Below are positions 1-64,000 of a stretch of DNA of 64,000 nt, piece by piece. The translations under genes and the position numbers were made by a program. Source of the DNA: Elusimicrobium minutum Pei191 (GTDB lineage: Bacteria > Elusimicrobiota > Elusimicrobia > Elusimicrobiales > Elusimicrobiaceae). The DNA lies in contig NC_010644.1 of the NCBI RefSeq assembly GCF_000020145.1, forward strand, positions 868,001 to 932,000, given 5' to 3'. The notes under the pieces are model-generated. The model saw only the letters and a program-made list of their open reading frames with translations, did not search any database and was not told where the DNA came from. Position 1 is the stretch's first letter, and each line of letters opens with the position of its first letter.

Positions 1-372
1 ATACGGGACGGACAAACCCTTAAACTTAAAGGCCTTGGCTCAACCGCCAGAAACGGCGCGCCAAGAGATCTATATTTAAAAATTTCTATTGAACCGCACG
101 CAAGGTTTACCCACAATAAGCAGGATTTAGATATAAGGGTGCCCGTTATGCCCTGGACGGCGGTTTTGGGCGGACAGATAACAGTGCCAACCTTAGACGG
201 CAACGTAAAAATAAAAATACCTGCCGGAACACAAAGCGGCAAAAGAATGAAATTAAGCGGCAAAGGGCTTGGCGGTAAAGGGGATTTATACGTTAAAATA
301 ATAATAGACGTTCCTAAAGCGCCAACTGCTGAACAAATTAAACTTTTTGAAAAACTGCAAGAGATATCGTAA
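1..372 (+). CDS. DnaJ-class co-chaperone, C-terminal part (5' truncated)
   Basis: Reading frame 1 is open from the first base to the TAA at 370-372. The translation starts IRDGQTLKLKGLG and continues through DLYLKISIEPHARFTHNKQD, the peptide-binding C-terminal beta-sandwich of DnaJ/CbpA Hsp40s. The second subdomain carries the usual conserved pattern: VMPWTAVLGGQITVPTLDG, IPAGTQSGKRMKLSGKGLGG, then GDLYVKIIIDVP. The J domain must lie before base 1. No Cys-rich zinc finger is visible, so CbpA-type and true DnaJ cannot be told apart. Role known for the family: delivers unfolded clients to DnaK and stimulates its ATPase in the cytoplasm. The stop overlaps the start of the next small ORF (TAATG), so the two are probably co-translated. 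Confidence 0.9.
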   Translation: MRDGQTLKLKGLGSTARNGAPRDLYLKISIEPHARFTHNKQDLDIRVPVMPWTAVLGGQITVPTLDGNVKIKIPAGTQSGKRMKLSGKGLGGKGDLYVKIIIDVPKAPTAEQIKLFEKLQEIS

Positions 373-509
373 TGGATAGAGAAAACCACGTAAAACAAGA
401 TGAATGGAGGTACACAACTTCCAATTCTAAAAGCAGAACAAAAGTAAAAAGGGCAAGGAATAAAGCCAAAAGAGTTCTGTCTAAAAAAGCTTTGCGTTCA
501 GAAAAATAA
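372..509 (+). CDS. small basic protein translationally coupled to dnaJ-type gene
   Basis: A 45-codon ORF whose ATG overlaps the stop of the DnaJ-type gene (TAATG). The product starts MDRENHVKQDEWRYTT and ends in a Lys/Arg-rich half (RTKVKRARNKAKRVLSKKA) with no hydrophobic segment. I do not recognise the family. The coupled start and the strongly basic, presumably helical tail suggest a real cytoplasmic peptide, perhaps RNA- or ribosome-associated (inference only). No separate Shine-Dalgarno is obvious, which fits re-initiation by ribosomes finishing the upstream gene. Confidence 0.55.
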   Translation: MDRENHVKQDEWRYTTSNSKSRTKVKRARNKAKRVLSKKALRSEK

Positions 510-529
510 TAACAGCTTTTCTAGCGTAT

Positions 530-692
530 AAAACTCCCCGGGCTTACGCTCGGGGTTTCTTTTGTTTCAAAGCTTCGCTTTTTGATTTTACTCAACAACA
601 AACAGCAATACCTCGCAGCGGCAAGGCGGAGGTATTGTAAAATCAGGGGTCTATCCCATAGCGGATTACGCAGGCTGGGAGCATAGTCTCAT
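530..692 (-). repeat. terminator-associated intergenic repeat, copy 1
   Basis: First copy of a structured repeat seen again near 8.9, 26.9, 31.0, 43.3, 47.8 and 60.5 kb. On the minus strand it begins right after the T-tract of the ferritin gene terminator with ATGAGA. It then has a CCTGCG element and a long hairpin (GATTTTAC outer arm, CCTCCGCC inner arm), then AAGCGAAGCTTTGAAACAAA, and ends in a G/C hairpin. Some arms are degenerate here. No ORF is supported. Confidence 0.8.
536..564 (+). terminator. probable terminator of the dnaJ-type operon
   Basis: CCCCGGGC / GCTCGGGG hairpin followed by TTTCTTTT. It is also the distal end hairpin of repeat copy 1. Confidence 0.55.
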
Positions 693-693
693 A

Positions 694-720
694 AAAAAGC
701 CCGCTTTAAGCGGGCTTTTT
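694..720 (-). terminator. terminator of the ferritin-like gene
   Basis: AGCCCGC-TTTAA-GCGGGCT hairpin flanked by A- and T-runs; works on the minus strand. The repeat abuts its T-tract. Confidence 0.85.
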
Positions 721-731
721 GTTTTAAAAAC

Positions 732-1235
732 TTATTTCTTCTTAGCGTAGGAAATATCTTTAACAAGATCTTCTAAATCCTGTTCATGTTCAATTTCTTC
801 TTCCATAATATGGCGCGCCATATGGGCCGTAATAATGTCTTTGCTTTTTGTCATATCAAAAAGTTCTTTGTATACGGAAATAGCCGCTCGCTCGCCTTTA
901 ATATTTTGGTCAAGTAAAACCGTGGTATCGGGGTTTGAAGGCACCAGATATCCCGCTTTAGTTTTTTCATACCATTCTTTAGGTTCCAAAATAGGCGTTC
1001 CGCCTAAAGAAATAATTCTGTCCGCCACTCTTCCGGCGTGGTCAAGTTCTTCGGCGGCGTGCTCTTCAAGCTCTTTCTGTACGTCGGGTCTCATTAAACC
1101 TTCCGCCACTTTAGCCCCTACCCAATACTGATAATAGGCAAGCCATTCATCAGCAAAAGCACTGTTAAGTTTAGCTATAAGTTCTTCCGCATTTAAACCT
1201 GAATTTTTAACAATTTCTATGTCTTTTGTTCCCAT
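732..1235 (-). CDS. bacterioferritin / ferritin-like di-iron protein
   Basis: 167 aa, the usual size for a single four-helix-bundle ferritin subunit. A complete di-iron ligand set is visible: E30 (ADEWLAYYQYW), E63 and H66 (EELDH), E115 (KGERAAISVY), E147 and H150 (EEEIEH). No signal peptide, so cytoplasmic. Known family roles are iron storage with ferroxidase activity or peroxide detoxification; which one applies here is not visible. The sequence looks closer to the bacterioferritin/Dps-like group of anaerobes than to classical FtnA. The start has GGAG-type Shine-Dalgarno sequence just upstream (AGGAGAGG on the minus strand). Monocistronic, ending in a strong hairpin terminator. Confidence 0.85.
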   Translation of the reverse strand: MGTKDIEIVKNSGLNAEELIAKLNSAFADEWLAYYQYWVGAKVAEGLMRPDVQKELEEHAAEELDHAGRVADRIISLGGTPILEPKEWYEKTKAGYLVPSNPDTTVLLDQNIKGERAAISVYKELFDMTKSKDIITAHMARHIMEEEIEHEQDLEDLVKDISYAKKK

Positions 1236-1426
1236 AAAATAACCTCTCCTTTTAATACAAACTAATTAAATAATTTAAATATTACCATTAAAAATCTATC
1301 TTGTAAACAGGGGAAATAATAAAAATGGAAAACAAAAAAGTGTTAGCATAAACTAAAATATTTTGTTATAATTAATATTCTTATCTTAAACTAACAAACA
1401 ACATATAAAAGGAGCCGCTTTTAAAC

Positions 1427-2407
1427 ATGACAAGATTTACCTCCGCTGTGCTTATAACCGTGCTGTTTTTAAACCTGCCCTTAACGGGCTTTGCCCGGGC
1501 AAAGAACCCCAAAATAGTAATGCTTGAGATTGACAGCATAAAACAGAAAATACAGAATTTAAATAAAGAACTTGCTTCTTTACAAGACTATCAGGAAAAG
1601 CTTCAAAAAGAATATGAGGAAAATTACGAAAGAAAAATAAATGCGGGCGCGGAAGAAAAAACCGCCCGCTACCTGGCTATTACCGAAACCACTGAAAGAA
1701 GTTTTGCCCAGGTTTTCGGGCAAACGCTTTTAATGCCGGGCAATATCCAGGCGCGTATTTGGTATACCGGTAAATTTATAAATATAAGTCACCCGATAAT
1801 GCAGGAAAAACTTATTTCCGCCGGGCAGGGGCTGTTTGTCATAATTACTTTGGGGGAAACTCTTAGAGGCATGCTTCTTATTGAAAAAGCGATAAGAACA
1901 AGCGGCGCCGCCGCCACACGCTTAAAATACGGCATAAAAGGCGCCAGCTGGATGCTTTTGGCGGCCACAGCAGTACACCAAACGATGACATTTTCCAAAG
2001 ATTTCTCCTACTTCAACCACCCCGGAGTGGAAACATATAAAAAGGTTGAAATGTTAAAAAAATACCCTTCTTTATTCGCATCCTCTTCGGAAGATATTGA
2101 TGATACCGCTTACAATCTGTACGCTATATTTGCAGAGTATCCCGAATTAAAAACATATATGAACAATTATTACACTACGGTAAAACTTTTAAACAAACAT
2201 CCTTTCGTGCCGGAAAGAGTTTTTGAAAAACTTAAAAATTATCCTACGGAAAAACTTACTGTGGAAAAGTTTTATGAAATACTTGCCTCTTCTTTAACAA
2301 CTTACAATTTTGAAATGGAATATAAAGCAAAAAAACAAAGAGAGCAGCAAGCCAGGCAAAAACCCGTGTTTGAACAAAACACACTTTCCTTATTAAAAAG
2401 TATATAA
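1427..2407 (+). CDS. exported helical protein, divergent member of the paralogous family
   Basis: 326 aa with an N-terminal signal peptide (MTRFTSAVLITVLFLNLPLTGFARA). A strong coiled coil follows at about residues 30-75 (SIKQKIQNLNKELASLQDYQEKLQKE). Two hydrophobic stretches lie in the middle (ISAGQGLFVIITLGETLRG and GIKGASWMLLAATAV), with a Lys/Gln-rich tail. The segment SSEDIDDTAYNLYAIFAEYPEL resembles the DTDLxxLxRDxxxLF motif of the proteins at 37.8-43.1 kb, so I place it as a divergent paralog. Function unknown; presumably anchored to the inner membrane facing the periplasm. AAGGAG precedes the ATG by about 12 nt. A plain TATAAT lies near 1370, and the AGGTCT box of its relatives is absent. 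Confidence 0.7.
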   Translation: MTRFTSAVLITVLFLNLPLTGFARAKNPKIVMLEIDSIKQKIQNLNKELASLQDYQEKLQKEYEENYERKINAGAEEKTARYLAITETTERSFAQVFGQTLLMPGNIQARIWYTGKFINISHPIMQEKLISAGQGLFVIITLGETLRGMLLIEKAIRTSGAAATRLKYGIKGASWMLLAATAVHQTMTFSKDFSYFNHPGVETYKKVEMLKKYPSLFASSSEDIDDTAYNLYAIFAEYPELKTYMNNYYTTVKLLNKHPFVPERVFEKLKNYPTEKLTVEKFYEILASSLTTYNFEMEYKAKKQREQQARQKPVFEQNTLSLLKSI

Positions 2408-2440
2408 ACAAATTAAAAGCGTAATAGAAATATTAAAACA

Positions 2441-2476
2441 AAAAGAACCCCGCCGTTTTGGCGGGGCTTTTTTATT
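2441..2476. terminator. bidirectional terminator between convergent genes
   Basis: ACCCCGCC-GTTTT-GGCGGGGC hairpin with A-rich left and T-rich right flank; serves the exported protein gene on plus and the HAD gene on minus. Confidence 0.85.
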
Positions 2477-3161
2477 TTAGATGTTTAAGCAAATCAGTTA
2501 TATTTTTAAGCTCTATAAGACGGGGGGAATCAGGCAAAGAGCCTTCCTCCTCATACGCCCACATAACATGGTAAGGCACATAAGCGGCCCAGGCCCCCGC
2601 TTCCAAAACAGGTAAAATATCGGACTTAATTGAATTGCCCGCCATAATAAGTTCTTGAGGCTTATAGTGTAGGTTACGAATAAGTTTTATATAGTCTGAA
2701 GTACGTTTATCGCTCATAACTTCAACATGGTGGAAATAGCCGGCAAGGCCTGATTTTTTTAGTTTTTGCTCCTGATTAAGCAAATCGCCTTTAGTAGCCA
2801 CAACAAGTTTATATTTAGAACTAAGCTCTTTTAAAACGTCTTCAACCCCGGGCAGCAGTTTTATAGGCATATTAAGCAAAGTTTTGCCATTTTCTATTAT
2901 TTTACCTATAACATCGGAAGTAACTTTACCTTGGGAAAGTTTTATGGCTGCCTCTATCATTGATAATGTTATGCTTTTTGCGCCAAAGCCGTAAATTGAA
3001 ATATTTTTTATTTCTGTTTTTAGCAACTCGGAATAAATTTCATTTTTAGGATAATAGGGGCTTATAAGATCGCAAAATAAAGCCTCCGCCTCGCGGAAAT
3101 AAGGCTCATTATCCCACAAAGTGTCATCAGCGTCAAAGGCTATTATTTTAATGTTTCGCAT
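2472..3161 (-). CDS. HAD-superfamily hydrolase
   Basis: 229 aa with all HAD motifs. Motif I is DADDT (residues 10-14, nucleophile D10, acid D12), motif II is VVATKGD, and motif IV is IMAGNSIKSDILPVLEAGAWAAYVP. Between motifs I and II there is an alpha-helical cap of the C1 type (HAD-IA, as in YjjG-like nucleotidases and phosphatases). Cytoplasmic phosphatase; substrate not deducible. The canonical GDD of motif IV is GNSIKSD here, a known variant with the essential Asp kept. Convergent with the 1.4-kb gene, sharing its terminator. Confidence 0.85.
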   Translation of the reverse strand: MRNIKIIAFDADDTLWDNEPYFREAEALFCDLISPYYPKNEIYSELLKTEIKNISIYGFGAKSITLSMIEAAIKLSQGKVTSDVIGKIIENGKTLLNMPIKLLPGVEDVLKELSSKYKLVVATKGDLLNQEQKLKKSGLAGYFHHVEVMSDKRTSDYIKLIRNLHYKPQELIMAGNSIKSDILPVLEAGAWAAYVPYHVMWAYEEEGSLPDSPRLIELKNITDLLKHLK

Positions 3162-3214
3162 ATTTATATTTTATCAAAAAAGAATTTTATAAAAGTTAAG
3201 TTTTACTTATAAAA

Positions 3215-3251
3215 AAACAGCCTTCAGATAAAAATATCTGAAGGCTGTTTT
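3215..3251 (-). terminator. terminator of the GGGtGRT operon
   Basis: 14-bp perfect stem ACAGCCTTCAGATA / TATCTGAAGGCTGT with a four-base loop and flanking A/T runs. Confidence 0.85.
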
Positions 3252-3262
3252 AAAGCTTAAAC

Positions 3263-4261
3263 TTATTTTGCTTCTTCAATAGCTACGGCTACCGCTACTG
3301 TGGCACCTACCATAGGGTTGTTACCCATACCGATAAGCCCCATCATTTCCACGTGAGCGGGAACTGATGACGAGCCGGCAAACTGCGCGTCGCCGTGCAT
3401 TCTGCCCATGGTATCAGTCATACCGTAAGACGCGGGACCCGCGGCCATATTGTCCGGGTGGAGCGTTCTGCCCGTACCGCCGCCGGAAGCGACTGAGAAG
3501 TACTTTTTGCCGTTTTCCACAGCCCATTTTTTATATGTGCCGGCAACGGGATGCTGAAAGCGGGTAGGATTAGTTGAGTTACCTGTAATGGAAACGTCAA
3601 CGCCTTCATGCCTCATAATAGCAACCCCTTCGCTTACGTCGTCAGCGCCATAACATTTTACTTTGGCTTTATCGCCGTTGGAGAAAGGGGTTTCTTTAAC
3701 AATGTTAAGTTTACCCGTGGCGTAATCGTATTCTGTTTCAACGCTGGTAAAGCCGTTAATTCTGCTTATAATAAAAGCGGCGTCTTTACCTAAACCGTTT
3801 AAAATAACTTTTAAAGGCTCTTTGCGGACTTTGTTGGCCGTTCTGGCAATGCCGATGGCGCCTTCAGCGGCGGCAAAGGATTCGTGCCCGGCTAAGAAGC
3901 AGAAACATTTTGTTTCTTCCCTAAGTAACATAGCGGCTAAATTACCGTGGCCTAAGCCTACTAAGCGCTGGTCCGCCACGGAACCGGGAATACAGAAAGA
4001 CTGTAAACCTATGCCTATTGATTCTGCCGCTTCGGAGGCCGCTTTATTACCTTTTTTAATGGCAATAGCCGCACCAACCGTGTAGGCCCAAACGGCGTTG
4101 TCAAAAGCGATAGGCTGAATGCCTTTAACTATTTTTTCAACGTCAACGCCTTTGTCGGTGCAGATTTTTTTGGCTTCTTCTAAATCTTTTATACCGTACT
4201 CTTTAAGAGCCGCTTCAATTTGCTTTATTCTTCTTTCATAGCTTTCAAATCTTATTGTCAT
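3263..4261 (-). CDS. GGGtGRT protein
   Basis: 332 aa. The signature VASGGGTGRTLHPDNMAAGP lies near residue 260, with further Gly-rich, highly conserved-looking blocks (GSVADQRLVGLGHGNLAAML, FLAGHESFAAAEGAIGIART). This is the 'GGGtGRT protein' family known from anaerobes, whose biochemical function is not established to my knowledge. It follows the Fe-S scaffold-like gene by 11 bp in the same orientation, a pairing also known in other genomes, so a joint role in Fe-S or thiol chemistry is inferred. No signal peptide or membrane segment. AGGAG (+ strand 4268-4272) provides the ribosome site. Ends in a strong terminator. Confidence 0.85.
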   Translation of the reverse strand: MTIRFESYERRIKQIEAALKEYGIKDLEEAKKICTDKGVDVEKIVKGIQPIAFDNAVWAYTVGAAIAIKKGNKAASEAAESIGIGLQSFCIPGSVADQRLVGLGHGNLAAMLLREETKCFCFLAGHESFAAAEGAIGIARTANKVRKEPLKVILNGLGKDAAFIISRINGFTSVETEYDYATGKLNIVKETPFSNGDKAKVKCYGADDVSEGVAIMRHEGVDVSITGNSTNPTRFQHPVAGTYKKWAVENGKKYFSVASGGGTGRTLHPDNMAAGPASYGMTDTMGRMHGDAQFAGSSSVPAHVEMMGLIGMGNNPMVGATVAVAVAIEEAK

Positions 4262-4272
4262 TTTGGCTCTCC

Positions 4273-4989
4273 TTATTCGTGTCTCGGGTCAATTTTTTTA
4301 ACAGCTTCGTCAAAGCGGCCGTAGCTGTTTACGTTCTTTGTAAAAGCTTCTTTCGGATCGACGCCTTTTTTAATAGCTTCCATCATTTTGCCGAGGTGTA
4401 CAAATTTGTATCCGATAGCTTCATCATTTTTATCCAAGCCCATTTCAAGCACGTAGCCTTCGGCCATTTCTAAATATCTTACGCCTTTGGCGTTTGTGCC
4501 GTACATCGTGCCGACTTGTGAGCGTAAACCTTTGCCCAAGTCTTCAAGGCCCGCGCCTATGGGAAGGCCGTTTTCGGAAAAAGCGGTCTGCGTTCTGCCG
4601 TAAACGATTTGGAGAAAAAGCTCCCTCATTGCGGTGTTAATAGCGTCGCAAACGAGGTCGGTGTTTAAGGCTTCTAAAATTGTTTTGCCTGTTAAAACTT
4701 CGGCGGCCATGGCGGCGGAGTGCGTCATACCGCTGCAGCCTAATGTTTCGATTAAAGCTTCTTCAATAACGCCTTTTTTAACGTTTAATGTTAATTTGCA
4801 AGCGCCTTGTTGCGGTGCGCACCAACCCACGCCGTGGGTTAAACCGCTTATATCTGAAATCTGTGTCGCTTTTACCCATTTGCCTTCTTCAGGTATAGGG
4901 GCGGGGCCGTGCTTGGGGCCTTTAGCTACACAGCACATTTGCTGAACTTCATGGGAACATTCGTAAGCACATTTGTTTTCGCAAGCCAT
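4273..4989 (-). CDS. iron-sulfur cluster assembly scaffold-like protein (IscU/NifU-N type)
   Basis: 238 aa. The core carries three Cys contexts expected of an IscU-type scaffold (WCAPQQGAC, ETLGCSGMTHSAAMAAEVLTGK, TDLVCDAIN). An N-terminal extension is very Cys-rich: C3, C7, C11, C19 and C20 within the first 20 residues, an arrangement not found in classical IscU and suggestive of an extra metal site (inference). Cytoplasmic. First gene of a two-gene operon with the GGGtGRT protein (11-bp gap). An AGGAGAG ribosome site precedes the ATG. Confidence 0.8.
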   Translation of the reverse strand: MACENKCAYECSHEVQQMCCVAKGPKHGPAPIPEEGKWVKATQISDISGLTHGVGWCAPQQGACKLTLNVKKGVIEEALIETLGCSGMTHSAAMAAEVLTGKTILEALNTDLVCDAINTAMRELFLQIVYGRTQTAFSENGLPIGAGLEDLGKGLRSQVGTMYGTNAKGVRYLEMAEGYVLEMGLDKNDEAIGYKFVHLGKMMEAIKKGVDPKEAFTKNVNSYGRFDEAVKKIDPRHE

Positions 4990-5107
4990 GTTTTACTCTC
5001 CTTGTGTCCTAATTAATTAAATCAAACTTATTTTTGTACAGCTAAGATTAAAAACTAAGCTTTTATCTGCCAAAACAGCATAAAAATGGGGCGTTTAACG
5101 CCCTTAT

Positions 5108-5150
5108 AAAAAAATACAGGCACAGCTTAATTTTGCTATGCCTATATTTT
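5108..5150 (-). terminator. terminator of the SIS-domain gene
   Basis: Minus-strand hairpin AGGCATAGC / GCTGTGCCT followed by seven T. A second small hairpin (GGGCGTTTAACGCCC) lies at 5088-5104. Confidence 0.7.
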
Positions 5151-5173
5151 ATAAAATTTATGACGTTTAAGTC

Positions 5174-5914
5174 TTAAGAATTAAGATGTTTGATGCGCGA
5201 AGCGTACTTTTTTTCATATTTGGCGTTTTCTTCATCACCGCCCGCGTTGCTGCTTGTGTAAATTTCAGGTTTATGTCCTTTTTTTAACAGCTTTTCGGCC
5301 GCGGTAAAATAAACGGCGTTTATTATAGCCGCGCCGGATACAGTTGAAACGGGACCAAACTTTTTGCCTTCAAATAAACTTAAATTAGCTTCGTCTTTAC
5401 CGGCAAGATTATCTATAATAACGTCGGCAATGTCGGACAGTTTTTTGCCGCTTGAATGGCGTGACTTGGAGCTTTTTTGCGCCTGATACGCCGTTATTAC
5501 TATAACTTTAACTCCGCGTTCTTTTGCGTAAAGAGCGGCGTCAATGCCTGCAGGGTTACGGCCGGAGTTTGAAACTATTATCATACAATCTTGGGGTTGG
5601 AATGAATGGGTTTTTAATATATCTAGCATATAACCTTCTTTTCTTTCCGTTTCGGTAGCTCTCACCGCGCCCGAGTGAAACATAAGCACAGGGTCTAAAA
5701 CGGCGTTAACCTGCACAAAAGAACCGCTTCTGTGAAAGCCTTCCAAAGCCACGCTGGCGCTGTGCCCCGCTCCAAAAGTATGTATTATACCGCCTGTTTC
5801 TAAAGTGTCCGCTACTATAACGGCCGCTTTGTCAATATTTTCCGATTGTTCTTTATCTATTTTAGCAATAAGGAAAGCCAAATCCTGCAAATATCTGTGT
5901 TTAATGTTTGTCAT
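5174..5914 (-). CDS. SIS-domain phosphosugar-binding protein (UPF0309-like)
   Basis: 246 aa. Both SIS phosphosugar-binding loops are visible: IHTFGAGHSASVALEGFHRSG at about residues 44-64 and VSNSGRNPAGIDAALYAKERGVKVIVIT at about 115-142. Overall it matches the UPF0309 family, putative phosphosugar isomerases or regulators. It lacks glutaminase or CBS domains, so it is not GlmS or KdsD. The sugar substrate is not predictable. No sugar transporter or kinase is adjacent; its neighbours are asnS upstream on the same strand (105 bp away, with a terminator between) and the Fe-S pair downstream. Probably its own transcription unit. Confidence 0.8.
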   Translation of the reverse strand: MTNIKHRYLQDLAFLIAKIDKEQSENIDKAAVIVADTLETGGIIHTFGAGHSASVALEGFHRSGSFVQVNAVLDPVLMFHSGAVRATETERKEGYMLDILKTHSFQPQDCMIIVSNSGRNPAGIDAALYAKERGVKVIVITAYQAQKSSKSRHSSGKKLSDIADVIIDNLAGKDEANLSLFEGKKFGPVSTVSGAAIINAVYFTAAEKLLKKGHKPEIYTSSNAGGDEENAKYEKKYASRIKHLNS

Positions 5915-5956
5915 ATCTTTAACCCCTTTAATTTCAAATCATTATCCTATTGTAAC

Positions 5957-5992
5957 AAAAAATACCCGCGTAAACTTATTTTACGCGGGTAT
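5957..5992 (-). terminator. terminator of asnS
   Basis: ACCCGCGTAAA / TTTACGCGGGT stem with flanking A-run; T-tract on the minus strand. Confidence 0.8.
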
Positions 5993-6019
5993 AAATTCTT
6001 TCTACGGGCAACACAAAAC

Positions 6020-7315
6020 TTAAGGTCTTATTTTATCCATCATACGGGCAAATGGAATTGTTTCTCTCACATGGTGTAAACCGCATATCCAGCGCACCAT
6101 ACGCTCAATACCCATGCCGAAACCACTGTGCGGCACGCTGCCGTATTTGCGAAGGTCCAGGTACCAGTCCATATCCTCCGGCGCCATACCTTGCTCCTTC
6201 ATACGTTCAACAAGGGCGTTATAGTCGCTTTCTCTTTCACTGCCGCCTATAATTTCACCCGCGCCTTCAGGGCCGATAACGTCCATAGCTAAAACTACTT
6301 TGGGATCTTCCGGGTCACGCTTCATGTAAAAAGCTTTAATAGCGGCGGGATATCTGTGGATAATCACAGGGCGGTCAAATTTGTTTGAGATTAAGGTTTC
6401 TTCATCACCGCCTATATCGCCGCCCCATTCCGTGGGGTTGCCCAAATCATTTAAAATTTTAATGGCTTCAGTATAAGAAACTCTGGGAAAAGGCTTTTTA
6501 ATATTTTCAAGTTTGCTTATATCACGGCCTATAAGCTCAAGCTCGGCCCGGCGGTTTTTTAATACCGATTCAACAATATATACAATAAAATCTTCGGCAA
6601 GTTCCATATTGTCATTTAAATCGTTAAAAGCGACTTCTGGTTCTACCATCCAAAACTCGGTCAAATGCCTTCTGGTTTTAGATTTTTCCGCCCTGAAAGT
6701 AGGCCCAAAGCAGTAAATTTTACCCAACGCCATAGCAGCGGCTTCGCCGTATAACTGGCCGCTTTGGCTTAAAAAGGCTTTTTCGCCAAAATATTCGGTT
6801 TCAAATAAAGTGCTTCTGCCTTCACAGGCGGCCGGGGTTAAAATGGGGGAGTCAACTAAAGTAAATTCCCTTTCGTGAAAAAATTTTCTTATAGCGAAAA
6901 TAATTTCATCTCTAATTTTTAAAATTGCCGTTTGTTTGGAAGAGCGCAACCAAAGGTGCCTGTTGTGCATTAAAAAAGCGTCGCCGTGTTCTTTGGGGGT
7001 AATGGGATAATCAACCGAAGGGGCTATAATTTTAATATCTTTTACGTCTAATTCAAAACCCAATTTGGAGCGATTGTCTTCCTTAACGGTGCCTGTAATT
7101 GAAACGGAAGTTTCCTGTGTTAAATTAGCGGCCGTATCAAAAACTTCAGGCGTTACATTGCCTTTAAAAATAACGCATTGTATTATTCCGCTGCCGTCGC
7201 GCAATTGTATAAAATGAAGTTTACCGCTGGAACGCATATTATACACCCAGCCGTTTAAAGTTACTTCACTGCCCAAATATTCTCCGATGTGATTTACATA
7301 AATTTTTTGTGGCAT
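6020..7315 (-). CDS. asnS: asparaginyl-tRNA synthetase
   Basis: 431 aa, typical for AsnRS. An N-terminal OB-fold anticodon-binding domain (residues 1-100, [21 protein letters not shown]) precedes the class II catalytic core. Motif 2 is [21 protein letters not shown], and motif 3 is [25 protein letters not shown]. The ending MDKIRP and the segment [17 protein letters not shown] are AsnRS-like rather than AspRS-like, and the large GAD insertion of bacterial AspRS is absent. Charges tRNA-Asn with asparagine in the cytoplasm, so the cell can make Asn-tRNA directly. GGGAG lies before the start. Confidence 0.95.
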
Positions 7316-7361
7316 AAAATCTCCCTCGTTAAAACGTTAATATATTTTATCAAATAATATC

Positions 7362-7396
7362 TTGATGTAACAGATAAAAACTTATATACTTTTTAA
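7362..7396 (+). promoter_or_regulatory. promoter of the first pilin-like gene, probably leaderless
   Basis: TTGATG (7362-7367), exactly 17 bp, TATACT (7385-7390), then only six bases to the ATG at 7397. Transcription should start at or next to the A of the start codon, and no ribosome-binding site fits between. Confidence 0.65.
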
Positions 7397-7900
7397 ATGA
7401 AAATACAAAATGGATTTACTTTAATAGAGTTATTAGTGGTGGTGCTTATAATAGGCATATTAGCCGCCATCGCATTACCGCAATATCAAAAGGCGGTTAT
7501 AAAATCACGCTCGGCTGAAGGCTATATAGTAGGCAAAGCCGTATGGCAGGCTGAGCAGGCTTATTACCTGGCCAACGGATACTATTGTTTTGACCCGAAT
7601 GAGCTTGATATCGACTTCCCGGGGGCTATTCTTGCGGCCGGGGACAGCGCTTCAACCTTCGGTAATATAAAACTTAAAAATTTTGATATAAGTCTGCGCC
7701 AGCAGCCCTACCAAACGGTTGTTGTAAGAAGCATGGGGGGAACCACGCCCCAGGCGATAAGGTATGAAATTATTTTTGGCACTACAGGTACATTTTGCAG
7801 ACGTATGGATAATGACGCGACAGGCGAAAGTATTTGCAAAACGCTTACTTCCCAGGCGCCGATAACCAATATGACCGGATGGAAGGACCATCCGATTTGA
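7397..7900 (+). CDS. type IV pilin-like protein 1
   Basis: 167 aa. The type III (prepilin) signal is MKIQNG|FTLIELLVVVLIIGILA: short basic leader, Gly before the cleavage site, Phe+1, Glu+5, and a hydrophobic helix through ALPQYQKAV. The globular domain has Cys pairs (CFDPNELDID near the middle, and CRRMDNDATGESICKTL near the C-terminus) that could form a D-loop disulfide. Processed by a prepilin peptidase and inserted in the inner membrane as a pilus or pseudopilus subunit. The N-terminus is almost identical to those at 8.4 and 16.2 kb, while the rest differs. No assembly ATPase, secretin or PilC gene is in the window, so pilus versus secretion versus uptake cannot be decided. Confidence 0.9.
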   Translation: MKIQNGFTLIELLVVVLIIGILAAIALPQYQKAVIKSRSAEGYIVGKAVWQAEQAYYLANGYYCFDPNELDIDFPGAILAAGDSASTFGNIKLKNFDISLRQQPYQTVVVRSMGGTTPQAIRYEIIFGTTGTFCRRMDNDATGESICKTLTSQAPITNMTGWKDHPI

Positions 7901-7911
7901 TTTTAAAACGC

Positions 7912-7947
7912 AAAAAAACGCCCCGTCGTTTGACGGGGCGTTTTTTT
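7912..7947. terminator. bidirectional terminator
   Basis: ACGCCCCGTC-GTTT-GACGGGGCGT hairpin with seven A before and seven T after, between convergent genes. Confidence 0.9.
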
Positions 7948-7958
7948 GCGTAAATTAT

Positions 7959-8351
7959 TTATTTTGCTTTTTCACAGGCTTGCTCAACTTTAAGTTTGCA
8001 CGCTTTTTTATAGAACTTTTTTGCCGCTTTAGCGTCCGAATCTTCTTTAAGCAAAGCTAAGTTATAGCAGGCAGCACCGTCGCCTCTTTTACAGGTTTGC
8101 TCAAAAATAGCGGAAGCTTCCGCAATATTACCCTGCTCCATAGCTATTATAGCCTGCCTTACGCATGCGCTGTTAATGCCTCCCGCGCAGCCTTGCGCCA
8201 GCAAAGCCTTAGCCTCGTCAAAATTCCCCTTGTTGTAAGCAGCGGCAGATTTGCAGTAAAAGTCAGGCGGAAAATCCTGCTTTTTAGCGCTTGTTGAAGC
8301 GCACGCGCCCAAAACTAACGCGGCGAATATTAAAACTGTTATTTTTTTCAT
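7959..8351 (-). CDS. Hcp-like Cys-paired Sel1-repeat lipoprotein
   Basis: I start at 8351 (MKKITVLIFAALVLGAC), because GGAGGG lies at a good distance and an upstream in-frame Met at 8411 would add 20 residues before the signal peptide. LGAC is a lipobox with Cys17 as lipidated residue. The mature part consists of short helical repeats with paired Cys about 36 residues apart in phase (YCKSAAAYNKGNFDEAKALLAQGC, SACVRQAI...QTCKRGDGAACYNLA...ACKLKVEQAC). That is the pattern of Sel1-type, disulfide-stapled repeats as in Helicobacter Hcp proteins. Likely a periplasm-facing protein-binding scaffold; partner unknown. 41 bp downstream of the pilin gene at 8393 on the same strand. Confidence 0.75.
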   Translation of the reverse strand: MKKITVLIFAALVLGACASTSAKKQDFPPDFYCKSAAAYNKGNFDEAKALLAQGCAGGINSACVRQAIIAMEQGNIAEASAIFEQTCKRGDGAACYNLALLKEDSDAKAAKKFYKKACKLKVEQACEKAK

Positions 8352-8392
8352 ATAAAACCCTCCATTATATAAGTATCTTATTAAATTTTTAA

Positions 8393-8851
8393 TTACAAAG
8401 GCAAAACCCAATTTTCATAACCACCCTCGGATACATATTCAGCAGCTCCAAGCATTTTGCATATTTTTCTGCCGTAATCAGTATCAGTATCCGAACGACA
8501 GATAATAGAATCCCTTCCGCGCGCTACGGGATTGTTAAATCTGTAAGCAAGTAAATATGTCGGCGCGGTTTTATTTCTTACAGCGTAAACTGATAAATCA
8601 GCCGCTATAACGTAATTCCAGTTTTTGCTTACAGGTTTTTCTAAATCTAAATCATCCCAATCTGTTGTATAAGCGCCGGTTGTAAGAAAATATCTTTCCT
8701 GGGCTTCCTTCATAGCCTTAAGAACAATTTTTGCTTCCGCCGTACGTGATTTTTCCACCGTGTTAGTATATTGGGGCAAAGCGATAGCGGCAAGTATGCC
8801 TATAATAAGCACAACAACCAATAACTCTATTAATGTAAAGCCTTTTTTCAT
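8393..8851 (-). CDS. type IV pilin-like protein 2
   Basis: 152 aa with prepilin signal MKKG|FTLIELLVVVLIIGILA and Glu+5. The signal and helix match the proteins at 7.4 and 16.2 kb nearly residue for residue, while the C-terminal globular part is different (SKNWNYVIAADLSVYAVRN...CRSDTDTDYGRKICKMLG, with a C-terminal Cys pair). Membrane-anchored pilus or pseudopilus subunit. AAAGGA precedes the ATG, so unlike its two relatives it has a normal leader (TATAAT near 8886 on the minus strand). The lipoprotein gene follows on the same strand. Confidence 0.9.
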   Translation of the reverse strand: MKKGFTLIELLVVVLIIGILAAIALPQYTNTVEKSRTAEAKIVLKAMKEAQERYFLTTGAYTTDWDDLDLEKPVSKNWNYVIAADLSVYAVRNKTAPTYLLAYRFNNPVARGRDSIICRSDTDTDYGRKICKMLGAAEYVSEGGYENWVLPL

Positions 8852-8920
8852 ATATATCCTTTGTTAATAACCTATTATTCATTATATTAATAAATAAGTT
8901 TTTTGCAATAGATATTAAAT

Positions 8921-9087
8921 GAAACTCCCAAATTCCGCTCCTGAAGTTTCTTTTGTTTCAAAGCTTCGCTTTGCGGTTTAACTCAGCAATAAACAGCAGC
9001 GCTTCCACGCCAACAAGACCGAGGCGTTATGAAGTCAGGAGGCTATATTTATCCTCCGTTTTACGCAGGGGTGTTCCATGTTCTCAT
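8921..9087 (-). repeat. terminator-associated intergenic repeat, copy 2
   Basis: On the minus strand it begins ATGAGAACA directly after the T-tract of the hairpin beyond tRNA-Ala. It runs through CCTGCG and a degenerate CCTC...GAGG stem to AAGCGAAGCTTTGAAACAAA and ends near GAAACTTCAGG. ORFs crossing it translate the repeat (FQSFALRF...) and are not genes. Confidence 0.8.
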
Positions 9088-9120
9088 AAAAAAACACGGA
9101 TTTTTCAATCCGCGTTTTTT
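9088..9120 (-). terminator. terminator downstream of tRNA-Ala
   Basis: ACGCGGATT / AATCCGTGT stem flanked by A and T runs, six bases beyond the 3' end of the tRNA gene. Confidence 0.75.
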
Positions 9121-9126
9121 AAATTT

Positions 9127-9199
9127 TGGACGTGATGGGAGTCGAACCCACGACCTCTTCGTTGCGAACGAAGCGCTCTCCCAACTGAGCTACACGCCC
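9127..9199 (-). tRNA. tRNA-Ala (anticodon CGC)
   Basis: A 73-nt cloverleaf on the minus strand. The acceptor stem GGGCGTG pairs with CACGTCC and includes the G3-U70 pair that defines alanine tRNAs. The D-arm is GCTCAGTTGGGAGAGC, the anticodon stem is CTTCG/CGAAG around loop TTCGCAA (anticodon CGC, reads GCG), and the T-arm is GTGGGTTCGACTCCCAT. The discriminator is A. CCA is not encoded and must be added by nucleotidyltransferase. Confidence 0.95.
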
Positions 9200-9267
9200 G
9201 TTATATATTTATTATATCAAAAAATAAAAATCTCTTCTTTAAAATATAACTTTTCTGACGTTGGCAC

Positions 9268-9300
9268 AAAAAAACACGGGATATATAATCCCGTGTTTTT
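9268..9300 (-). terminator. terminator of the Cys-rich repeat gene
   Basis: AACACGGGAT / ATCCCGTGTT stem, with seven A before and a T-tract after; effective on the minus strand. Confidence 0.85.
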
Positions 9301-9311
9301 AATGTTTAGAA

Positions 9312-10103
9312 CTAATCTAAATATTTTTCTGAATGAGGATCCGAAGGATTGTAATACGGGTTAATTTTTTTTGAATCATTTTTTTTAATAATCCTGCCGT
9401 CCTTTAATACTGCAAAAACAACATCCTTATCATTTTCTTTAGTTTGAACATATTTTACGCTGTGCGGATCAACGCTGTTGTAATAAGGGTTTAATTTATA
9501 ATAGCCGTACTGGAAATATTCCTCATCTATAATATTTTGTTTTGTCTGGGGAGGAACAGGCGCGTTTTCATTTCCCGCTAAAGCGCAATTATAAGCGTCA
9601 CAATGGTAACCGTCGCAGTTATTTGTGTGGGTACCTTTATTGTGCGCCGGAGCGTTTTCATTTCCCGCTAAAGCACAGTTATAAGCGTCGCAATGGTAAC
9701 CGTCACAATTATTTGTGTGTCCGCTTTTATTTTGCGGAGGAACCGGTTTATGCTTAGGAGGAACAGGCGCGTTTTCATTTCCCGCTAAAGCACAGTTATA
9801 AGCGTCACAATGGTAACCGTCGCAGTTATTTGTGTGGGTACCTTTCTTGTGTGCCGGGGCGTTTTCATTTCCCGCTAAGGCGCAGTTATAAGCGTCGCAA
9901 TGGTAACCATCACAATTGTTTGTATGCACGTTTTGCGGGAGAACGGGGTTATCTTTTTTAAATTTAGTTTTGTTATCTTCTTGTAACAAAACATTAATTT
10001 TTTCACTAACTCCGGATAAGTCAAAATTTTTAGGCGGAACGGCTTTAGCAGTAATAGCAAAAACTAAAAATAAAACTGCTAATAAAACTTTGGTATTTTT
10101 CAT
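9312..10103 (-). CDS. exported protein with four Cys-rich tandem repeats
   Basis: Start taken at 10103 (MKNTKVLLAVLFLVFAITAKA, a Sec signal peptide) because GGAG lies 7 nt upstream; a Met seven codons earlier has no such site. About 263 aa. Four nearly identical 24-residue units run HTNNCDGYHC then DAYNCALAGNENAP, with Cys spacing C-x4-C-x4-C. Linkers alternate (AHxKGT and VPPxxK types), so the array is a duplicated pair. The C-terminus repeats NPYYNxxDPHSxKY twice. The mature protein is rich in Cys, His, Asp and Asn, so metal binding or disulfide stacking outside the inner membrane is possible. I know no such family. The promoter carries the AGGTCT boxes. Confidence 0.8.
   Translation of the reverse strand: MKNTKVLLAVLFLVFAITAKAVPPKNFDLSGVSEKINVLLQEDNKTKFKKDNPVLPQNVHTNNCDGYHCDAYNCALAGNENAPAHKKGTHTNNCDGYHCDAYNCALAGNENAPVPPKHKPVPPQNKSGHTNNCDGYHCDAYNCALAGNENAPAHNKGTHTNNCDGYHCDAYNCALAGNENAPVPPQTKQNIIDEEYFQYGYYKLNPYYNSVDPHSVKYVQTKENDKDVVFAVLKDGRIIKKNDSKKINPYYNPSDPHSEKYLD
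9558..9629 (-). repeat. coding repeat unit 4 of the Cys-rich protein
   Basis: 72-nt unit encoding HTNNCDGYHC plus DAYNCALAGNENAP; differs from the other units mainly at third codon positions. Confidence 0.9.
9648..9719 (-). repeat. coding repeat unit 3 of the Cys-rich protein
   Basis: Same 72-nt unit, 90 nt from unit 4 with an AHNKGT linker between them. Confidence 0.9.
9765..9836 (-). repeat. coding repeat unit 2 of the Cys-rich protein
   Basis: Same 72-nt unit, separated from unit 3 by a longer Pro/Lys linker (VPPKHKPVPPQNKSG). Confidence 0.9.
9855..9926 (-). repeat. coding repeat unit 1 of the Cys-rich protein
   Basis: Same unit, 90 nt from unit 2. The 90-117-90 spacing shows that a two-unit block was duplicated. 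Confidence 0.9.
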
Positions 10104-10147
10104 TTTTTTTCTCCATTGACACATTTGGATTGAACTTCCTTTAATTA

Positions 10148-10214
10148 AATATACAAAAGAGGTTAAACTATTTCATGGGCCAAAAGACCTATTTTTGCTA
10201 TGGGTCTAAAAGCA
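10148..10214 (-). promoter_or_regulatory. boxed promoter of the Cys-rich repeat gene
   Basis: Minus strand: proximal box AGGTCTTTTGGCCC (10190-10177) abuts ATGAAA (-35, 10176-10171), then 17 bp, then TATATT (10153-10148). A second half box (TTTTAGACCC) lies one register upstream. One of six promoters with this layout. Confidence 0.8.
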
Positions 10215-10243
10215 AAAAAAAACAGGCCCTTTTAAAGGGCCTG
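10214..10243 (-). terminator. terminator of the 20-residue peptide gene
   Basis: ACAGGCCCTTT / AAAGGGCCTGT stem directly followed by nine T on the minus strand. Confidence 0.85.
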
Positions 10244-10256
10244 TAATTGTTTTAAA

Positions 10257-10319
10257 TTAAACAGTAGGCGGTACCGGTAATGGGGGAACCTGCGCGGGAG
10301 GAATTATTGTATATTTCAT
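10257..10319 (-). CDS. 20-residue Pro-rich peptide
   Basis: A 20-codon ORF with an excellent ribosome site: AAGGAGAG ends five bases before the ATG on the minus strand. A strong terminator starts 14 bp after the stop. The peptide is MKYTIIPP followed by AQVPPLPVPPTV, i.e. a short hydrophobic start and six prolines in total. There is no other reading frame in this interval. It lies 93 bp after the exported protein gene at 10413 with no terminator in between, so it may be the second gene of that transcript. Function unknown; leader, signal or antimicrobial-type peptides are all possible, and none is supported further. Confidence 0.55.
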   Translation of the reverse strand: MKYTIIPPAQVPPLPVPPTV

Positions 10320-10412
10320 AAAATCTCTCCTTAAACAAATTTATAGTACAGAAACCTTTTATAACTGCTCTATACACCAAAAGTAAATAATTTTTTCAGG
10401 TAAAATCAAGAG

Positions 10413-11081
10413 CTATTTATTTTTTGAGGAAACTGCGTTTTTTAGCGCGTTTTCATATACTTCTTTTTTAGTTTTTACCACGTTAAGAAAATGTTTCATC
10501 TTAAGCGTTTCCACTACGCCGTTTACATTACCCAGTTTGTCATACGAAAGAATGATTTGGTCTAAAGCTTTTAAATTTTGGTCAATATCAGCTTTATTTA
10601 TAGCTTCCTTAGCGTCAAAGTCAGACACGCCATCCGCGCTGCCTGTGACGGAAATGATTAAAAAATTTTTTATTTCGGATATTTCTTCCTCAGTATACAC
10701 GCCGTTTTGGGAGGTTTCCTCAACAAAGGCATAAAGAGTTTTGGAAGACGCTTTTCTTGCGGCAAGAGCTTCCTGTTTAGTTTTTTCTATTTCTTGGGAG
10801 GTTTTTCTTAAATTTTCCAAAATTTTTTCTTTTTCTTCGGGTGTAAGTCTTTTTTCAACTACGTTCTGTATAGCTTTTGAATGCTTTTGGTTTTTTCTAT
10901 CTTCCTGTTGGCTTGAGCCAGCAACCTCAGGCGTTTCATAATGTCTGTATTCATTTGACGGCACAGTTTTATACGCGCGGGAAGAGGACGTATCCTTCTT
11001 AGCCGCAACGGAGGGCGCTTCCTGAGCTAAAAGGAAGGAAGAAAAAGATAAAATCGTAAAAATAAAAAATAATTTCCTCAT
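10413..11081 (-). CDS. exported coiled-coil protein of unknown function
   Basis: 222 aa. Signal peptide MRKLFFIFTILSFSSFLLAQ with cleavage near LAQ-EAP, then a Ser/Gln-rich, probably disordered stretch (residues 25-75). A long charged helical region follows (LTPEEKEKILENLRKTSQEIEKTKQEALAARK) and then a helical C-terminal domain. No known domain recognised. Periplasmic or surface localisation is expected. It has a boxed promoter of the AGGTCT type (11116-11182) and may be co-transcribed with the 20-residue peptide gene downstream. Confidence 0.75.
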   Translation of the reverse strand: MRKLFFIFTILSFSSFLLAQEAPSVAAKKDTSSSRAYKTVPSNEYRHYETPEVAGSSQQEDRKNQKHSKAIQNVVEKRLTPEEKEKILENLRKTSQEIEKTKQEALAARKASSKTLYAFVEETSQNGVYTEEEISEIKNFLIISVTGSADGVSDFDAKEAINKADIDQNLKALDQIILSYDKLGNVNGVVETLKMKHFLNVVKTKKEVYENALKNAVSSKNK

Positions 11082-11115
11082 AAAATGCCTTATCCGTACT
11101 GTCTTAGTAACTATA

Positions 11116-11182
11116 ATTATATGTAAAGGCTGTGTTAATTACATGGGTCTTTAGACCTAGTATAATTATAGGTCCTCGTTTT
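11116..11182 (-). promoter_or_regulatory. boxed promoter of the exported coiled-coil gene
   Basis: Minus strand: box AGGTCTAAAGACCC (11158-11145), a near-perfect palindrome, abuts ATGTAA (-35), then 17 bp, then TATAAT (11121-11116). A half box AGGACCT lies upstream, inside the end of the neighbouring gene. Confidence 0.85.
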
Positions 11183-11960
11183 TAGGTTTTATTTTTATAA
11201 CATGCATGGAGTTGTCCGTTTGTGAGGGAGGGGGAACAATATTAGAAAAAGGATCTTTAGTAAGCTCCTCGTAAGTTTGCATTTTTACCGGAGTTTTGTT
11301 AATATTTTTTTTACCTTCAAGAGCAAATTCCTCAAGATGCGTAAAAATATACCACGCGCTAAATATTGCCATAACCAAGCAAAACGCGGCTATAAAATAA
11401 AAAACATGGCCTATTAAAATATCGTATTCTAACGCATCAAAATAGTCCAAAATATACCACCAGTCCCCTTTTGTGCCGGGTTTTGAGTCGCTGACCATGT
11501 CAGAAGAAGCAAGATGAAAAGTCATTGCTCTTGCGTCGGACACATATCTCGCCACGTCGTACCAGGTTGTTGAAATCCAATAAAGCAAAGGAGGCATAAG
11601 CATACGTCCGCCTTTTAACCTTAAAGCGCAAAAAAATAAAAAAACAGGCACCAATGTTTCACCCGCGTTGCCGGCAATAATTACAAGCACTGCTTGAAAA
11701 TTCATGGCATCGCCGTATTGCGCGCCCAGTATCATCATTACCGGGCCCGCAAATCTGTGCGAAAATTCGTGAATAAGAAAGTTTGGAAGATAAACTATAG
11801 GGTTATAAAGCACTCCGTTTATAAAGCCGCTGTCACGGAAAACATAAACAAGCCAAACAGCCGCGCAAATAAAAACAACCGTAAGCCAAGTATATTTAAA
11901 AAACAAAAAACTTTGCTTATACGGGTCAAACATTAAAATAATATTTTTTATGCTTTTCAA
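11166..11960 (-). CDS. polytopic membrane protein with HExxH motif (putative metallopeptidase)
   Basis: 264 aa. About five hydrophobic segments: near residues 20-40, 75-95, 98-112, 120-130 and 185-210. H64-E65-F-S-H68 sits next to the predicted membrane surface (YLPNFLIHEFSHRFAGP), as in intramembrane or membrane-bound zinc peptidases. A possible third ligand is in the DALEYDILIGH segment near residue 180. The classical M50 NPDG motif is not present and I cannot assign a known family. The C-terminal tail is cytoplasm-like, Pro/Lys-rich and hydrophilic. Function as a protease is inference from one motif. No HExxH partner or substrate is evident among its neighbours. Confidence 0.6.
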   Translation of the reverse strand: MKSIKNIILMFDPYKQSFLFFKYTWLTVVFICAAVWLVYVFRDSGFINGVLYNPIVYLPNFLIHEFSHRFAGPVMMILGAQYGDAMNFQAVLVIIAGNAGETLVPVFLFFCALRLKGGRMLMPPLLYWISTTWYDVARYVSDARAMTFHLASSDMVSDSKPGTKGDWWYILDYFDALEYDILIGHVFYFIAAFCLVMAIFSAWYIFTHLEEFALEGKKNINKTPVKMQTYEELTKDPFSNIVPPPSQTDNSMHVIKIKPKNEDL

Positions 11961-12141
11961 AAAATTATCCCTTTACACCCTTAAAATTCGTTTATTTTTT
12001 TACTCTGCCGTATTATTGCAAAAAAAATGGCGGCAAGTATTTCTTTAATTAATATTGACGCCGGTAGTTTAAACCAATATATATTTTACTTTTCAAAATC
12101 ATAACATTAAAAGTATAGTAGAATTTACAGCAATTTTCAAT

Positions 12142-12176
12142 AAAAAAATCCCCGCCTTTCAAGCGGGGATTTTTTG
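12142..12176 (-). terminator. terminator of PFOR
   Basis: ATCCCCGC-CTTTCAA-GCGGGGAT hairpin with seven A on the left and six T on the right. Confidence 0.9.
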
Positions 12177-12184
12177 TTCTAAAA

Positions 12185-15100
12185 CTAATCAGCTTTTTTA
12201 ACGTCGCATTTGAAGTTTGCGAGCTGTTCGTAAACGCTGCGTCTCCAATCGTATTCCGCTTTGGCGAGGTTTAACAACTTTGCCGCCACTTCGGGATTGG
12301 CTTTTGCCAATGTTTTAAAGCGGTTTTCACCGCCCATAAAATCGGCAACGTCAATTGTAGGCGCGCCGCTGTCGAGTGTAAGCGGGTTTTTACCCTGGGC
12401 TTTAAGATCGGGGTTAAAGCGGTAAAGCTGCCAACGGCCGCTTTGCACTGCTTTTTTACCTTCACCCATACCTTTGCTCATGTCAATACCGTGCGCTATA
12501 CAATGCGCGTAAGCTATAACTATAGCCGGGCCGTCATAAGCTTCCGCTTCGGCCAAAGCCTGTACGGCCTGGTACATGTTAGCGCCCATAGAAATTTGCG
12601 CCACATAAATATTGCCGTATGTCATGGAAATCATGCCCAAATCTTTCTTAGGCTGTGTTTTACCGCCCGCGGCAAACTGCGCAACCGCGCCCATAGGCGT
12701 AGCTTTTGACATTTGTCCGCCGGTGTTGGAGTAAACTTCCGTATCCATAACCAAAACTTTAACGTTTTTACCGCTTGCCAAAACATGGTCCAAACCGCCG
12801 TAACCGATATCGTAAGCCCAGCCGTCGCCACCTAAAATCCAAACGGATTTTTTAATAAGGTAATCCGCAATGCTTGCAAGCCTTGCGCAGTGGGCGCATT
12901 TTTGCTTGGCTAAAACTTCTTTAAGAGCGGCAACTCTTGCTCTTTGCGCGTCAACGTCTTGTGTTGAAACTTGCTTGGCTTCAAGAATTTCTTTTGCCAA
13001 GGGTTCAACTTCTTTAACGTTGGCGGCAACGTCTTTAAGCAAGGCTTCGGCGTCAGATTTAAGCTGGTCGTAAGCGAGTCTGATACCCAAACCGAATTCG
13101 GCGTTATCCTCAAACAGGGAGTTTGCCCAAGCAGGGCCTTTGCCGTCGTCGCGTTTGCAATAAGGAGTTGTAGGCAGGTTACCGCCGTAAATTGAGGAAC
13201 ATCCCGTAGCGTTGGCGATTGTAATATGGTCGCCATGGAGCTGTGTTAAAAGTTTAACGTAAGGCGTTTCACCGCAGCCTGCGCAAGCGCCGGAGAATTC
13301 AAATAAAGGCGTTTGCAACTGTGAGCCTTTAATACTTTCTTTTTTGGTTTTAACTTCTGCGCTCTTAAGACCTAAGAAGAAAGCAAAGTTATCAATTTCG
13401 GTGTCTCTTAAAGGAAGCTGGTGCGTCATATTGATAGCTTTTCTTTCCGGGTTGGTTTTATTTTTGGCGGGGCAGTTAAAAACACACGCGCCGCAGCCCG
13501 TGCAGTCCTCAACGGCAACCTGTATTGTTACTTTGTTGCCGGCAAGGTCGGCTTTACCATCTGCCGATTTAAATGTTTTAGGTGCATTGTCAAGCTGATC
13601 CGCGCTGTAGGCCTTCATTCTGATAGCGGCGTGCGGACAGACTAAAGAACAAATACCGCACTGTATACAAACTTCGGGGTCCCATTGGGGGCACAAAAGC
13701 GCGATGTTACGTTTTTCATATTGTGTTGTAGCCGTAGGGAAAATACCGCCTTCGGGCATAGCTGAAGTGGGTAAACTATCGCCTCTAAAAGCAATCATTT
13801 CACCAAGCACTTCTTTAACCATTTTGGGGGCTGATGAGGGAACAGAAGGTTTTACATTAAGTTTTGAAGTAACTTTTTTATCATATTTTACTTCTTTTAA
13901 ACCGTCTAAAGCCGCGTCAACGGCGGCATAGTTCTTGTTAACAATTTCTTCGCCTTTTTTGGAATAGGTTTTCTTAATAGCTTCTTTAATGGCTTCAATG
14001 GCTTTTGCTGTTTCAATTACGTCTGAAATAGCAAAGAATGCCGTTTGCATTATAGTGTTTGTTCTTGCGCCCATGCCTGTTTTAAGCGCTATTTCGGAAG
14101 CGTCAATAGCGTAGAATTTAGCGTTTTTGTCTATTATCTGCTGTTGTACTTCGGCGGGTATATGGTCCCAAACCTGGTCGGCCGGGTAAGGCGCGTTAAG
14201 AAGGAATGTACCGCCTATTTTAAGTTTGCTGAGCACGTCATATTTTTCTAAGAAAGAGAACATATGGCAGGCTATAAAATCAGCTTTTTCAATAAGATAC
14301 GGAGCTTTGATAACTTTTTTGCCGAAGCGGATATGTGATGTTGTCATTGAGCCCGCTTTTTTAGAGTCATAAACGAAATAGCCCTGTGAATAATTGTCCG
14401 ACTTTTCGCTGATGATTTTCATTGTGTTTTTGTTAGCGCCGACAGTACCGTCAGAGCCTAAACCGAAGAACATCGCGCCGAACGTATCGCTTGTGCCTAA
14501 AGAATCGCAGTCAATTGAGTTGGGAAGAGATGAGTCAGTCAAATCGTCAATGATACCCACTACAAAGCTTTTCTTGGGCTGGTCTTTGGCTAAGTTATCA
14601 AAAACAGCTTTAACCATACCGGGGGTAAATTCTTTTGAACCGATACCGTAGCGGCCGCCTACTATAATGGGCGTAACGGGGAAAGCTTTGCGGCCTTCTT
14701 CCGTTAAGAAAGCGGAGCAAACGTCAAGGAATAAAGGCTCGCCCAAAGCGCCGGGTTCTTTTGTTCTGTCCATAACGGCTATTTTTTTAACTGTTTTAGG
14801 AATGGCGTTTACAAAGTGTTCGATTGAGAAAGGTCTGAAAAGTCTTACTTTTAATACGCCTACCTTACTTCCTTTTAAGCATTCAACGGCTGTTTCGGCA
14901 ACGTCCGCGCCGGAAGCCATAATAATAACAAGTTTATCCGCGTCAGCGTCGCCCACGTATTCAAATAAATCATATTTGCGGCCGGCCACTTTTTCAAACT
15001 TTTCCATGTATTTTTTAACGATAGCGGGCGTAGCGGTAAAAAACTTGTTAACCGCTTCACGGCCCTGGAAGTAAACATCAGGGTTTTGAGCCGTACCGCG

Positions 15101-15742
15101 AATTGTAGGATGTTCGGGGTTTAAGGCTGTTGTTCTGTGTTTGGCTATTAAATCCGCATCTAGCATCTCAAGCATCTGTTCTTTGGTTAAAGGGTCAACC
15201 ATGTTAAGTTCGTGTGAAGTCCTAAAACCGTCAAAGAAGTGAAGGAAAGGAACCCTTGCTTCTAATGTAGCCGCCTGTGAGATTAAAGCGAAGTCCATTG
15301 CTTCTTGCGGGTTTGCGCTGGCAAGCATTGCCCAGCCTGTCTGGCGTACCGCCATAACGTCCGAATGGTCGCCGAAAATTGATAAGGCGTGCGTGGCTAT
15401 AGCGCGGGCTGAAACATGAAATACCGTAGGCGTAAGTTCCCCTGATATTTTGTACATATTAGGAATCATCAAAAGCAAACCTTGGGAAGCTGTAAACGTT
15501 GTGGTTAACGCGCCCGCGGATAAAGCGCCGTGAACGGTGCCGGAAGCCCCGCCTTCAGACTGCAATTCGCTTACTATTGGTGTATTACCCCAAATATTTT
15601 TTTCGCCTTTGGCGGATTTAAGGTCACTTATCTCACCCATATTTGATGAGGGAGTGATAGGATAAATAGCGATAACTTCATTCGTTGCGTGCGCTACATG
15701 AGCGACTGCGCTGTTACCGTCCATTGCGACTAATTTTGCCAT
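12185..15742 (-). CDS. nifJ: pyruvate:ferredoxin (flavodoxin) oxidoreductase, single chain
   Basis: 1185 aa, the normal length of a homodimeric PFOR. In order: the pyruvate-binding POR N-domain (VAHVAHATNEVIAIYPITPSS), the transketolase-like domain II, the gamma domain with the GLGSDGTVGANK region, and an inserted two-cluster ferredoxin domain (CIQCGICSLVCP and CTGCGACVFNCP). The C-terminal TPP domain has GDGWAYDIGYGG and SNTGGQMSKATP, and the additional proximal-cluster cysteines are present (SGACAGCGETPYVK, ATGCSSIYGG, KCAHCARL). Oxidises pyruvate to acetyl-CoA and CO2 and reduces ferredoxin; central to fermentative energy metabolism and oxygen-sensitive. Monocistronic. Confidence 0.97.
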   Translation of the reverse strand: MAKLVAMDGNSAVAHVAHATNEVIAIYPITPSSNMGEISDLKSAKGEKNIWGNTPIVSELQSEGGASGTVHGALSAGALTTTFTASQGLLLMIPNMYKISGELTPTVFHVSARAIATHALSIFGDHSDVMAVRQTGWAMLASANPQEAMDFALISQAATLEARVPFLHFFDGFRTSHELNMVDPLTKEQMLEMLDADLIAKHRTTALNPEHPTIRGTAQNPDVYFQGREAVNKFFTATPAIVKKYMEKFEKVAGRKYDLFEYVGDADADKLVIIMASGADVAETAVECLKGSKVGVLKVRLFRPFSIEHFVNAIPKTVKKIAVMDRTKEPGALGEPLFLDVCSAFLTEEGRKAFPVTPIIVGGRYGIGSKEFTPGMVKAVFDNLAKDQPKKSFVVGIIDDLTDSSLPNSIDCDSLGTSDTFGAMFFGLGSDGTVGANKNTMKIISEKSDNYSQGYFVYDSKKAGSMTTSHIRFGKKVIKAPYLIEKADFIACHMFSFLEKYDVLSKLKIGGTFLLNAPYPADQVWDHIPAEVQQQIIDKNAKFYAIDASEIALKTGMGARTNTIMQTAFFAISDVIETAKAIEAIKEAIKKTYSKKGEEIVNKNYAAVDAALDGLKEVKYDKKVTSKLNVKPSVPSSAPKMVKEVLGEMIAFRGDSLPTSAMPEGGIFPTATTQYEKRNIALLCPQWDPEVCIQCGICSLVCPHAAIRMKAYSADQLDNAPKTFKSADGKADLAGNKVTIQVAVEDCTGCGACVFNCPAKNKTNPERKAINMTHQLPLRDTEIDNFAFFLGLKSAEVKTKKESIKGSQLQTPLFEFSGACAGCGETPYVKLLTQLHGDHITIANATGCSSIYGGNLPTTPYCKRDDGKGPAWANSLFEDNAEFGLGIRLAYDQLKSDAEALLKDVAANVKEVEPLAKEILEAKQVSTQDVDAQRARVAALKEVLAKQKCAHCARLASIADYLIKKSVWILGGDGWAYDIGYGGLDHVLASGKNVKVLVMDTEVYSNTGGQMSKATPMGAVAQFAAGGKTQPKKDLGMISMTYGNIYVAQISMGANMYQAVQALAEAEAYDGPAIVIAYAHCIAHGIDMSKGMGEGKKAVQSGRWQLYRFNPDLKAQGKNPLTLDSGAPTIDVADFMGGENRFKTLAKANPEVAAKLLNLAKAEYDWRRSVYEQLANFKCDVKKAD

Positions 15743-15863
15743 ATATGGTACTCTCCTGTAATGGGGCGGTTATACGGCCCCTGTTATTTAAATTTAAAAC
15801 AACTGATACCCGTAATAAACGGGCCACAAAAATTTTAAACCGTATTGCTTATTGGTTTTAATA

Positions 15864-15893
15864 ATTATATTTTATAACTTTAGGATGCTTTAA
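15864..15893 (-). promoter_or_regulatory. probable PFOR promoter
   Basis: Minus strand shows TTAAAG, 18 bp, TATAAT (near 15869-15864), about 120 bp before the PFOR start. The -35 is weak and assignment is tentative. Confidence 0.35.
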
Positions 15894-15929
15894 GCAAATT
15901 TTAGCTTAGACTAACTTTACGACGTAAAA

Positions 15930-15958
15930 TTGACAATTTACAGCCAAACCGATATAAT
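15930..15958 (+). promoter_or_regulatory. perfect-consensus sigma70 promoter with no gene behind it
   Basis: TTGACA (15930-15935), exactly 17 bp, TATAAT (15953-15958). No ORF starts before the next terminator, so it should drive the small RNA described next. Confidence 0.75.
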
Positions 15959-15964
15959 TTATTA

Positions 15965-16025
15965 TCGCAATTTTACTTTGTAAACAAAAACACGCTCAAA
16001 AATTAACTTTTTAGCGTGTTTTTTT
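15965..16025 (+). ncRNA. candidate small RNA of about 60 nt
   Basis: Predicted from the consensus promoter upstream (start about 7 nt after TATAAT) and a terminator hairpin at 15986-16025: AACACGCT / AGCGTGTT with inner A/T pairing and a seven-T tract. The segment contains no ATG. About 20 unpaired 5' bases precede the hairpin. A second inverted repeat (GAATAAAGCC / GGCTTTATTC, 16041-16073) could be a back-up terminator for a longer form of about 115 nt. I see no similarity to 6S, tmRNA, SRP or RNase P RNA. Confidence 0.55.
15986..16025 (+). terminator. terminator of the candidate small RNA
   Basis: Stem AAAACACGCT / AGCGTGTTTT followed by T-tract. The A-run on the left means it could also act on the minus strand. 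Confidence 0.7.
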
Positions 16026-16040
16026 ACGTTTTACGCAAAA

Positions 16041-16073
16041 GAATAAAGCCGCTCATAAAAAGGGGCTTTATTC
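16041..16073. repeat. perfect 10-bp inverted repeat
   Basis: GAATAAAGCC (16041-16050) and GGCTTTATTC (16064-16073) around a 13-base loop, in the gap between the candidate small RNA and the pilin gene. Confidence 0.7.
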
Positions 16074-16206
16074 TTTACTATTTTTAAATTTAATTAAAAT
16101 AAACCCTTTTCTCGTTAAAAATGAATTCCCTGCTCTTTTAAATTATTTAAATATTTTAGCTCATTTAATTACTCATTTTAATAAAAGATGTTTAATTTTT
16201 TGCTAA

Positions 16207-16216
16207 TATACTTATT
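16207..16216 (+). promoter_or_regulatory. -10 element immediately before pilin-like gene 3
   Basis: TATACT at 16207-16212 leaves four bases to the ATG at 16217. There is no ribosome site, so translation of a leaderless message is likely. The -35 (AAGATG region) is weak. Confidence 0.45.
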
Positions 16217-16765
16217 ATGAGAAAACATTTAAATAATAAAAAAGCTTTTACTTTAATTGAACTTCTTGTTGTTGTGCTTATAATAGGTATTTTGGCTGCT
16301 ATAGCCTTGCCACAATATAATAAAGCCGTGGCAAAAAGCAGAATGTCACAGCTTATACTTATGAATAAAGCTCTTACGGACGCCCAGGAAAGGGTTTTTC
16401 TTGCTATGGGCAGATACGCTACCAGCGTTGACGAACTTGATATAGATGTTACCGCCGGGTTTACTTTGTGCGCTTCCGACGCGCGAGGACAATACTATAC
16501 AAACGGTAAACACCAGATAATATTAAAGGAAAACGTTTGGGGAATGGGAGAAATTACTGCTAACTCAAATTGCGCTATAACAATGAGAGGGCTTACGGTT
16601 ATGGCTTACCCTCCCGGTACAGAGACTTGCTCTTCTACAGAAAAATCCCCGTGTATATACTGCGTGCAGCTTTCCACAACTCCCGCTGGTTTATGTGTGG
16701 CTGTAGGAGCGCAAAAAACATCACAAACAAACTCCTCCGGTTCAAAAATGCACAGGCTGAATTAA
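16217..16765 (+). CDS. type IV pilin-like protein 3
   Basis: 182 aa. Leader MRKHLNNKKA then FTLIELLVVVLIIGILA; the residue before Phe+1 is Ala instead of the usual Gly, which some prepilin peptidases tolerate. Glu+5 is present. The globular domain is rich in Cys near the end (ETCSSTEKSPCIYCVQLSTTPAGLC) and differs from the other two pilins. Membrane-anchored pilus or pseudopilus subunit by family. Transcribed alone, between the candidate small RNA and a terminator. Confidence 0.88.
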   Translation: MRKHLNNKKAFTLIELLVVVLIIGILAAIALPQYNKAVAKSRMSQLILMNKALTDAQERVFLAMGRYATSVDELDIDVTAGFTLCASDARGQYYTNGKHQIILKENVWGMGEITANSNCAITMRGLTVMAYPPGTETCSSTEKSPCIYCVQLSTTPAGLCVAVGAQKTSQTNSSGSKMHRLN

Positions 16766-16782
16766 AAAATTAAATTCAAAGT

Positions 16783-16814
16783 AAAAACCTTCCGCCCGAA
16801 CGGAAGGTTTTTTT
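16783..16814 (+). terminator. terminator of pilin-like gene 3
   Basis: AACCTTCCG-CCCGAA-CGGAAGGTT hairpin and T-tract. Confidence 0.85.
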
Positions 16815-16932
16815 ATTTAGGTAAGCAGGGCAAAAGACTTTTATTAAATAATAAAGAGGGAAATTAGATATTGGAAATATCTTCTTATAATTATAAATGC
16901 TATTTACACTCCCGTAAACGTACCGTTTAGGC

Positions 16933-16966
16933 AAAAAAATTCCCGCCGTTAAGCGGCGATTTTTTA
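16933..16966 (-). terminator. terminator of the 17-kb exported helical protein gene
   Basis: Short GCCG/CGGC-type hairpin between a seven-A run and a T-tract; weaker than most terminators here. Confidence 0.5.
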
Positions 16967-18106
16967 TTTTATACCGTATTTTTTTAAATTTACTTTATTT
17001 TCAAGTTTTACTTTCACCTGCTTTTTTAAATCTTCATGCTTTTTCTGTTCTTCAAGCAGCGCTTCTTCTGGTTTTTGCGCCAGATCGTGAACGTCGTCTA
17101 AAATAACTTTTATAGCGGCGGTTAATTCTTTATTTTTTTCTATTTGATTTAAAACGGAGTCATCAGCCTGTAAAAATAAAGCGAAATTATTTTTTATTCT
17201 TATAACAGCCGCGTCATCACTTGTTTTGGCGCTGAGAGTATCAACCGTAAAAAGCAACGCCGAAACCCATAAAAATCTTTTAACAATACCTTTAACGCCC
17301 TTGGCGTTACGAAGCGCCCAGCTTTCATCTCTAACGGCGGCATGTTCATAAATCATACCTTTACCTTCAAGGTAAGCATTTCTGTATTTTTTTAATTCCA
17401 ATAATGCTTGAGCCTGTTCGGTTTGGGGCAATTTATTTACAAAAATTTCCTCTCTTAACCGTTTTACAGGTATCAAGTCTGTGGTGTTTTCAATATTCGC
17501 ATATAACTTTTCCTTCATTTGTAAAAATTTTTTTACGGGCATCCTTTCATCAAGGTATTCTTTAAGTATATAAGCGGAACTAAAGGAAATATCGTCAATT
17601 GCTCCAATCATATAAGTACTTTTTGATATTTTTGGGGATAGTCTAAGTTTTTGCCAGTTCTGTATATTTAAAGAAACTTCATGAGCTTCTAACGTAGCAA
17701 AAGAATCCAAAAACCCGCTGCCGCTTCTAACCCCTCTTCTTCTTAAAGTTAGAAATTTATTTCGTAAGTTCACATCTTTTGTTACGGTGGCGTAATCTAT
17801 AACATCATCTATAAAAGATTTATTAAGATGATAGTTTTCTACAATATATCCGCCTACTTTTACATCAACTCTTATCACACTGGCCGTGTTTAAAATTTTA
17901 TAAGCCACAAAAGCTATGCCGCCTCCGATAAAAATTTTTAAAGGAATATTCATACCGGCTAAAGTAACTTCGTCTTGTTTAAGACGTGTTTGGTATTCTT
18001 TTAGTGTTTGAGGGTGTTTTTCCCCGGCGGGCACTTGGGCGGATAAATTACCGCAAATTAAAACCCCGCATAAAAATATTGATATAAGTTTTTTAAGTAT
18101 TATCAT
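16964..18106 (-). CDS. exported helical protein, paralogous family member
   Basis: 380 aa. Signal peptide MIILKKLISIFLCGVLICGNLSAQ. A hydrophobic stretch lies near residue 57-72 (LKIFIGGGIAFVAYKIL). A long helical middle follows, then a second hydrophobic segment (GIVKRFLWVSALLFTVDTLSA). After it comes KTSDDAAVIRIKNNFALFLQADDSVLNQI, matching the position and general pattern of the DTDLxxLxRDxxxLF block in the 37.8-43.1-kb proteins. The C-terminus is a Lys/Glu coiled coil. Function unknown. Its boxed promoter ends only nine bases before the ATG, so the message has almost no leader and no ribosome site. Probably inner-membrane anchored with a periplasmic body. Confidence 0.75.
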   Translation of the reverse strand: MIILKKLISIFLCGVLICGNLSAQVPAGEKHPQTLKEYQTRLKQDEVTLAGMNIPLKIFIGGGIAFVAYKILNTASVIRVDVKVGGYIVENYHLNKSFIDDVIDYATVTKDVNLRNKFLTLRRRGVRSGSGFLDSFATLEAHEVSLNIQNWQKLRLSPKISKSTYMIGAIDDISFSSAYILKEYLDERMPVKKFLQMKEKLYANIENTTDLIPVKRLREEIFVNKLPQTEQAQALLELKKYRNAYLEGKGMIYEHAAVRDESWALRNAKGVKGIVKRFLWVSALLFTVDTLSAKTSDDAAVIRIKNNFALFLQADDSVLNQIEKNKELTAAIKVILDDVHDLAQKPEEALLEEQKKHEDLKKQVKVKLENKVNLKKYGIK

Positions 18107-18115
18107 AGTATTTAT

Positions 18116-18182
18116 ATTCTACGATTGAGTTACTTAGTCCGCAAGGGCCAAAAGTCCTAATAAATGCTGGGACTTTTGGCCC
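18116..18182 (-). promoter_or_regulatory. boxed promoter of the 17-kb exported protein gene
   Basis: Minus strand: distal box GGGCCAAAAGTCCC (18182-18169) and proximal box AGGACTTTTGGCCC (18158-18145), 24 bp apart. TTGCGG (-35) abuts the proximal box, then 17 bp, then TAGAAT (18121-18116). Confidence 0.85.
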
Positions 18183-18191
18183 TTTTTGCAT

Positions 18192-18228
18192 AAAAAAACC
18201 CCTTCTTAATAAACTAAGAAGGGGTTTT
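18192..18228 (-). terminator. terminator of the aquaporin gene
   Basis: ACCCCTTCTTA / TAAGAAGGGGT stem (the 3' arm inside CTAAGAAGGGG) with flanking A/T runs. Confidence 0.85.
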
Positions 18229-18241
18229 GCTTAAACAAAGA

Positions 18242-18946
18242 TTAATTGCTTTCTTTATAAATCACGTGATGCATCCACCCGCCGAAAAGCGCGCCAAGCG
18301 AAGGCATTAAAATAAACAACCAAAGCTGCGACATTGGAAATGAATTCCCTGCTATCAGATTAATTAAAGCGGGGCCGAAAGACCTTGCCGGATTGACCGA
18401 CACGCCTGTTACGGGAATACCTACTATATGAATTAAAACCAAGGCAAAACCTATAGCAATACCCGCAAATCCCGCAGGTGTATTTTTGTGAATGGCGCCA
18501 AAAATAACAAACAAAAATAAGGCCGTTAACACGAATTCGATTAAAGCGCCGGATAAAACGCAATATCCACCCGGCGAACCTACCGCCCCATAACCGTTTT
18601 GTCCAAGGCCGTTAATTAAAATATTATATCCCACAGTGCCGTTAGCTATGCCGTATAAAACAGCGGCACCGACAGCGGCGCCTATAAACTGAGCAACCAT
18701 ATACCACACCGCTTCCTTAGTCTTTATTCTTTTAAACACAAGCATGGCTAAAGTAATAGCGGGGTTAATATGACAGCCTGAAACAGGCCCTATAGCGTAC
18801 ACCATAACAAGTACGCTTAAACCGAAAGCAAAAGATATGCCTAAATTACCTACATGGTTTGCCGCCAAAACAGCGCTGCCGCAACCCATAAAAACCAAAA
18901 ACATCGTACCTACACATTCAGCTATATATTTTCTGATATCAGACAT
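18242..18946 (-). CDS. aquaporin / MIP-family channel
   Basis: 234 aa with six predicted membrane helices. Both half-helix signature motifs are present: HINPAITLAML near residue 61 and SVNPARSFGPALI near residue 187, the latter with the Arg of the selectivity filter. The residues around the filter (for example the ending GWMHHVIYKESN and the RSFGP context) look more like AqpZ water channels than GlpF, but I cannot exclude glycerol transport. Inner membrane. GGAG lies before the ATG. No glycerol kinase or dehydrogenase neighbours, which slightly favours a water channel. Confidence 0.9.
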   Translation of the reverse strand: MSDIRKYIAECVGTMFLVFMGCGSAVLAANHVGNLGISFAFGLSVLVMVYAIGPVSGCHINPAITLAMLVFKRIKTKEAVWYMVAQFIGAAVGAAVLYGIANGTVGYNILINGLGQNGYGAVGSPGGYCVLSGALIEFVLTALFLFVIFGAIHKNTPAGFAGIAIGFALVLIHIVGIPVTGVSVNPARSFGPALINLIAGNSFPMSQLWLFILMPSLGALFGGWMHHVIYKESN

Positions 18947-19054
18947 GTTTTTTCTCCTAAACTTTAATAACTTATTTGCGCTAATTAAACAAATATAATT
19001 ATAATAAAAATTTCCTTTAAGTGTTACTAATTTATAAATGTTACAATTTGTTAT

Positions 19055-20305
19055 ATGAAAATGACGCGTGAAATTTTTATAATCACACTCGCTAACGCGC
19101 TTATATTGGCAGGCTATGGAATGAGCGTGCCTTTTTTTGCGATATATCTTAACGTAGAGCGCGCTTTGCCCGCAAGTATGGTAGGCGCGGTTATAGCTAT
19201 TTCCACTATAGGCAGGGCTTTCGCGAGCGGCATAAGCGGGGAACTTTCGGACATTTTCGGCAGAAAGAAATTAATGAACGCCTCGCTCGTATTAGGGGCG
19301 GTTTTTTTAGCTTTAATGGGCCTTGGAATGATTTTGGACGCGCATTATATATGGATTATAATCTTTCATATGATAGCAAGCTTTTTCGGCGCGTTTTTCC
19401 GTCCTTCGTCAAACGCCTGGGTGGCGGACAATGTCGCCCCGAAAAACAGGCTTGAAGCTTTCGGATATATAAGAATAGGCCTTAATTTGGGCTGGGCGGC
19501 AGGCCCCGCTTTGGGCGGTTTGATAGCAAACTACTCTTTCGGCGCGGCTTTTATTATCACCGCGGTATCTTATATCGGCACGGCAGCTATGCTTCAAGCA
19601 AAAATTAAAGAAACTTTTGTAAGAAGCAAAGAACATAAATCTAAATTTACCGATATGATTCTGGAACTTAAAAACCAAAGGCTGGCTAAACTTTGCGCCC
19701 TTATTTTTTTAATTTCGGTAGTGGCGGCGCAGTTGGTAACGGGTCTTTCTCTGCACGGGGTAAAATATATAGGCCTTACGCAGGCCCAAATAGGTTTATT
19801 GTTTACGATAGACGGCTCCATAGTAGTCTTGCTGCAATACCACGCAAGTAAAATTATGACTGATATGCGCATAACAACAGCTTTAATAATAGGCTGTATA
19901 ATATACGGAAGCGGATACATTTTAGTAGGCGCGGCACACGGTTTTACCCTTGCCGCAATAGGCATAGCTCTTGTAGCCACGGGCGAAATGGCAATATCAC
20001 CCGGCAGCAATACATTAATTTCCAACATCGCGCCCGAAAAAGCAAGAGGAAGATATTTGGGTATGCAGGAAGTTTCGCGCCATATAGGCACGGCGGCCGG
20101 CATGTTCGGCGCGGGCGTTATGATTGAGTATTTAAGCCCGATATCACAAATTATTCCCTGGCTTTTAATAGGATTTATTTCATTTACGGTAGCGTTTTTG
20201 TTTTATAAAATTAAACCTATGTTTACTGATGAGGAGGACGGCATAAACCAAACGCCTGTTCCTCCGCCGCCCGCGCTTGAGGAAACGCAGATAACGGGCA
20301 ATTAA
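19055..20305 (+). CDS. MFS transporter (drug- or metabolite-exporter type)
   Basis: 416 aa, twelve hydrophobic segments. The MFS loop 2-3 signature is visible as GELSDIFGRKKLM, and the second half has the related NIAPEKARGRYLGMQEVSRHIGTAAG. This resembles the DHA1/MdtG-like proton antiporters; substrate unknown. The C-terminus ends in a Pro-rich cytoplasmic tail. The start is uncertain: ATG at 19055 or at 19061, neither with a clear ribosome site. The cysteine desulfidase gene follows after 25 bp, so a link to export of a cysteine-related compound is possible but unproven. Confidence 0.85.
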   Translation: MKMTREIFIITLANALILAGYGMSVPFFAIYLNVERALPASMVGAVIAISTIGRAFASGISGELSDIFGRKKLMNASLVLGAVFLALMGLGMILDAHYIWIIIFHMIASFFGAFFRPSSNAWVADNVAPKNRLEAFGYIRIGLNLGWAAGPALGGLIANYSFGAAFIITAVSYIGTAAMLQAKIKETFVRSKEHKSKFTDMILELKNQRLAKLCALIFLISVVAAQLVTGLSLHGVKYIGLTQAQIGLLFTIDGSIVVLLQYHASKIMTDMRITTALIIGCIIYGSGYILVGAAHGFTLAAIGIALVATGEMAISPGSNTLISNIAPEKARGRYLGMQEVSRHIGTAAGMFGAGVMIEYLSPISQIIPWLLIGFISFTVAFLFYKIKPMFTDEEDGINQTPVPPPPALEETQITGN

Positions 20306-20330
20306 ACAAAATTATTTGGAGAGTTATATA

Positions 20331-21602
20331 ATGAACCTGCTTAAAGAAGTTTTAAAAAACCAAGTTTACCCCGCTATGGGCTGTACGGAACCTGTTTCCG
20401 TGGCCTTATGTGCCGCTTACGCAGCTAAAGAATTGGGCAAACCCGTGCAAAAAGCGGTTTTTTATTTAGACGCCGGCACATTTAAAAACGGCCTTGCGGT
20501 ACGTATTCCCAATACCAGCGGGGAAAGGGGTAATTTACTTGCCGGAACCGCCGGGCTTTTGATAGCAAAACCGCAGTTAAAAATGGAAATTTTAAAAGCC
20601 GCCACACCGTCAATACTTAAGCGCGCCAAACAATTAATAGACGATAAAAAAGCGTTTATCAAAGTAGCTCCCTGTAAAAAACACTTTTATATAAAAGTAG
20701 AGGTTGAAAACGGTAAAGACAAAGCCTCCTGTGTTATATCGGACAGCCACACCACGGTCAGCAAATTAACAAAAAACGGCAAAGTTATTTTTGAAAACAA
20801 ACCTTCCAAAAAGAAAGAAGATAATTATAAGCAGCTTTTGGGTAAAGCCACATTAAAAGATCTTATAGCACTTGCGGATAACGCTGACAACACGGATTTA
20901 AAATATATAAAAAAAGGCGTTGAAATGAATTTAAACGCCTGTAAAGAAGGCAAAAAACTAAAAAAAGTAGGCTTTTTTTTAGAAAGCACTGTGGAAAAAA
21001 GTATTTTGCAAAAAAATCTTGTTACCGAAACTAAAATAATGGCCGCCCGCGTGGCCGACGCAAGGATGGACGGCATTGCCGTACCGGTAATGAGCAGCGG
21101 CGAAAGCGGAAATCAGGGCGTAGTGGCCATTTTAGTGCCTTATAACGTGGGTAAAAAATCAAAGGTAAAAGAAGAAAAGATATTAAAAAGCATAGCTTTT
21201 TCTCATTTACTTAACGGATATGTTAAAGTTTATACGGGAAGTCTTTCTCCTCTATGCGGCTGCGCCATAGCCGCGGGAGTCGGCGCCGCGGGAGCTATTG
21301 TCTACCAGCAAAACGGCGATTTAAAAAAAATAACATTAGCCATAAATAATATTATAAGCGATATCGGCGGCATGTTATGCGACGGGGCAAAAAGCGGCTG
21401 CGCTTTAAAGGTGGTAAGCTCCGTTGACAGCGCTATAAGAGCCGCCTATATGGGCCTTAACAATTACGGCATTACGGAACTTGAAGGATTTATAGGTAAA
21501 ACAGCCGAAGAAACCATACAAAACCTGGGCAATATATCAATTACCGGAATGTGCGACGTTGACGCTGTTATAGTCGATATAATGAAGAAAAAGGTTAAAT
21601 AA
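20331..21602 (+). CDS. L-cysteine desulfidase / L-serine dehydratase-like (UPF0597, CdsB/CyuA)
   Basis: 423 aa from the ATG at 20331, seven bases after GGAGAG; a TTG at 20316 would include the ribosome site and is rejected. The family signature PAMGCTEPVSVALCAAYAA is at the N-terminus. Further conserved Cys are in SLSPLCGCAIAAGVGAAGAIV, GGMLCDGAKSGCALKV and ITGMCDVDAV, the [4Fe-4S] ligands and active site of this group. Known members split L-cysteine into pyruvate, ammonia and sulfide without PLP. Pyruvate made here would feed the PFOR. Cytoplasmic and likely oxygen-sensitive. Probably in one operon with the MFS gene. Confidence 0.88.
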   Translation: MNLLKEVLKNQVYPAMGCTEPVSVALCAAYAAKELGKPVQKAVFYLDAGTFKNGLAVRIPNTSGERGNLLAGTAGLLIAKPQLKMEILKAATPSILKRAKQLIDDKKAFIKVAPCKKHFYIKVEVENGKDKASCVISDSHTTVSKLTKNGKVIFENKPSKKKEDNYKQLLGKATLKDLIALADNADNTDLKYIKKGVEMNLNACKEGKKLKKVGFFLESTVEKSILQKNLVTETKIMAARVADARMDGIAVPVMSSGESGNQGVVAILVPYNVGKKSKVKEEKILKSIAFSHLLNGYVKVYTGSLSPLCGCAIAAGVGAAGAIVYQQNGDLKKITLAINNIISDIGGMLCDGAKSGCALKVVSSVDSAIRAAYMGLNNYGITELEGFIGKTAEETIQNLGNISITGMCDVDAVIVDIMKKKVK

Positions 21603-21660
21603 AATAATTTCACGTGTTAGTTTAAAAATATTTTATTTGTTTGCAAAAATATTTAAGGGC

Positions 21661-21692
21661 AAAAAAAGCCCCGCTGTCAGGCGGGGCTTTTA
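21661..21692 (-). terminator. terminator between the desulfidase and PAS genes
   Basis: AGCCCCGC-TGTCAG-GCGGGGCT hairpin with seven A and four T; serves both convergent genes. Confidence 0.85.
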
Positions 21693-21694
21693 AT

Positions 21695-24600
21695 TTATTT
21701 AAAATCGGCTATAAGCGAGTAAGCGCTTAATTTGCCGTTCTTGTCTTTAATCCCGTTTACTTTCCAAACGCATTCAATTCTTTTACCTGTACCCGTTACA
21801 AAAGACTGCTCCCAGGAAAAGGCTTCGTCCACCTCATTAATAGAATAAAATTTCTTTCTGGCCGACGGGGGGGAAACTGTAAACTCCTCAAAAAAATCCT
21901 TGCCGATTAAGTTTTCTTCCGTTTTAGGATTATATACCATTTGAAATTTGCCGTTAACAAATTCCACTTTACCGTTTTTATCTATTACGGCGGCGGGCAG
22001 CGAAAGATATTTTAATGTTTTCTCAAGCCTGCTTTTGCTTTCTAAAACAATTTTATCGGCTTCCCTAAGCTCTATACCAAAACTCAAAAGGCGTGACATT
22101 AAACCTATAAAATCACTGTCCCCTTCTTTAATTTTTATTTTCTTCTTTTGGCTTACAAAGCAAAGCGCGCCCGTGACCTCGCCCGACAGATATAAAGGCC
22201 CCGCGATAAGAACTTTAATTTCCTTATTTTTACAAAACGAGTTTGAACTGCAGTCGGTAAGGTTAACCTCGTCAGACACTATGGTATCGCCCATTTTAAT
22301 ATTAGAAAAGCACTTTTCCTCGGGAAAAACCATTCCGTTATTAATGTTAATATCATTTTCCGAAGCGTATACTATGGTAAAACTGCCGTCATTTTTACCC
22401 GAATAACGCATTATAAACCCGGCGTCCGCCTTAAAAATTTCTTTACCGAGATTTAAAATTTCGTCCACTTTATTTGTAAACCGTTCCGGATGGGTAGACG
22501 TTACACTATAAAGTTCCTGGATTCTGCGTTCAAATTCCGTTTTATTAGTAATTTCCCTTACGAGTAAAAAGGCTTTTTGTTCTGACGCTATGGGGGAAAC
22601 TGCCGCTTCATAAGATTTGATACCGTCGGACTCTTTTATTGAGAAAGAAAATGTGAGCGGCGTGTTTACGCTTACAGCCTCTTTAATTGAGTAAATTATA
22701 TGGTCAGCCACGTCTTTAGGTAAATAGCTGTAAGGAGATTTATACTGGTAACGCGCTATATTATAAATACCGCCTCGGGAATTTCCGCCGGCATAGCCTT
22801 CCTCAACAATGCCTTCCGCGTCAACTTTTAACATAACTCCGGGTAAAAGTTTTTTTATGCTTTCCATTTCATTATTATTTTGCAGTTTAGCGCCGCCGGC
22901 AAGTTTGACTATAGAATTAACGTCCCTTATTACCGCAAGAAGCATAAGCTCGGAGTTTATATTAAACAAGCTTAACATTATTTCAGCCAAGAATTCTTTA
23001 TTTTCTTTATTATAAACATTAGCGGTAAAAATAGCTTTTCCTTCTTTTCCAATTTTTTCTATATGCTGCTCAATAATGTGTTTGGCAAAGTCAGTTTTGC
23101 TATTATTGCGCGAAACCATCAAATTATCAAGATACATTTCAAAAAACTCAGCCAAATTGTAACCGAACAACTCCTGCGCTTCTTTATTGGCGCGTACTAT
23201 TTTACCCGGGAACGAGCCTCTCATCTTACTTATTATCACAGCGCCGTTTGTGACGGAAAGAACAGCGTCCGTAGTTTCCTGCCTTTCAGCAAGAAGCTCA
23301 AGCATTTGTTTATGCGCGGTGTTGTTTTTAAGCGTTACTATAAACCCGCGGTCCTCTGTTACGGCGGCGTTAAATTCAACCTCCATAGGAACCGGCGTCT
23401 GTAAATGGTAAAACCTTGAATAAATATAACCTTGTTTAAAAAGCTCTTCCATGTCGCGGTAAACCACGCGGCGGTCGGACTTTATAAACATATTGTTTAT
23501 AAGAGCGCCTTTTTGGCAAAGCTCTTTAGCAAGCCCAAGCGTGAAAAACGCGGAGTTGACAGCCTCTATTTTACCGTCTGTTTTACATTTGACGGCGGGT
23601 ATATTAAGAAGCATAACATCTTGTATATCCAAATCAGCCTTTATTGGAATTATCTCGTTTATAACAACAAGATACTCCGAAGACAAAGTGTTTTTCTTTA
23701 TCTCTTTTTTGTTTATCGGTACAAGTTTAAGGCTAAGGTTCTTTTTATTACCGTTGGAAAGTTTTATTAAATTTCCGTCAAATTTTGAAGGGTCAAAAAT
23801 AAATTCCGTTTCCGCAGTTTCAAGACGTTTCATTTTTTTACGCGCCGCAAGGTTTAAGAAAGGCTTTATGTAGAATTGGCGGTAAACATTCCTATCCTCA
23901 AGCCTGACGCCGAACATTCTTCTGGCTGCGGAATTAAGCTGCGATACATACCCGTTATGTGAAACAATGGCCAGCTCTGAAGGATAATTTTCAAAACTGT
24001 TTCTAAACAGTTCTCTGTCGCGCCTCAAATCATGTATGGCGCGGTTAACTATTGTAACGTCTTTAAAAAACATCAGTATTATTTTCTTACCCATGTATTT
24101 AGAAGTTACCGCTTTTACCTCAAGCTGAACTTCATCTTCATCTTTTTTAAGAAGGGTAATGTCATGGGGGGAAATAACGTCCACATTGCTTGATACGGAG
24201 TTATACACTTCCTCAAATTCTTTTATGTGCTGCGGGCTTACCAAATTGTTTATATTAACATCGGCAAGTTCTTCCACAGAGTCGTAGCCCATCAGCTTTG
24301 CAAAAGTGGTGTTGGCGAAAATAATTTTGTCCCTTTCAACGATTATAACGCCTTCGCCTGAATTTTCAACCAGCAAGGAATACTTTTCCCTTGATTCCCT
24401 GAGCTGCTTTTCCATTTTGCTTTTAACTGTAATGTCTTCCGAAACGGAAATAAGATAGTCGGGCGTTCCATCTTTTTTAAATATAGGCGTTTTTACCGTA
24501 TGCATTATTTTAACGCCCTCTTTAACGGTTGAAATAAGTTCCTGGGGAATGTCCATTTCCCGTCCGGATCCAAATACTCTGGCGTCCTGTTCCTTAATGT

Positions 24601-26326
24601 AGTCTTTTAAATCCTGGCTGACGCCTGTCTGATAAAAATCTTTACCCACGACTTCGGAAGCTTTGTAACCGAAAAGTTCCTCGCTCTTTTTATTCCATAA
24701 AATATATTCGCCGTTATATTTTTTAGCTATAAGAGAAACGGGCAAGTTATCAACCACGGTCTGTAAAAACTCATTAAGCGTTATTATTTCTTTTTCGCTC
24801 TTTCTTTTGGCCGTAATGTCTTCGGCTATAGTAAGCATCCAAAAAGGTTTGCCCGTTTCGTCAAAAATAGGCGCTTTAATAAGATGCAAAATAAATTCAT
24901 CGCCCGTTTTAGTAATAAATGTTTCTTCGGGCATGTCAACTATTTTGCCGGCTTTTAACATTTCCTGTTCACGGGATATATAGTAGTGGTCCATAGCGTC
25001 GTCTTTAACATATTCGGCGCGGACGGTATCCCGGCCCAAAAGTTCTTCGCTAGTTTTGTTGGAAAGTATTATTTTGCCGTCTATATCACGTACGTACATC
25101 GGAATGGGCGAGTGCATAAAAACCGCTTCTAAAAGTTTTTTGGTTTCTAATATATCACGTTCTTTTTTAACATCGGCCGTTATATCTTGCGCAACGCTTA
25201 AAACGGAAATCATTTTGCCGTCTTTATCGCGCACGGGAACTTTTGTAAGGTGAATAAGCGCTGTTGAACCGTCCGGCTGTTTATACTCTTCAACAGGTAT
25301 GTCTAAAATTTTTCCCGTTTTTAATACTGTATTTTCCCTGCTTAAATAACCTTTAACCCTTTCCTCGCTTTCATGTTTGGGGTTATTGGCGTTTTTCCAG
25401 GCGTCTTCGGCAACTTCTTCATCATAAAGCATAGCTATATTTTCAGAAAAATCCGCCGTGTCTCCACCATGAAACATTTCAACGGATTTTTTGTTTCTTA
25501 ATAAATATCTGCCGTGTTTATCCCTTGCGTAAAGACTTAAAGGAACATTGTCTATTAAAGCCTGAAGGAAGGCAAGAACCTGTTGGTTCTTGACATTTTC
25601 TGCAACGGATACGGTAATATCCTCAAAAATATCAAAAAGAAAAACATCTCCGTAAGACGATTCCATGTAGTTCTTAAAAATATTATAAATTCTTTTTTTA
25701 TCGCCAAATTCTATATGGAGATTTTGTATATATTGCTGTTTTTTAGACGAAATAACCTCTTTATCCCGTTTTTCTATTTCTTTTAAAGCTTTTTTATCTT
25801 TTACAAACACGCCGAGATTTTGGCCTATGATATCTTTGGCGGGGACATCCGTAAGTTCCTCGGCTTTTTTATTCCAAAAAAGAACAATGCCGTCTTTATC
25901 CCTTATAATCATGGCGTAGGGGGAGGAGTCCGTCATCTGAAAAATATTATCTTTTGTTATTTGGGAACCGGGGGAAAGTTCTTCTATATTTAAAATACAA
26001 AGTTTTTCTTTCTCAAAAATCGTCACGGCTATTTTAGAATATATTTTTTTGCCGTCTTTTGCGGTTATTTTTTGGTAAAAAACAGGCTGTTGGGTAATGG
26101 TTTCTTTTTTTATCGAGAGCTTTGTAATTTGAGTATTGTCAATTTCCTCAGCCGTATAGCTAAGCAGGTCAAGGGCTTTTTGGTTGGCGTATAGTATTGA
26201 GCCTCTATCGTCAATAATAAGCGTGGGCGCGTAAAAGTTTTCAAACAACGATTTAGCGTTGTCAAAAACAGCCTTTGTTTCAGGTAACATTTCATGTGAG
26301 AAAAAAGAAAATAAGCCCTTTGCCAT
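21695..26326 (-). CDS. giant multi-PAS/GAF sensory protein without an output domain
   Basis: 1543 aa. I count about eleven PAS-like units. Starts are near residues 27, 133, 250, 392, 520, 648, 785, 910, 1043, 1168 and, after a GAF domain (about 1290-1440), one last PAS at 1450-1543. Typical PAS cores recur, e.g. PYAMIIRDKDGIVLFWNKKA, PVSLIAKKYNGEYILWNKKS and GEGVIIVERDKIIFANTTFA. The protein ends inside the last PAS; no HATPase, GGDEF, EAL, HTH or phosphatase domain is seen, nor any transmembrane helix. Likely a cytoplasmic sensor that signals by protein contact. The start MAKGLFSFFSHEM has AGAGGGG a few bases upstream. A complex intergenic region lies in front of it. Confidence 0.85.
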   Translation of the reverse strand: MAKGLFSFFSHEMLPETKAVFDNAKSLFENFYAPTLIIDDRGSILYANQKALDLLSYTAEEIDNTQITKLSIKKETITQQPVFYQKITAKDGKKIYSKIAVTIFEKEKLCILNIEELSPGSQITKDNIFQMTDSSPYAMIIRDKDGIVLFWNKKAEELTDVPAKDIIGQNLGVFVKDKKALKEIEKRDKEVISSKKQQYIQNLHIEFGDKKRIYNIFKNYMESSYGDVFLFDIFEDITVSVAENVKNQQVLAFLQALIDNVPLSLYARDKHGRYLLRNKKSVEMFHGGDTADFSENIAMLYDEEVAEDAWKNANNPKHESEERVKGYLSRENTVLKTGKILDIPVEEYKQPDGSTALIHLTKVPVRDKDGKMISVLSVAQDITADVKKERDILETKKLLEAVFMHSPIPMYVRDIDGKIILSNKTSEELLGRDTVRAEYVKDDAMDHYYISREQEMLKAGKIVDMPEETFITKTGDEFILHLIKAPIFDETGKPFWMLTIAEDITAKRKSEKEIITLNEFLQTVVDNLPVSLIAKKYNGEYILWNKKSEELFGYKASEVVGKDFYQTGVSQDLKDYIKEQDARVFGSGREMDIPQELISTVKEGVKIMHTVKTPIFKKDGTPDYLISVSEDITVKSKMEKQLRESREKYSLLVENSGEGVIIVERDKIIFANTTFAKLMGYDSVEELADVNINNLVSPQHIKEFEEVYNSVSSNVDVISPHDITLLKKDEDEVQLEVKAVTSKYMGKKIILMFFKDVTIVNRAIHDLRRDRELFRNSFENYPSELAIVSHNGYVSQLNSAARRMFGVRLEDRNVYRQFYIKPFLNLAARKKMKRLETAETEFIFDPSKFDGNLIKLSNGNKKNLSLKLVPINKKEIKKNTLSSEYLVVINEIIPIKADLDIQDVMLLNIPAVKCKTDGKIEAVNSAFFTLGLAKELCQKGALINNMFIKSDRRVVYRDMEELFKQGYIYSRFYHLQTPVPMEVEFNAAVTEDRGFIVTLKNNTAHKQMLELLAERQETTDAVLSVTNGAVIISKMRGSFPGKIVRANKEAQELFGYNLAEFFEMYLDNLMVSRNNSKTDFAKHIIEQHIEKIGKEGKAIFTANVYNKENKEFLAEIMLSLFNINSELMLLAVIRDVNSIVKLAGGAKLQNNNEMESIKKLLPGVMLKVDAEGIVEEGYAGGNSRGGIYNIARYQYKSPYSYLPKDVADHIIYSIKEAVSVNTPLTFSFSIKESDGIKSYEAAVSPIASEQKAFLLVREITNKTEFERRIQELYSVTSTHPERFTNKVDEILNLGKEIFKADAGFIMRYSGKNDGSFTIVYASENDININNGMVFPEEKCFSNIKMGDTIVSDEVNLTDCSSNSFCKNKEIKVLIAGPLYLSGEVTGALCFVSQKKKIKIKEGDSDFIGLMSRLLSFGIELREADKIVLESKSRLEKTLKYLSLPAAVIDKNGKVEFVNGKFQMVYNPKTEENLIGKDFFEEFTVSPPSARKKFYSINEVDEAFSWEQSFVTGTGKRIECVWKVNGIKDKNGKLSAYSLIADFK

Positions 26327-26434
26327 AAAACCCCTCTTACGTGATAATTTTTTAGCTTCAGTATTATGCTATTAAATTAATACATTTCTTTCAAGAAGTA
26401 TTATATGCATATATGCGCGCATTGGAAAAGTATT

Positions 26435-26486
26435 TTTTACACTAATTTTACAGTAGTATAAACAAACTATGCAATTTTAGTGTAAA
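26435..26486. promoter_or_regulatory. operator-like repeat array between divergent genes
   Basis: TTTTACACTAA (26435-26445) is followed directly by TTTTACAGTA (26446-26455). A perfect inverted copy TTAGTGTAAA lies at 26477-26486. This gives two direct half-sites one helical turn apart and one inverted site, between the PAS gene (minus) and the small basic gene (plus). Likely bound by a repressor or activator not identified here. Confidence 0.55.
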
Positions 26487-26554
26487 TTTATTACAATATA
26501 TTTGTTGTAGTTCTATTGTTAAGACTAATAACAATAAACAGCGGGGCAAGGCTT

Positions 26555-26713
26555 ATGTCTGGTAGAAAAAAGAAGAAAAACGTCTTAAAGAAAGACGGGG
26601 AAATAAGCCAGGGTGCCTGTAAAGAAAAAACTCCCATAGAAAGCTTGAGCGATTATCTTATAGGCGACGGCTGGAAAATAATGACGTTTTTGGGAGGGAA
26701 GGGGAAAAAATAA
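26555..26713 (+). CDS. small basic protein, 52 aa
   Basis: Start taken at 26555 (MSGRKKKKNVLKKDG), with GGGGCAAGG just upstream; a TTG 13 codons earlier is possible. The product has a Lys-rich head, a single Cys, a mid part ESLSDYLIGDGWKIMTFLGG and a basic end. No known family. Support: its own divergent upstream region with the repeat array, and a strong terminator 33 bp after the stop. It could be a small regulator of, or adaptor to, the PAS protein encoded divergently (guess). Confidence 0.5.
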   Translation: MSGRKKKKNVLKKDGEISQGACKEKTPIESLSDYLIGDGWKIMTFLGGKGKK

Positions 26714-26746
26714 CAACCTTTCTTCCAAAATTATGCGTTATTAATC

Positions 26747-26785
26747 AAACTCCCGGGTTTTAAACCCCGGGAGTTTATTTTTTTG
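26747..26785 (+). terminator. terminator of the small basic protein gene
   Basis: AAACTCCCGGG / CCCGGGAGTTT stem (with GGTTTTAAACC loop pairing) and seven T. Confidence 0.9.
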
Positions 26786-26886
26786 TATTTATACCATAGC
26801 AAACAGCGCAAACTACAAGAGAGCGATACAAAAATTACCCTAGGCGGCAATATTCAATTTAGGCAGCGGCGGCGCCGGATTTATAA

Positions 26887-27107
26887 AACTTCCCATACTA
26901 GCGCCCGGGATTTCTTTTGTTTCAAAGCTGCGGTTTCCCTCAACAACAAACAGTAACGCCTCCGAAGCGGCAAGGCGGAGGCATCGTGAAATCAAGATAC
27001 TATCTATACCCCGGCTTAGAAGGGGAAGCCGTATTGCCCCGTCAAGTCTATAAGAGTGTCCGGACTATCTATACCCCGGCTTAGAAGGGGGAAGCCGTAT
27101 TCTCATA
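26887..27107 (-). repeat. terminator-associated intergenic repeat, copy 3 (enlarged)
   Basis: On the minus strand it starts ATGAGAATACGG directly after the T-tract of the 27.2-kb gene terminator. An internal 37-38-bp module (positions 26999-27035 and 27064-27101, containing CCCCGGCTTAGAAGGGG) is tandemly duplicated with a 65-bp period, making this copy longer than the others. Then come GATTTCAC, the CCTCCGCC / GGCGGAGG-type stem, and CAAAGCTTTGAAACAAA-like end sequence with a small deletion. Confidence 0.8.
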
Positions 27108-27148
27108 AAAAAATTCCCGGAAAGTTTTGCCTTTCCGGGAATTTTTTT
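27107..27148 (-). terminator. terminator of the duplicated exported protein gene
   Basis: AATTCCCGGAAAG / CTTTCCGGGAATT stem between seven A and seven T. Confidence 0.9.
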
Positions 27149-27165
27149 GTTGTTTTTAAGGCTAA

Positions 27166-29514
27166 TTAAAATACTTTACCGTTTATTTTAACGTTTTTAC
27201 CGGTTTTGTCTTTAGCGGTGCCGTTTATTATATAAACTCCGTTACCTCTTTCTCTAAGCTTGCCTATGTCAATACGGTTTTCTCCTTCAGTAAGGCTTAC
27301 AGAACCTATTTTAAGGCCGCTCAAATTGTAAATATCGCATTTTCCGTTGCCGCAATTTTCAAGTCTGACGTTAAGATCTTGGTTTCTTATGGCTCCTAAA
27401 AAAGTAACTTTAGGAGCGTCCGGTTTATCCTCATCCTCAACACCTGTAGACGGTTCATATTCACCGGTAGCAACCGGCATTACAAATTTTGCGATGGTTA
27501 CAAAACCTTCTCTTTTTCCTGTATTTAAAGTAAGATTTTGGTTTTTATTTCTGTTAAGCGTTAAAAGATAATATTGCTCGCTGTTTGTAACCAACAATTT
27601 ACCTTTCTCATTATATAGAACAATATCATCTTGGCTTATTTTGTCAGCCGTTAATTCTTTTAAAGAAGAAAATGAGGTCACAATAGTGCCTGAAGGGCAT
27701 TCTGAGTTAATATAATTAAGCATACCCTGCATTCCTTTGTTAAAAGCCTCAGATGTATAGTTCATGGCGCATTTGTAGTCTTTTAATAAAATATATCCTG
27801 TGTTTTCACCGTCCATGGTTACCGCTCTTGCGTCTTTTAAAACAGCCATGCTGTCAACACCGGCGGAGCCGTTTCTTTTTTCTTCCTCAAACTTAGTGTC
27901 GGAATATAAAAGCGAGAATCTTGTAATATTTTTTTGAACAGATTTTAACACCTGCCCGGTTTGAGCGTCCCTTACAAGAAGTATAAAATCCCCGTCAACA
28001 AAAAGTTTGCTTGAGCCCACAGTGCCCATACCATCCCAGGTTCCGGCAAGGTTACCTTCACCCACAGGCTGTTCAAAAACTCCGCCTTCCCAAACTTTAA
28101 CGGTATCAGTATCAATTACCGGCGCGCTCTTTGTACTTCTAACTTTTATTTCTTGTCCTCTTGTATTAAGAAGCACAGCTGAATTTAAATCTTTAGAATT
28201 TGCTTTGGCGGACTTTGCCCCTGCAAGCAAACCGTTAACAAAAGCTGTCTTTTCCACATGAACCTCTACGTTAAGTTTGGCGGGTTGGTTTGCCACGTTA
28301 ACATTATAGGCGTATTTTACAGGGGTAAATTCCTTTACCACGCTGATTCCGCCGCCTAATGAAACCTGTGAAGATGTAAGTGTTACCGCAAGGTTATCCG
28401 CCGTTACAACGCCTGGTTGCGGAGGGGGAGGTTCGTCACCGCCGCCGTCATCGGGGTCTTCGGTAATAACCGGCATTTTTGTTTGCATCATAAATATAAC
28501 ACCCGAATACTTTCCGAAAGGAAGCGTGGGTTCTTTTTTTACAGGCACAGAATAGAAATAAAGATAATATTCCTCTCCGTTGGTTTTAACAGGTTTACCG
28601 TTTAAATCTCTTATAGTAGCCGTCATGGTATTTAAAGTATCAGCCGGGAAATTTTTATATTTGGTTTTATCATTATCATCTTGCACGAAACCATATCCTA
28701 TAACATTGTTCGCGCAAAAACCGTTATACTCCCTGGCTATAGCTTCAACGCCTGCGTTGTAGGCTTCTGTTGAAGTTACGTCAGCCCCGCAGCCGTAATT
28801 TTTAACAATAATATAACCGTGCTGAGCGTCGCCGTTAGTCATTTTAGTTTCTTTTACTTTGAGGTAATTATCTTCATTTACAACTTCAAAATCGGAGTAA
28901 TAAGGCATAAAATGTTCGCCTACAGAAGAATGGCTGCCTACTATTAAATCTGTTTTAACGTCTCTTACCAAAGTTAAAATCATGCCGCCCATGGGATATT
29001 TTTTACCGTTTACCGTGCCATATCCGTCCCATTCTTCTTGAATTTCATGTTCCCCCGGGGTAAGAGTAAAAATATTTGATTCCCATATTTTATACATATT
29101 TTGCTCAACATCTTCCTCATCACTGCCTCTCGTAGTCCCCGCTTTTGTTTTAGGGCCTTCTGTAATGGCCTTTAACATATTATAATCTGCAAAAGATTTT
29201 GAGCTTAATATGTTTTTTACTGTAGTTTTCGACGAGGAAAAAGATTTAAGACTTTTGGTTCCGGAAATGGAATTTATAAAATCAGATTTCGGAGTATATA
29301 TTTGAAATTTTACTTGGGCGGGTTCATCCGTATCAATTTTTGCCTTAACAGAATAGGGGAGCTTGACTCTTACTACTTCTTTTCCGTTAATGGTAAGTAT
29401 GTCAAAGCCTATTTCGGGAATAACTTTTGAAACATAAATGTCAGCTTTACAGCATATGCTTGAAAATATCAACAAAAAAACAAGCACAAAAAACAGCCTT
29501 AAAGGTCTTTTCAT
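27166..29514 (-). CDS. exported protein with internal duplication and FlgD-like Ig segments
   Basis: 782 aa. Signal peptide MKRPLRLFFVLVFLLIFSSICCKA. Two related halves (about residues 27-355 and 372-700) are joined by an Asp/Gly/Pro hinge (DPDDGGGDEPPPPQPG). Each half contains a stretch like the FlgD Ig fold: EEWDGYGTVNGKKYPMGGMILTLVRD and GTWDGMGTVGSSKLFVDGDFILLVRD. Each ends in a TKMPV / AKFVMPV block. A further C-terminal domain (CDIYNLSGLKIGSVSLTEGENRIDIGKL...NGVYIINGTA) resembles the C-terminal beta-sandwich of secreted proteins of Bacteroidetes and relatives. Probably surface or periplasmic; function unknown. GGAG precedes the ATG. Confidence 0.8.
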   Translation of the reverse strand: MKRPLRLFFVLVFLLIFSSICCKADIYVSKVIPEIGFDILTINGKEVVRVKLPYSVKAKIDTDEPAQVKFQIYTPKSDFINSISGTKSLKSFSSSKTTVKNILSSKSFADYNMLKAITEGPKTKAGTTRGSDEEDVEQNMYKIWESNIFTLTPGEHEIQEEWDGYGTVNGKKYPMGGMILTLVRDVKTDLIVGSHSSVGEHFMPYYSDFEVVNEDNYLKVKETKMTNGDAQHGYIIVKNYGCGADVTSTEAYNAGVEAIAREYNGFCANNVIGYGFVQDDNDKTKYKNFPADTLNTMTATIRDLNGKPVKTNGEEYYLYFYSVPVKKEPTLPFGKYSGVIFMMQTKMPVITEDPDDGGGDEPPPPQPGVVTADNLAVTLTSSQVSLGGGISVVKEFTPVKYAYNVNVANQPAKLNVEVHVEKTAFVNGLLAGAKSAKANSKDLNSAVLLNTRGQEIKVRSTKSAPVIDTDTVKVWEGGVFEQPVGEGNLAGTWDGMGTVGSSKLFVDGDFILLVRDAQTGQVLKSVQKNITRFSLLYSDTKFEEEKRNGSAGVDSMAVLKDARAVTMDGENTGYILLKDYKCAMNYTSEAFNKGMQGMLNYINSECPSGTIVTSFSSLKELTADKISQDDIVLYNEKGKLLVTNSEQYYLLTLNRNKNQNLTLNTGKREGFVTIAKFVMPVATGEYEPSTGVEDEDKPDAPKVTFLGAIRNQDLNVRLENCGNGKCDIYNLSGLKIGSVSLTEGENRIDIGKLRERGNGVYIINGTAKDKTGKNVKINGKVF

Positions 29515-29642
29515 AGTGCATTCTCCATTAAACTACAATTGTACAGATATCTTTATTATATGCAATAAAATAGTCATGTCAATATATTATTTTATATTAG
29601 AACTGATATAACAGGGTACTGCCTTCAAATATTTTTAAGGGC

Positions 29643-29671
29643 TTGACTTTTATCTATTATATGATTATTAT
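29643..29671 (+). promoter_or_regulatory. promoter of the paired exported protein genes
   Basis: TTGACT (29643-29648), 17 bp, TATTAT (29666-29671), about 50 bp before the first start codon. Confidence 0.6.
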
Positions 29672-29719
29672 ATTAAGAGTATAACAACTATTTACCCTTT
29701 AATAAAAAGGGGAGGGAAT

Positions 29720-30250
29720 ATGAAAAATATTATAGTTTCATTATGTTTTGTCTTATGTTTAGTGTTTTTTGCCGCATCTTCTCAGGCGGAAACCATTACT
29801 ATGGTTACTATCTTACCTAAACCCGCTGCGGCCTTTGTGAATTTAGATGTAAAAAAAGATTCACAGTTTTACCAAATGGAATTAGGCAAAAATACCGAGA
29901 TGGAAGTTGAAACCAAAGAAATAAACGTTGAAAATGTTTTTGTCGGTAATTCAATGCAGGTAGCCACGCTTGATACGACCAGTGAAGCCAGTTTTAAAAC
30001 CGCGAATGTAGGCGGAACTTTGGTTGTCGACGGTGCTGATGGTATTGCGGCTAAAGAAATCAAATTTAACGCTGTTACAATTAATAATGTGGCTCTTGAA
30101 AAACCGGCGGTAAAAGCTGCCGCATCTGACGGTAAAGCCTATAATGACACATCAGTATCAAAAGCCGCGGCAACACTGGCATACCAAACTATTCCGGCCG
30201 CGCCCTTGAACCAGGCTTCAGGCACATATAGGGCTTTAGTAGCGCAATAA
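29720..30250 (+). CDS. exported beta-rich protein, first of a pair
   Basis: 176 aa. Signal peptide MKNIIVSLCFVLCLVFFAASSQA, then ETITMVTILPKPAAAFVNLDV, a motif shared with the next gene (ETIDSVAFHPSPTGNYDVLNI). The remainder alternates short hydrophobic strands with Asn/Thr/Gly and repeats of the type VENVFVGNSMQVATLDTTSEASFKTANVGGTLVVDGADG, which suggests a beta-solenoid. Similar exported proteins with a YPSPYG-like motif near the N-terminus occur in Elusimicrobiota-type genomes (from memory, not checked). Function unknown. GGGAGGG lies seven bases before the ATG. Eleven bp separate it from the next gene. Confidence 0.75.
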   Translation: MKNIIVSLCFVLCLVFFAASSQAETITMVTILPKPAAAFVNLDVKKDSQFYQMELGKNTEMEVETKEINVENVFVGNSMQVATLDTTSEASFKTANVGGTLVVDGADGIAAKEIKFNAVTINNVALEKPAVKAAASDGKAYNDTSVSKAAATLAYQTIPAAPLNQASGTYRALVAQ

Positions 30251-30260
30251 GGAGATAATT

Positions 30261-30965
30261 ATGAAAAAATTTATACCAATACCGTTTGTTTTATTATTAA
30301 CAGCTTTCTGTTTTGCGGAAACCATTGACAGCGTTGCGTTCCACCCTTCGCCAACCGGTAATTATGACGTGCTTAATATAAGCAAAAACCTTGAGCTTAA
30401 AGAAAAAGCAAATATTAATTTTTTAGAAGCTAAAGGCAGTTTAACCGTAAAAGGAACTGACGGCGGCGCGGGCACAATAGTGGTAGGCAAAGGGTTAACT
30501 GTAGGCCAGGCGGCAAGTTTGCCCAGCGCTGAACTTATTACCCCGAAATTAGATATTACGGGCACCTCAGAAGTTGATGTTAAAGGTAACGCGAAAATAG
30601 CAAAACTGGCTAACGACGCAAATACAAAAGCGGCTACTTTTAACGCCCAAAACGTTCTTACCTGTAAAGTAAAAGGGCAAGATTCCGCCAGCAATATTTC
30701 AGTGCAAACACAGGGCGGCGGGTATGCGGCGTTCCCTTCAGCAAGCGCGAGCGGAACTTTACGCTGGGTTGAAATACAGGATATAAGCGGCGGGAAGCAT
30801 ATGATTTTAGTTGAGCAATCGGCAGGAACTGCAAATTGTAAGGCAAATGATTACTGCTGTATAGATCCTTCCTCTACGGCCTGCCTTACCAGCATGAAAG
30901 ATAATATTGCAGCCGCTTCAACAATTCAAGTAGGCAATGAAAGCCAAACAATTATATGTAATTAA
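30261..30965 (+). CDS. exported beta-rich protein, second of a pair
   Basis: 234 aa. Signal peptide MKKFIPIPFVLLLTAFCFA, then ETIDSVAFHPSPTGNYDVLNISKNLELKEKANINFLEAKGSLTVKG. The middle has repeated beta-type segments (TIVVGKGLTVGQAASLPSAELITPKLDITG). The C-terminal third contains several Cys (NCKANDYCCIDPSSTACLTS and a final IICN) that may form disulfides outside the cytoplasm. Paralogous to the preceding gene; both are probably one operon. GGAG lies before the ATG and a terminator directly follows. No function recognised; a structural surface component is plausible. Confidence 0.75.
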   Translation: MKKFIPIPFVLLLTAFCFAETIDSVAFHPSPTGNYDVLNISKNLELKEKANINFLEAKGSLTVKGTDGGAGTIVVGKGLTVGQAASLPSAELITPKLDITGTSEVDVKGNAKIAKLANDANTKAATFNAQNVLTCKVKGQDSASNISVQTQGGGYAAFPSASASGTLRWVEIQDISGGKHMILVEQSAGTANCKANDYCCIDPSSTACLTSMKDNIAAASTIQVGNESQTIICN

Positions 30966-30974
30966 TTTAACACT

Positions 30975-31010
30975 AAAAAAAGGGCCTTCAAGTTGAAGGC
31001 CCTTTTTTTT
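30975..31010 (+). terminator. terminator of the paired exported protein operon
   Basis: AGGGCCTTCAA / TTGAAGGCCCT perfect stem with eight T. Confidence 0.9.
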
Positions 31011-31175
31011 ATGATAGGATAAACACCTCCTGCGTAAGCCGGGGGATGGATAACCTCTTATTTCGCAACACCTCCGCCTTACTGCCGCGGAGGTGTTGCT
31101 GTTTGTTGTTGAGTGAAACCGCAAAGCAAAGCTTTGAAACAAAAGAAACTCCTGGGCGTTAAACCGGGTAGTTTC
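31011..31175 (+). repeat. terminator-associated intergenic repeat, copy 4
   Basis: Plus-strand copy, starting ATGATAGGA right after the eight-T tract. It has CTCCTGCGTAAGCCGGGGGAT, then TTTCGC plus a nearly perfect AACACCTCCGC / GCGGAGGTGTT hairpin, then GTTGAGTGAAACCGC, AAAGCTTTGAAACAAAAGAAA, and a terminal hairpin GAAACT / AGTTTC. It is the only clear copy, besides the degenerate one at 47.7 kb, on the plus strand, and its terminator is also on plus. Confidence 0.85.
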
Positions 31176-31347
31176 ATTGCTCCCGCTAAGAAGGTGTGTC
31201 TAAAAATAAAAGCAACAGCAAAAGTAATTAAGTACAGATTATCCTTTTTACACTGCTTTATAAACCGATATCTTTTTGTTTTTAATTATTATGTTTTATA
31301 ACAGCGCTGCCTGAAAATTATGAAACGGCTGTTATATCTAAATACAC

Positions 31348-31386
31348 AAAAAAACCTCCCCCGGTTTTTGCCGGGGGAGGTTTTTT
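31348..31386 (-). terminator. terminator of the FKBP gene
   Basis: AACCTCCCCCGG-TTTTTG-CCGGGGGAGGTT hairpin flanked by A and T runs. Confidence 0.9.
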
Positions 31387-31397
31387 AGTAAAATAAG

Positions 31398-31814
31398 CTA
31401 GTTTACTTCAACTATTTTAACATCAAAAAGCAATTCTTTACCCGCTAAAGGATGGTTAAAATCAAGCTCAATTTCTTTATCGGAAACTTTTGTAACCACC
31501 GCTTGAAAGCTGTGCCCGCCCGATTGCGCGCCGACAACATCGCCCACTTTAATTTCTTTAGCGTTCGTAATAGCCTCTGCTGGAACGGTTTTTTTAGCTT
31601 CAGGGTTTACTTCGCCGTAACCTTCAGCGGCGGCAACGGTGACTACTTTTGATTCGCCCGCTTTCATGCCTTCAAGTTCTTTTTCAAGCCCTTTAATTAT
31701 ATGTCCCGCGCCGTGAACGTATTCCAAAGGCGCTCTCCCTTCGGAAGTATCCCTTACTTCGCCGTCAACCTTTAAAGTATAATCAAACTTCACTTTTGAG
31801 CCTTGTTTTATCAT
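31398..31814 (-). CDS. FKBP-type peptidyl-prolyl isomerase (SlyD-like, no metal tail)
   Basis: 138 aa. The FKBP fold is split by an insert-in-flap domain, as in SlyD. N-part VKFDYTLKVDGEVRDTS...APLEYVHGAGHIIKGLEKELEGMKAGE; inserted chaperone domain about residues 65-118 (AAEGYGEVNPEAKKTVPAEAI...VGAQSGGHSFQAVVTKVSDKEIELDFNHPLAG); C-part KELLFDVKIVEVN. The His/Cys-rich metal-binding tail of E. coli SlyD is absent. Cytoplasmic prolyl isomerase and folding helper. GGAG lies before the ATG. Transcribed alone. Confidence 0.92.
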   Translation of the reverse strand: MIKQGSKVKFDYTLKVDGEVRDTSEGRAPLEYVHGAGHIIKGLEKELEGMKAGESKVVTVAAAEGYGEVNPEAKKTVPAEAITNAKEIKVGDVVGAQSGGHSFQAVVTKVSDKEIELDFNHPLAGKELLFDVKIVEVN

Positions 31815-31921
31815 TCTTATCTCCTGTTAGTGATTTTATATTTCCTGTATTAAGAATGACTTATATTTAAGGCAAAATAAATACAATAGAAATATTTTTA
31901 AAATTAAATTGCGCCGTCAGC

Positions 31922-33553
31922 TTACAAATCCTCTGTGTAGGATATATTTTTTGTTTTGCTAAACTCCTCAACCAACCCGCTGCCGGCAATAAAGGCAAGC
32001 TGCCCGGATTTGCTTGTGTGGTGCTCTTCAAAAAGCTCGCTGCCAAAATCTATTTCGCACCAGTTAAACTGTGTTTCCGAATAAACGCTTTCCACGTAAG
32101 CGGCGTATTTACTTACCCATTTATGTTCAACTCCTAAGGCCACGGCGTAGGGCAGATATTTGGCAAAAACATCGTTATCAAGCTTTGCTTGCCCGTTATT
32201 ATCAGAGCCGCTTAAAAACTTCCTAAAACCTTCTATTTCAGATATTTTTTCAATCCCGGCGTCCGTAAACGGGGGGAAAAACCTTCTAAAAGTAATAACG
32301 GTAATTATTATAAAAATAAACATACTGCCTAAATACAAAATACCGCCCCCAGAACTAAATAATAAGAAAATAAAACCTAACAAACCCAAAACATAGCCGG
32401 TTATATCAAGCGCTTTATCGCTTCTTATATATTTGGATTTAACATGCTCTTTGGCGTTTTTTTTGTGGGCGCTTATTATAGATTGTATTTCTTTGGATGT
32501 TTTATCAGCGGGTGTAAATTTTTTGGCGCCTCCTTCAAATAAAACGGAAAGTAAAGCTTTTTCATCTTCAGAAATACTCTTATTTTCTTTACCTGTTTTT
32601 TCCAAATATATGTTTTTACCGCTTAACACAATTTTTAAAATGCCGTTAACAGCCATGTTTAAAATAGAAGACGTAAGCATTTTATATCTGTCTTTAATCT
32701 GGCCGGGGTTTTTTTTATATAAGTAGCGTACGGCCGCAACGCTTAAATCAGAAGGCGGCGTTGAAACTGTTTTATCTTCCTGCGGTTTCCTGTTTCTTAA
32801 AACTATCCATACAATAATATAGTAAATAAGCAGCGTAAAAATTATTAAAAGGGGCAAAACAATTTTTTTATTATCCGCCATAAAATCATGGAACTCACTG
32901 ACGGCGGGTGCGGAAACCGTTCCTTTGGGTAAACCTAAAGAAATAATAACGGAGGCGTCTTTATTGTCTTTATTTTCAAAATTGAAATTCAGCTTACCTT
33001 CGGAATACTCCCTGCCGCCGTTAAATTCGGCTAATTTACCGTCAACACCGTATAGTGTTTTTAAATAAACGGGAATCACGCCCTTGGGTAGATTAACGGT
33101 AACGGAAATATTTGAAGGATTGTATTTATTAAAAGAACCGGTTGTATCTATATAAAGCTCGTCGGAATCGCTATAAAATTTTATTAAAGAGGTTTTGTAA
33201 TATACGGTATATTCATGGCTGCCTTTTTTAAGGTCTGAAGAGTCAATAAAAATCCTTTTACTGTTTGGGGTGTTTTGCTCTGTATAGGCTACGGGTTGGC
33301 CGTCTTTTTCAACGGATAAAATTTTAAAATCCTTATCTTTTTTTACCCACAGGGCGGAATTATGTATTGTGTTAAAATCCTTAAAAAAAGTATCGGGTGT
33401 TTCATCTTCGCCTATATCGAAAACCAGTTTTTCTTTAACAAGTACAGCCGGGGAATCGGCTAGCGTAATATCTGCCTTATAATCAGTTAAAACGGCGGCG
33501 TTGAGCCCGGGTAAAGCTGACAATAATATAAGCAAAGCGTATATTTTTTTCAT
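31922..33553 (-). CDS. DUF2207-family membrane protein
   Basis: I start at 33553 (MKKIYALLILLSALPGLNA, signal peptide), preceded by AAAGG; an in-frame Met 21 codons upstream would add a charged, non-signal N-terminus. About 543 aa. The periplasmic beta domain (residues 20-225) carries the DUF2207-like pattern (ADITLADSPAVLVKEKLVFDIG...HEYTVYYKTS). Then a transmembrane helix (VLPLLIIFTLLIYYIIVWIVL), a cytoplasmic segment and further hydrophobic helices (GYVLGLLGFIFLLFSSGGG), with a C-terminal soluble part. It follows a LemA gene by 13 bp, a common partnership. Function not established. Confidence 0.85.
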   Translation of the reverse strand: MKKIYALLILLSALPGLNAAVLTDYKADITLADSPAVLVKEKLVFDIGEDETPDTFFKDFNTIHNSALWVKKDKDFKILSVEKDGQPVAYTEQNTPNSKRIFIDSSDLKKGSHEYTVYYKTSLIKFYSDSDELYIDTTGSFNKYNPSNISVTVNLPKGVIPVYLKTLYGVDGKLAEFNGGREYSEGKLNFNFENKDNKDASVIISLGLPKGTVSAPAVSEFHDFMADNKKIVLPLLIIFTLLIYYIIVWIVLRNRKPQEDKTVSTPPSDLSVAAVRYLYKKNPGQIKDRYKMLTSSILNMAVNGILKIVLSGKNIYLEKTGKENKSISEDEKALLSVLFEGGAKKFTPADKTSKEIQSIISAHKKNAKEHVKSKYIRSDKALDITGYVLGLLGFIFLLFSSGGGILYLGSMFIFIIITVITFRRFFPPFTDAGIEKISEIEGFRKFLSGSDNNGQAKLDNDVFAKYLPYAVALGVEHKWVSKYAAYVESVYSETQFNWCEIDFGSELFEEHHTSKSGQLAFIAGSGLVEEFSKTKNISYTEDL

Positions 33554-33566
33554 TTTTAAATACCTT

Positions 33567-34103
33567 TTATATTTTTGTAAAAGTAAAATCAAAATATTCT
33601 TTCTTGTTAAAATCAAGCATTTTAGCCACTATATTAACGGGAAACGCACCCGTTACGGTGTTCATATCCCTTACGGCGTGATGATAACCGCCCGAAGCGT
33701 ATTTAATTTTTCTTTCCACTTTTTCAAGTTGTGTTTTACAGGATTGGAAATCCTCATTTTCTTCAATTTTTTTTATTAAATAAAGCTGTCTTAAAAAAGA
33801 AGAAAAATTTTCGGCAAGAACCTTCTCTTCTAAAGTTCTTTTTACAGGGTCAGCAGAAAAATCAATTTCTTCTTTCAGATTGTTTGCTAAAGATAAAAAG
33901 GATTTGTTATCCTGCATACCATACGACGCTATGGAAGCCATTTTTTTTATAACATCGTTTCGCGCGCGCAGGTGTATATCTAAAGTATTCCAGGCGGTGT
34001 TTAAAGCTTTTTCAAGTTTTTGCATTTTATAATAAGAATAAGCGCAAAAACCTAAAGTAGGAAAAATTATGAATGCGGCAATTAATAAAGGTGTCATATA
34101 CAA
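33567..34103 (-). CDS. LemA-family protein
   Basis: 178 aa. One N-terminal membrane helix (LIAAFIIFPTLGFCAYSYYKM), then the LemA four-helix region: LEKALNTAWNTLDIHLRARNDVIKKM..., FLRQLYLIKKIEENEDFQSCKTQLEKVERKIKYASGGYHHAVRDMN, ending FPVNIVAKMLDFNKKEYFDF. LemA proteins are membrane-attached helical bundles of unclear function, often linked to DUF2207/TPM-domain genes as here. The start could be this ATG or one two codons later; no good ribosome site is visible. Confidence 0.88.
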   Translation of the reverse strand: MYMTPLLIAAFIIFPTLGFCAYSYYKMQKLEKALNTAWNTLDIHLRARNDVIKKMASIASYGMQDNKSFLSLANNLKEEIDFSADPVKRTLEEKVLAENFSSFLRQLYLIKKIEENEDFQSCKTQLEKVERKIKYASGGYHHAVRDMNTVTGAFPVNIVAKMLDFNKKEYFDFTFTKI

Positions 34104-34166
34104 ATAATTTACAAAATAATGGCATTAGCCGTCAAAAAATGGCAAAATTACTTTAAGGACTTGATT

Positions 34167-34832
34167 ATGAACATAAAAGATATAAAACTTGTAATTTTTG
34201 ATATGGACGGACTTTTGCTTGAAACTGAAAAGCTTTATATGGATTTATTTTGCAAAACCATGGACGAGCTGGGGTATAAAGCCGATAAAGAACTTTATTT
34301 GCCCTGTGTAGGCGTGGGCAGCGCAAATGGAAGGGCTTATTTAAAAAGCAAACTTGGGCAGGATTTCCCGGCGGAAAGGCATGAGGGTCTTATGTTTAAA
34401 AGAGCCTACGACTACGTAATTGAAAAAGGGGTAGATCACAGGCCGGGAGTCAGCGAACTTTTAGACTTGCTTGACAGCCTTAACATAAATAAAGGCATTG
34501 CCTCCTCAAATGACAAAGAATTTGTTTTGCACGCTTTAAAAAACAGTAATTTAATTAATAGATTTTCTGTTATAAACACCGCTCAAGACGTTAAAAAAAC
34601 AAAACCTTCGCCGGATTTGTTTCTTAAAACGGCAAAAGATTTTGGCGTGCCTGCCTCACAAACCCTTGTTTTGGAAGACTCCGAAAACGGGGTTTTGGCC
34701 GCAAACGCAGCCCAAATGCGGGTGTTTATGATACCGGATATAAAAATGCCTTCACCTGAAATAGAAAAAAAAGCGACCGCTGTTTTTAACTCACTCCACG
34801 ATGTGGTTGATGTATTTAAAAGGAACTTTTAA
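34167..34832 (+). CDS. HAD-IA phosphatase / beta-phosphoglucomutase-like
   Basis: Start placed at 34167, with AAGGA eight bases upstream; a longer form from 34119 has no such site. 221 aa. Motif I DMDGLLLET (nucleophile Asp and general acid Asp), motif II GIASSN, motif III the Lys of VKKTKPSPDLFLKTA, motif IV LEDSENGVLAANAA. The helical C1 cap between motif I and II fits beta-PGM/phosphoglycolate-phosphatase-type enzymes. Cytoplasmic sugar- or polyol-phosphate phosphatase; substrate unknown. The next gene starts 4 bp after its stop. Confidence 0.87.
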   Translation: MNIKDIKLVIFDMDGLLLETEKLYMDLFCKTMDELGYKADKELYLPCVGVGSANGRAYLKSKLGQDFPAERHEGLMFKRAYDYVIEKGVDHRPGVSELLDLLDSLNINKGIASSNDKEFVLHALKNSNLINRFSVINTAQDVKKTKPSPDLFLKTAKDFGVPASQTLVLEDSENGVLAANAAQMRVFMIPDIKMPSPEIEKKATAVFNSLHDVVDVFKRNF

Positions 34833-34836
34833 GCTC

Positions 34837-35292
34837 ATGATACCAGCTAAAGTTAAGGATTTTTTAGACAAACACTGCCTTTTAGCCATTGAACATGAGG
34901 AAGGCTCCACGGCAACATCCGTTATGGCGGCAGAAAAATTGGGCGTTGAAGTGGGCCAAATAGCCAAAAGCCTTCTTTTAAAAAATAAAGAAGGTCAATT
35001 TTTTTTAATTTTGTGCGCAGGGGATAAAAAAATATCTTCTTCCAAGGTAAAGGAAATAACAAAATCTAAAGCGGAGTTTACCAAACCGCAAGAAACTATT
35101 GACGTAACAGGCTTTGCTATAGGGGGGGTATGTCCTTTCGGCCTGGATAATGTACCTTTATATATAGACAAAAGCCTTAGCGTTTATGATGCGGTATACC
35201 CTGCGGCAGGCACAGCGTCTTCCTCGGTAAAAACAAGTTTTAAGCAACTGCTCGGCATACTTAACGCCAAGGAATGCGATGTTACCGCATAA
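34837..35292 (+). CDS. YbaK/ProX-type aminoacyl-tRNA deacylase
   Basis: Start at 34837 (MIPAKVKDFLDKH), immediately after the HAD gene. 151 aa. YbaK fold: EHEEGSTATSVMAAEKLGVEVGQIAKSLLLKN, the SSSKVKEITKSKAEF stretch, then TGFAIGGVCPFGL (the conserved GxxxGxxxPxG element) and SLSVYDAVYPAAGTASSSVKTS. The family hydrolyses mischarged tRNAs such as Ala-tRNA-Pro or Cys-tRNA-Pro in trans. Which mischarged species is the target is not deducible. Probably co-transcribed with the HAD gene; terminator 60 bp downstream. Confidence 0.9.
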   Translation: MIPAKVKDFLDKHCLLAIEHEEGSTATSVMAAEKLGVEVGQIAKSLLLKNKEGQFFLILCAGDKKISSSKVKEITKSKAEFTKPQETIDVTGFAIGGVCPFGLDNVPLYIDKSLSVYDAVYPAAGTASSSVKTSFKQLLGILNAKECDVTA

Positions 35293-35351
35293 ATTTACCA
35301 AAAAAAAGATTTGATTGCCATGGTTCATGGCATAAAGCGCGGTTTTATAAG

Positions 35352-35384
35352 AAAAAACCCCAGGCCGTAAGCCTGGGGTAAATT
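35352..35384. terminator. terminator between YbaK and beta-barrel genes
   Basis: ACCCCAGGC-CGTAA-GCCTGGGGT hairpin; serves convergent genes. Confidence 0.85.
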
Positions 35385-35398
35385 TATTTGGAATTTAT

Positions 35399-36043
35399 TT
35401 AAAAATAGAATCTTAATGTTAAACCTGCGTTAATACCGTCTAAATCAAGCATAACCTTTTCGGAAGCGGTCGCGTAGAATGTGGTTCCGTCCCATTTGTC
35501 TATTTTTGAAGAAAAAGAATATCTGGCGTCAAAACCTAAGCCCATCATTTGTGAAATTCTCCACTCAACTCCGGCGTTAATATGAGGGAAAACTTTGTTT
35601 TCTTTATAGGACTCCATGCCGTCTTTTAATTTAGCAAACACCATAGAAACACCGGCGCCGCCCCAAACGTTAAACTTCTCATTTAAATTATATTTATAAT
35701 AAACTGTTAAAGGAAGAACAGATGATGTTATTTCTACATCATACTTAAGATTGGAGAGAGAAACGCCCTCAAGTTCATCTTTGCTTATTCCTTCAAAACC
35801 TAATTTTACACCGATTGAAGCGTCATTATTTAAAGAATATTCATAAAAACCTTCTAAACCGTAAACAAAATTATTTTCCGTTAAATCAGTACTTCTCATA
35901 TACGGTTGAATAGAATCTTTAAATTTATCAATGTTAGTTTTTTTCTGGGTAGCGCCAAGCTTAAATCCAAAACCAAACTCGTTTGCGAAAGCGGATGTTG
36001 AAATTAACATTCCGACAAACAGCACAGCTATTATTTTTTTCAT
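35399..36043 (-). CDS. outer-membrane beta-barrel protein
   Basis: 214 aa. Signal peptide MKKIIAVLFVGMLISTSAFA, then alternating strands of a small, probably eight-stranded barrel (FGFGFKLGATQKK, FVYGLEGFYEYSLNNDASIGVKLGFEG, VLPLTVYYKYNLNEKFNVWGGAGVSMVFA, AGVEWRISQMMGLGFDARYSFS). It ends LTLRFYF with the aromatic terminal residue used by the Bam machinery. General OmpW/OmpX/OprF-N type; ligand unknown. It shows that the cell has an outer membrane. GGAG before the start. Confidence 0.85.
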   Translation of the reverse strand: MKKIIAVLFVGMLISTSAFANEFGFGFKLGATQKKTNIDKFKDSIQPYMRSTDLTENNFVYGLEGFYEYSLNNDASIGVKLGFEGISKDELEGVSLSNLKYDVEITSSVLPLTVYYKYNLNEKFNVWGGAGVSMVFAKLKDGMESYKENKVFPHINAGVEWRISQMMGLGFDARYSFSSKIDKWDGTTFYATASEKVMLDLDGINAGLTLRFYF

Positions 36044-36410
36044 TACAAGCTCCTTTCATTAATTTTAATTACTTTGTTATTTTATAAATAAATTACCCCT
36101 TTCCGCAATAGTTTTTAACTCGTAATTTTTGATTTTAACAAAAAAGCAAAATTAGCAGGGATTTTAAAAAACAAAAAAAACACACCTGATTTTAAAGCCC
36201 CGCAAGAACAAGTCTCTTTTTTGTTTTTTTTGCAAAAAAGCAAAAAAGGGGTCATTTTTTAAAACTCCGTAAAAAAGCTGTTTGTTTTTTAAAAGTAAAA
36301 GCAGTTGCAAATTTTGACAAATAATTTACCGGACATCTAAGCTAAATTATCAGATATAGCAAAAAACAAACTTGATTTCACGTCAGAAAATTAAGGTTAT
36401 CCATAAATAC
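36044..36410. other. gene-free A/T-rich leader region
   Basis: No ORF supported. It contains runs such as TTTTTTGCAAAAAAGCAAAAAA near 36220-36245 that can fold on themselves, a TTGACA at about 36317 without a good -10, and TTATCCATA (one mismatch to a DnaA box) near 36398. It leads into the operator array. Confidence 0.4.
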
Positions 36411-36475
36411 TGACATATAATGGCATATGTTTGCCATATATTGACATATGTCATACCAATTGTTATTATATGTCA
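36411..36475. promoter_or_regulatory. array of TGRCATAT half-sites
   Basis: TGACATAT at 36411, TGGCATAT at 36421, the perfect palindrome TGACATATGTCA at 36442-36453, and inverted ATATGTCA at 36468-36475. ATGGCA/TGCCAT arms lie at 36420-36437. Several sites are about 10 or 21 bp apart, i.e. on one helix face. TATAAT (36415-36420) lies inside, so binding would block transcription of the next gene. Confidence 0.65.
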
Positions 36476-36527
36476 TAGCCATGTTGGCAGATTGTTTTTA
36501 ACAATTATTTTAGAGCGGGCGGATACT

Positions 36528-37205
36528 ATGGAATATGGAAAAAACGCGAGAATTAAAATTAAACTAAAAACCGGAGAGGAGTTTGAAGCGGAAGGCGACA
36601 AAGCCTTCATAAATGAGCAAAAGAATGAATTTTTGACATTAATAGGCAAAACAAACGGTGATTTTGCAAAAATGCAAAAAACGGAATTTGCCCGCCCCAA
36701 ACAGTTTGACTCCGCTCCGAAAGAATATAAACCTGACCCGGAAGCCTACTCCGTTGCGCAAAACTTTAATATCCCTAAATTTCTAAGGCAGGCGCAAAGA
36801 AAAGAATCACTTTCCGACGTCAACGCACAGAAAGAGGACACCTCTTTTACAAATAACGCCATTGTAATCAATGCTTTAAGCGTTTGGCAAAACGTTTGCC
36901 GTACGGAGGGGGGCATTGTTGTAATAAGACGAAAATTCAAAGCTTTAACCCCTTCCTCGGCCGCTTTAATAATAGCGGCTGCGGCTAAAATACTGCTAAA
37001 GGAACCCCTTTACGGGGCGTTAAAACTGTCTAAGTCAATGAAACTATCCGGTTTTATGGAGGGAAATGACAGGCTGGACCGTATTTTATCTTCAGAGTTA
37101 AAGCAGGGCACCCTTTCTTTTGAAGGCACAAAAAGAAACAGAAGTTATAAAATTTCCGACGAAGGCTTTGCAAGAGCGTTCGTTATAGCCGAAAAACTTA
37201 TATAA
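36528..37205 (+). CDS. unknown protein, possible winged-helix regulator
   Basis: Start taken at 36528 (MEYGKNARIKIKLKTG); upstream in-frame codons read through the operator array and give an unlikely protein. 225 aa. N-terminal strand-rich part (IKIKLKTGEEFEAEGDKAF), a polar linker (residues 50-110), then a C-terminal region. There, helices (PSSAALIIAAAAKILLKEPLYGALKLSKSMKLSGFMEGNDRLDRILSSELKQG) are followed by a beta-hairpin-like TLSFEGTKRNRSYKISDEGFARAF, which could be a winged helix. I recognise no family. The palindromic array in front suggests autoregulation by this protein (inference). Confidence 0.55.
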   Translation: MEYGKNARIKIKLKTGEEFEAEGDKAFINEQKNEFLTLIGKTNGDFAKMQKTEFARPKQFDSAPKEYKPDPEAYSVAQNFNIPKFLRQAQRKESLSDVNAQKEDTSFTNNAIVINALSVWQNVCRTEGGIVVIRRKFKALTPSSAALIIAAAAKILLKEPLYGALKLSKSMKLSGFMEGNDRLDRILSSELKQGTLSFEGTKRNRSYKISDEGFARAFVIAEKLI

Positions 37206-37210
37206 AACAT

Positions 37211-37275
37211 AAAAATGCCTGCCGCAACTCTTTAAACTAAAGAAGCTGCGCCGGGCATTATGTTTTTGTTTTTTT
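37211..37275 (+). terminator. terminator of the possible regulator gene
   Basis: Long imperfect hairpin AATGCC...GGGCATT with inner CTCTTTA/TAAAG pairing, followed by T-rich sequence. Confidence 0.6.
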
Positions 37276-37608
37276 AACACTAAAATTTTTATCTGCCGGC
37301 AAACAATCCGCCATTATATCGTGCAAAGCCTGTTTTTTATTAGTGAACGCGGCCATTATATAACCTATAAAAAGAATTTCTTTTGCCATCCCGCAAGCTT
37401 TATACCTAATAACATTTTATCTATATCAGCCCGCCGTAAAGAGAACCCTAAAATAGCAAAATACAAAATTGTAACAATGTAAATAATAAATATTGCCGAG
37501 TTTTTCCAATTAAAGCGTTTTTAAATACAAAATCTAAAACAACATTAATAGTATTACAATAAAATCAACAACCATTGCCGCAAATCCTCTTTAAAATCCC
37601 GCATACAT
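37258..37608 (-). pseudogene. degraded RDD-family membrane protein gene
   Basis: Reading the minus strand from the ATG at 37608 gives MYAGF, a TAA where RDD proteins usually have Trp, then RGFAAMVVDFIVILLMLF and another stop. Further on, one frame reads FSLRRADIDKMLLGIKLAGW, matching the RDD block xPGKMLLGIKL. A different frame then gives GYIMAAFTNKKQALHDIMADCLPADKN up to the stop at 37258, matching the RDD ending FTxKKQxLHDxxAGT. So recognisable N-, middle and C-terminal pieces are present with two nonsense codons, at least one frameshift and missing sequence between them. Intact relatives are polytopic membrane proteins of unclear function. Confidence 0.75.
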
Positions 37609-37666
37609 GTCGAAAAACCTTTTAAATAAATATCAGCTGCCACACCAAATTTATTTTTTAATTTTT

Positions 37667-37733
37667 GGGTCTAAAGACCCATCAGCGTTTAGGTCTTTCG
37701 GCTCATGTTATTTTGTTAAATTAAATTTATAAT
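37667..37733 (+). promoter_or_regulatory. boxed promoter of the four-paralog cluster
   Basis: Distal box GGGTCTAAAGACCC (37667-37680) and proximal box AGGTCTTTCGGCTC (37691-37704), 24 bp apart. ATGTTA (-35, 37705-37710), 17 bp, TATAAT (37728-37733). The start codon of the first paralog lies 46 bp downstream. Confidence 0.9.
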
Positions 37734-37779
37734 TATCTTAACGGTTATTTATACAACTGCTTAACGGAGAGCCAAACTT

Positions 37780-39072
37780 ATGAATAAAATAAAAAAAATA
37801 TTGGGATTATCTCTTTCTATAGTGCTTATCTCAAATAGTTTTACATATGTGTCCGCACAGGATATCGGAAAATTAAAAAAAGAAATTACAATTTCCGACT
37901 CTGACGCTATACGTATTTATAAAAAAATAGAAACAAAATTTCCTGAAATAAAACCAACCCCGCAGGGAATCAGCGCGGTTGCCGCCGGTACAGCGCTTGC
38001 AGCCGCACCTATTGTTTTAATCTATAACAATAAAATTTTTAATGTTCTTGCCGAAACGAATATCGTACACATACAAAACGATTTAGCCGAAACATTCCGC
38101 AACTATTTAACGGCAAAGGAAATCATTTTTGTAAAAGAAGCCCGCGTCCTGGAGTCGGCAGTAAAACATGCCGAAGGCAACTTTGCCAGACAATTACTTG
38201 CCCAAGGTAAAACATTTACCTCTTTTAAAGCCAATGTTTACCCTGATTTTGTGGGAAACGTTGATTTTTTTAAAACTATTTTCGACTTAAAAAGAGCGGA
38301 AGAATACCTTGAAATGGCCAACCTTACCAAAATAAATAAAGCTTTTCCACATTTAAGCCAAGCTCAAAAAGCCCAGCGAATGGCTAGATATATTGACGAA
38401 GCCACAAAATGCCTTGAAGTAGCAAAAATAAGAGACGGGCATAATTTAGGTTTTTTTATGATAGACGCCGATTTTGTTAAAAATGTTGAGAATGTAGCCC
38501 AGTTGAGCAAAAGAGCTAACGCTCTCGCCTCGGAAGCCGCGCAAGCCCAAATAAAAGCGGTTAATGCCGCAAGGTCGGCTTCAGCCGCAAAAGCGGCGGG
38601 TGTAAGCAAAGCCGCAAAAATCGGAAGAGCCGTCGGAAAAGGCCTTATAGTAATTTCCGTAGCGCTTGTTTCTTACAGCATCATAAGCTCTGCTTTTAGT
38701 GAAGATGAATCCGGCCCATCTTTAGCCAAATTAGACGAAACGGACCAGCAGAATCTTTTAAGGGACCCTTCTTACGTCTTCCACATTCCGCAAGCCGTCA
38801 GGGAAAAAGCGGGAATAGAAGATTACGCTGTAAGTTTTCAATACTTCTTGCAAAAATATGACAACGACCCCGAATTCGCCAAATCGGCGGATAATGATTT
38901 TGCCAAAATAAAAGCAAGCCAAAACATGATTAGGAAAGCTTTAACGCCTGAGCAGAAAAAAGAATTACAGCTCCAAAAAGCTAAAGAAATTCTTAAACAG
39001 AGTAAAACTCAGCAAAAAACGGCGCAGGCTAAAACAGAAAATATGAGAGCGCAAATAGCCTCAAATTTATAA
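37780..39072 (+). CDS. exported helical protein, paralog 1 of the tandem cluster
   Basis: 430 aa. Signal peptide MNKIKKILGLSLSIVLISNSFTYVSA. N-terminal motif ISDSDAIRIYKKIETKFPEI, then a hydrophobic stretch (ISAVAAGTALAAAPIVLIY). A long helical domain with an Ala-rich part (ASAAKAAGVSKAAKIGRAVG) runs into a second membrane-like segment (GLIVISVALVSYSIISSAF). Then LDETDQQNLLRDPSYVFHIPQAV, the family C-terminal motif, and a Lys/Gln coiled-coil tail. I know no named family; it is shared by five other genes in this window. Both ends may face the periplasm if the two hydrophobic segments span the membrane. GGAG about ten bases before the ATG. Confidence 0.8.
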   Translation: MNKIKKILGLSLSIVLISNSFTYVSAQDIGKLKKEITISDSDAIRIYKKIETKFPEIKPTPQGISAVAAGTALAAAPIVLIYNNKIFNVLAETNIVHIQNDLAETFRNYLTAKEIIFVKEARVLESAVKHAEGNFARQLLAQGKTFTSFKANVYPDFVGNVDFFKTIFDLKRAEEYLEMANLTKINKAFPHLSQAQKAQRMARYIDEATKCLEVAKIRDGHNLGFFMIDADFVKNVENVAQLSKRANALASEAAQAQIKAVNAARSASAAKAAGVSKAAKIGRAVGKGLIVISVALVSYSIISSAFSEDESGPSLAKLDETDQQNLLRDPSYVFHIPQAVREKAGIEDYAVSFQYFLQKYDNDPEFAKSADNDFAKIKASQNMIRKALTPEQKKELQLQKAKEILKQSKTQQKTAQAKTENMRAQIASNL

Positions 39073-39105
39073 TTTGCGGTAAAATAAAAAACAGAGACAT
39101 AAACA

Positions 39106-40065
39106 ATGATGATTAAGCGTATATTTATAAGCATTATTTTATCATTAGCGCTGTTAAACAACGGCGTATGTCTCTGTTTTGCGCAAAGCGCGCCTCTTCC
39201 CACGGACGAAGAATGCATACGCTTAATACGTGAAATAGAACAAAAAGTAAACCAATTAAATATTAAAAGAGAGCGCGGGCATAAAAAAGGATTTGCAACA
39301 TCCGTTACGGGGTTGTTTTTAATGGCAGGCGCGCACCCGGTATTGCTTTTATCCCAACAGCAAGCGTTAAAAAAACTGCACCTGTCTTTAAATGAAACAA
39401 AGCGCGCAATGACAAATATTTATAACGCCGAAGGCAGTCTTTTAAGAATATCTAATGACCAAACCTTCCGTCTTCATTATTACAAAAACGCTCTAAACAG
39501 CCTTCATCAGGCGTCGGAAACAAAAAATATTTCTAAAATAAACCTTCTTTTGGACGAAGCTATCAACGATTTTGGGGAAATACTTATTTTGGAAAACAAA
39601 GCGCAAAAACCTTTTTTTAGAGAATCATCCGAGTTTTTAAAATATTATGATGAACTTCACGTTATAAAAGCCAAAACAACCAATATAGCGGCTTATTCCA
39701 ATAAAGCAAAAATGTTTTCCCGCGCGGGTTCTTTTATTTTCATAGCGGGAATTCTATATATTATGTATGAAACCGCCGCTACCAAAACCAGTTTTTCTTT
39801 AAGCGATACCGACCTGGAAGCATTAAACAGAGACATAGCCTATTTATTCCAAATGGGGGATGAACTTGTACTTTCTGCGGGTTTAAACCAAGTTAAACAT
39901 GATATAAAATTAATGCTTAACGACTATAAAAATAACCCCGGGGAGTTTTATTCCTATTTAAATTATATTTCCCAAAACAAGGAAAATATTCCCGCCGCAA
40001 GCGACACTATGCGTAAAAAGGCGGATGATTTAAAAAAGCAGATATCGGAAGATTTGAAAAAATAG
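39106..40065 (+). CDS. exported helical protein, paralog 2 of the tandem cluster
   Basis: 319 aa. Signal peptide MMIKRIFISIILSLALLNNGVCLCFA. N-terminal motif variant PTDEECIRLIREIEQKVNQL, then a hydrophobic segment (FATSVTGLFLMAGAHPVLLL). A helical middle follows, then a second hydrophobic segment (AGSFIFIAGILYIMYETAA), LSDTDLEALNRDIAYLFQMGDEL and a charged tail (MRKKADDLKKQISEDLKK). 33 bp after paralog 1 with no terminator between, so co-transcribed with it. Its stop codon is inside the distal box of the next promoter. Function unknown. Two ATG codons in a row open the frame; no good ribosome site. Confidence 0.8.
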   Translation: MMIKRIFISIILSLALLNNGVCLCFAQSAPLPTDEECIRLIREIEQKVNQLNIKRERGHKKGFATSVTGLFLMAGAHPVLLLSQQQALKKLHLSLNETKRAMTNIYNAEGSLLRISNDQTFRLHYYKNALNSLHQASETKNISKINLLLDEAINDFGEILILENKAQKPFFRESSEFLKYYDELHVIKAKTTNIAAYSNKAKMFSRAGSFIFIAGILYIMYETAATKTSFSLSDTDLEALNRDIAYLFQMGDELVLSAGLNQVKHDIKLMLNDYKNNPGEFYSYLNYISQNKENIPAASDTMRKKADDLKKQISEDLKK

Positions 40066-40130
40066 GTCTTTAGTCCTATTTTTATTTAGGTCTTTAGGCT
40101 CATGCAATAATAACGCCCTATATATATAAT
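40064..40130 (+). promoter_or_regulatory. boxed promoter of paralog 3
   Basis: Distal box AGGTCTTTAGTCCT (40064-40077) overlaps the stop of paralog 2. Proximal box AGGTCTTTAGGCTC (40088-40101), ATGCAA (-35), 17 bp, TATAAT (40125-40130). Confidence 0.9.
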
Positions 40131-40173
40131 TTATAATATAAAGATAGATTTAAGCTTATTTTAAAGAGGGTTT

Positions 40174-41550
40174 ATGAAAATACTCAAATCAGCCGCAAGC
40201 ATTATATTATCTTTTGCTCTTGTAACCGGCAGCGTAACATTGCCTTTACAAGCGCAAGACTCAATACCTAGAGACGCTAACGGACTTCCCATGGCAACCA
40301 TTACCGACGCTGAAGTTAAGGCTATGGTTCAAGAAATGGAAAAGGAACTTCCCACAGAAGTACAAGAAATTTTAAAACATGACCATAAAGCTTCCAATTA
40401 TAATGTTCCCGCAACTGCCGGCGCTTTCGCAAGTTTTACCGGCGCGTATTATGCAAGGCTTCGCAAAAGACCTCAATTAATAGCGCTTTTGGCTGAAAAT
40501 CATGAGTTTGCCATATCATATATGTCCCACACCCTTGAAAAAGCTATAGCGGCTGACCCTGCATTTGCGCAATCGGCAAAAGCCATTCAAATAAGAAGAC
40601 AGCTCAGTAATATCGGTAATGTGGATTTAACGCTTAAAGCGGAAACCACAACCGCTTTAAAAGAACTTGCGAAAAGGTTAGAAAACGCAAAAGATATCAG
40701 CGGTATGAAAGTATTTATTTATGATTTAAACAAAGCTTCCAACACTTACCCTGAAAACATGTTGAAATCTTTATCACAATTAAAAAGAGACGTGCCTTCC
40801 TTAGGGCTCACCCAGCAAGGGCAGGATATGCTTATAAAAGAACTGCAAGATATTCACAGCAAAGCCATGGGATATACTTCAGAAGGACAGAGAATAAGTT
40901 CCGGCATGCTTAAACCCGGAAGCATAGAATTAGGCGGCGGTACAAAAATAAGCATTATAGAAAAAAAGCATAACGCGATTTTAAACGTTGAAAAAGAACT
41001 CGATGTTTTACTTGCCCAAAACAAAATTTCTTATGAAAAATTTGTAGGCAGCTCTGCGGGAAGTTTAGCTAAAGAAGCAAAACATATAAGAAGCCTTAAA
41101 GCGTTTACAAAAGCGGGTAACATATTAATCGTTGTCGGCGCGGTTTTGGCCGGGTATAGTATAATGGACAGTTTTGTGTTTAACGCTCCGGATACAAACA
41201 AGCTCGACGATACGGATTTGGAATCCATGGCAAGAGATCCTATGCATCTTTTTAATATAGATTCAGCCAATTTGAAAAACCACCCTGAAATACTGGCGGA
41301 AAAAAACATGCTGGCCCTTATGTTCCAGGAAATAAGAGATAATTCCGCGAGAAAAGCAACCGTAATTCAAATAACAAAAGAACTTGTTCTTTTGGCGGAA
41401 AAAGAAAACAAAACGCCCGTAAAAAAGGAACAACTTGAGCAAAATAAAAAGAAAGACGCCATTGAAAGGCTTAAAAAAGCTAAATTACAGCAAAAGGGTA
41501 TAGCTCAGGAAATAAATTCGCAACTTCAAGACAGTATAAACCGTTCATAA
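40174..41550 (+). CDS. exported helical protein, paralog 3 of the tandem cluster
   Basis: 458 aa, the longest of the family here. Signal peptide MKILKSAASIILSFALVTGSVTLPLQA. N-terminal motif ITDAEVKAMVQEMEKELP, then a hydrophobic segment near residue 80. A long helical domain follows, with a Gly-rich break (SGMLKPGSIELGGGTKIS). A second hydrophobic segment (AGNILIVVGAVLAGYSIMDSF) leads to LDDTDLESMARDPMHLFNIDSA. The tail is highly charged and coiled-coil (KKEQLEQNKKKDAIERLKKAKLQQK). AGAGGG five bases before the ATG; its own boxed promoter and its own terminator. Function unknown. Confidence 0.8.
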   Translation: MKILKSAASIILSFALVTGSVTLPLQAQDSIPRDANGLPMATITDAEVKAMVQEMEKELPTEVQEILKHDHKASNYNVPATAGAFASFTGAYYARLRKRPQLIALLAENHEFAISYMSHTLEKAIAADPAFAQSAKAIQIRRQLSNIGNVDLTLKAETTTALKELAKRLENAKDISGMKVFIYDLNKASNTYPENMLKSLSQLKRDVPSLGLTQQGQDMLIKELQDIHSKAMGYTSEGQRISSGMLKPGSIELGGGTKISIIEKKHNAILNVEKELDVLLAQNKISYEKFVGSSAGSLAKEAKHIRSLKAFTKAGNILIVVGAVLAGYSIMDSFVFNAPDTNKLDDTDLESMARDPMHLFNIDSANLKNHPEILAEKNMLALMFQEIRDNSARKATVIQITKELVLLAEKENKTPVKKEQLEQNKKKDAIERLKKAKLQQKGIAQEINSQLQDSINRS

Positions 41551-41565
41551 AACAAAAAACTTTAA

Positions 41566-41594
41566 ACCCCGGCTTTTAATGCCGGGGTTTTTTA
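41566..41594 (+). terminator. terminator of paralog 3
   Basis: ACCCCGGC-TTTTAAT-GCCGGGGT hairpin with six T. Confidence 0.9.
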
Positions 41595-41850
41595 TCTGTT
41601 AAGCAGTCCTCATACTACACCAAAAAATGTTTATTTATATCGCTAAAGACCACTTTATGTAAATGCAGTAGCGGAGATATTTTGCTTGCCGTCCGCCTTC
41701 CCCTGCGAGAAGTCTTGGGAGGCGCTTTTTGTTATTGACCCCAAAACAAGCACCAACTTTGAAAGAAGATAATTACAAAAAGAGCAAGTTTTTTGCCCCA
41801 CGAACGCGGGGTAAATATTTACGTAAGAGGAATATTTTTATATAATAGTT
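41595..41850. other. gene-free spacer with two hairpins
   Basis: No ORF supported. Inverted repeats GCCTTCCC / GGGAGGC near 41698-41730 (followed by T's) and CCCCACGAACGCGGGG near 41797-41812. A promoter-like TATAAT near 41840 without the AGGTCT box probably serves paralog 4. Confidence 0.4.
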
Positions 41851-41892
41851 AGGTAAGGCTATCTTTTTTAACTTAACCAAACAAAAAATAAT

Positions 41893-43083
41893 ATGAAAAT
41901 AATTAAAACCTCCGCAGTAATTATATTTTGCATGTCTGCTTTTTTTGCTTTTTCGCAAGAAACGCCAAAATCCTCTATTTCCGATGCGGAGGCCGTTGAA
42001 ATTTTAAAAAACATTGAAGCGAAATTTCCAGCTTCTTTTAAAATAGAAAGGACTGACACCGCTTCAGCCGCCGCGGGACTTTCTTTATTAGGATATATGC
42101 GGGGGGATAAACTCTTCCACTTTACCGCCATGGCGCATGAAAGAACGGTTTATTTAACTTTTTTAACAGATTTTAATAGGCTTATGAATGATTTTCCTTC
42201 TAAACTAATACCTATTGATCCGCTTTACGCAAAGAATTTCCGCGGATATCTTAGCTATTTAGAGCGCGAAATAAAAATAAAAGCCAATACCTCCTCTTAT
42301 ATAGCCTATTTCGAAAAAAACGGTTATTTGGGCGGCGAATATGTTTCAAATATGGCGAAAATAGCGCAAGATTACCAAAGAGGCTTGGAATACATGGAAC
42401 GGGCTTTAAAAAGCAATGCGCCGTCGCATGTTTTAGAAAAAACAGCTATTACCGTAAAAGAAACCGAAATGCTTGAAAATGTAAAGAAAGCCAGGGATTG
42501 TTTCCGCATGATGGCAAGAACGGATTTGGAAAGTTCGGGGGGAAAATATGTTTTTTATAATGACGGGTTTAAAAAAAGCATGGTTTCAATAAACAAAGTT
42601 ATAGAGGATTCTGAAAACAGGTTAAAATTTCCAAAAAAATTCGTGAAACGGGGCGTTAAAGCGGTCCCGGCGGCAAATGCGGCGGCGGCAAAACTTTCAA
42701 AAACAAACCGCGCTTTAAAAACGGCGGGCCGCTCAGTTCTTTATTTAAGTATAGCGGCAGGCGCTCTTGTGATAATTGAAAACGCTCTTACTGATATGCC
42801 TTTAACGCTTGAAGATACGGATTTAGCCTCTCTTTACCGTGACAGAAGCTTAATTTTTAAATGGGATAACGCTTTAATAGAAAAAGGCGGACTGTCGGAA
42901 TATAAAGAATTTTATAAATTTTTTCTGGAGCAATACGCCTCTAACCTAGAAACACGGGCCTACGCGGACGGACTTTTTAAACAAGAAGAAATTACCAATA
43001 ACAACCTGTCACGAGCTGAAAATAACATAAAAAGAAAAGAACTTATAAGAAAAATAAAAACAGAACTTGAAAATATAAACTGA
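41893..43083 (+). CDS. exported helical protein, paralog 4 of the tandem cluster
   Basis: 396 aa. Signal peptide MKIIKTSAVIIFCMSAFFAFS. N-terminal motif ISDAEAVEILKNIEAKFPASF, then a hydrophobic Ala/Gly stretch (TASAAAGLSLLGYM). The helical middle leads to a second hydrophobic segment (RSVLYLSIAAGALVIIENAL) and LEDTDLASLYRDRSLIFKWDNALIEKGGLSEYKEFYKFF. It ends in a basic coiled-coil tail. The C-terminal block aligns best with paralog 2 (LFQMGDELVLSAGLNQVKHDIK). Promoter without boxes; no ribosome site visible. No terminator recognised downstream. Function unknown. Confidence 0.8.
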   Translation: MKIIKTSAVIIFCMSAFFAFSQETPKSSISDAEAVEILKNIEAKFPASFKIERTDTASAAAGLSLLGYMRGDKLFHFTAMAHERTVYLTFLTDFNRLMNDFPSKLIPIDPLYAKNFRGYLSYLEREIKIKANTSSYIAYFEKNGYLGGEYVSNMAKIAQDYQRGLEYMERALKSNAPSHVLEKTAITVKETEMLENVKKARDCFRMMARTDLESSGGKYVFYNDGFKKSMVSINKVIEDSENRLKFPKKFVKRGVKAVPAANAAAAKLSKTNRALKTAGRSVLYLSIAAGALVIIENALTDMPLTLEDTDLASLYRDRSLIFKWDNALIEKGGLSEYKEFYKFFLEQYASNLETRAYADGLFKQEEITNNNLSRAENNIKRKELIRKIKTELENIN

Positions 43084-43287
43084 TACGCAACGTAATTTCA
43101 CACAGTTAAAAAGCAAAACTCCCCCGGCTTAGAAGAGGAGTATTTACCTGTTTTAAAGCCCGGCTTTGCCCTGCGCGCACGGTAAGCGGGTTTCCTCGGC
43201 AAATATGCGTTAATTTACATTGGTAAGGGATTGCCGCCACTTACACCTAAAGACTGCGCTACTCCAATAAATAATCCGCTTTTTAAT

Positions 43288-43443
43288 AAAACTACCCAGT
43301 CTCACGCCCGTGGTTTATTTTGTTTCAAAGCTTCGCTTTGCGATTTCACTAAACAACACCTCCGCAGCAGCAAGGCGGAGGTGTTGTGAAATCAGAAGGC
43401 TAACTATCCCCCGGCTTTACGCAGGAGTGTTCCGTATTCTCAT
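43288..43443 (-). repeat. terminator-associated intergenic repeat, copy 5
   Basis: The most regular copy. On the minus strand, after the pyrophosphatase terminator: ATGAGAATACGGAACACTCC, CTGCGTAAAGCCGGGGGAT, then outer arm GATTTCAC, inner arm AACACCTCCGC, loop, GCGGAGGTGTT, outer arm GTGAAATC, then AAGCGAAGCTTTGAAACAAA, and an end hairpin with ACGGGCGT. ORFs crossing it are shadows of the repeat. Confidence 0.85.
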
Positions 43444-43474
43444 AAAAAAGCCCCGCCGTACGGCGGGGCTTTTA
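43444..43474 (-). terminator. terminator of the pyrophosphatase gene
   Basis: AAGCCCCGCCG / CGGCGGGGCTT perfect stem between A and T runs. Confidence 0.92.
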
Positions 43475-43479
43475 AAATG

Positions 43480-45828
43480 TTACTCAACTCTTGCTTTACT
43501 TCTTACAATAGCCCAAGTTAAGATAGCGAGCAGCGCCGCCGCTAAGCACCAGCCCCACACGCCTAATTTTGTATATTCGTTATTATAAGTAACGATAACA
43601 GGCGCCACGATAACCGATACAAGGTTAACAACCTTAATCATAGGGTTAAGAGCCGGGCCCGCCGTATCTTTAAGAGGATCGCCCACCGTATCGCCTACTA
43701 CGCTGGCTTTATGGCGTTCTGACCCTTTACCCGTATTGTTCGCGGGGTCGGAAGGTTCATCCTCAATAAGTTTTTTGGCATTATCCCAAGCACCACCCGC
43801 GTTAGACATAAACACGGCAAGCAGCTGGCCCGATAAAATAATACCGGCAAGGAAACCGCCCAAAGCTTCAACACCCAGCGTCAAGCCCACAAGAATAGGG
43901 GAAATAACGCCTAAAAGTGCCAGATTAACAAGTTCTTTCTGGGCAGCGGCTGTTGAAATTCTTACAACTTTATCATAATCGGGTTTGGCTTTGCCTTCCA
44001 AAATACCTAAGCCGAACTGTCTTCTTACTTCGTGCACAATTAATGAAGCCGCGCGTGTTACGGAGTTAATAGCGAAAGAAGAGAACAGCCAAGGCACCGC
44101 GCCGCCAAGCAACATGCCTACAAAGACTAACGGGTTGGAAACAACTATACCCACGTCTTTTAAAAGCACCATCGCCTGGTCAAGCCCGGCGTTCTGCCAG
44201 GCGTTATTAATAATTACCTGAACATTGCTTACGTCAACCATGTAAGAGCCGAACAAAGACACTGCCGCTATAACAGCGGAGCTTATGGCCACGCCTTTCG
44301 TAATAGCTTTTGTTGTGTTGCCTACGCCGTCTAAGTCAGCCATGATTTGGCGGGCTTTTTTTGTTTCTTCATCCGTTTTGCCGTGCCAGGCCATTTCGCC
44401 TATGCCGTTAGCGTTATCCGCAATGGGGCCAAAGGAGTCCATAGCCACGTTATTACCCGTTAAGGTGAGCATGCCGATACCGGTCATAGCTACGCCGTAA
44501 AGAATAAAGTTAAATTTAGCGGCCCCCGTCAAACCTTCAATTGAGCCGAAAACAACGATTGAAATAAATATCGTTATAGCGATAACGACTACCGACCATA
44601 CCGAAGATTCCAAACCTACGGCGAAACCGCTTAATATGGTTGTGGCGGAACCTGTAGACGTGGAACGTTTAACTTCTTTAACAGGCGCGCCTTCCGTACC
44701 CGTAAAGTGCTCGGTAAGTCTGTCAATGGCCATAGCTAAAATTACACCGACGGAAACGGCTACCCATGGTCTCCACCAACCGCCGGGAATGTCCCTCATA
44801 TAAAAATACGCTAATACGGCAAAAAGCGTTATGGAAATAACGGCTGAAGTAAAATATCCTCTGAAAATGGCGCTCATCGCGTCGCCTTTGCCGCCGTGAT
44901 CACGCACAACGTAAGTACCTATGATAGAGCACATTACGCCGATACCGCGTACGATAAGGGGGTAAACTATCCATTCATAGTTGCCTGTAATATGCCAAAG
45001 CGCAAGACCTAAAATAAGGCCTGACACAATGGTAACTTCGTAGGATTCAAAAATGTCGGCCGCCATACCCGCGCAGTCGCCCACGTTATCGCCTACTAAG
45101 TCGGCTACCACGGCGGGGTTTCTGGGGTCGTCTTCCGGAATGCCCGCTTCAACTTTACCCACCAAGTCGGCGCCTACGTCAGCGGCTTTGGTATAAATAC
45201 CGCCGCCTACCCTCATAAAGAGAGCTACAAGAGTACCGCCAAAACCGAAACCCAACAAAGCGTCCGGCGCGGAAATACCGAAAATAACAAATATTATCGT
45301 ACCGCCAAATAAGCCTAAACCGTCGGTAAGCATACCTGTAACGGTACCCGCGCGGTAAGCTATTTTAAGCGATTCGCCAAAAGATCTGCGCGAAGCGTCC
45401 GCCACGCGCACGTTGGCGGCAACTGCTATACGCATACCTATTTGTCCCACTAAAAGCGAAAAGACTGATCCCAAAATAAAAGAACCTGCGCGCCCGAAAG
45501 CGATAATTAACTTTATTTTTTCGGGGGATAGACCTTCAAAGCGTTTCATAGCTTCGGCAGTCACCGGGACAATATATACTGAAAGGAAAAGACATATTGT
45601 CAAAATAACAATTAAAGGTACAATCGCTTTGAACTGTTTGTTTAAGTAAGCGTTCGCGCCTTCTTTTATAGCGCCCCAAACCTCTTGCATTTTCGCGTCC
45701 CCTGCAGGGTGGGCCATAACTTGTCTTTTTAAAAACAAGGCATAAAAAAGACCTAACACCGCAACTCCCAAAACGCCGAATATAGCGTATTGTTCATACA
45801 GGTGCAGGCCGCTCATTCCATACCACAT
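43480..45828 (-). CDS. hppA: membrane-bound proton-pumping pyrophosphatase (K+-independent type)
   Basis: 782 aa with about sixteen membrane helices. The pyrophosphate site is complete: DVGADLVGKVEAGIPEDDPRNPAVVADLVGDNVGDCAGMAADIFESY near residue 230, and the second acidic cluster GSERHKASVVGDTVGDPLKDTAGPALN near 700. The motif GNTTKAITKG has Lys where K+-dependent enzymes have Ala, the accepted mark of the K+-independent, H+-pumping subgroup. It couples pyrophosphate hydrolysis to ion export across the inner membrane and conserves energy in fermenters. GGAGG seven bases before the ATG. Monocistronic. Confidence 0.95.
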   Translation of the reverse strand: MWYGMSGLHLYEQYAIFGVLGVAVLGLFYALFLKRQVMAHPAGDAKMQEVWGAIKEGANAYLNKQFKAIVPLIVILTICLFLSVYIVPVTAEAMKRFEGLSPEKIKLIIAFGRAGSFILGSVFSLLVGQIGMRIAVAANVRVADASRRSFGESLKIAYRAGTVTGMLTDGLGLFGGTIIFVIFGISAPDALLGFGFGGTLVALFMRVGGGIYTKAADVGADLVGKVEAGIPEDDPRNPAVVADLVGDNVGDCAGMAADIFESYEVTIVSGLILGLALWHITGNYEWIVYPLIVRGIGVMCSIIGTYVVRDHGGKGDAMSAIFRGYFTSAVISITLFAVLAYFYMRDIPGGWWRPWVAVSVGVILAMAIDRLTEHFTGTEGAPVKEVKRSTSTGSATTILSGFAVGLESSVWSVVVIAITIFISIVVFGSIEGLTGAAKFNFILYGVAMTGIGMLTLTGNNVAMDSFGPIADNANGIGEMAWHGKTDEETKKARQIMADLDGVGNTTKAITKGVAISSAVIAAVSLFGSYMVDVSNVQVIINNAWQNAGLDQAMVLLKDVGIVVSNPLVFVGMLLGGAVPWLFSSFAINSVTRAASLIVHEVRRQFGLGILEGKAKPDYDKVVRISTAAAQKELVNLALLGVISPILVGLTLGVEALGGFLAGIILSGQLLAVFMSNAGGAWDNAKKLIEDEPSDPANNTGKGSERHKASVVGDTVGDPLKDTAGPALNPMIKVVNLVSVIVAPVIVTYNNEYTKLGVWGWCLAAALLAILTWAIVRSKARVE

Positions 45829-45906
45829 AGTAAGCCTCCATATATTTTTATTAACAGAAATTTACTTCAGAAAGGTGCTTCCCAAATATTGTACATCTTT
45901 TTTCGC

Positions 45907-45943
45907 AAAAAAAAACACCCTTGTTTTTATAAGGGTGTTTTTT
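45907..45943 (-). terminator. terminator of the ankyrin gene
   Basis: AACACCCTT / AAGGGTGTT stem with nine A and six T flanks. Confidence 0.85.
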
Positions 45944-45973
45944 ATAAAGTTATAAACTTTTGTATAAATAAGA

Positions 45974-46897
45974 CTATTGTTTTTTAAGCGCCTGGTCTAA
46001 AGCTTTTCTCTCTTTTTTTTCAACGGATTTAAGATATTTGTTTAAATTTTTAATATATTTTTTATCATTCGGGTAGTTTTTTACTTTCGGATAAAAGGGG
46101 AAAAGCCCGTTTAATTTTTCTATTGAAAAAACCACTCCGGCGCCGTTATCTATTAAATACTTGGCTATTTCATAAGAAGGCAGGTCCTTTGTACCCATAG
46201 TGGCCAAAGCGTCAAATAAAGGCGTGGTTCCCAAAACCCTGCCCTGTGCGTCATACCCTAATTTAGAAACGGCATTAACATCGGCCCCGCTTTGGACTAA
46301 AATTTTAACCTCTTCAAACTTACCGTATAAAGCGGCCGTCATTAAAGCTGTTACGCCCATACCGTCTGGGGCGTCAACTTTAGCGCCTTTTTCTATAAGG
46401 TATTTAACAAGTTCGGGGTCAGACGTTCTGCCCGTTACAGCGCTTAAAAGCGGGTTTTTATAATTTAAGTCAGCACCGTTTTCAACAAGCAATTTAACCA
46501 TGCCGGCGCTTTTTCTTATAGCCGATATTGAAAGGGGGGTAAAATAACCGGGGTTATAATTAACATCCGCACCTATTGATAAAAGATATTTCACGGATTT
46601 AGGATTATCAGAAATAACAGCAATAAAAAGAGGGGTGATAACAGCCTGGCCCGTCTCTTCATTAACAAGGGGAGTGTTAACATTATCTTTATTAACAAGT
46701 TTTTTTATTTCATTAATATCGCCCGAGCGTATGGCAATATAATAAGGGTTTTTGGCACGCCAGTCGTTTTCGGCGTCTCTTTCAGGTCTTGCCGGCCTTC
46801 CGGTAAACATAGGGTGTTTAGGTGACGCGTTATCCCCAGCGTAGGCGGTTATAAATAAAATCGCGCATAAGGCGGCAGCTGTTAAAAATTTTTTCAT
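45974..46897 (-). CDS. exported ankyrin-repeat protein
   Basis: 307 aa. Signal peptide MKKFLTAAALCAILFITAYA. Five to six ankyrin repeats from about residue 50 to 265, e.g. TPLFIAVISDNPKSVKYLLSIGADVN, TPLSISAIRKSAGMVKLLVENGADLN, TALMTAALYGKFEEVKILVQSGADVN. The C-terminal 45 residues are Lys-rich. Ankyrin repeats bind other proteins; with a signal peptide this one acts in the periplasm or outside. Divergent from the 47.0-kb gene, whose boxed promoter lies between the two starts, so both could be affected by the same regulator. GGAG before the ATG. Confidence 0.87.
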   Translation of the reverse strand: MKKFLTAAALCAILFITAYAGDNASPKHPMFTGRPARPERDAENDWRAKNPYYIAIRSGDINEIKKLVNKDNVNTPLVNEETGQAVITPLFIAVISDNPKSVKYLLSIGADVNYNPGYFTPLSISAIRKSAGMVKLLVENGADLNYKNPLLSAVTGRTSDPELVKYLIEKGAKVDAPDGMGVTALMTAALYGKFEEVKILVQSGADVNAVSKLGYDAQGRVLGTTPLFDALATMGTKDLPSYEIAKYLIDNGAGVVFSIEKLNGLFPFYPKVKNYPNDKKYIKNLNKYLKSVEKKERKALDQALKKQ

Positions 46898-46946
46898 ATT
46901 ACTCCTCCTGCTTAATAATTATTATAACAATTTATAACGCTTTTAC

Positions 46947-47013
46947 CATTTAAAGGACCTATATGAATCTAGGTCTTTTGGACCTTGTAAATATTGTTAA
47001 AAATCCATATAAT
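46947..47013 (+). promoter_or_regulatory. boxed promoter between ankyrin and 47.0-kb genes
   Basis: Proximal box AGGTCTTTTGGACC (46971-46984) abuts TTGTAA (-35, 46985-46990), 17 bp, TATAAT (47008-47013). A half box AAAGGACCT (46952-46960) lies one register upstream. Confidence 0.88.
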
Positions 47014-47045
47014 TTATTTATTCAGGTTATATTAAGGGGCAACAG

Positions 47046-47687
47046 ATGAAAAAAAATATTGTTTTAACGTTATTTTCAGCAGCGCTTTTAATGTCTCAAA
47101 CGGCTTTCGCTTCAGACTTTAAAACCGTAATTTTTAATAATTCGCCAAAAGAAGGCCGCAGCATAGGTAAAATGGCGGATTATATCCAAAACGCAATAAG
47201 TGATTACAAATATAAAAGACAATCCGATTTTTCTTTAGCTAACGGCGCGGTTAAACATTATAAAGATGGTGATTTCGAATATCTTATGTCTTCGGCTTTC
47301 ATATATATTACCTCAACCTCAAACAGTGAAAATATTGTCGAATACTGCAATAAAATTATAAAACCCGTTAAAGAACTTTACAATGAAAGAGTTGAAACTC
47401 TTGAAACCGTTAAAAAAACATCTAAAGAAGAAGAAATTAAACAACAGGCCCATTACGCTATAATACGCAATGTAAGCAAATTGAAAGATTTAAGCATCTA
47501 TACGCTTATGTGTGATGATGACGCCGCGATTAAAGTTAAAACCGGCGGGCCGGCATTTCAAAAAACTACAACAGTTTTTGGTAAAAAAACTACTATTTCA
47601 GCCGGCTGGCAGGATTATTACAGGAACCTTCCTCCCGAAGTAAGGGAAAGAGCTTTAAAAGAAGCCGTGGAAAATATAGAAAAATAA
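47046..47687 (+). CDS. exported protein of unknown function
   Basis: 213 aa. Signal peptide MKKNIVLTLFSAALLMSQTAFA. The mature protein is mostly helical and soluble (IGKMADYIQNAISDYKYK, EYCNKIIKPVKELYNERVETLETVKKTSKEEEIKQQ), with two Cys (EYC and LMC) and a Gly/Lys-rich part before the end. No second membrane segment and no DTDL motif, so not a clear member of the paralog family although it shares their promoter type. AAGGGG seven bases before the ATG. Function not recognised. Confidence 0.75.
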   Translation: MKKNIVLTLFSAALLMSQTAFASDFKTVIFNNSPKEGRSIGKMADYIQNAISDYKYKRQSDFSLANGAVKHYKDGDFEYLMSSAFIYITSTSNSENIVEYCNKIIKPVKELYNERVETLETVKKTSKEEEIKQQAHYAIIRNVSKLKDLSIYTLMCDDDAAIKVKTGGPAFQKTTTVFGKKTTISAGWQDYYRNLPPEVRERALKEAVENIEK

Positions 47688-47698
47688 TTAATATTTAT

Positions 47699-47740
47699 AA
47701 AAAATACCCGCTGTTTAAATTAAACAGCGGGTATTTTTTA
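47699..47740 (+). terminator. terminator of the 47.0-kb gene
   Basis: AATACCCGCTGTTTAA / TTAAACAGCGGGTATT perfect stem with T-tract. Confidence 0.92.
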
Positions 47741-47920
47741 TAAAAGTACTGCGACGCACCCCCTGCGTAAGCCGGGGGGTAGACACCTATTTCTAGTAAA
47801 TAAGCGTGCTTTGTAAGCAACGCACCCCCGCCGGGGGGTAGACACTTTTACTGTTTCACGACGCTTAAGCATTGCTGCCGCGGGTATGGCCTTTATTAGT
47901 TATTAATAACAAACAGCTCC
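47741..47920 (+). repeat. terminator-associated intergenic repeat, copy 7 (degenerate)
   Basis: Begins after the T-tract of the preceding terminator. The CCCCCTGCGTAAGCCGGGGG module occurs here and again in shortened form (CACCCCCGCCGGGGGGTAGA), then GTTTCACGACGC, GCTGCCGCGGG and AACAAACAGC remnants. The hairpin arms are no longer complementary. Boundaries uncertain. The rest up to 48009 shows nothing recognisable. Confidence 0.5.
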
Positions 47921-48009
47921 ATATTCCATAACCTCACTATAGAAGAGGAAGTCCTTCAACCCCAAGCTGACTACGCAAGTTAAATTTTGCGCTCCGGCAA
48001 AAATTTGCA

Positions 48010-48045
48010 AAAAAACAACCACGGGGTTAGCCGCCGCCCGTGGTT
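48010..48045 (-). terminator. terminator of the DJ-1 gene
   Basis: AACCACGGG / CCCGTGGTT stem; minus-strand T-tract from the A-run at 48009-48015. Confidence 0.7.
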
Positions 48046-48097
48046 ATCATCTTAGTTTTAGGCTGTTTTACCTAAATTTATTGAGGAGGAAGGGGGA

Positions 48098-48640
48098 TTA
48101 TTTTAAAAGGAAATCTTCCTTAATTTTATCCGCAACATCCTTACCTTTAAGTATTTCTATCAAACGCACGCCGAAAGCCATTGATGTGCCAGGCCCGCGG
48201 GAAGTTGTAATGTGTCTGTCGGTAACAACAGGCTCTTCCTCATAAACGGCCCCGGGCCCCAAGTATACCCTCATACCGGTGTAAATTGTGGCTTTATAAC
48301 CTTCCAAAATACCTGCCGTGCCAAATACAGCGGGGGCCGCGCAAATAGCCGCCAAATTCCGCTTTGCGGCGTGCTGTTTTTTTACAAGTTCCAACAAGCC
48401 TTTATGTTCTATATATTTAATGGTGCCGCCCGGTATTACAAGCATATCAAAAATATCGTTTTTAACCTCATTAAAAAGAACATCCGCGGTTACGGTAATG
48501 TTATGTTTGCCTAAAACTTCTTTTTTATCTGATAAGGAAACTATTTTAAGCCCAACGTCCGCCCGTCTTAATAAATCAGCCGTTACAACGGCCTCAGCCT
48601 CCTCAAACCCGTCAATAATAAATAATGCAACTTTACTCAT
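48098..48640 (-). CDS. DJ-1/PfpI-family protein
   Basis: Start at 48640 (MSKVALFIIDGFEEAEAV), with GGAGG six bases upstream; the Met four codons earlier lacks this. 180 aa. The nucleophile elbow LAAICAAPAVFG gives the reactive Cys near residue 104. The family Glu is in DGFEEAEAV, and the conserved TSRGPGTSMAFGVRLIEILKG lies near the end. This is the YajL/DJ-1 subtype. Suggested family roles are protection against reactive carbonyls or oxidative stress; the exact reaction is debated. Cytoplasmic. Confidence 0.9.
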   Translation of the reverse strand: MSKVALFIIDGFEEAEAVVTADLLRRADVGLKIVSLSDKKEVLGKHNITVTADVLFNEVKNDIFDMLVIPGGTIKYIEHKGLLELVKKQHAAKRNLAAICAAPAVFGTAGILEGYKATIYTGMRVYLGPGAVYEEEPVVTDRHITTSRGPGTSMAFGVRLIEILKGKDVADKIKEDFLLK

Positions 48641-49241
48641 AAATGCCTCCAAATATAATAAAAATGTTTTTTTGCACGCCTCCCGCCGCCTTTTGGAGAA
48701 AGGGGGAAATTATATTTTTTATCTTCCCAAAATATTTTTTTAAGCCAAACCGCGCTAAATATAAGGTTTTTGTAAGCCAAAAGAAGGGGTTTAAGAGCAT
48801 TCGCAATTGTTACGGTAAACACAAAAATAGCTTTGCCCAACAAATAGGCCAACATTATTTTCAATAATTTAATGCTATCTATTTATTAAAAAAAAGTAAA
48901 GAAAAACCTAAGATATCACAAAAGTCATATTTTTTTACAAAATTTCTATTTTTAAAAAAGATGCCTTTTTTATAAATTTTCAATTTTTATATACATTCCC
49001 CTACCCCAAAACTTAAATTCCAAAATCGCTGCCAATTTTTAAAAGTCATAATTTAAAGCATAAAGGTTACCCAATAAAATCAATTTTTATGTTTTTACAC
49101 AATAAACAAAAAAGCTAAATCTCAAATTTAAAGGCATTTTTAGTCTGGGGGAGTTATTTGTCATGCATCAATTACTAACGATAATTTTTATTATGTCAAT
49201 TAAAATACCTCAATAAACAATCTTTTAGCAACCTATAATTA

Positions 49242-49279
49242 TTGTTATAAAAATTATATTATTGTTTATTTTATAACAA
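49242..49279. repeat. 11-bp perfect inverted repeat in the A/T-rich tract
   Basis: TTGTTATAAAA (49242-49252) and TTTTATAACAA (49269-49279), 16-bp spacer. Confidence 0.75.
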
Positions 49280-49373
49280 AATAAAAATATAATTTAATAT
49301 TTATTTTAGATTTTTTTAATAAGCAACAAGGCAGTTTTTAAATTTACTATAAATTACAACCAAAACATTTTTT

Positions 49374-49400
49374 AAAATCTAATATTAATTATTAGATTTT
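49374..49400. repeat. 11-bp perfect inverted repeat in the A/T-rich tract
   Basis: AAAATCTAATA (49374-49384) and TATTAGATTTT (49390-49400), five-base loop. Confidence 0.75.
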
Positions 49401-49550
49401 TGTAAAATATAATTTGGTATTTTTAGACACTATTTTAAAAATGCAAAATTACCCATGATTTTGAAAATTGTCTTTTTTCTTTACTTTTTGGCTTATTTTT
49501 CAAAATTTATGGTTATTTTAAAATAATCCTTTTTTTAAAATGCGTTATTT

Positions 49551-49592
49551 TGATTTTGGGGATATCTAGGTATCCCCAAAATCAAAATCGCT
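49551..49592. repeat. 18-bp perfect inverted repeat
   Basis: ATTTTGATTTTGGGGATA and TATCCCCAAAATCAAAAT around a six-base loop TCTAGG. The longest perfect hairpin in the window, and not followed by a T-tract, so not an ordinary terminator. Confidence 0.85.
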
Positions 49593-49862
49593 CTTTCCCC
49601 CCAGCCCCCCTTTTTTGCGCCAGCCAGAGTTAATAACAATATTTTTACAATAAGCGACAAAAAGCGGATTGTTCCATATCATAACCGTTTTTTAATTTCT
49701 TTTTTGTGAACTTGTAAAAGCGGATGCTTGATAAATTAGAAAATGTTACATAACAAAACACGGATATACCCAGTTTAAACGCGGGGTTCTTTTTTTAATA
49801 TAATTTATAAAGCTTCAAAATATATTAAAAGACTTCTTGAAAACAAAGGAAAACAACAATAA

Positions 49863-51161
49863 ATGGACACTAATAAAAATAAACAGCCTCCTGCCCTGTT
49901 CATGCTTTCAGGCGTGGAAATGTGGGAACGTTTTAATTATTACGGGATGCGCGCGCTGCTGGTGCTTTTTATGACCAGCCAAATAATAGGCCTTTCAGAC
50001 AGGGCCGCGGGCCGAGTTTATGGACTTTTCGGCGCTTTGGTATACCTTACGCCGGTATTTGGCGGTTTAATAGCGGACGCCTATTTAGGAAAAAGAAAAT
50101 CTATTATCATAGGCGCCGTTTTAATGATGTGCGGGCAGTTTGTGCTTGCCTCTTATGGGTTTTTACCTCCTATAGCGGCTTTAGCAATAGGTTTAACCCT
50201 TATTATAGCGGGCAATGGTTTTTTTAAACCGAATATTTCCTCTATAGTGGGGGAACTCTATGATGAAAATGACAATCGCCGCGACGCCGGTTTTACCATA
50301 TTTTATATGGGTATTAACATAGGCGCGTTTTTAGCTCCGTTAGTATGCGGTTATTTAGGCGAAAAAGTAGCCTTCAGATACGGCTTTTTAGCCGCCGGTA
50401 TAGGCATGTTAATCAGTTTAGTATGGTTTATTTGGTTAAAGAACAGGTTTTTGGGCGATATAGGCATACGTCCCGCTATTGAGGAAAATAAAAACGATAA
50501 AGGGGAAAATGAGCCCCTTACCAAAGTGGAAAAGGACAGGATTTTAGCTATATTCATATTTACTTTCTTTTCAATCTTTTTTTGGGCGTTTTATGAGCAG
50601 GCGGGTTCTTCTTTAACTTTGTTCGCGGACAGATCCACTGACAGAGTAATATTCGGGTGGGAAATGCCTACAAGCTTTTTTCAGTCTTTCCCGGCATTAC
50701 TTGTGGTGTTATTAGCGCCCGTGTTCGCCTGGTTATGGCGCAGAATGGGCGAAAAAGAACTTTCCACCCCCGCTAAATTTGCCTGGGGTTTAGCTTTACT
50801 GGGCATAGGTTATATTATCATAGCCATAGCCGCATACGCATACAAAAACAGCGGCCTGGTAAGCATATTTTGGCTTTGCGGTTTGTATCTTATGCATGTT
50901 TTGGGCGAATTATGTATTTCTCCCGTAGGATTATCTATGATTACCAAGCTTTCACCCGCTAAATATGTTTCTTTATTTATGGGTGTTTGGTTCGCTTCGG
51001 ACTTTTTCGGCGGACTTTTGGGCGGCTTCTTCGCGGGGGAATATAATGAGGCCAGTTTGGTTTCTTTATTCTCTATACCCGCGGCTACGGCCCTTATATG
51101 CGCTTTAATTATTTGGGCGCTTTCGGGCAAGCTTAAAAAGTGGATGCACGGTATAAACTAA
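49863..51161 (+). CDS. proton-dependent oligopeptide transporter (POT/PTR2 family)
   Basis: 432 aa, about twelve membrane helices. The POT signature ExxERFxYYG is seen as EMWERFNYYGMRALLVLF in helix 1. GGLIADAYLGKRKSIIIGAVL, NGFFKPNISSIVGELYDENDNRRDAGFTIFYMGINIGAF and the helix 7/10 segments (FWAFYEQAGSSLTLF, LCISPVGLSMITKLSP) follow. Symports di- and tripeptides with protons across the inner membrane, which fits an amino-acid/peptide fermenter. Preceded by the long A/T-rich tract; AAAGGA lies 12 bases before the ATG. Confidence 0.93.
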   Translation: MDTNKNKQPPALFMLSGVEMWERFNYYGMRALLVLFMTSQIIGLSDRAAGRVYGLFGALVYLTPVFGGLIADAYLGKRKSIIIGAVLMMCGQFVLASYGFLPPIAALAIGLTLIIAGNGFFKPNISSIVGELYDENDNRRDAGFTIFYMGINIGAFLAPLVCGYLGEKVAFRYGFLAAGIGMLISLVWFIWLKNRFLGDIGIRPAIEENKNDKGENEPLTKVEKDRILAIFIFTFFSIFFWAFYEQAGSSLTLFADRSTDRVIFGWEMPTSFFQSFPALLVVLLAPVFAWLWRRMGEKELSTPAKFAWGLALLGIGYIIIAIAAYAYKNSGLVSIFWLCGLYLMHVLGELCISPVGLSMITKLSPAKYVSLFMGVWFASDFFGGLLGGFFAGEYNEASLVSLFSIPAATALICALIIWALSGKLKKWMHGIN

Positions 51162-51176
51162 CAAAAAATATTTAAT

Positions 51177-51215
51177 AAAAAAGGCGGATATAAAAACCCG
51201 CCTTTTTTATTTTTA
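51177..51215 (+). terminator. terminator of the POT gene
   Basis: AAGGCGG-ATATAAAAA-CCCGCCTT hairpin and T-tract; only 17 bp before the next start. Confidence 0.8.
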
Positions 51216-51227
51216 TATACTTAAGTT

Positions 51228-52019
51228 ATGAACAACAATTTTGATAAACACCAAAGCATTAACAAACGCGTTAACAGAACATGGATTGCGGTTCTTATTA
51301 TTTGTTTAGTTTTTACTGGGCTTATTTTGTTTTTCCCTTCCCAAAATAACGGGGGAAAAGAAAATAACGCTATTCCCCCTGTAAAGGATATTACCCCTCA
51401 AATTATTGAAGCTTCCGCCATTACTTCTGAGCAGGAAACTCTCCCCCTTTTTCACGACAACGCCTTAAAAACCGCCGGGTTTGTTAATATAAAAGAGCTT
51501 TCCCCCCTTTTTTATTTTGACATACGTTACGCAACAACCAACAATTTTACAGGCAAAGTTATTTATGACACCGACCAATGCTATTTACAAAAAGAAGCGT
51601 CCGAGGGCATTTTAAAGGCTTTAAAAATCCTTCAGAAAAGGGACGAACCCCTTACTTTTATTTTTTACGACTGTTACCGCCCGCAAAGCGCGCAGGAAAA
51701 GCTTTGGCTGGCATATCCTAACCCAAGTTATGTGGCAAGGCCGGAAAAAGGCTCCCGCCACAGCAGGGGGATGGCGGTTGATTTAACGCTTGCCAAACAA
51801 GACGGCACCCCTTTACCTATGCCAACCGAATTTGATTCTTTTAAAAAAGAAGCTCATATGGATTACAACGGAAGCAGTGTATCAAAAGAAGCTTTAGAAA
51901 ACAGGGACTTGCTTAAAAAAGTAATGACTGAAGCGGGCTTTACCTACACCCGCACCGAATGGTGGCATTTTGATAAAACAGGCTGGAAACAAAAACCTGT
52001 ACAAAATATAGATTTTTAA
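51228..52019 (+). CDS. membrane-anchored D-alanyl-D-alanine dipeptidase (VanX/DdpX family)
   Basis: 263 aa. An N-terminal membrane anchor (WIAVLIICLVFTGLILFF, residues 19-36), a linker, then an M15D catalytic domain. Zinc ligands are in SRHSRGMAVDLTL (His and Asp) and EWWHFD (catalytic Glu, third ligand His); the substrate Arg is in FIFYDCYRPQSAQEKLW. Cleaves D-Ala-D-Ala; with an outward-facing anchor it would act on dipeptide released from the cell wall and recycle D-Ala (inference), rather than confer glycopeptide resistance, since no VanH/VanA genes are near. Convergent with PBP1C, 3 bp between the stops. Confidence 0.88.
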   Translation: MNNNFDKHQSINKRVNRTWIAVLIICLVFTGLILFFPSQNNGGKENNAIPPVKDITPQIIEASAITSEQETLPLFHDNALKTAGFVNIKELSPLFYFDIRYATTNNFTGKVIYDTDQCYLQKEASEGILKALKILQKRDEPLTFIFYDCYRPQSAQEKLWLAYPNPSYVARPEKGSRHSRGMAVDLTLAKQDGTPLPMPTEFDSFKKEAHMDYNGSSVSKEALENRDLLKKVMTEAGFTYTRTEWWHFDKTGWKQKPVQNIDF

Positions 52020-52022
52020 TAA

Positions 52023-54182
52023 TCAGTCTAAAACTAAAAACTTTATTTTTTGGTGTTTACCGTCGGCAGAATACAGCTCTAGAGTATGCTCCCCTTTATC
52101 GAGCTGCCACCACACGCTGTGCTCGTCAGAGCCGAACTGTTTACCGTTTACAACCCATTTTAAAGGCCTTTTGCCAGAAGCTTTAAACAAAACTTTTTGC
52201 GTGTTTAAAGGTATGGCGGAATCTATTTTAAAAACGTCGCCTTCTCTTGGAAATTGTATTTCAAAGTTATCCCCGCTCTCATTTGCTCCGTTATGCAGGC
52301 GGCATATTTCCACGGGAAAGTTATCAATATTAAAAACCTCCGCCTTTTTATGGGGGCAGCGCGGGCTCGCCAATTGGCCCGAGGAGGGGCATATATAACG
52401 GCGTTCTATTCCCTGCGGTACGATAAAATCGGTTGAACCGTATTTTTCATGCATATAAACAGCGATATCTTTTAAAAGCGGGGCCGCGCCGGAAATGCCG
52501 GAAACCTTGCGCATAGGCTGCCCGTCAAAATTGCCCGCCCAAACGCCTATTGTCCACTGCGGCGTATAACCAAGCGCCCAGTTATCACGGTAATCTTTGG
52601 AAGTGCCCGTTTTAGCCGCAAAAGCAAAGGGCGTGTTTAATGGTGAGTTTAAACCAAAAGCCGCCGCTCTCGCGTTGTTGTCTGAAAGAATGTCACTTAT
52701 TATAAAAGCCGTTCTCGCTCCGAAAACACGTTTGCTTGCCCTGCGCTCCCCGACAGCGGGCCTTATAGTAAATCTTAAATCCTTAAAAACACCATTATTT
52801 GCAAGCATCATATAGGCGCGGGCAAGCTCTAAAAGTTTAACTTCCCCGTTTCCTAAAGAAATGCCAAGGCCGTAAAAATCGGAATTTTTATTTAAAGAGT
52901 CAAAACCCGCGTTTTGCAGCATTTTAATTATTTTTTGCGTACCCATATCTTCAGCCACGCGCACAACGGGCACATTGTAAGAGCAGGCTAAAGCATTACG
53001 CACGCTTACGGGGCCGTGAAAGGTCTCGTCATAATTTTTAGGCCTGAAACCGCCTTTAAAAAAAGTGTCCTCATCATTAATAACAGTAGCGGCGGTGTAG
53101 CCGTTTTCAAGCCCCAAAGCGTATATAAAAGGCTTTAAGGCTGATCCGGGCTGGCGCAAAGCGTTAACCCCGTTGACCTGGCCTTGGGTGTCGGAATCAA
53201 AATAATCGGCCGAACCTAAATAAGCAAGCACCTCGCCGGTTTTATTATCAATCACTATTACCGCGGCGTTAGTTACATTGTTTTTTTCAAGTTTAGCCAC
53301 ATAAGCGGGTACCAGCTCGGACACAAATTTTTGTAAGGAGGAATCTATTGTTGTTATTATTTCATGGTCGTCGGTTTTTATTTCACGGAGTAAAAACTCG
53401 GCCAGATGCGGGGCTGAAAAGGAACGGCCTTCCGCGGTAATTTCAATAGTTTCACGAATGGCGATATCATACATTTCGTCGGTTATAAAACCGTTGGAAG
53501 CCATTTTTTGTAAAACGCTGTTACGCCTTTTTAAAGCCGCGGGGAAATTTTTTACAGGGTTAAATTTAACCGGGGATTTTACCATCGCCGCCAAAAACGC
53601 CGCCTGGGAAAGTGACAACCCCTCCGCGCTTGTATTAAAATAATAATTTGAGGCATATTCAACGCCTTGCACCATGTTGGAAAACTCTACCGTATTTAGG
53701 TATTGCTCAAGTATTTGCTGTTTATCTAAACTTTTTTCAACGGTAACAGCGGTTAAAGCCTCTTTTATTTTTGACCATATATTTTTTTTCCTGGGTTCAA
53801 TAGCGCGCACAAGCTGCTGTGTAATGGTGCTGGCGCCAGACACAACTTCCCCGCTTGATAAATTTTGCCAAGCCGCCCTTGAAACAGCTTTAACGTCAAT
53901 GCCCGGGTGTGTAAAAAAGCGTTTATCTTCCACGGCTACTAAAGCTAGTATCATCCAGGGCGAAACATTTTCAACGGACACGGGCTTGGAATAAGTTTGC
54001 GTGGCGGAAAGAAAAGTACGCATGGGAATGCCGTTTCGGTCATAAAATATTACAGACGGAGAGACTGTATAATTATGCACACGGTCCGCTTTTTTAAAAA
54101 AGTAATAAAATGTTCCCGCCGCCAGCAGTATAATAACAGACGGTAAAATATAGTAAAATTTTTTATTGTTAAAAAGCTTCAT
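52023..54182 (-). CDS. pbpC: penicillin-binding protein 1C (glycosyltransferase plus transpeptidase)
   Basis: 719 aa. Membrane anchor at residues 9-28. GT51 transglycosylase with EDKRFFTHPGIDVKAVSRAAWQN (catalytic Glu), GASTITQQLVR and KIKEALTAVTVEKSLDKQQILEQYLN. Then a transpeptidase with SALKPF (SxxK, catalytic Ser), SYN and KTGTS. The C-terminal PbpC-type domain (YICPSSGQLASPRCPHKKAEVF...LHNG, with Cys) is followed by a beta-rich tail. Polymerises and crosslinks peptidoglycan. Shares a 75-bp divergent region with gmk and faces the VanX-like gene at its 3' end. Confidence 0.94.
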   Translation of the reverse strand: MKLFNNKKFYYILPSVIILLAAGTFYYFFKKADRVHNYTVSPSVIFYDRNGIPMRTFLSATQTYSKPVSVENVSPWMILALVAVEDKRFFTHPGIDVKAVSRAAWQNLSSGEVVSGASTITQQLVRAIEPRKKNIWSKIKEALTAVTVEKSLDKQQILEQYLNTVEFSNMVQGVEYASNYYFNTSAEGLSLSQAAFLAAMVKSPVKFNPVKNFPAALKRRNSVLQKMASNGFITDEMYDIAIRETIEITAEGRSFSAPHLAEFLLREIKTDDHEIITTIDSSLQKFVSELVPAYVAKLEKNNVTNAAVIVIDNKTGEVLAYLGSADYFDSDTQGQVNGVNALRQPGSALKPFIYALGLENGYTAATVINDEDTFFKGGFRPKNYDETFHGPVSVRNALACSYNVPVVRVAEDMGTQKIIKMLQNAGFDSLNKNSDFYGLGISLGNGEVKLLELARAYMMLANNGVFKDLRFTIRPAVGERRASKRVFGARTAFIISDILSDNNARAAAFGLNSPLNTPFAFAAKTGTSKDYRDNWALGYTPQWTIGVWAGNFDGQPMRKVSGISGAAPLLKDIAVYMHEKYGSTDFIVPQGIERRYICPSSGQLASPRCPHKKAEVFNIDNFPVEICRLHNGANESGDNFEIQFPREGDVFKIDSAIPLNTQKVLFKASGKRPLKWVVNGKQFGSDEHSVWWQLDKGEHTLELYSADGKHQKIKFLVLD

Positions 54183-54223
54183 TATTTAAATTTTAACAAT
54201 TTTAAACGGATTACGTTCTTACC

Positions 54224-54257
54224 TTGATAAAAACATTTATATTTAATAAAATAAACT
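54224..54257 (+). promoter_or_regulatory. gmk operon promoter, probably leaderless
   Basis: TTGATA (54224-54229), 17 bp, TAAAAT (54247-54252), then five bases to the ATG. No ribosome site can fit, so the message should start at or near the start codon. Confidence 0.6.
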
Positions 54258-54863
54258 ATGGACGCTTTTGTACTTATAGTCTCTTCGCCTTCAGGCGGAG
54301 GGAAAACAACTATAGTTAACGAACTTCTTAAAAAAGACCGCACTGCTAAGAGGGTGGTAACCGCCACAACCCGCTCGCCTAGAAAAGGCGAAAAAGACGG
54401 GAAGGATTATCATTTTTGGTCTGTTAAAAAGTTTCAAAGCGCTATCAAAAATAACAAAATGGCCGAGTGGGCCAACGTATTTACCGACTACTACGGCGTG
54501 CCTAAAGAATCTTTGGACACCGTGTTAAAAAAAGGTTTAATACCCGTTTTGGTTATAGACGTGCAAGGCCAAAAATCAATAAAAAAACATTATAAGAACG
54601 CCGTAAGCGTTTTTATACTGCCGCCAAGCTGGAATGAGCTTAAAAAAAGACTTTTGGCAAGACCCGGCGGAACAAATAATATTGATGTGCGTCTTAAAAC
54701 GGCAAAGAAAGAAGTTGCCCAGGTAAAAAAGTTTGATTATGTTATCGTTAACGATAAACTTGACGGCGCGGTTAACGCGTTATCAAAAATAATTTTTGCG
54801 GAAAAACATAAAACCCAAAGAAAAAAGCCCGCCATAAACAGGCTTAAGCAAAAACGGAGATAA
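54258..54863 (+). CDS. gmk: guanylate kinase
   Basis: 201 aa. P-loop SSPSGGGKTTI at residues 8-18, then VTATTRSPRKGEKDGKDYHFWSVKKFQ (GMP-binding Arg and Tyr), the VFTDYYGVPKESLD segment, LVIDVQGQKSIKKHY, and FILPPSWNELKKRLLAR. It ends in a basic extension of about 20 residues (KHKTQRKKPAINRLKQKRR). Phosphorylates GMP to GDP. First gene of the gmk-rpoZ-udg-priA-tyrS-mltG run; rpoZ starts 2 bp after its stop. Confidence 0.95.
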   Translation: MDAFVLIVSSPSGGGKTTIVNELLKKDRTAKRVVTATTRSPRKGEKDGKDYHFWSVKKFQSAIKNNKMAEWANVFTDYYGVPKESLDTVLKKGLIPVLVIDVQGQKSIKKHYKNAVSVFILPPSWNELKKRLLARPGGTNNIDVRLKTAKKEVAQVKKFDYVIVNDKLDGAVNALSKIIFAEKHKTQRKKPAINRLKQKRR

Positions 54864-54865
54864 AA

Positions 54866-55156
54866 ATGTCAATAGATAAAGAATTTGAAACCAAACTTAT
54901 GGACTACAGCGGAGACAGATATAACATGGTAGTTTTAGCCACGATGTGGGCAAAAGAGCTCAGAAAAAAAGAAGAATACAAAAGCCAGCCCGCCGCGGTA
55001 GTAATTAAAGTTGCGCTCGACGATATTTTATCAAACAAAGTTACCAAAGAACAAGTATTGGAATCATGCAAAAGCAGCTACGAAACGGAACAAAAAGCCG
55101 CCGAAGAAGCCAGAAAAGAAGCTGAAAGAAAAGCTAAAGAACCCTTAAAATTATAA
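54866..55156 (+). CDS. rpoZ: RNA polymerase omega subunit
   Basis: 96 aa. Omega core DRYNMVVLATMWAKELRKKEEYKSQPAAVVIKVALDDILSNKVT, followed by an acidic/basic helical tail (EEARKEAERKAKEPLKL). The position directly after gmk is the classical one and settles the assignment of this short protein. Assists assembly of the beta-prime subunit. Its stop overlaps the start of the uracil-DNA glycosylase (TAATG). Confidence 0.9.
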   Translation: MSIDKEFETKLMDYSGDRYNMVVLATMWAKELRKKEEYKSQPAAVVIKVALDDILSNKVTKEQVLESCKSSYETEQKAAEEARKEAERKAKEPLKL

Positions 55157-56049
55157 TGAAAAAAGAATTAAGAAGCCTTGTAAAAGAATTTGCGGGCGTC
55201 TTAGCTAACAGCGAAGAGGATGATTTTTTTATAGCGGCGGCAAAAGAAGAAAATGCCGCCGCTGTTTCTTCTAAGCAAGAGGTTAAACCCCCACAAGCTG
55301 CGCCTGCCCCGGCAAAAAGCGCAGAGTCCGTTTTGTCCGCGCAAAATAACGCGCAAACTTTAAAAGAGGATTCTTCCATGCCCGCACCCCAAACACCTAA
55401 AACAAAAAAAATAAATTCTAATAAAGAGGCTGAACTTAATGCTTTAGCCGAACAAATTTTAACATGCAAAAAATGTCCGCTTGGCGAAACAAGGCTTAAC
55501 GCGGTACCCGGCGAAGGCAACGCAGACGCAAAACTTATGTTTATAGGCGAAGGCCCCGGTTTTGATGAAGACCACCAGGGCAGGCCTTTTATAGGAAGAG
55601 CGGGTACACTGCTTACTAAAATGATTGAGGCCATGGGCCTTAAAAGGGAAGAAGTTTTTATAGCCAACATGGTTAAATGCCACCCCATGACAGACCCTTC
55701 CAACCCCGAAAAACACGGCAATGACCGCGCGCCTTCCAAAGAAGAAATTGCCTATTGCAGAAAATATATAGAGGCCCAAATCGCCCTTATACAGCCTGAG
55801 TTTATTGTCGCTTTAGGCGGGGTAGCCGCAAAAAGTTTAATAAAAGACGCGGACTCTTTAGGCGCGTTACGAAACAAAGTGCACACTCTTGAGTTAGATA
55901 ATTTTGACCTTGAAGGCAAAACAAAAATAGTGGCTACATATCACCCCGCCGCACTGCTGCGCAACCCTAACTGGAAAAAAGACGCCTGGGCCGATTTGCA
56001 AATGGTTATGAAGGAAATGGGCCTTAAGTCCCCCCAAAAACCAATTTAA
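55156..56049 (+). CDS. type 4 uracil-DNA glycosylase with N-terminal extension
   Basis: 297 aa; the enzyme core is about 200 aa. The first 95 residues are a low-complexity Ala/Glu/Pro/Lys region. The core has the [4Fe-4S] ligands in CKKCPLGETR, MVKCHPMTDPSNP and IAYCRKYIE. Active-site blocks are MFIGEGPGFDEDHQGRPFIGRAGTLLTKM and IVATYHPAALLRNP. Excises uracil from DNA. Its start overlaps the rpoZ stop, so it is coupled. The long linker-like N-terminus could bind a partner such as the sliding clamp, but I see no clear clamp-binding motif. Confidence 0.92.
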   Translation: MKKELRSLVKEFAGVLANSEEDDFFIAAAKEENAAAVSSKQEVKPPQAAPAPAKSAESVLSAQNNAQTLKEDSSMPAPQTPKTKKINSNKEAELNALAEQILTCKKCPLGETRLNAVPGEGNADAKLMFIGEGPGFDEDHQGRPFIGRAGTLLTKMIEAMGLKREEVFIANMVKCHPMTDPSNPEKHGNDRAPSKEEIAYCRKYIEAQIALIQPEFIVALGGVAAKSLIKDADSLGALRNKVHTLELDNFDLEGKTKIVATYHPAALLRNPNWKKDAWADLQMVMKEMGLKSPQKPI

Positions 56050-56064
56050 TTTTAAGGATAAAAA

Positions 56065-57957
56065 ATGTACGCCTCAGTTGTGTTTGATATAGCGCTTGAC
56101 CGTGAGTTTGACTATATAGTTCCTTTGGCTTTGGAGGGCGCTATAGCGCCGGGCTTTCGCGTAAAAGCGCCTTTCGGATACAGGCTGGCCACAGGCATAG
56201 TAACGGAGTTAAAACAAATCTCTTCCTTTAAAGCGGATTTAAAAGAAATAAAACAGGTTTTAGATAATGAACCGCAGTACGGCAAAGATTTATTTTCTTT
56301 AGCTTCTTATATTAAACAAACCTGGGGCGGAAGTTACGGGCAAATATTATTTTCGCTTATTCCGTTTTTCGTGAAAAAACAGCATGACGTTATTTTCCGG
56401 GAAATACCCGCCGTAAAACAAATTGAGTTAAACAAAATACAACATAATGTTTTTGACGATTTAAAAAATTCCGTCGGACCTTCTTTACTTTTCGCGCCGC
56501 CCAAAACAGGCAAAAAAAGCATTCTTATAAAACTTACATTGGAAGCCGCCCAAAAAGGGCAAGTCCTTATTATGCTGCCCGATATTTTATCGGCGCAGGT
56601 TTTTGCCGCTAATTTACAACAATATTATGATAAACAGGTTTTACTGTGGCACAGCAAACTTTTAGACAGCGTTAAAAAGCAGCTTTTTTCATCACTTCTG
56701 CACGGTAAAAACGGCATAGTTGTAGGAACGCGCTCGGCCGTTTTGCTGCCTTTGTCCTGCCCTTCTTTAATAGCCGTAGTTAATGAGGAAAGCGCGGATT
56801 TTAAACAAGAGGAAAACCGCCCCTTTTATCACGCGCGCGGTATCGCGCTTTTCAGGGCTGAAGAACTTAACGCCAAACTTATATTTTTATCACAAACGCC
56901 TTCTCTAGAAATGCTTGAACTTGTTTCAAAAGGCGAAATAAAAAGTTTTACTTTAAGCCAAAACCAAAATCTTGTAAACCCATTTCCTTTAGTAAGCGTT
57001 ACGGATAAAAAAGCGGGCAAAAAATCCTTTTTACCGGATATAACTTTTGATGAAATTACAAAGAGCGTTAAAAATAAAGAAACTGTTTTACTTATTTTAA
57101 ATAACAAAGGCGGAAAGCCGCTTTATTCCTGCCTTAACTGCGGCCTGGCCGCTGTATGCGGCAAATGCGATGGCACGCTTGTTTTTGATGAAAGCGGCGC
57201 CCTTGCCTGCGTTAAATGCGGTAAAGAAGCATCCTTTGAACAAAAATGCTCTAAATGCAATAACGTTATTTTTAAACCTAAAATAAGCGGCAACCAAAAA
57301 GTTTACGGTGAAATAAAAAAGCTTTTCCCTTTAGCGAATACCGTTAAACAAGAAAAAGTTGAAATAGGCCTTACCCCCGTTAAAGATAAAGCAAATATTA
57401 TTATAGGCACTTCGGCTGTTTTAAAAATGCTTTCGGAACAAAACTTCCCGGCTGATCTTATTGTTTTTTTAGACGCGGATATGGAACTTAACTCACCCGA
57501 TTTCCGCGCGGGCGAGCATTTGGCGCAGCTTTTGTTTGGCGCTAAACAAATGCTTTTCGGAAGTAAAAACGGACGTATGGTTATAGCTTCCGAAAAGGCG
57601 GAAACAGCTATCTTTAACGCCGCCGTGCACGGGGATTACGGCGAGTTTGCCCAAAATGAACTTGAATTTAGGGAAGCGTTTAATTTCCCCCCATACGCCA
57701 CGCTTACAAAGTTGGTTTTATCTTCTAAAAATATTGAGGATATAAACCAAAGCGTTAAATTTGTTAAAGAAGCCTGCCAAAATAAGGTTGAAATTTTAGG
57801 ACCAATACGCTTTGGCAAAAAAACGGATTCTTTAAAAAAAGAATATCTGCTTTTTAAAAATTTCACTCTAACCTCCCTCCAAGATTTACTTGCCGCGGTA
57901 AAACTGCCCAAAACGGTAAAAATAAAAATAGCCGTTGACCCGTATACCTTTTTCTAA
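56065..57957 (+). CDS. priA: primosomal protein N' (PriA) with eroded helicase motifs
   Basis: 630 aa. PriA order is kept: 3'-DNA-binding domain (VVFDIALDREFDYIVP...GFRVKAPFG), helicase lobes, the zinc-binding cysteines (CLNCGLAAVCGKC...CVKCGKEASFEQKCSKC) and the C-terminal domain. Key ATPase motifs are changed: Walker A is APPKTGKKS instead of GxTGSGKTE, the DEEH box is NEES, motif III SAT is SQT, and the QVAGRAGR motif is FGAKQML. GTRSA, FKQEENRPFYHARG and PDFRAGE are kept. So the protein probably binds forks and partners but cannot unwind DNA, as reported for Deinococcus PriA. Cytoplasmic; replication restart. Confidence 0.9.
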   Translation: MYASVVFDIALDREFDYIVPLALEGAIAPGFRVKAPFGYRLATGIVTELKQISSFKADLKEIKQVLDNEPQYGKDLFSLASYIKQTWGGSYGQILFSLIPFFVKKQHDVIFREIPAVKQIELNKIQHNVFDDLKNSVGPSLLFAPPKTGKKSILIKLTLEAAQKGQVLIMLPDILSAQVFAANLQQYYDKQVLLWHSKLLDSVKKQLFSSLLHGKNGIVVGTRSAVLLPLSCPSLIAVVNEESADFKQEENRPFYHARGIALFRAEELNAKLIFLSQTPSLEMLELVSKGEIKSFTLSQNQNLVNPFPLVSVTDKKAGKKSFLPDITFDEITKSVKNKETVLLILNNKGGKPLYSCLNCGLAAVCGKCDGTLVFDESGALACVKCGKEASFEQKCSKCNNVIFKPKISGNQKVYGEIKKLFPLANTVKQEKVEIGLTPVKDKANIIIGTSAVLKMLSEQNFPADLIVFLDADMELNSPDFRAGEHLAQLLFGAKQMLFGSKNGRMVIASEKAETAIFNAAVHGDYGEFAQNELEFREAFNFPPYATLTKLVLSSKNIEDINQSVKFVKEACQNKVEILGPIRFGKKTDSLKKEYLLFKNFTLTSLQDLLAAVKLPKTVKIKIAVDPYTFF

Positions 57958-58024
57958 TCCTTTTTGTAAAGAGGGCCCGCCTTAAATGCTATAATTTAAT
58001 ATATTTACATTTGGAGCATTTTAT

Positions 58025-59188
58025 ATGGCAGATTTAGAACAGGCAATTAAACTTTTAACACGCGGATGCGTTGATGTAGTAAGCAAAGAAGAACTTGAAA
58101 ACAAATTAAAATCGGGCCGAACATTAAAAGTTAAACTCGGCTGCGACCCTACCAGCTCCGACCTTCATTTAGGGCACAGCGTAGTGCTTTCAAAATTACG
58201 CCAATTTCAGGATTTAGGACATACGGCCGTGCTTGTTATAGGCGATTTTACCGCCGGCATAGGCGACCCCAGCGGCCGCAACTCCACAAGACCTCAGCTT
58301 GACCGCGAACAAATTTTACAAAACGCCAAAACCTATACAGAACAAGTTTTTAAAGTTTTAGATAAAGAAAAAACGGAAGTTGTTTTTAACAGCACCTGGC
58401 TTGACCCTTTTGTAAAAACAAAAGAGCTGCTTTTAACACTTTCCAAAATAACGGTAAGACAAGGTTTAGAAAGGGAAGACTTTAAAAAAAGAATGGCCGC
58501 CGGCGATCCTGTCAGCATTCTTGAAATTCTTTATTCCGTGTTCCAGGGGCAGGACTCCGTAGCTTTAAAAGCCGATGTTGAACTTGGCGGCACAGACCAA
58601 ATTTTTAACCTTCTTGTAGGCCGTCAGCTGCAAAAAAACGCCGGGCAGGAAGCGCAGGTGGTTTTAACAACCCCTCTGTTGGTAGGTACCGACGGCGTTA
58701 AAAAGATGTCAAAAAGTTATAACAACTATATAGGCCTTAATGACCCGGCGGAAGAAATGTTTGGCAAAGCTATGTCAATCTCAGACGAAATGATGTATAT
58801 GTATTATGAGCTTTTGACCTCTGAAGATATGGACAAAGTCAAAGCCATGCACCCTATGGAAGCAAAAAAGTCTTTAGCTAAAATACTTGTAACCCGCTTT
58901 CATAACGCCGAAGCGGCCGAAGCGGCCTTGAACAATTTTGAAAAAGTATTTTCAAAAAAAGAAAAGCCTGCCGATATGTCTAAAATTACCGTTGCGGAAG
59001 GGGAAAGCGTTTCCTCGGTGATTATTAAAGCGGGCGCGGCAAAAAGCAAAAACGAGGCAAGAAGGCTTATCGACGGCGGTGCCGTAAAAATTAACGACGT
59101 TAAAGTTGAATCGGACGGAGTTTGCCAATTTGAAACGGGCAATATTTTACAAGTAGGACGCAGACATTTTTTTGAACTGAACAAATAA
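58025..59188 (+). CDS. tyrS: tyrosyl-tRNA synthetase
   Basis: 387 aa. Class I signature HLGHS in GCDPTSSDLHLGHSVVLSKL, tyrosine-binding region GGTDQIFNLLVGRQLQ, and KMSKSYNN. A C-terminal S4 RNA-binding domain follows (SSVIIKAGAAKSKNEARRLIDGGAVKINDVKV). This is the shorter-insert TyrRS subgroup common in Gram-negative phyla. TATAAT lies near 57990-58010, 67 bp after priA, so it may also have its own promoter; GGAG lies seven to eight bases before the ATG. mltG starts 3 bp after its stop. Confidence 0.95.
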   Translation: MADLEQAIKLLTRGCVDVVSKEELENKLKSGRTLKVKLGCDPTSSDLHLGHSVVLSKLRQFQDLGHTAVLVIGDFTAGIGDPSGRNSTRPQLDREQILQNAKTYTEQVFKVLDKEKTEVVFNSTWLDPFVKTKELLLTLSKITVRQGLEREDFKKRMAAGDPVSILEILYSVFQGQDSVALKADVELGGTDQIFNLLVGRQLQKNAGQEAQVVLTTPLLVGTDGVKKMSKSYNNYIGLNDPAEEMFGKAMSISDEMMYMYYELLTSEDMDKVKAMHPMEAKKSLAKILVTRFHNAEAAEAALNNFEKVFSKKEKPADMSKITVAEGESVSSVIIKAGAAKSKNEARRLIDGGAVKINDVKVESDGVCQFETGNILQVGRRHFFELNK

Positions 59189-59191
59189 TTA

Positions 59192-60175
59192 ATGAAAAAA
59201 TATAAAAAACTTATTTTATTAATATCTTGCGCTTTGCTTTTTGTAATTTTCGCCGCTTTTACGCATAATTATTATTTTGCTAAAGGTGCTCCGGTGATCT
59301 TTGAAATTTCGGAAGGTCAAAGCGGCGCGCAAATAGCGCGCAACCTTAAACGACAGGGCGTTATTAAAAGCAAGTTCATGTTTAAAATGATGCTTAAGTT
59401 TTTCTTTGATCCAAAAGGCTTAAAAGCGGGCGTTTTTGACCTTAGGCAAAACACCTCGCCGGAAGAAGTTATAAGCTGTATTTCAAGCGGAAAATGCCAG
59501 CATTTGGAAAAAGTTACAATACTTGAAGGCTGGCGTATTGAAGAGATAGCCATGGCCCTCCAGGATAAAAATATTTGCGATGCCATGGACTTTACCAAAA
59601 TGGCTAAAGAAAGGAATTTGGAAGGCTACTTATACCCTTCAACCTATATGTTTCCGCAAAAAATGCAAACCGCAAAGGTAATAGACGCTATGGTAGCCGA
59701 ATTTAACAAGCGGGTGCGTCCTTTATTTCAACCTGAGTTTATGGGCGGCCTTACTGAACGCCAGGTTATCACTATAGCCTCTATTGTTGAACGTGAAGCC
59801 GTTGTACATGATGAACGTCCCAAAATAGCCGCCGTTTACCTTAACAGAGTTAAAACGGGCATGAGGCTGGAGGCCGACCCTACCGTGCAATACGCCTTAG
59901 GTTACACACCTAGTGAGAATAGATTTTGGAAAAAAGGCCTTACATTGGCCGACCTCCGTAAAGATATGCCTTATAATACATATAAAAGAAAAGGAATCCC
60001 CCCCGGACCTATTTGCAGCCCGAGCATGGAATCCGTTTACGCAGTACTTCACCCTGAAGAAAATTTTGACAAACTGTTTTTTGTGGCTGAAAATGACGAA
60101 GGCAGACACGTTTTTAGCAAAACTTATGACGAACATGTAAGAAACATAAGAAGAATACGGTCTAACAGAAAATAA
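59192..60175 (+). CDS. mltG: endolytic murein transglycosylase MltG
   Basis: 327 aa. N-terminal membrane helix (LILLISCALLFVIFAAF), a LysM-like domain (VIFEISEGQSGAQIARNLKRQGVIKSKFMFK), and the catalytic YceG domain. The catalytic Glu is in ITIASIVEREAVVHDERPKIAAVYLNRV, followed by MRLEADPTVQYALGY, YNTYKRKGIPPGPICSPS and FFVAENDEGRHVFSKTYDEH. Cleaves nascent peptidoglycan strands in the periplasm, setting glycan length. Last gene of the gmk run. Confidence 0.94.
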   Translation: MKKYKKLILLISCALLFVIFAAFTHNYYFAKGAPVIFEISEGQSGAQIARNLKRQGVIKSKFMFKMMLKFFFDPKGLKAGVFDLRQNTSPEEVISCISSGKCQHLEKVTILEGWRIEEIAMALQDKNICDAMDFTKMAKERNLEGYLYPSTYMFPQKMQTAKVIDAMVAEFNKRVRPLFQPEFMGGLTERQVITIASIVEREAVVHDERPKIAAVYLNRVKTGMRLEADPTVQYALGYTPSENRFWKKGLTLADLRKDMPYNTYKRKGIPPGPICSPSMESVYAVLHPEENFDKLFFVAENDEGRHVFSKTYDEHVRNIRRIRSNRK

Positions 60176-60187
60176 TGAATATTTAAA

Positions 60188-60218
60188 CGCCCCCGAGAGT
60201 AAAACCCGGGGGTATTTT
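60188..60218 (+). terminator. terminator of the gmk-mltG operon
   Basis: CCCCCG / CGGGGG stem with an eight- to ten-base loop and a modest T-rich tail. Confidence 0.7.
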
Positions 60219-60500
60219 ATTTAATATTTAGTTTATGTTTAAACTAACTAAAAACTGCGCTCCTTTATTCTTACGGCGAAACGGGAGCGATGCGTGTACA
60301 AGTTTGTTCATTATCTATATTACGCAAATAATTTTACGCGCTATTGTTAACTCATCCGGCTTACACAGAGTGATATCTGACTGTTTCAAAATTTCACTTT
60401 AATACCACTAAACCGGCAGCTATAAGGGAATTTTCCTTGAAGAAGAAGATTATCACCGCTTACACAAAAAAATTGCTCTATTTCAATAAACAATCCTTTT

Positions 60501-60662
60501 AATAAAATCCCCAGGGTTCACGCCCGGATTTCTTTGTTTCAAAGCTTCGCTTTGCGATTTCACATAACAATAAACAGCAACCCCTCCGCAGCGGCAAGGC
60601 GGAGGTGTCGCGAAACCAGGATACTATCCCCCCCAACTTGCTAAGCGTTTTGCTCTATCAAT
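60501..60662 (-). repeat. terminator-associated intergenic repeat, copy 6
   Basis: Minus strand: begins after the T-tract of the 60.7-kb gene terminator with ATTGATAGAG. The CCTGCG element is replaced by unrelated sequence. GGTTTCGCGACACC, CTCCGCC / GGCGGAG-type stem, GTGAAATC, AAGCGAAGCTTTGAAACAAA and an end hairpin near ATCCGGGCGTGAACCC are present. The 280 bp between the mltG terminator and this copy hold nothing I recognise. Confidence 0.8.
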
Positions 60663-60699
60663 AAAAAAGGCCCGTCCTTTAAAGGACGGGCCTTTTTTA
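60663..60699 (-). terminator. terminator of the giant membrane protein gene
   Basis: AGGCCCGTCCTTT / AAAGGACGGGCCT perfect stem between A and T runs. Confidence 0.92.
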
Positions 60700-60707
60700 T
60701 TAAAATA

Positions 60708-63700
60708 TTACATTGTCTGTAAAGCAATCTCATAATCTAAGTTAACAGTAGATTGCGTATTTTCAGATTCTTTTGTTTCTTCAGTAGAAGGCTCTAAAAC
60801 AGATTTTTGTTGGGACGTTAAATCAACATCCAAACTGTCTTTACTTTCAGCATTATCTTTATTTAGAACATCGATATTAGCGCCGTCAATATCTTTTAAG
60901 ACAGGGGCGTTGTTTAACGCTTTATTTAAATAATAAGCGCCGCCGCCGATACCTACAGCGTGCGAGTCATTAACTAACTTAAACATCGTTTGCGCGCCGC
61001 CATTTAAAGATTTACCGAAGTTCGCGCCCGTGGTTTTTAAACTAAGACCTATCATCTTAGAGCCGCTTCCCAATGTTCTAAAACCGGAAACTATGTTTTT
61101 GCGGTTAATGCTTAACATTTTAGAGCCTGCGAATGTTCCCGCGGCTATACCAAGTATAGGCACCACAAGTGACTTTTGGTTAGATTCGGCACGGTTTTCG
61201 GCCATATTGTTTTTTAAAATAACATCAGAACCTAAGTTTGTCAAAGCGGGCACAGCAGCCATGCCTATATGTACGCCGGGGTAAAGTACTTCAAAGTTTG
61301 TAATAAAACTCTTACTCATTTTAGCGTCTTTAAGCATAATTTTACTGAGTTTAAAAAACCCGTTTGTAGTGCTGGCAAAACCTACGGAAGTTAACGCCAT
61401 GCCTGTAAGGAACATGGGCAAATTATCCTGGCTATACAATACGGCGCTTCCTAAACCTGCGGTTCCCAAACTGCCTACAAGTAATCTCTTGTAAGCTAAA
61501 GGATTTTCCCCGCCGCCCAAAGCATTGATAACTTTCTTTGAAGAAAGCCTGAACACGAAAGGTGCAGCAACGAAAATACCTACTGAGGCCAATTTTCTCG
61601 CGTCGCCTAATAATACGTTTTCGCCTTCATTTTTGGGAACAACTATATCAGAATATCTGTTTACTTCACCCATACTGTAGCTGTTAACAAGCGCCGCCTC
61701 AGAGCCTACAATCAATGTTGAGGCAAGCACCGTTTTACCTACTATGGGGTTCTTTATTGTTTTAAAAGATTCAATAACATCTCCTTTCAAACCCTTTCTA
61801 AAATCCTTAAAAGGTATTTTGGGGCCATCGGCTTTGCCTATTTTTGTACTTATTTTTGTTTTGTGGAGCAATAAACCCGTACCCATAGTAGCCGCGAGAA
61901 GTATAGGATAAGAAACTGAGAAGTCCACAATTTTCTTAGAGAAGTCATTTTCGGAAGCGTCTTTAAACGCAGCTCTGTAAGACATAACACCGCCTGTTAC
62001 AAGCGCCGGGGGCGTAATCATAATAAATGAACTGAGGTTTTTAAAAGCCATTGTTTTAAGCGTATTACCGCCGCCGCCGATAGCGTCAGTTAAAGGAGAC
62101 AGGGTTGATCTGGTTAAAGCCGTTGACACGCCTATGAGGAAGGCGGAAACAGCTAAAGGAGCAAGGGAAAAATTCTCCCTGTTTTTATAGCTGATACTGT
62201 TTGAACCGTTAAAACCGTAAGCAATAGGAATAACCAATGCGCCTGAAGCTATCCCCAAGCTGCTTTTAAGTACGTTAACCATGCCATATCTTCTTACAAA
62301 AGGAGATATTACAGGTGAAATAAGAGAGGGTAAATAAGGCAAGGCAACGCTGATAGCGCCTAATTTTAAGCCTATCCAAGGGTCGCGTTCTCCCTCCGGT
62401 ATGTTGTTATTGGCGTAAATATCGCTTAACGGTTTGATTAAACTTGTTGAGGCCGCGCTTAAACTTAAACCCGAAAGAACAAATAAGGTATTAATTTTGT
62501 TTTTGCTTCCGGATAAGCTTATAGCTATATTTTTGTCAAGTAAATTTGCCTTACTCGCTATTTCCGTAAATTTGCCAAGCTGTTCCTTAGGTAAAGTAAC
62601 GGAAAAATCACCTTTAAAAACTTTACCTTCAGGAGTTATAAGCATAGTTTCGTCTTTATGGGTTATCGCAAATTTAAAACCTTTAAGGTTTTGGTTGGCG
62701 CTGATGGAAATACCGTTTAAAGGCAGTTCGTTGCTGCCGTTTTTTAAAACAACGGACAGTTCTTCGGTAAATTGTGTTTCTTTAGATGCCTGCACGGAAG
62801 ATTTTATTTTGGTCCAAAGGCTTCTGCCGGGGACTGTGTAATCCGCGTTAACTTTTAATTTAAGCGCAGCGCCCGCTTCTCCGTTTGCGGAAAGGTGAGA
62901 AGCCCTTAACAATGAAGGCACGCTTTCTTTATTAACCGTAATTTTAAAGAAAGAAGGATCAATACCTGTGTTATCACTGCGTACAAATCTTAAAAATTGC
63001 TGGTCGCTTCCCGCATTTTTATTTTCAATAATAATACTTGAAAGCTTATTGGTTTTTCTACCCAAAGCTCTGTCCGCGATATTTGTATTTTTTATAAAAG
63101 GAACCTTTTTAAGCCATGTGCCGGTAACGCCGGGAATAGCTTCCGTTAAAAACACTCTGACATTACCTATTTGCTTTTGGTCGGAACCTTTAAAAAGTAT
63201 AAGAGAGCGTTTTTTGCCTTTGGAAAAAAGAGTGTCAACCAGCTCGGCTCCGTATTTGCCGCTGGCAACTGAAGCCATACTGGCAACGGAACCGCTTAAC
63301 GCCTGTCCGGCCAGCATTGCGCGGCGGTCAAGAAATTTGGAAGTCGTAAAAAGTTTACCAGTTTCGCCGGCTAAAAGTTTATGTGAAAGTTTAGCGTCTT
63401 TACTAGGAGAAGAGAAAACTAAAGGGCGTTTTGACCTTGCCGCAGTAATAGTGTTAAATTCTTTTGCCGCGTTTCTTGACGCGTTTATAAAGTTCCTTTC
63501 AACATGCAAAAGATCGGCTAAATCTTTACGTGCCGAGGTATTTTTTAAGTTTTTACCGGCCAAGTAAGCTTCTAAATTTACGGCATTACGGGCCTGGGTA
63601 ATAGTTTCTGGGTTGACTATAACGCGCCCTGCCTGCACGTTAAAAACGGCGGCTTGAACAGCCTCTTGAGCCACGCTGGGAATTAATTCGCCGCTAACCG

Positions 63701-64000
63701 TTCTAGGGCCTATAAATTCCGGCGCCGTGCTCCCAAAATGTTTATAGTTACTAAAAACAGCAGGCTCAAGGCCTTGTTTTATCTTTTGCGAAGCTTTAGC
63801 AAAATAAGTAGGGTTTTTACGGTTCGCGAATGTTTTTTGGTATACGGCAAGATTCTCTCTAAGAAACGCCATTTTATTAGCGTTATTGCCTATACGGGCT
63901 AATTTCATTCCTCTGTAAGTTTGCTTGCCCAAACGGCCAATACCGCGCACGCCTTTAATGGCAAGCCTGCTTAAATCCCAAAAACACCATACCAAAAAAC
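60708..64000 (-). CDS. giant membrane protein, C-terminal part (5' end outside window)
   Basis: The frame is open to the window edge, giving at least 1096 codons; the true start lies beyond. The first 500 residues are soluble and basic. From about residue 510 on there are ten or more hydrophobic segments (e.g. LFVLSGLSLSAASTSLI, LGIASGALVIPIAYGF, PLAVSAFLIGVSTALT, ILLAATMGTGLLL, VGIFVAAPFVFRL, MFLTGMALTSVGFAS) spaced like a 12-helix transporter, so an MFS-like fold is possible, but no MFS signature is seen. The tail is acidic and Ser/Thr/Glu-rich. I know no such protein; the combination of large soluble domain and transporter-like part is unusual. Confidence 0.7.
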   Translation of the reverse strand, partial: FLVWCFWDLSRLAIKGVRGIGRLGKQTYRGMKLARIGNNANKMAFLRENLAVYQKTFANRKNPTYFAKASQKIKQGLEPAVFSNYKHFGSTAPEFIGPRTVSGELIPSVAQEAVQAAVFNVQAGRVIVNPETITQARNAVNLEAYLAGKNLKNTSARKDLADLLHVERNFINASRNAAKEFNTITAARSKRPLVFSSPSKDAKLSHKLLAGETGKLFTTSKFLDRRAMLAGQALSGSVASMASVASGKYGAELVDTLFSKGKKRSLILFKGSDQKQIGNVRVFLTEAIPGVTGTWLKKVPFIKNTNIADRALGRKTNKLSSIIIENKNAGSDQQFLRFVRSDNTGIDPSFFKITVNKESVPSLLRASHLSANGEAGAALKLKVNADYTVPGRSLWTKIKSSVQASKETQFTEELSVVLKNGSNELPLNGISISANQNLKGFKFAITHKDETMLITPEGKVFKGDFSVTLPKEQLGKFTEIASKANLLDKNIAISLSGSKNKINTLFVLSGLSLSAASTSLIKPLSDIYANNNIPEGERDPWIGLKLGAISVALPYLPSLISPVISPFVRRYGMVNVLKSSLGIASGALVIPIAYGFNGSNSISYKNRENFSLAPLAVSAFLIGVSTALTRSTLSPLTDAIGGGGNTLKTMAFKNLSSFIMITPPALVTGGVMSYRAAFKDASENDFSKKIVDFSVSYPILLAATMGTGLLLHKTKISTKIGKADGPKIPFKDFRKGLKGDVIESFKTIKNPIVGKTVLASTLIVGSEAALVNSYSMGEVNRYSDIVVPKNEGENVLLGDARKLASVGIFVAAPFVFRLSSKKVINALGGGENPLAYKRLLVGSLGTAGLGSAVLYSQDNLPMFLTGMALTSVGFASTTNGFFKLSKIMLKDAKMSKSFITNFEVLYPGVHIGMAAVPALTNLGSDVILKNNMAENRAESNQKSLVVPILGIAAGTFAGSKMLSINRKNIVSGFRTLGSGSKMIGLSLKTTGANFGKSLNGGAQTMFKLVNDSHAVGIGGGAYYLNKALNNAPVLKDIDGANIDVLNKDNAESKDSLDVDLTSQQKSVLEPSTEETKESENTQSTVNLDYEIALQTM

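What the first reader, a model, noticed from the sequence alone, without database searches (positions are those of the whole stretch)
37780..43083. Undescribed family of exported two-motif helical proteins, four in tandem
The proteins at 37780, 39106, 40174 and 41893 share signal peptide, an (S/T)DxEAxxIxxxIExxFP-like motif, an Ala/Gly hydrophobic segment, a helical body, a second hydrophobic segment, an LxDTDLxxLxRDxxxLF motif and a charged coiled-coil tail. The proteins at 16964 and 1427 have the same layout with weaker motifs. Overall sequence has diverged strongly, so this is an old, expanding family. Two hydrophobic segments would place the long body in one compartment and both motifs near the membrane.
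Basis: partly seen in the sequence, partly recalled or inferred. Interest (0 to 1): 0.75.

Follow-up and report, generated by a model that had tools for sequence, protein, structure and literature searches.

The report
Orphan two-pass membrane protein family
Four neighbouring genes in a gut bacterium make related membrane proteins of an uncatalogued family that also has, probably, more distant cousins in bird and mammal gut relatives; what they do is unknown, but the layout suggests parts of a cell-envelope assembly.

Summary
The four proteins (A 37780, B 39106, C 40174, D 41893) are real, homologous to each other and match nothing in Pfam, NCBIfam, PHROGs, PADLOC or the PDB. The link lies mainly in the C-terminal block. 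A profile finds a fifth member elsewhere in the genome and none in the other 340 Elusimicrobiota genomes. The 16964 protein belongs to a second, larger family with the same layout (signal peptide, TM1, variable body, TM2, C-terminal 'LxxNPxLF' module): 2-7 copies in 17 genomes of one Elusimicrobiaceae genus, often three ancient paralogues in fixed order between spoVG and a nitroreductase gene. The two families join only at profile-profile level (0 of 400 column shuffles reach the score; single-profile searches fail), so common descent is likely, not proven. The 1427 protein does not belong. Charge bias puts the body in the cytoplasm and both motifs in the periplasm. In relatives TM2 usually ends in AxAQ, like an internal signal peptide. 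In a congener the site holds one unrelated gene, so the array is lineage-specific. A-B-C form one unit closed by a terminator; D stands apart. Best reading: inner-membrane proteins whose paralogues assemble into an envelope complex. Function is inferred, not shown.

The parts
37780..39072 (+). Protein A (430 aa), member of the family; first gene of the A-B-C unit
37888..37944 (+). A motif 1 (TISDSDAIRIYKKIETKFP, residues 37-55)
37972..38022 (+). A TM1 (about residues 65-81)
38644..38694 (+). A TM2 (about residues 289-305)
38728..38784 (+). A motif 2 (KLDETDQQNLLRDPSYVFH, residues 317-335)
39106..40065 (+). Protein B (319 aa), member of the family
39196..39252 (+). B motif 1 (LPTDEECIRLIREIEQKVN)
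39304..39354 (+). B TM1 (about residues 67-83)
39715..39765 (+). B TM2 (about residues 204-220)
39796..39852 (+). B motif 2 (SLSDTDLEALNRDIAYLFQ)
40174..41550 (+). Protein C (458 aa), member of the family
40297..40353 (+). C motif 1 (TITDAEVKAMVQEMEKELP)
41116..41166 (+). C TM2 (about residues 315-331); its first hydrophobic segment is weak
41200..41256 (+). C motif 2 (KLDDTDLESMARDPMHLFN)
41564..41590 (.). Strong bidirectional terminator-like stem (10 pairs, 7 G-C) closing A-B-C
41818..41846 (+). Promoter-like TTTACG-17-TATAAT in front of D (a consensus match only; the scan as a whole finds no more sites than shuffles)
41893..43083 (+). Protein D (396 aa), member of the family, probably a separate transcription unit
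41974..42030 (+). D motif 1 (SISDAEAVEILKNIEAKFP)
42736..42786 (+). D TM2 (about residues 282-298); its first hydrophobic segment is weak
42805..42861 (+). D motif 2 (TLEDTDLASLYRDRSLIFK)
16964..18106 (-). Protein E (380 aa), member of the wider LxxNPxLF family
1427..2407 (+).

Best explanation
A-D are Sec-exported inner-membrane proteins. After the signal peptide is cut, a short capped helix (motif 1) sits in the periplasm, TM1 crosses inward, the long helical and variable body lies in the cytoplasm, TM2 crosses outward, and the motif 2 module (turn, short helix, helix of about 16-18 residues, charged tail) lies in the periplasm. Paralogues encoded side by side most likely assemble into hetero-oligomeric envelope complexes through the TM segments and the motif modules, with interchangeable cytoplasmic bodies. 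The related three-gene cluster of the sister genus looks like the same plan; there TM2 of subfamilies 1 and 3 ends in AxAQ, so signal peptidase I could cut it and free the C-terminal module, while subfamily 2 stays tethered. Shown: homology of the four, the fifth member, the layout, the conserved trio order. Inferred: topology, common descent of the two families. Conjecture: complex formation, cleavage, function.
For: Homology of the four and a fifth member. Net charge is more positive on the body side of TM1/TM2 in 42 of 47 proteins; in the E. minutum set the 15 residues before TM2 hold on average 4.3 K+R and 0.5 D+E, those after it 1.3 and 2.9. Profile link to the wider family: score 26.0 against a maximum of 15.5 in 400 shuffles with TM and soluble columns shuffled apart; soluble part alone exceeded by 1 of 400. 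Secondary structure of the two AF2 models runs in the same order around RD..LF and NP.LF. Subfamilies 1 and 2 are clades, and the order spoVG-1-2-3-nitroreductase recurs across genomes. TM2 carries xxAQ in 26 of 38 members against 14 of 403 other internal hydrophobic segments; A242-Q243 at TM2 and A22-Q23 at the signal peptide are both invariant in subfamily 1.
Against: TM1 is weak in C and D. Single-profile searches do not join the two families, and column shuffles are a lenient null because they destroy helix periodicity. E. minutum proteins lack the AxAQ after TM2 (one pattern match, in the 274434 protein, is not a true AQ). No informative gene neighbours, no solved relative, low-confidence body in the D model. 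The AxAQ counts come from homologous proteins, so they are not independent.
Confidence: 0.45

Rival explanations
1. They are exported surface or periplasmic proteins of variable body, with the conserved ends acting as sorting and anchoring signals and the fast-evolving middle facing the host gut or phages.
For: Conserved ends and strongly diverged bodies; lineage-specific array at a site that is otherwise occupied in a congener; conserved C-terminal tripeptide in relatives, 27/40 against 4/177, as a sorting signal might be.
Against: Two TM segments with net positive charge between them put the body in the cytoplasm; within a subfamily the bodies are themselves conserved across species (38-42% identity over most of the length) rather than hypervariable.
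Confidence: 0.2
2. Each protein is a stand-alone inner-membrane scaffold or chaperone-like factor; tandem copies are simple duplicates without joint assembly.
For: In the E. minutum genome two copies (16964, 274434) and the fifth close member stand alone; D is probably a separate transcription unit.
Against: Fixed order of three ancient paralogues in relatives.
Confidence: 0.2
3. A-D and the 16964-type proteins are unrelated; the similar layout is convergent (signal peptide, two hydrophobic segments, capped amphipathic helix after each). This concerns descent and can be true together with any of the functional readings.
For: No single-profile link; hhalign probability only 24-45%.
Against: Score far above 400 shuffles with motif aligned to motif and matching secondary structure order.
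Confidence: 0.3
4. They are membrane-perturbing effectors or toxins whose two hydrophobic segments insert into a target membrane.
For: Two hydrophobic segments, orphan status, tandem copies.
Against: No immunity gene seen, no toxin or defence match, chromosomal housekeeping neighbourhood in relatives, several copies per genome.
Confidence: 0.05

Closest known systems
Elusimicrobiaceae 'LxxNPxLF' proteins delineated here (window 16964, genome 274434, and the spoVG-nitroreductase trio of a genus that includes Candidatus Avelusimicrobium); not in any library searched
   Same: Signal peptide, TM1 near residue 50-60, variable body, TM2 about 100 residues before the end, C-terminal helical module with an LF motif, tandem paralogues
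   Different: A-D have RDxxxLF in place of NPxLF, an acidic stretch after TM2 instead of AxAQ, no C-terminal LAR-like tripeptide, no conserved cysteine; sequence link only at profile-profile level
Proteins with an internal signal peptidase I site after a TM helix (for example S. aureus LtaS; from general knowledge, not tested)
   Same: A TM segment ending in an AxA site on the outer face, as in TM2 of the relatives
   Different: LtaS is a polytopic enzyme; no sequence relation; cleavage not tested here; A-D lack the site
Coiled-coil families (crescentin rod PF19220, ATG16 PF08614, filament PF00038)
   Same: Long coiled-coil body in subfamily 3
   Different: Only weak hits, as coiled coils give, to one to three members of the wider family; no shared domain architecture; none hit A-D

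Membership tests
A-D family (this finding) | Significant sequence or profile similarity among members | tested here: met
A-D family (this finding) | Motif 1 after the signal peptide and motif 2 after TM2 | tested here: met
   the fifth member has weaker versions of both
A-D family: is 16964 a member? | Profile link of 16964 alone to A-D | tested here: not met
   hhalign aligned only 10 TM residues, E 0.037
A-D family: is 1427 a member? | Layout with TM1 and TM2, or profile link | tested here: not met
Wider LxxNPxLF family: are A-D members? | Signal peptide, TM1, body, TM2 about 100 residues from the end | tested here: met
   (TM1 weak in C and D)
Wider LxxNPxLF family: are A-D members? | Hit by the C-terminal profile of the family | tested here: not met
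   the profile without E. minutum rows ranks A-D at background; A6 finds only 16964 and 274434 in this genome
Wider LxxNPxLF family: are A-D members? | Profile-profile similarity above shuffled controls | tested here: met
   0 of 400 shuffles, soluble part 1 of 400; lenient null
Wider LxxNPxLF family: are A-D members? | AxAQ after TM2 | tested here: not met
   but subfamily 2 of the wider family lacks it too
Any Pfam, NCBIfam, PADLOC or PHROG family | Score above curated cut-off (Pfam, NCBIfam) or a clear E-value | tested here: not met
Known folds in the PDB | Foldseek E below 0.001 or sequence match | tested here: inconclusive
   no match, but the D model is low confidence (pLDDT 43.5)
Internal signal peptidase I substrates | Cleavage after TM2 in the cell | not testable with these tools
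   site statistics only

The most novel reading that the evidence does not exclude
A hitherto undescribed cell-envelope assembly of gut Elusimicrobiaceae, built from three or more ancient paralogous two-pass membrane proteins, in which an internal signal-peptide-like segment lets signal peptidase release the C-terminal modules of some subunits into the periplasm while others stay tethered; E. minutum has a diverged, fully tethered version expanded at its own site.
Probability: 0.2. Interest if true: 0.65.

Novelty: new variant of a known kind. Interest (0 to 1): 0.42.

Why it matters
The gut Elusimicrobiota are small-genome bacteria, with few cultured strains, whose envelope biology is little known. 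A lineage-restricted, multi-copy envelope protein family with conserved trio synteny is a concrete target for work on their cell surface or shape. If the internal signal-peptide-like segment is cut, it would be an unusual way to make a tethered and a free subunit from one gene plan. At present it is an orphan family with inferred topology, so its importance is moderate.

Tried and rejected
Structure of D: AF2 with 5 rows gave pLDDT 43.5; only the motif 1 helix (81) and parts of the C-terminal block (60-73) were better; Foldseek found nothing. A second model (subfamily 3, 26 rows) reached pLDDT 70.5, highest in a long coiled coil, again no fold hit. Weak A5 hits in other genomes (L012-L023) are mostly a TPR-like protein or a separate 190-aa family with DYKNNPE-like repeats and were not accepted. 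The A6 hit in G311 lies in what reads as a glycosyltransferase and is taken as spurious. Internal repeat idea (motif 1 and motif 2 as copies of one motif): mixed ranks of 3 to 272 among 17,246 windows, register chosen after looking; an N-C match in subfamily 2 (0 of 200 shuffles) but none in subfamily 1; left as a lead only. Recent foreign origin: GC3 of A-D (0.34-0.36) sits near the lower quartile of window genes, so no support. Phage, plasmid and viral-contig searches: none. A DNA-pattern scan of 84,980 species genomes with D found no relative, and with subfamily 1 only Elusimicrobiota or unnamed records. The E. minutum genome paper is not in the library.

Full report
Setting. The window is bases 868001-932000 of a 1,643,562-base single-contig genome; from memory that size fits Elusimicrobium minutum Pei191, and I use that name on that basis only. 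Most relatives compared belong to the same family; one genus (g2) includes Candidatus Avelusimicrobium, judged by matching contig length 32,236 (G017:C3 and L127).

Observation. They link by blastp (A-D 5e-11, B-D 3e-8, A-C 2e-7, B-C 1e-4, A-B 1e-3, C-D 3e-3), mainly over TM2, motif 2 and the tail; motif 1 gives an extra A-D match. Invariant columns of the C-terminal block include L, T-D, R-D and F of the second motif. No Pfam, NCBIfam, PHROG, PADLOC or PDB sequence match is convincing. A profile of the C-terminal block finds a fifth protein in the same genome (308 aa, L008:1468-2394, 3e-5; hhalign 5e-6) and nothing in the other 340 genomes of the phylum, two congeners (88% and 66% complete) included. 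TM2 is strong in all; TM1 is weak in C and D.

Wider family. Protein 16964 finds relatives in 15 other genomes of the 90 searched in the family, and a sixth own-genome protein at 274434. Iteration and a 21-row C-terminal alignment give 2-7 copies in 17 genomes of genus g2. Layout is uniform: signal peptide near residue 5, TM1 near 50-60, TM2 about 100 residues before the end, then RLxxNPxLFLxAxxxxLxxLExxPxxxxxC. Members of one sequence cluster occur in 15 of the 18 regions fetched, and in most of these they lie beside ispE-spoVG, usually followed by a nitroreductase gene. Where I looked in genomes without hits, and the listing was not cut, that interval holds no member. A tree of the C-terminal modules recovers position 1 (96/91) and position 2 (95/99) as clades and position 3 nearly so: three ancient paralogues in a fixed order.

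Are the two families one? Single-profile searches say no. Profile-profile comparison gives a modest score (probability 24-45%, E 2e-4 to 9e-4) that no column shuffle out of 400 reaches (real 26.0, best 15.5); without the TM part 1 of 400 exceeds it. RD..LF aligns with NP.LF, and the two AF2 models show the same order of turn, short helix and 16-18-residue helix after it. I take common descent as likely (about 0.7). Protein 1427 is not supported by anything.

Topology. The 15 residues next to TM1 and TM2 on the body side carry more net positive charge than those on the outer side in 42 of 47 proteins, although by K+R count alone only 29 of 47. With a cleaved signal peptide this gives N-out, body-in, C-out; both motifs are then periplasmic. 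In g2, 26 of 38 members have xxAQ after TM2 against 14 of 403 other internal hydrophobic segments and 18 of 100 N-terminal segments. In subfamily 1 the AQ is invariant both at the signal peptide end and at TM2. Subfamily 2 and A-D lack it. Cleavage is an inference from sequence.

Locus. In congener G079 the homologue of window gene 36420 is followed directly by one 374-aa gene (its product has no Pfam hit) and then hppA, where E. minutum has A-D; the closest match to that gene in the E. minutum genome lies elsewhere (31% identity). G078 shows the same gene beside hppA. So the array is lineage-specific at this site. Codon composition is ordinary. A-B-C end at a strong stem at 41564-41590; D has its own promoter-like site, though promoter-like sites are no more frequent here than in shuffles.

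Function. Nothing identifies an activity. The fixed trio in relatives, the tandem in E. minutum, the two-pass layout and the conserved periplasmic modules fit a hetero-oligomeric envelope assembly best, but stand-alone scaffolds or variable surface proteins remain open.

Noticed in passing
L077-L094, extreme C termini of g2 members: 27 of 40 end in a hydrophobic-small-R/Y/H/F tripeptide (LAR commonest) against 4 of 177 other proteins of these regions; looks like a terminal signal, unexplained. The pattern was drawn after seeing the sequences.
   Followed up: partly
L077:8043-9044 and other subfamily 2 proteins: Strongly conserved short motif DLSWLDEPxxPxxPKxxxxxLF in the inferred cytoplasmic body.
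   Followed up: no
L100:17546-18670 and L045:132-1265: Congeners carry one 374-377 aa exported protein at the site of the A-D array; the closest E. minutum match (31%) is at genome 1094995.
   Followed up: partly
window 9312-10124: Exported 270-aa protein with four near-identical copies of HTNNCDGYHCDAYNCALAGNENAP.
   Followed up: no
L015, L016, L017, L019, L020, L022, L023: Related 185-199 aa proteins of g2 with DYKxxPE...KDPEFAKTLQEIFxNPQF repeats; weak similarity to the A-D tail.
   Followed up: partly
window 7397-7900, 8393-8851, 16217-16765: Type IV pilin-like proteins scattered among these genes.
   Followed up: no
window 21695-33616 against L100:3250-12243: Gene order and strand differ between E. 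minutum and the congener around the PAS-like 1543-aa protein and the 29720/30261 exported pair, consistent with local rearrangement.
   Followed up: no
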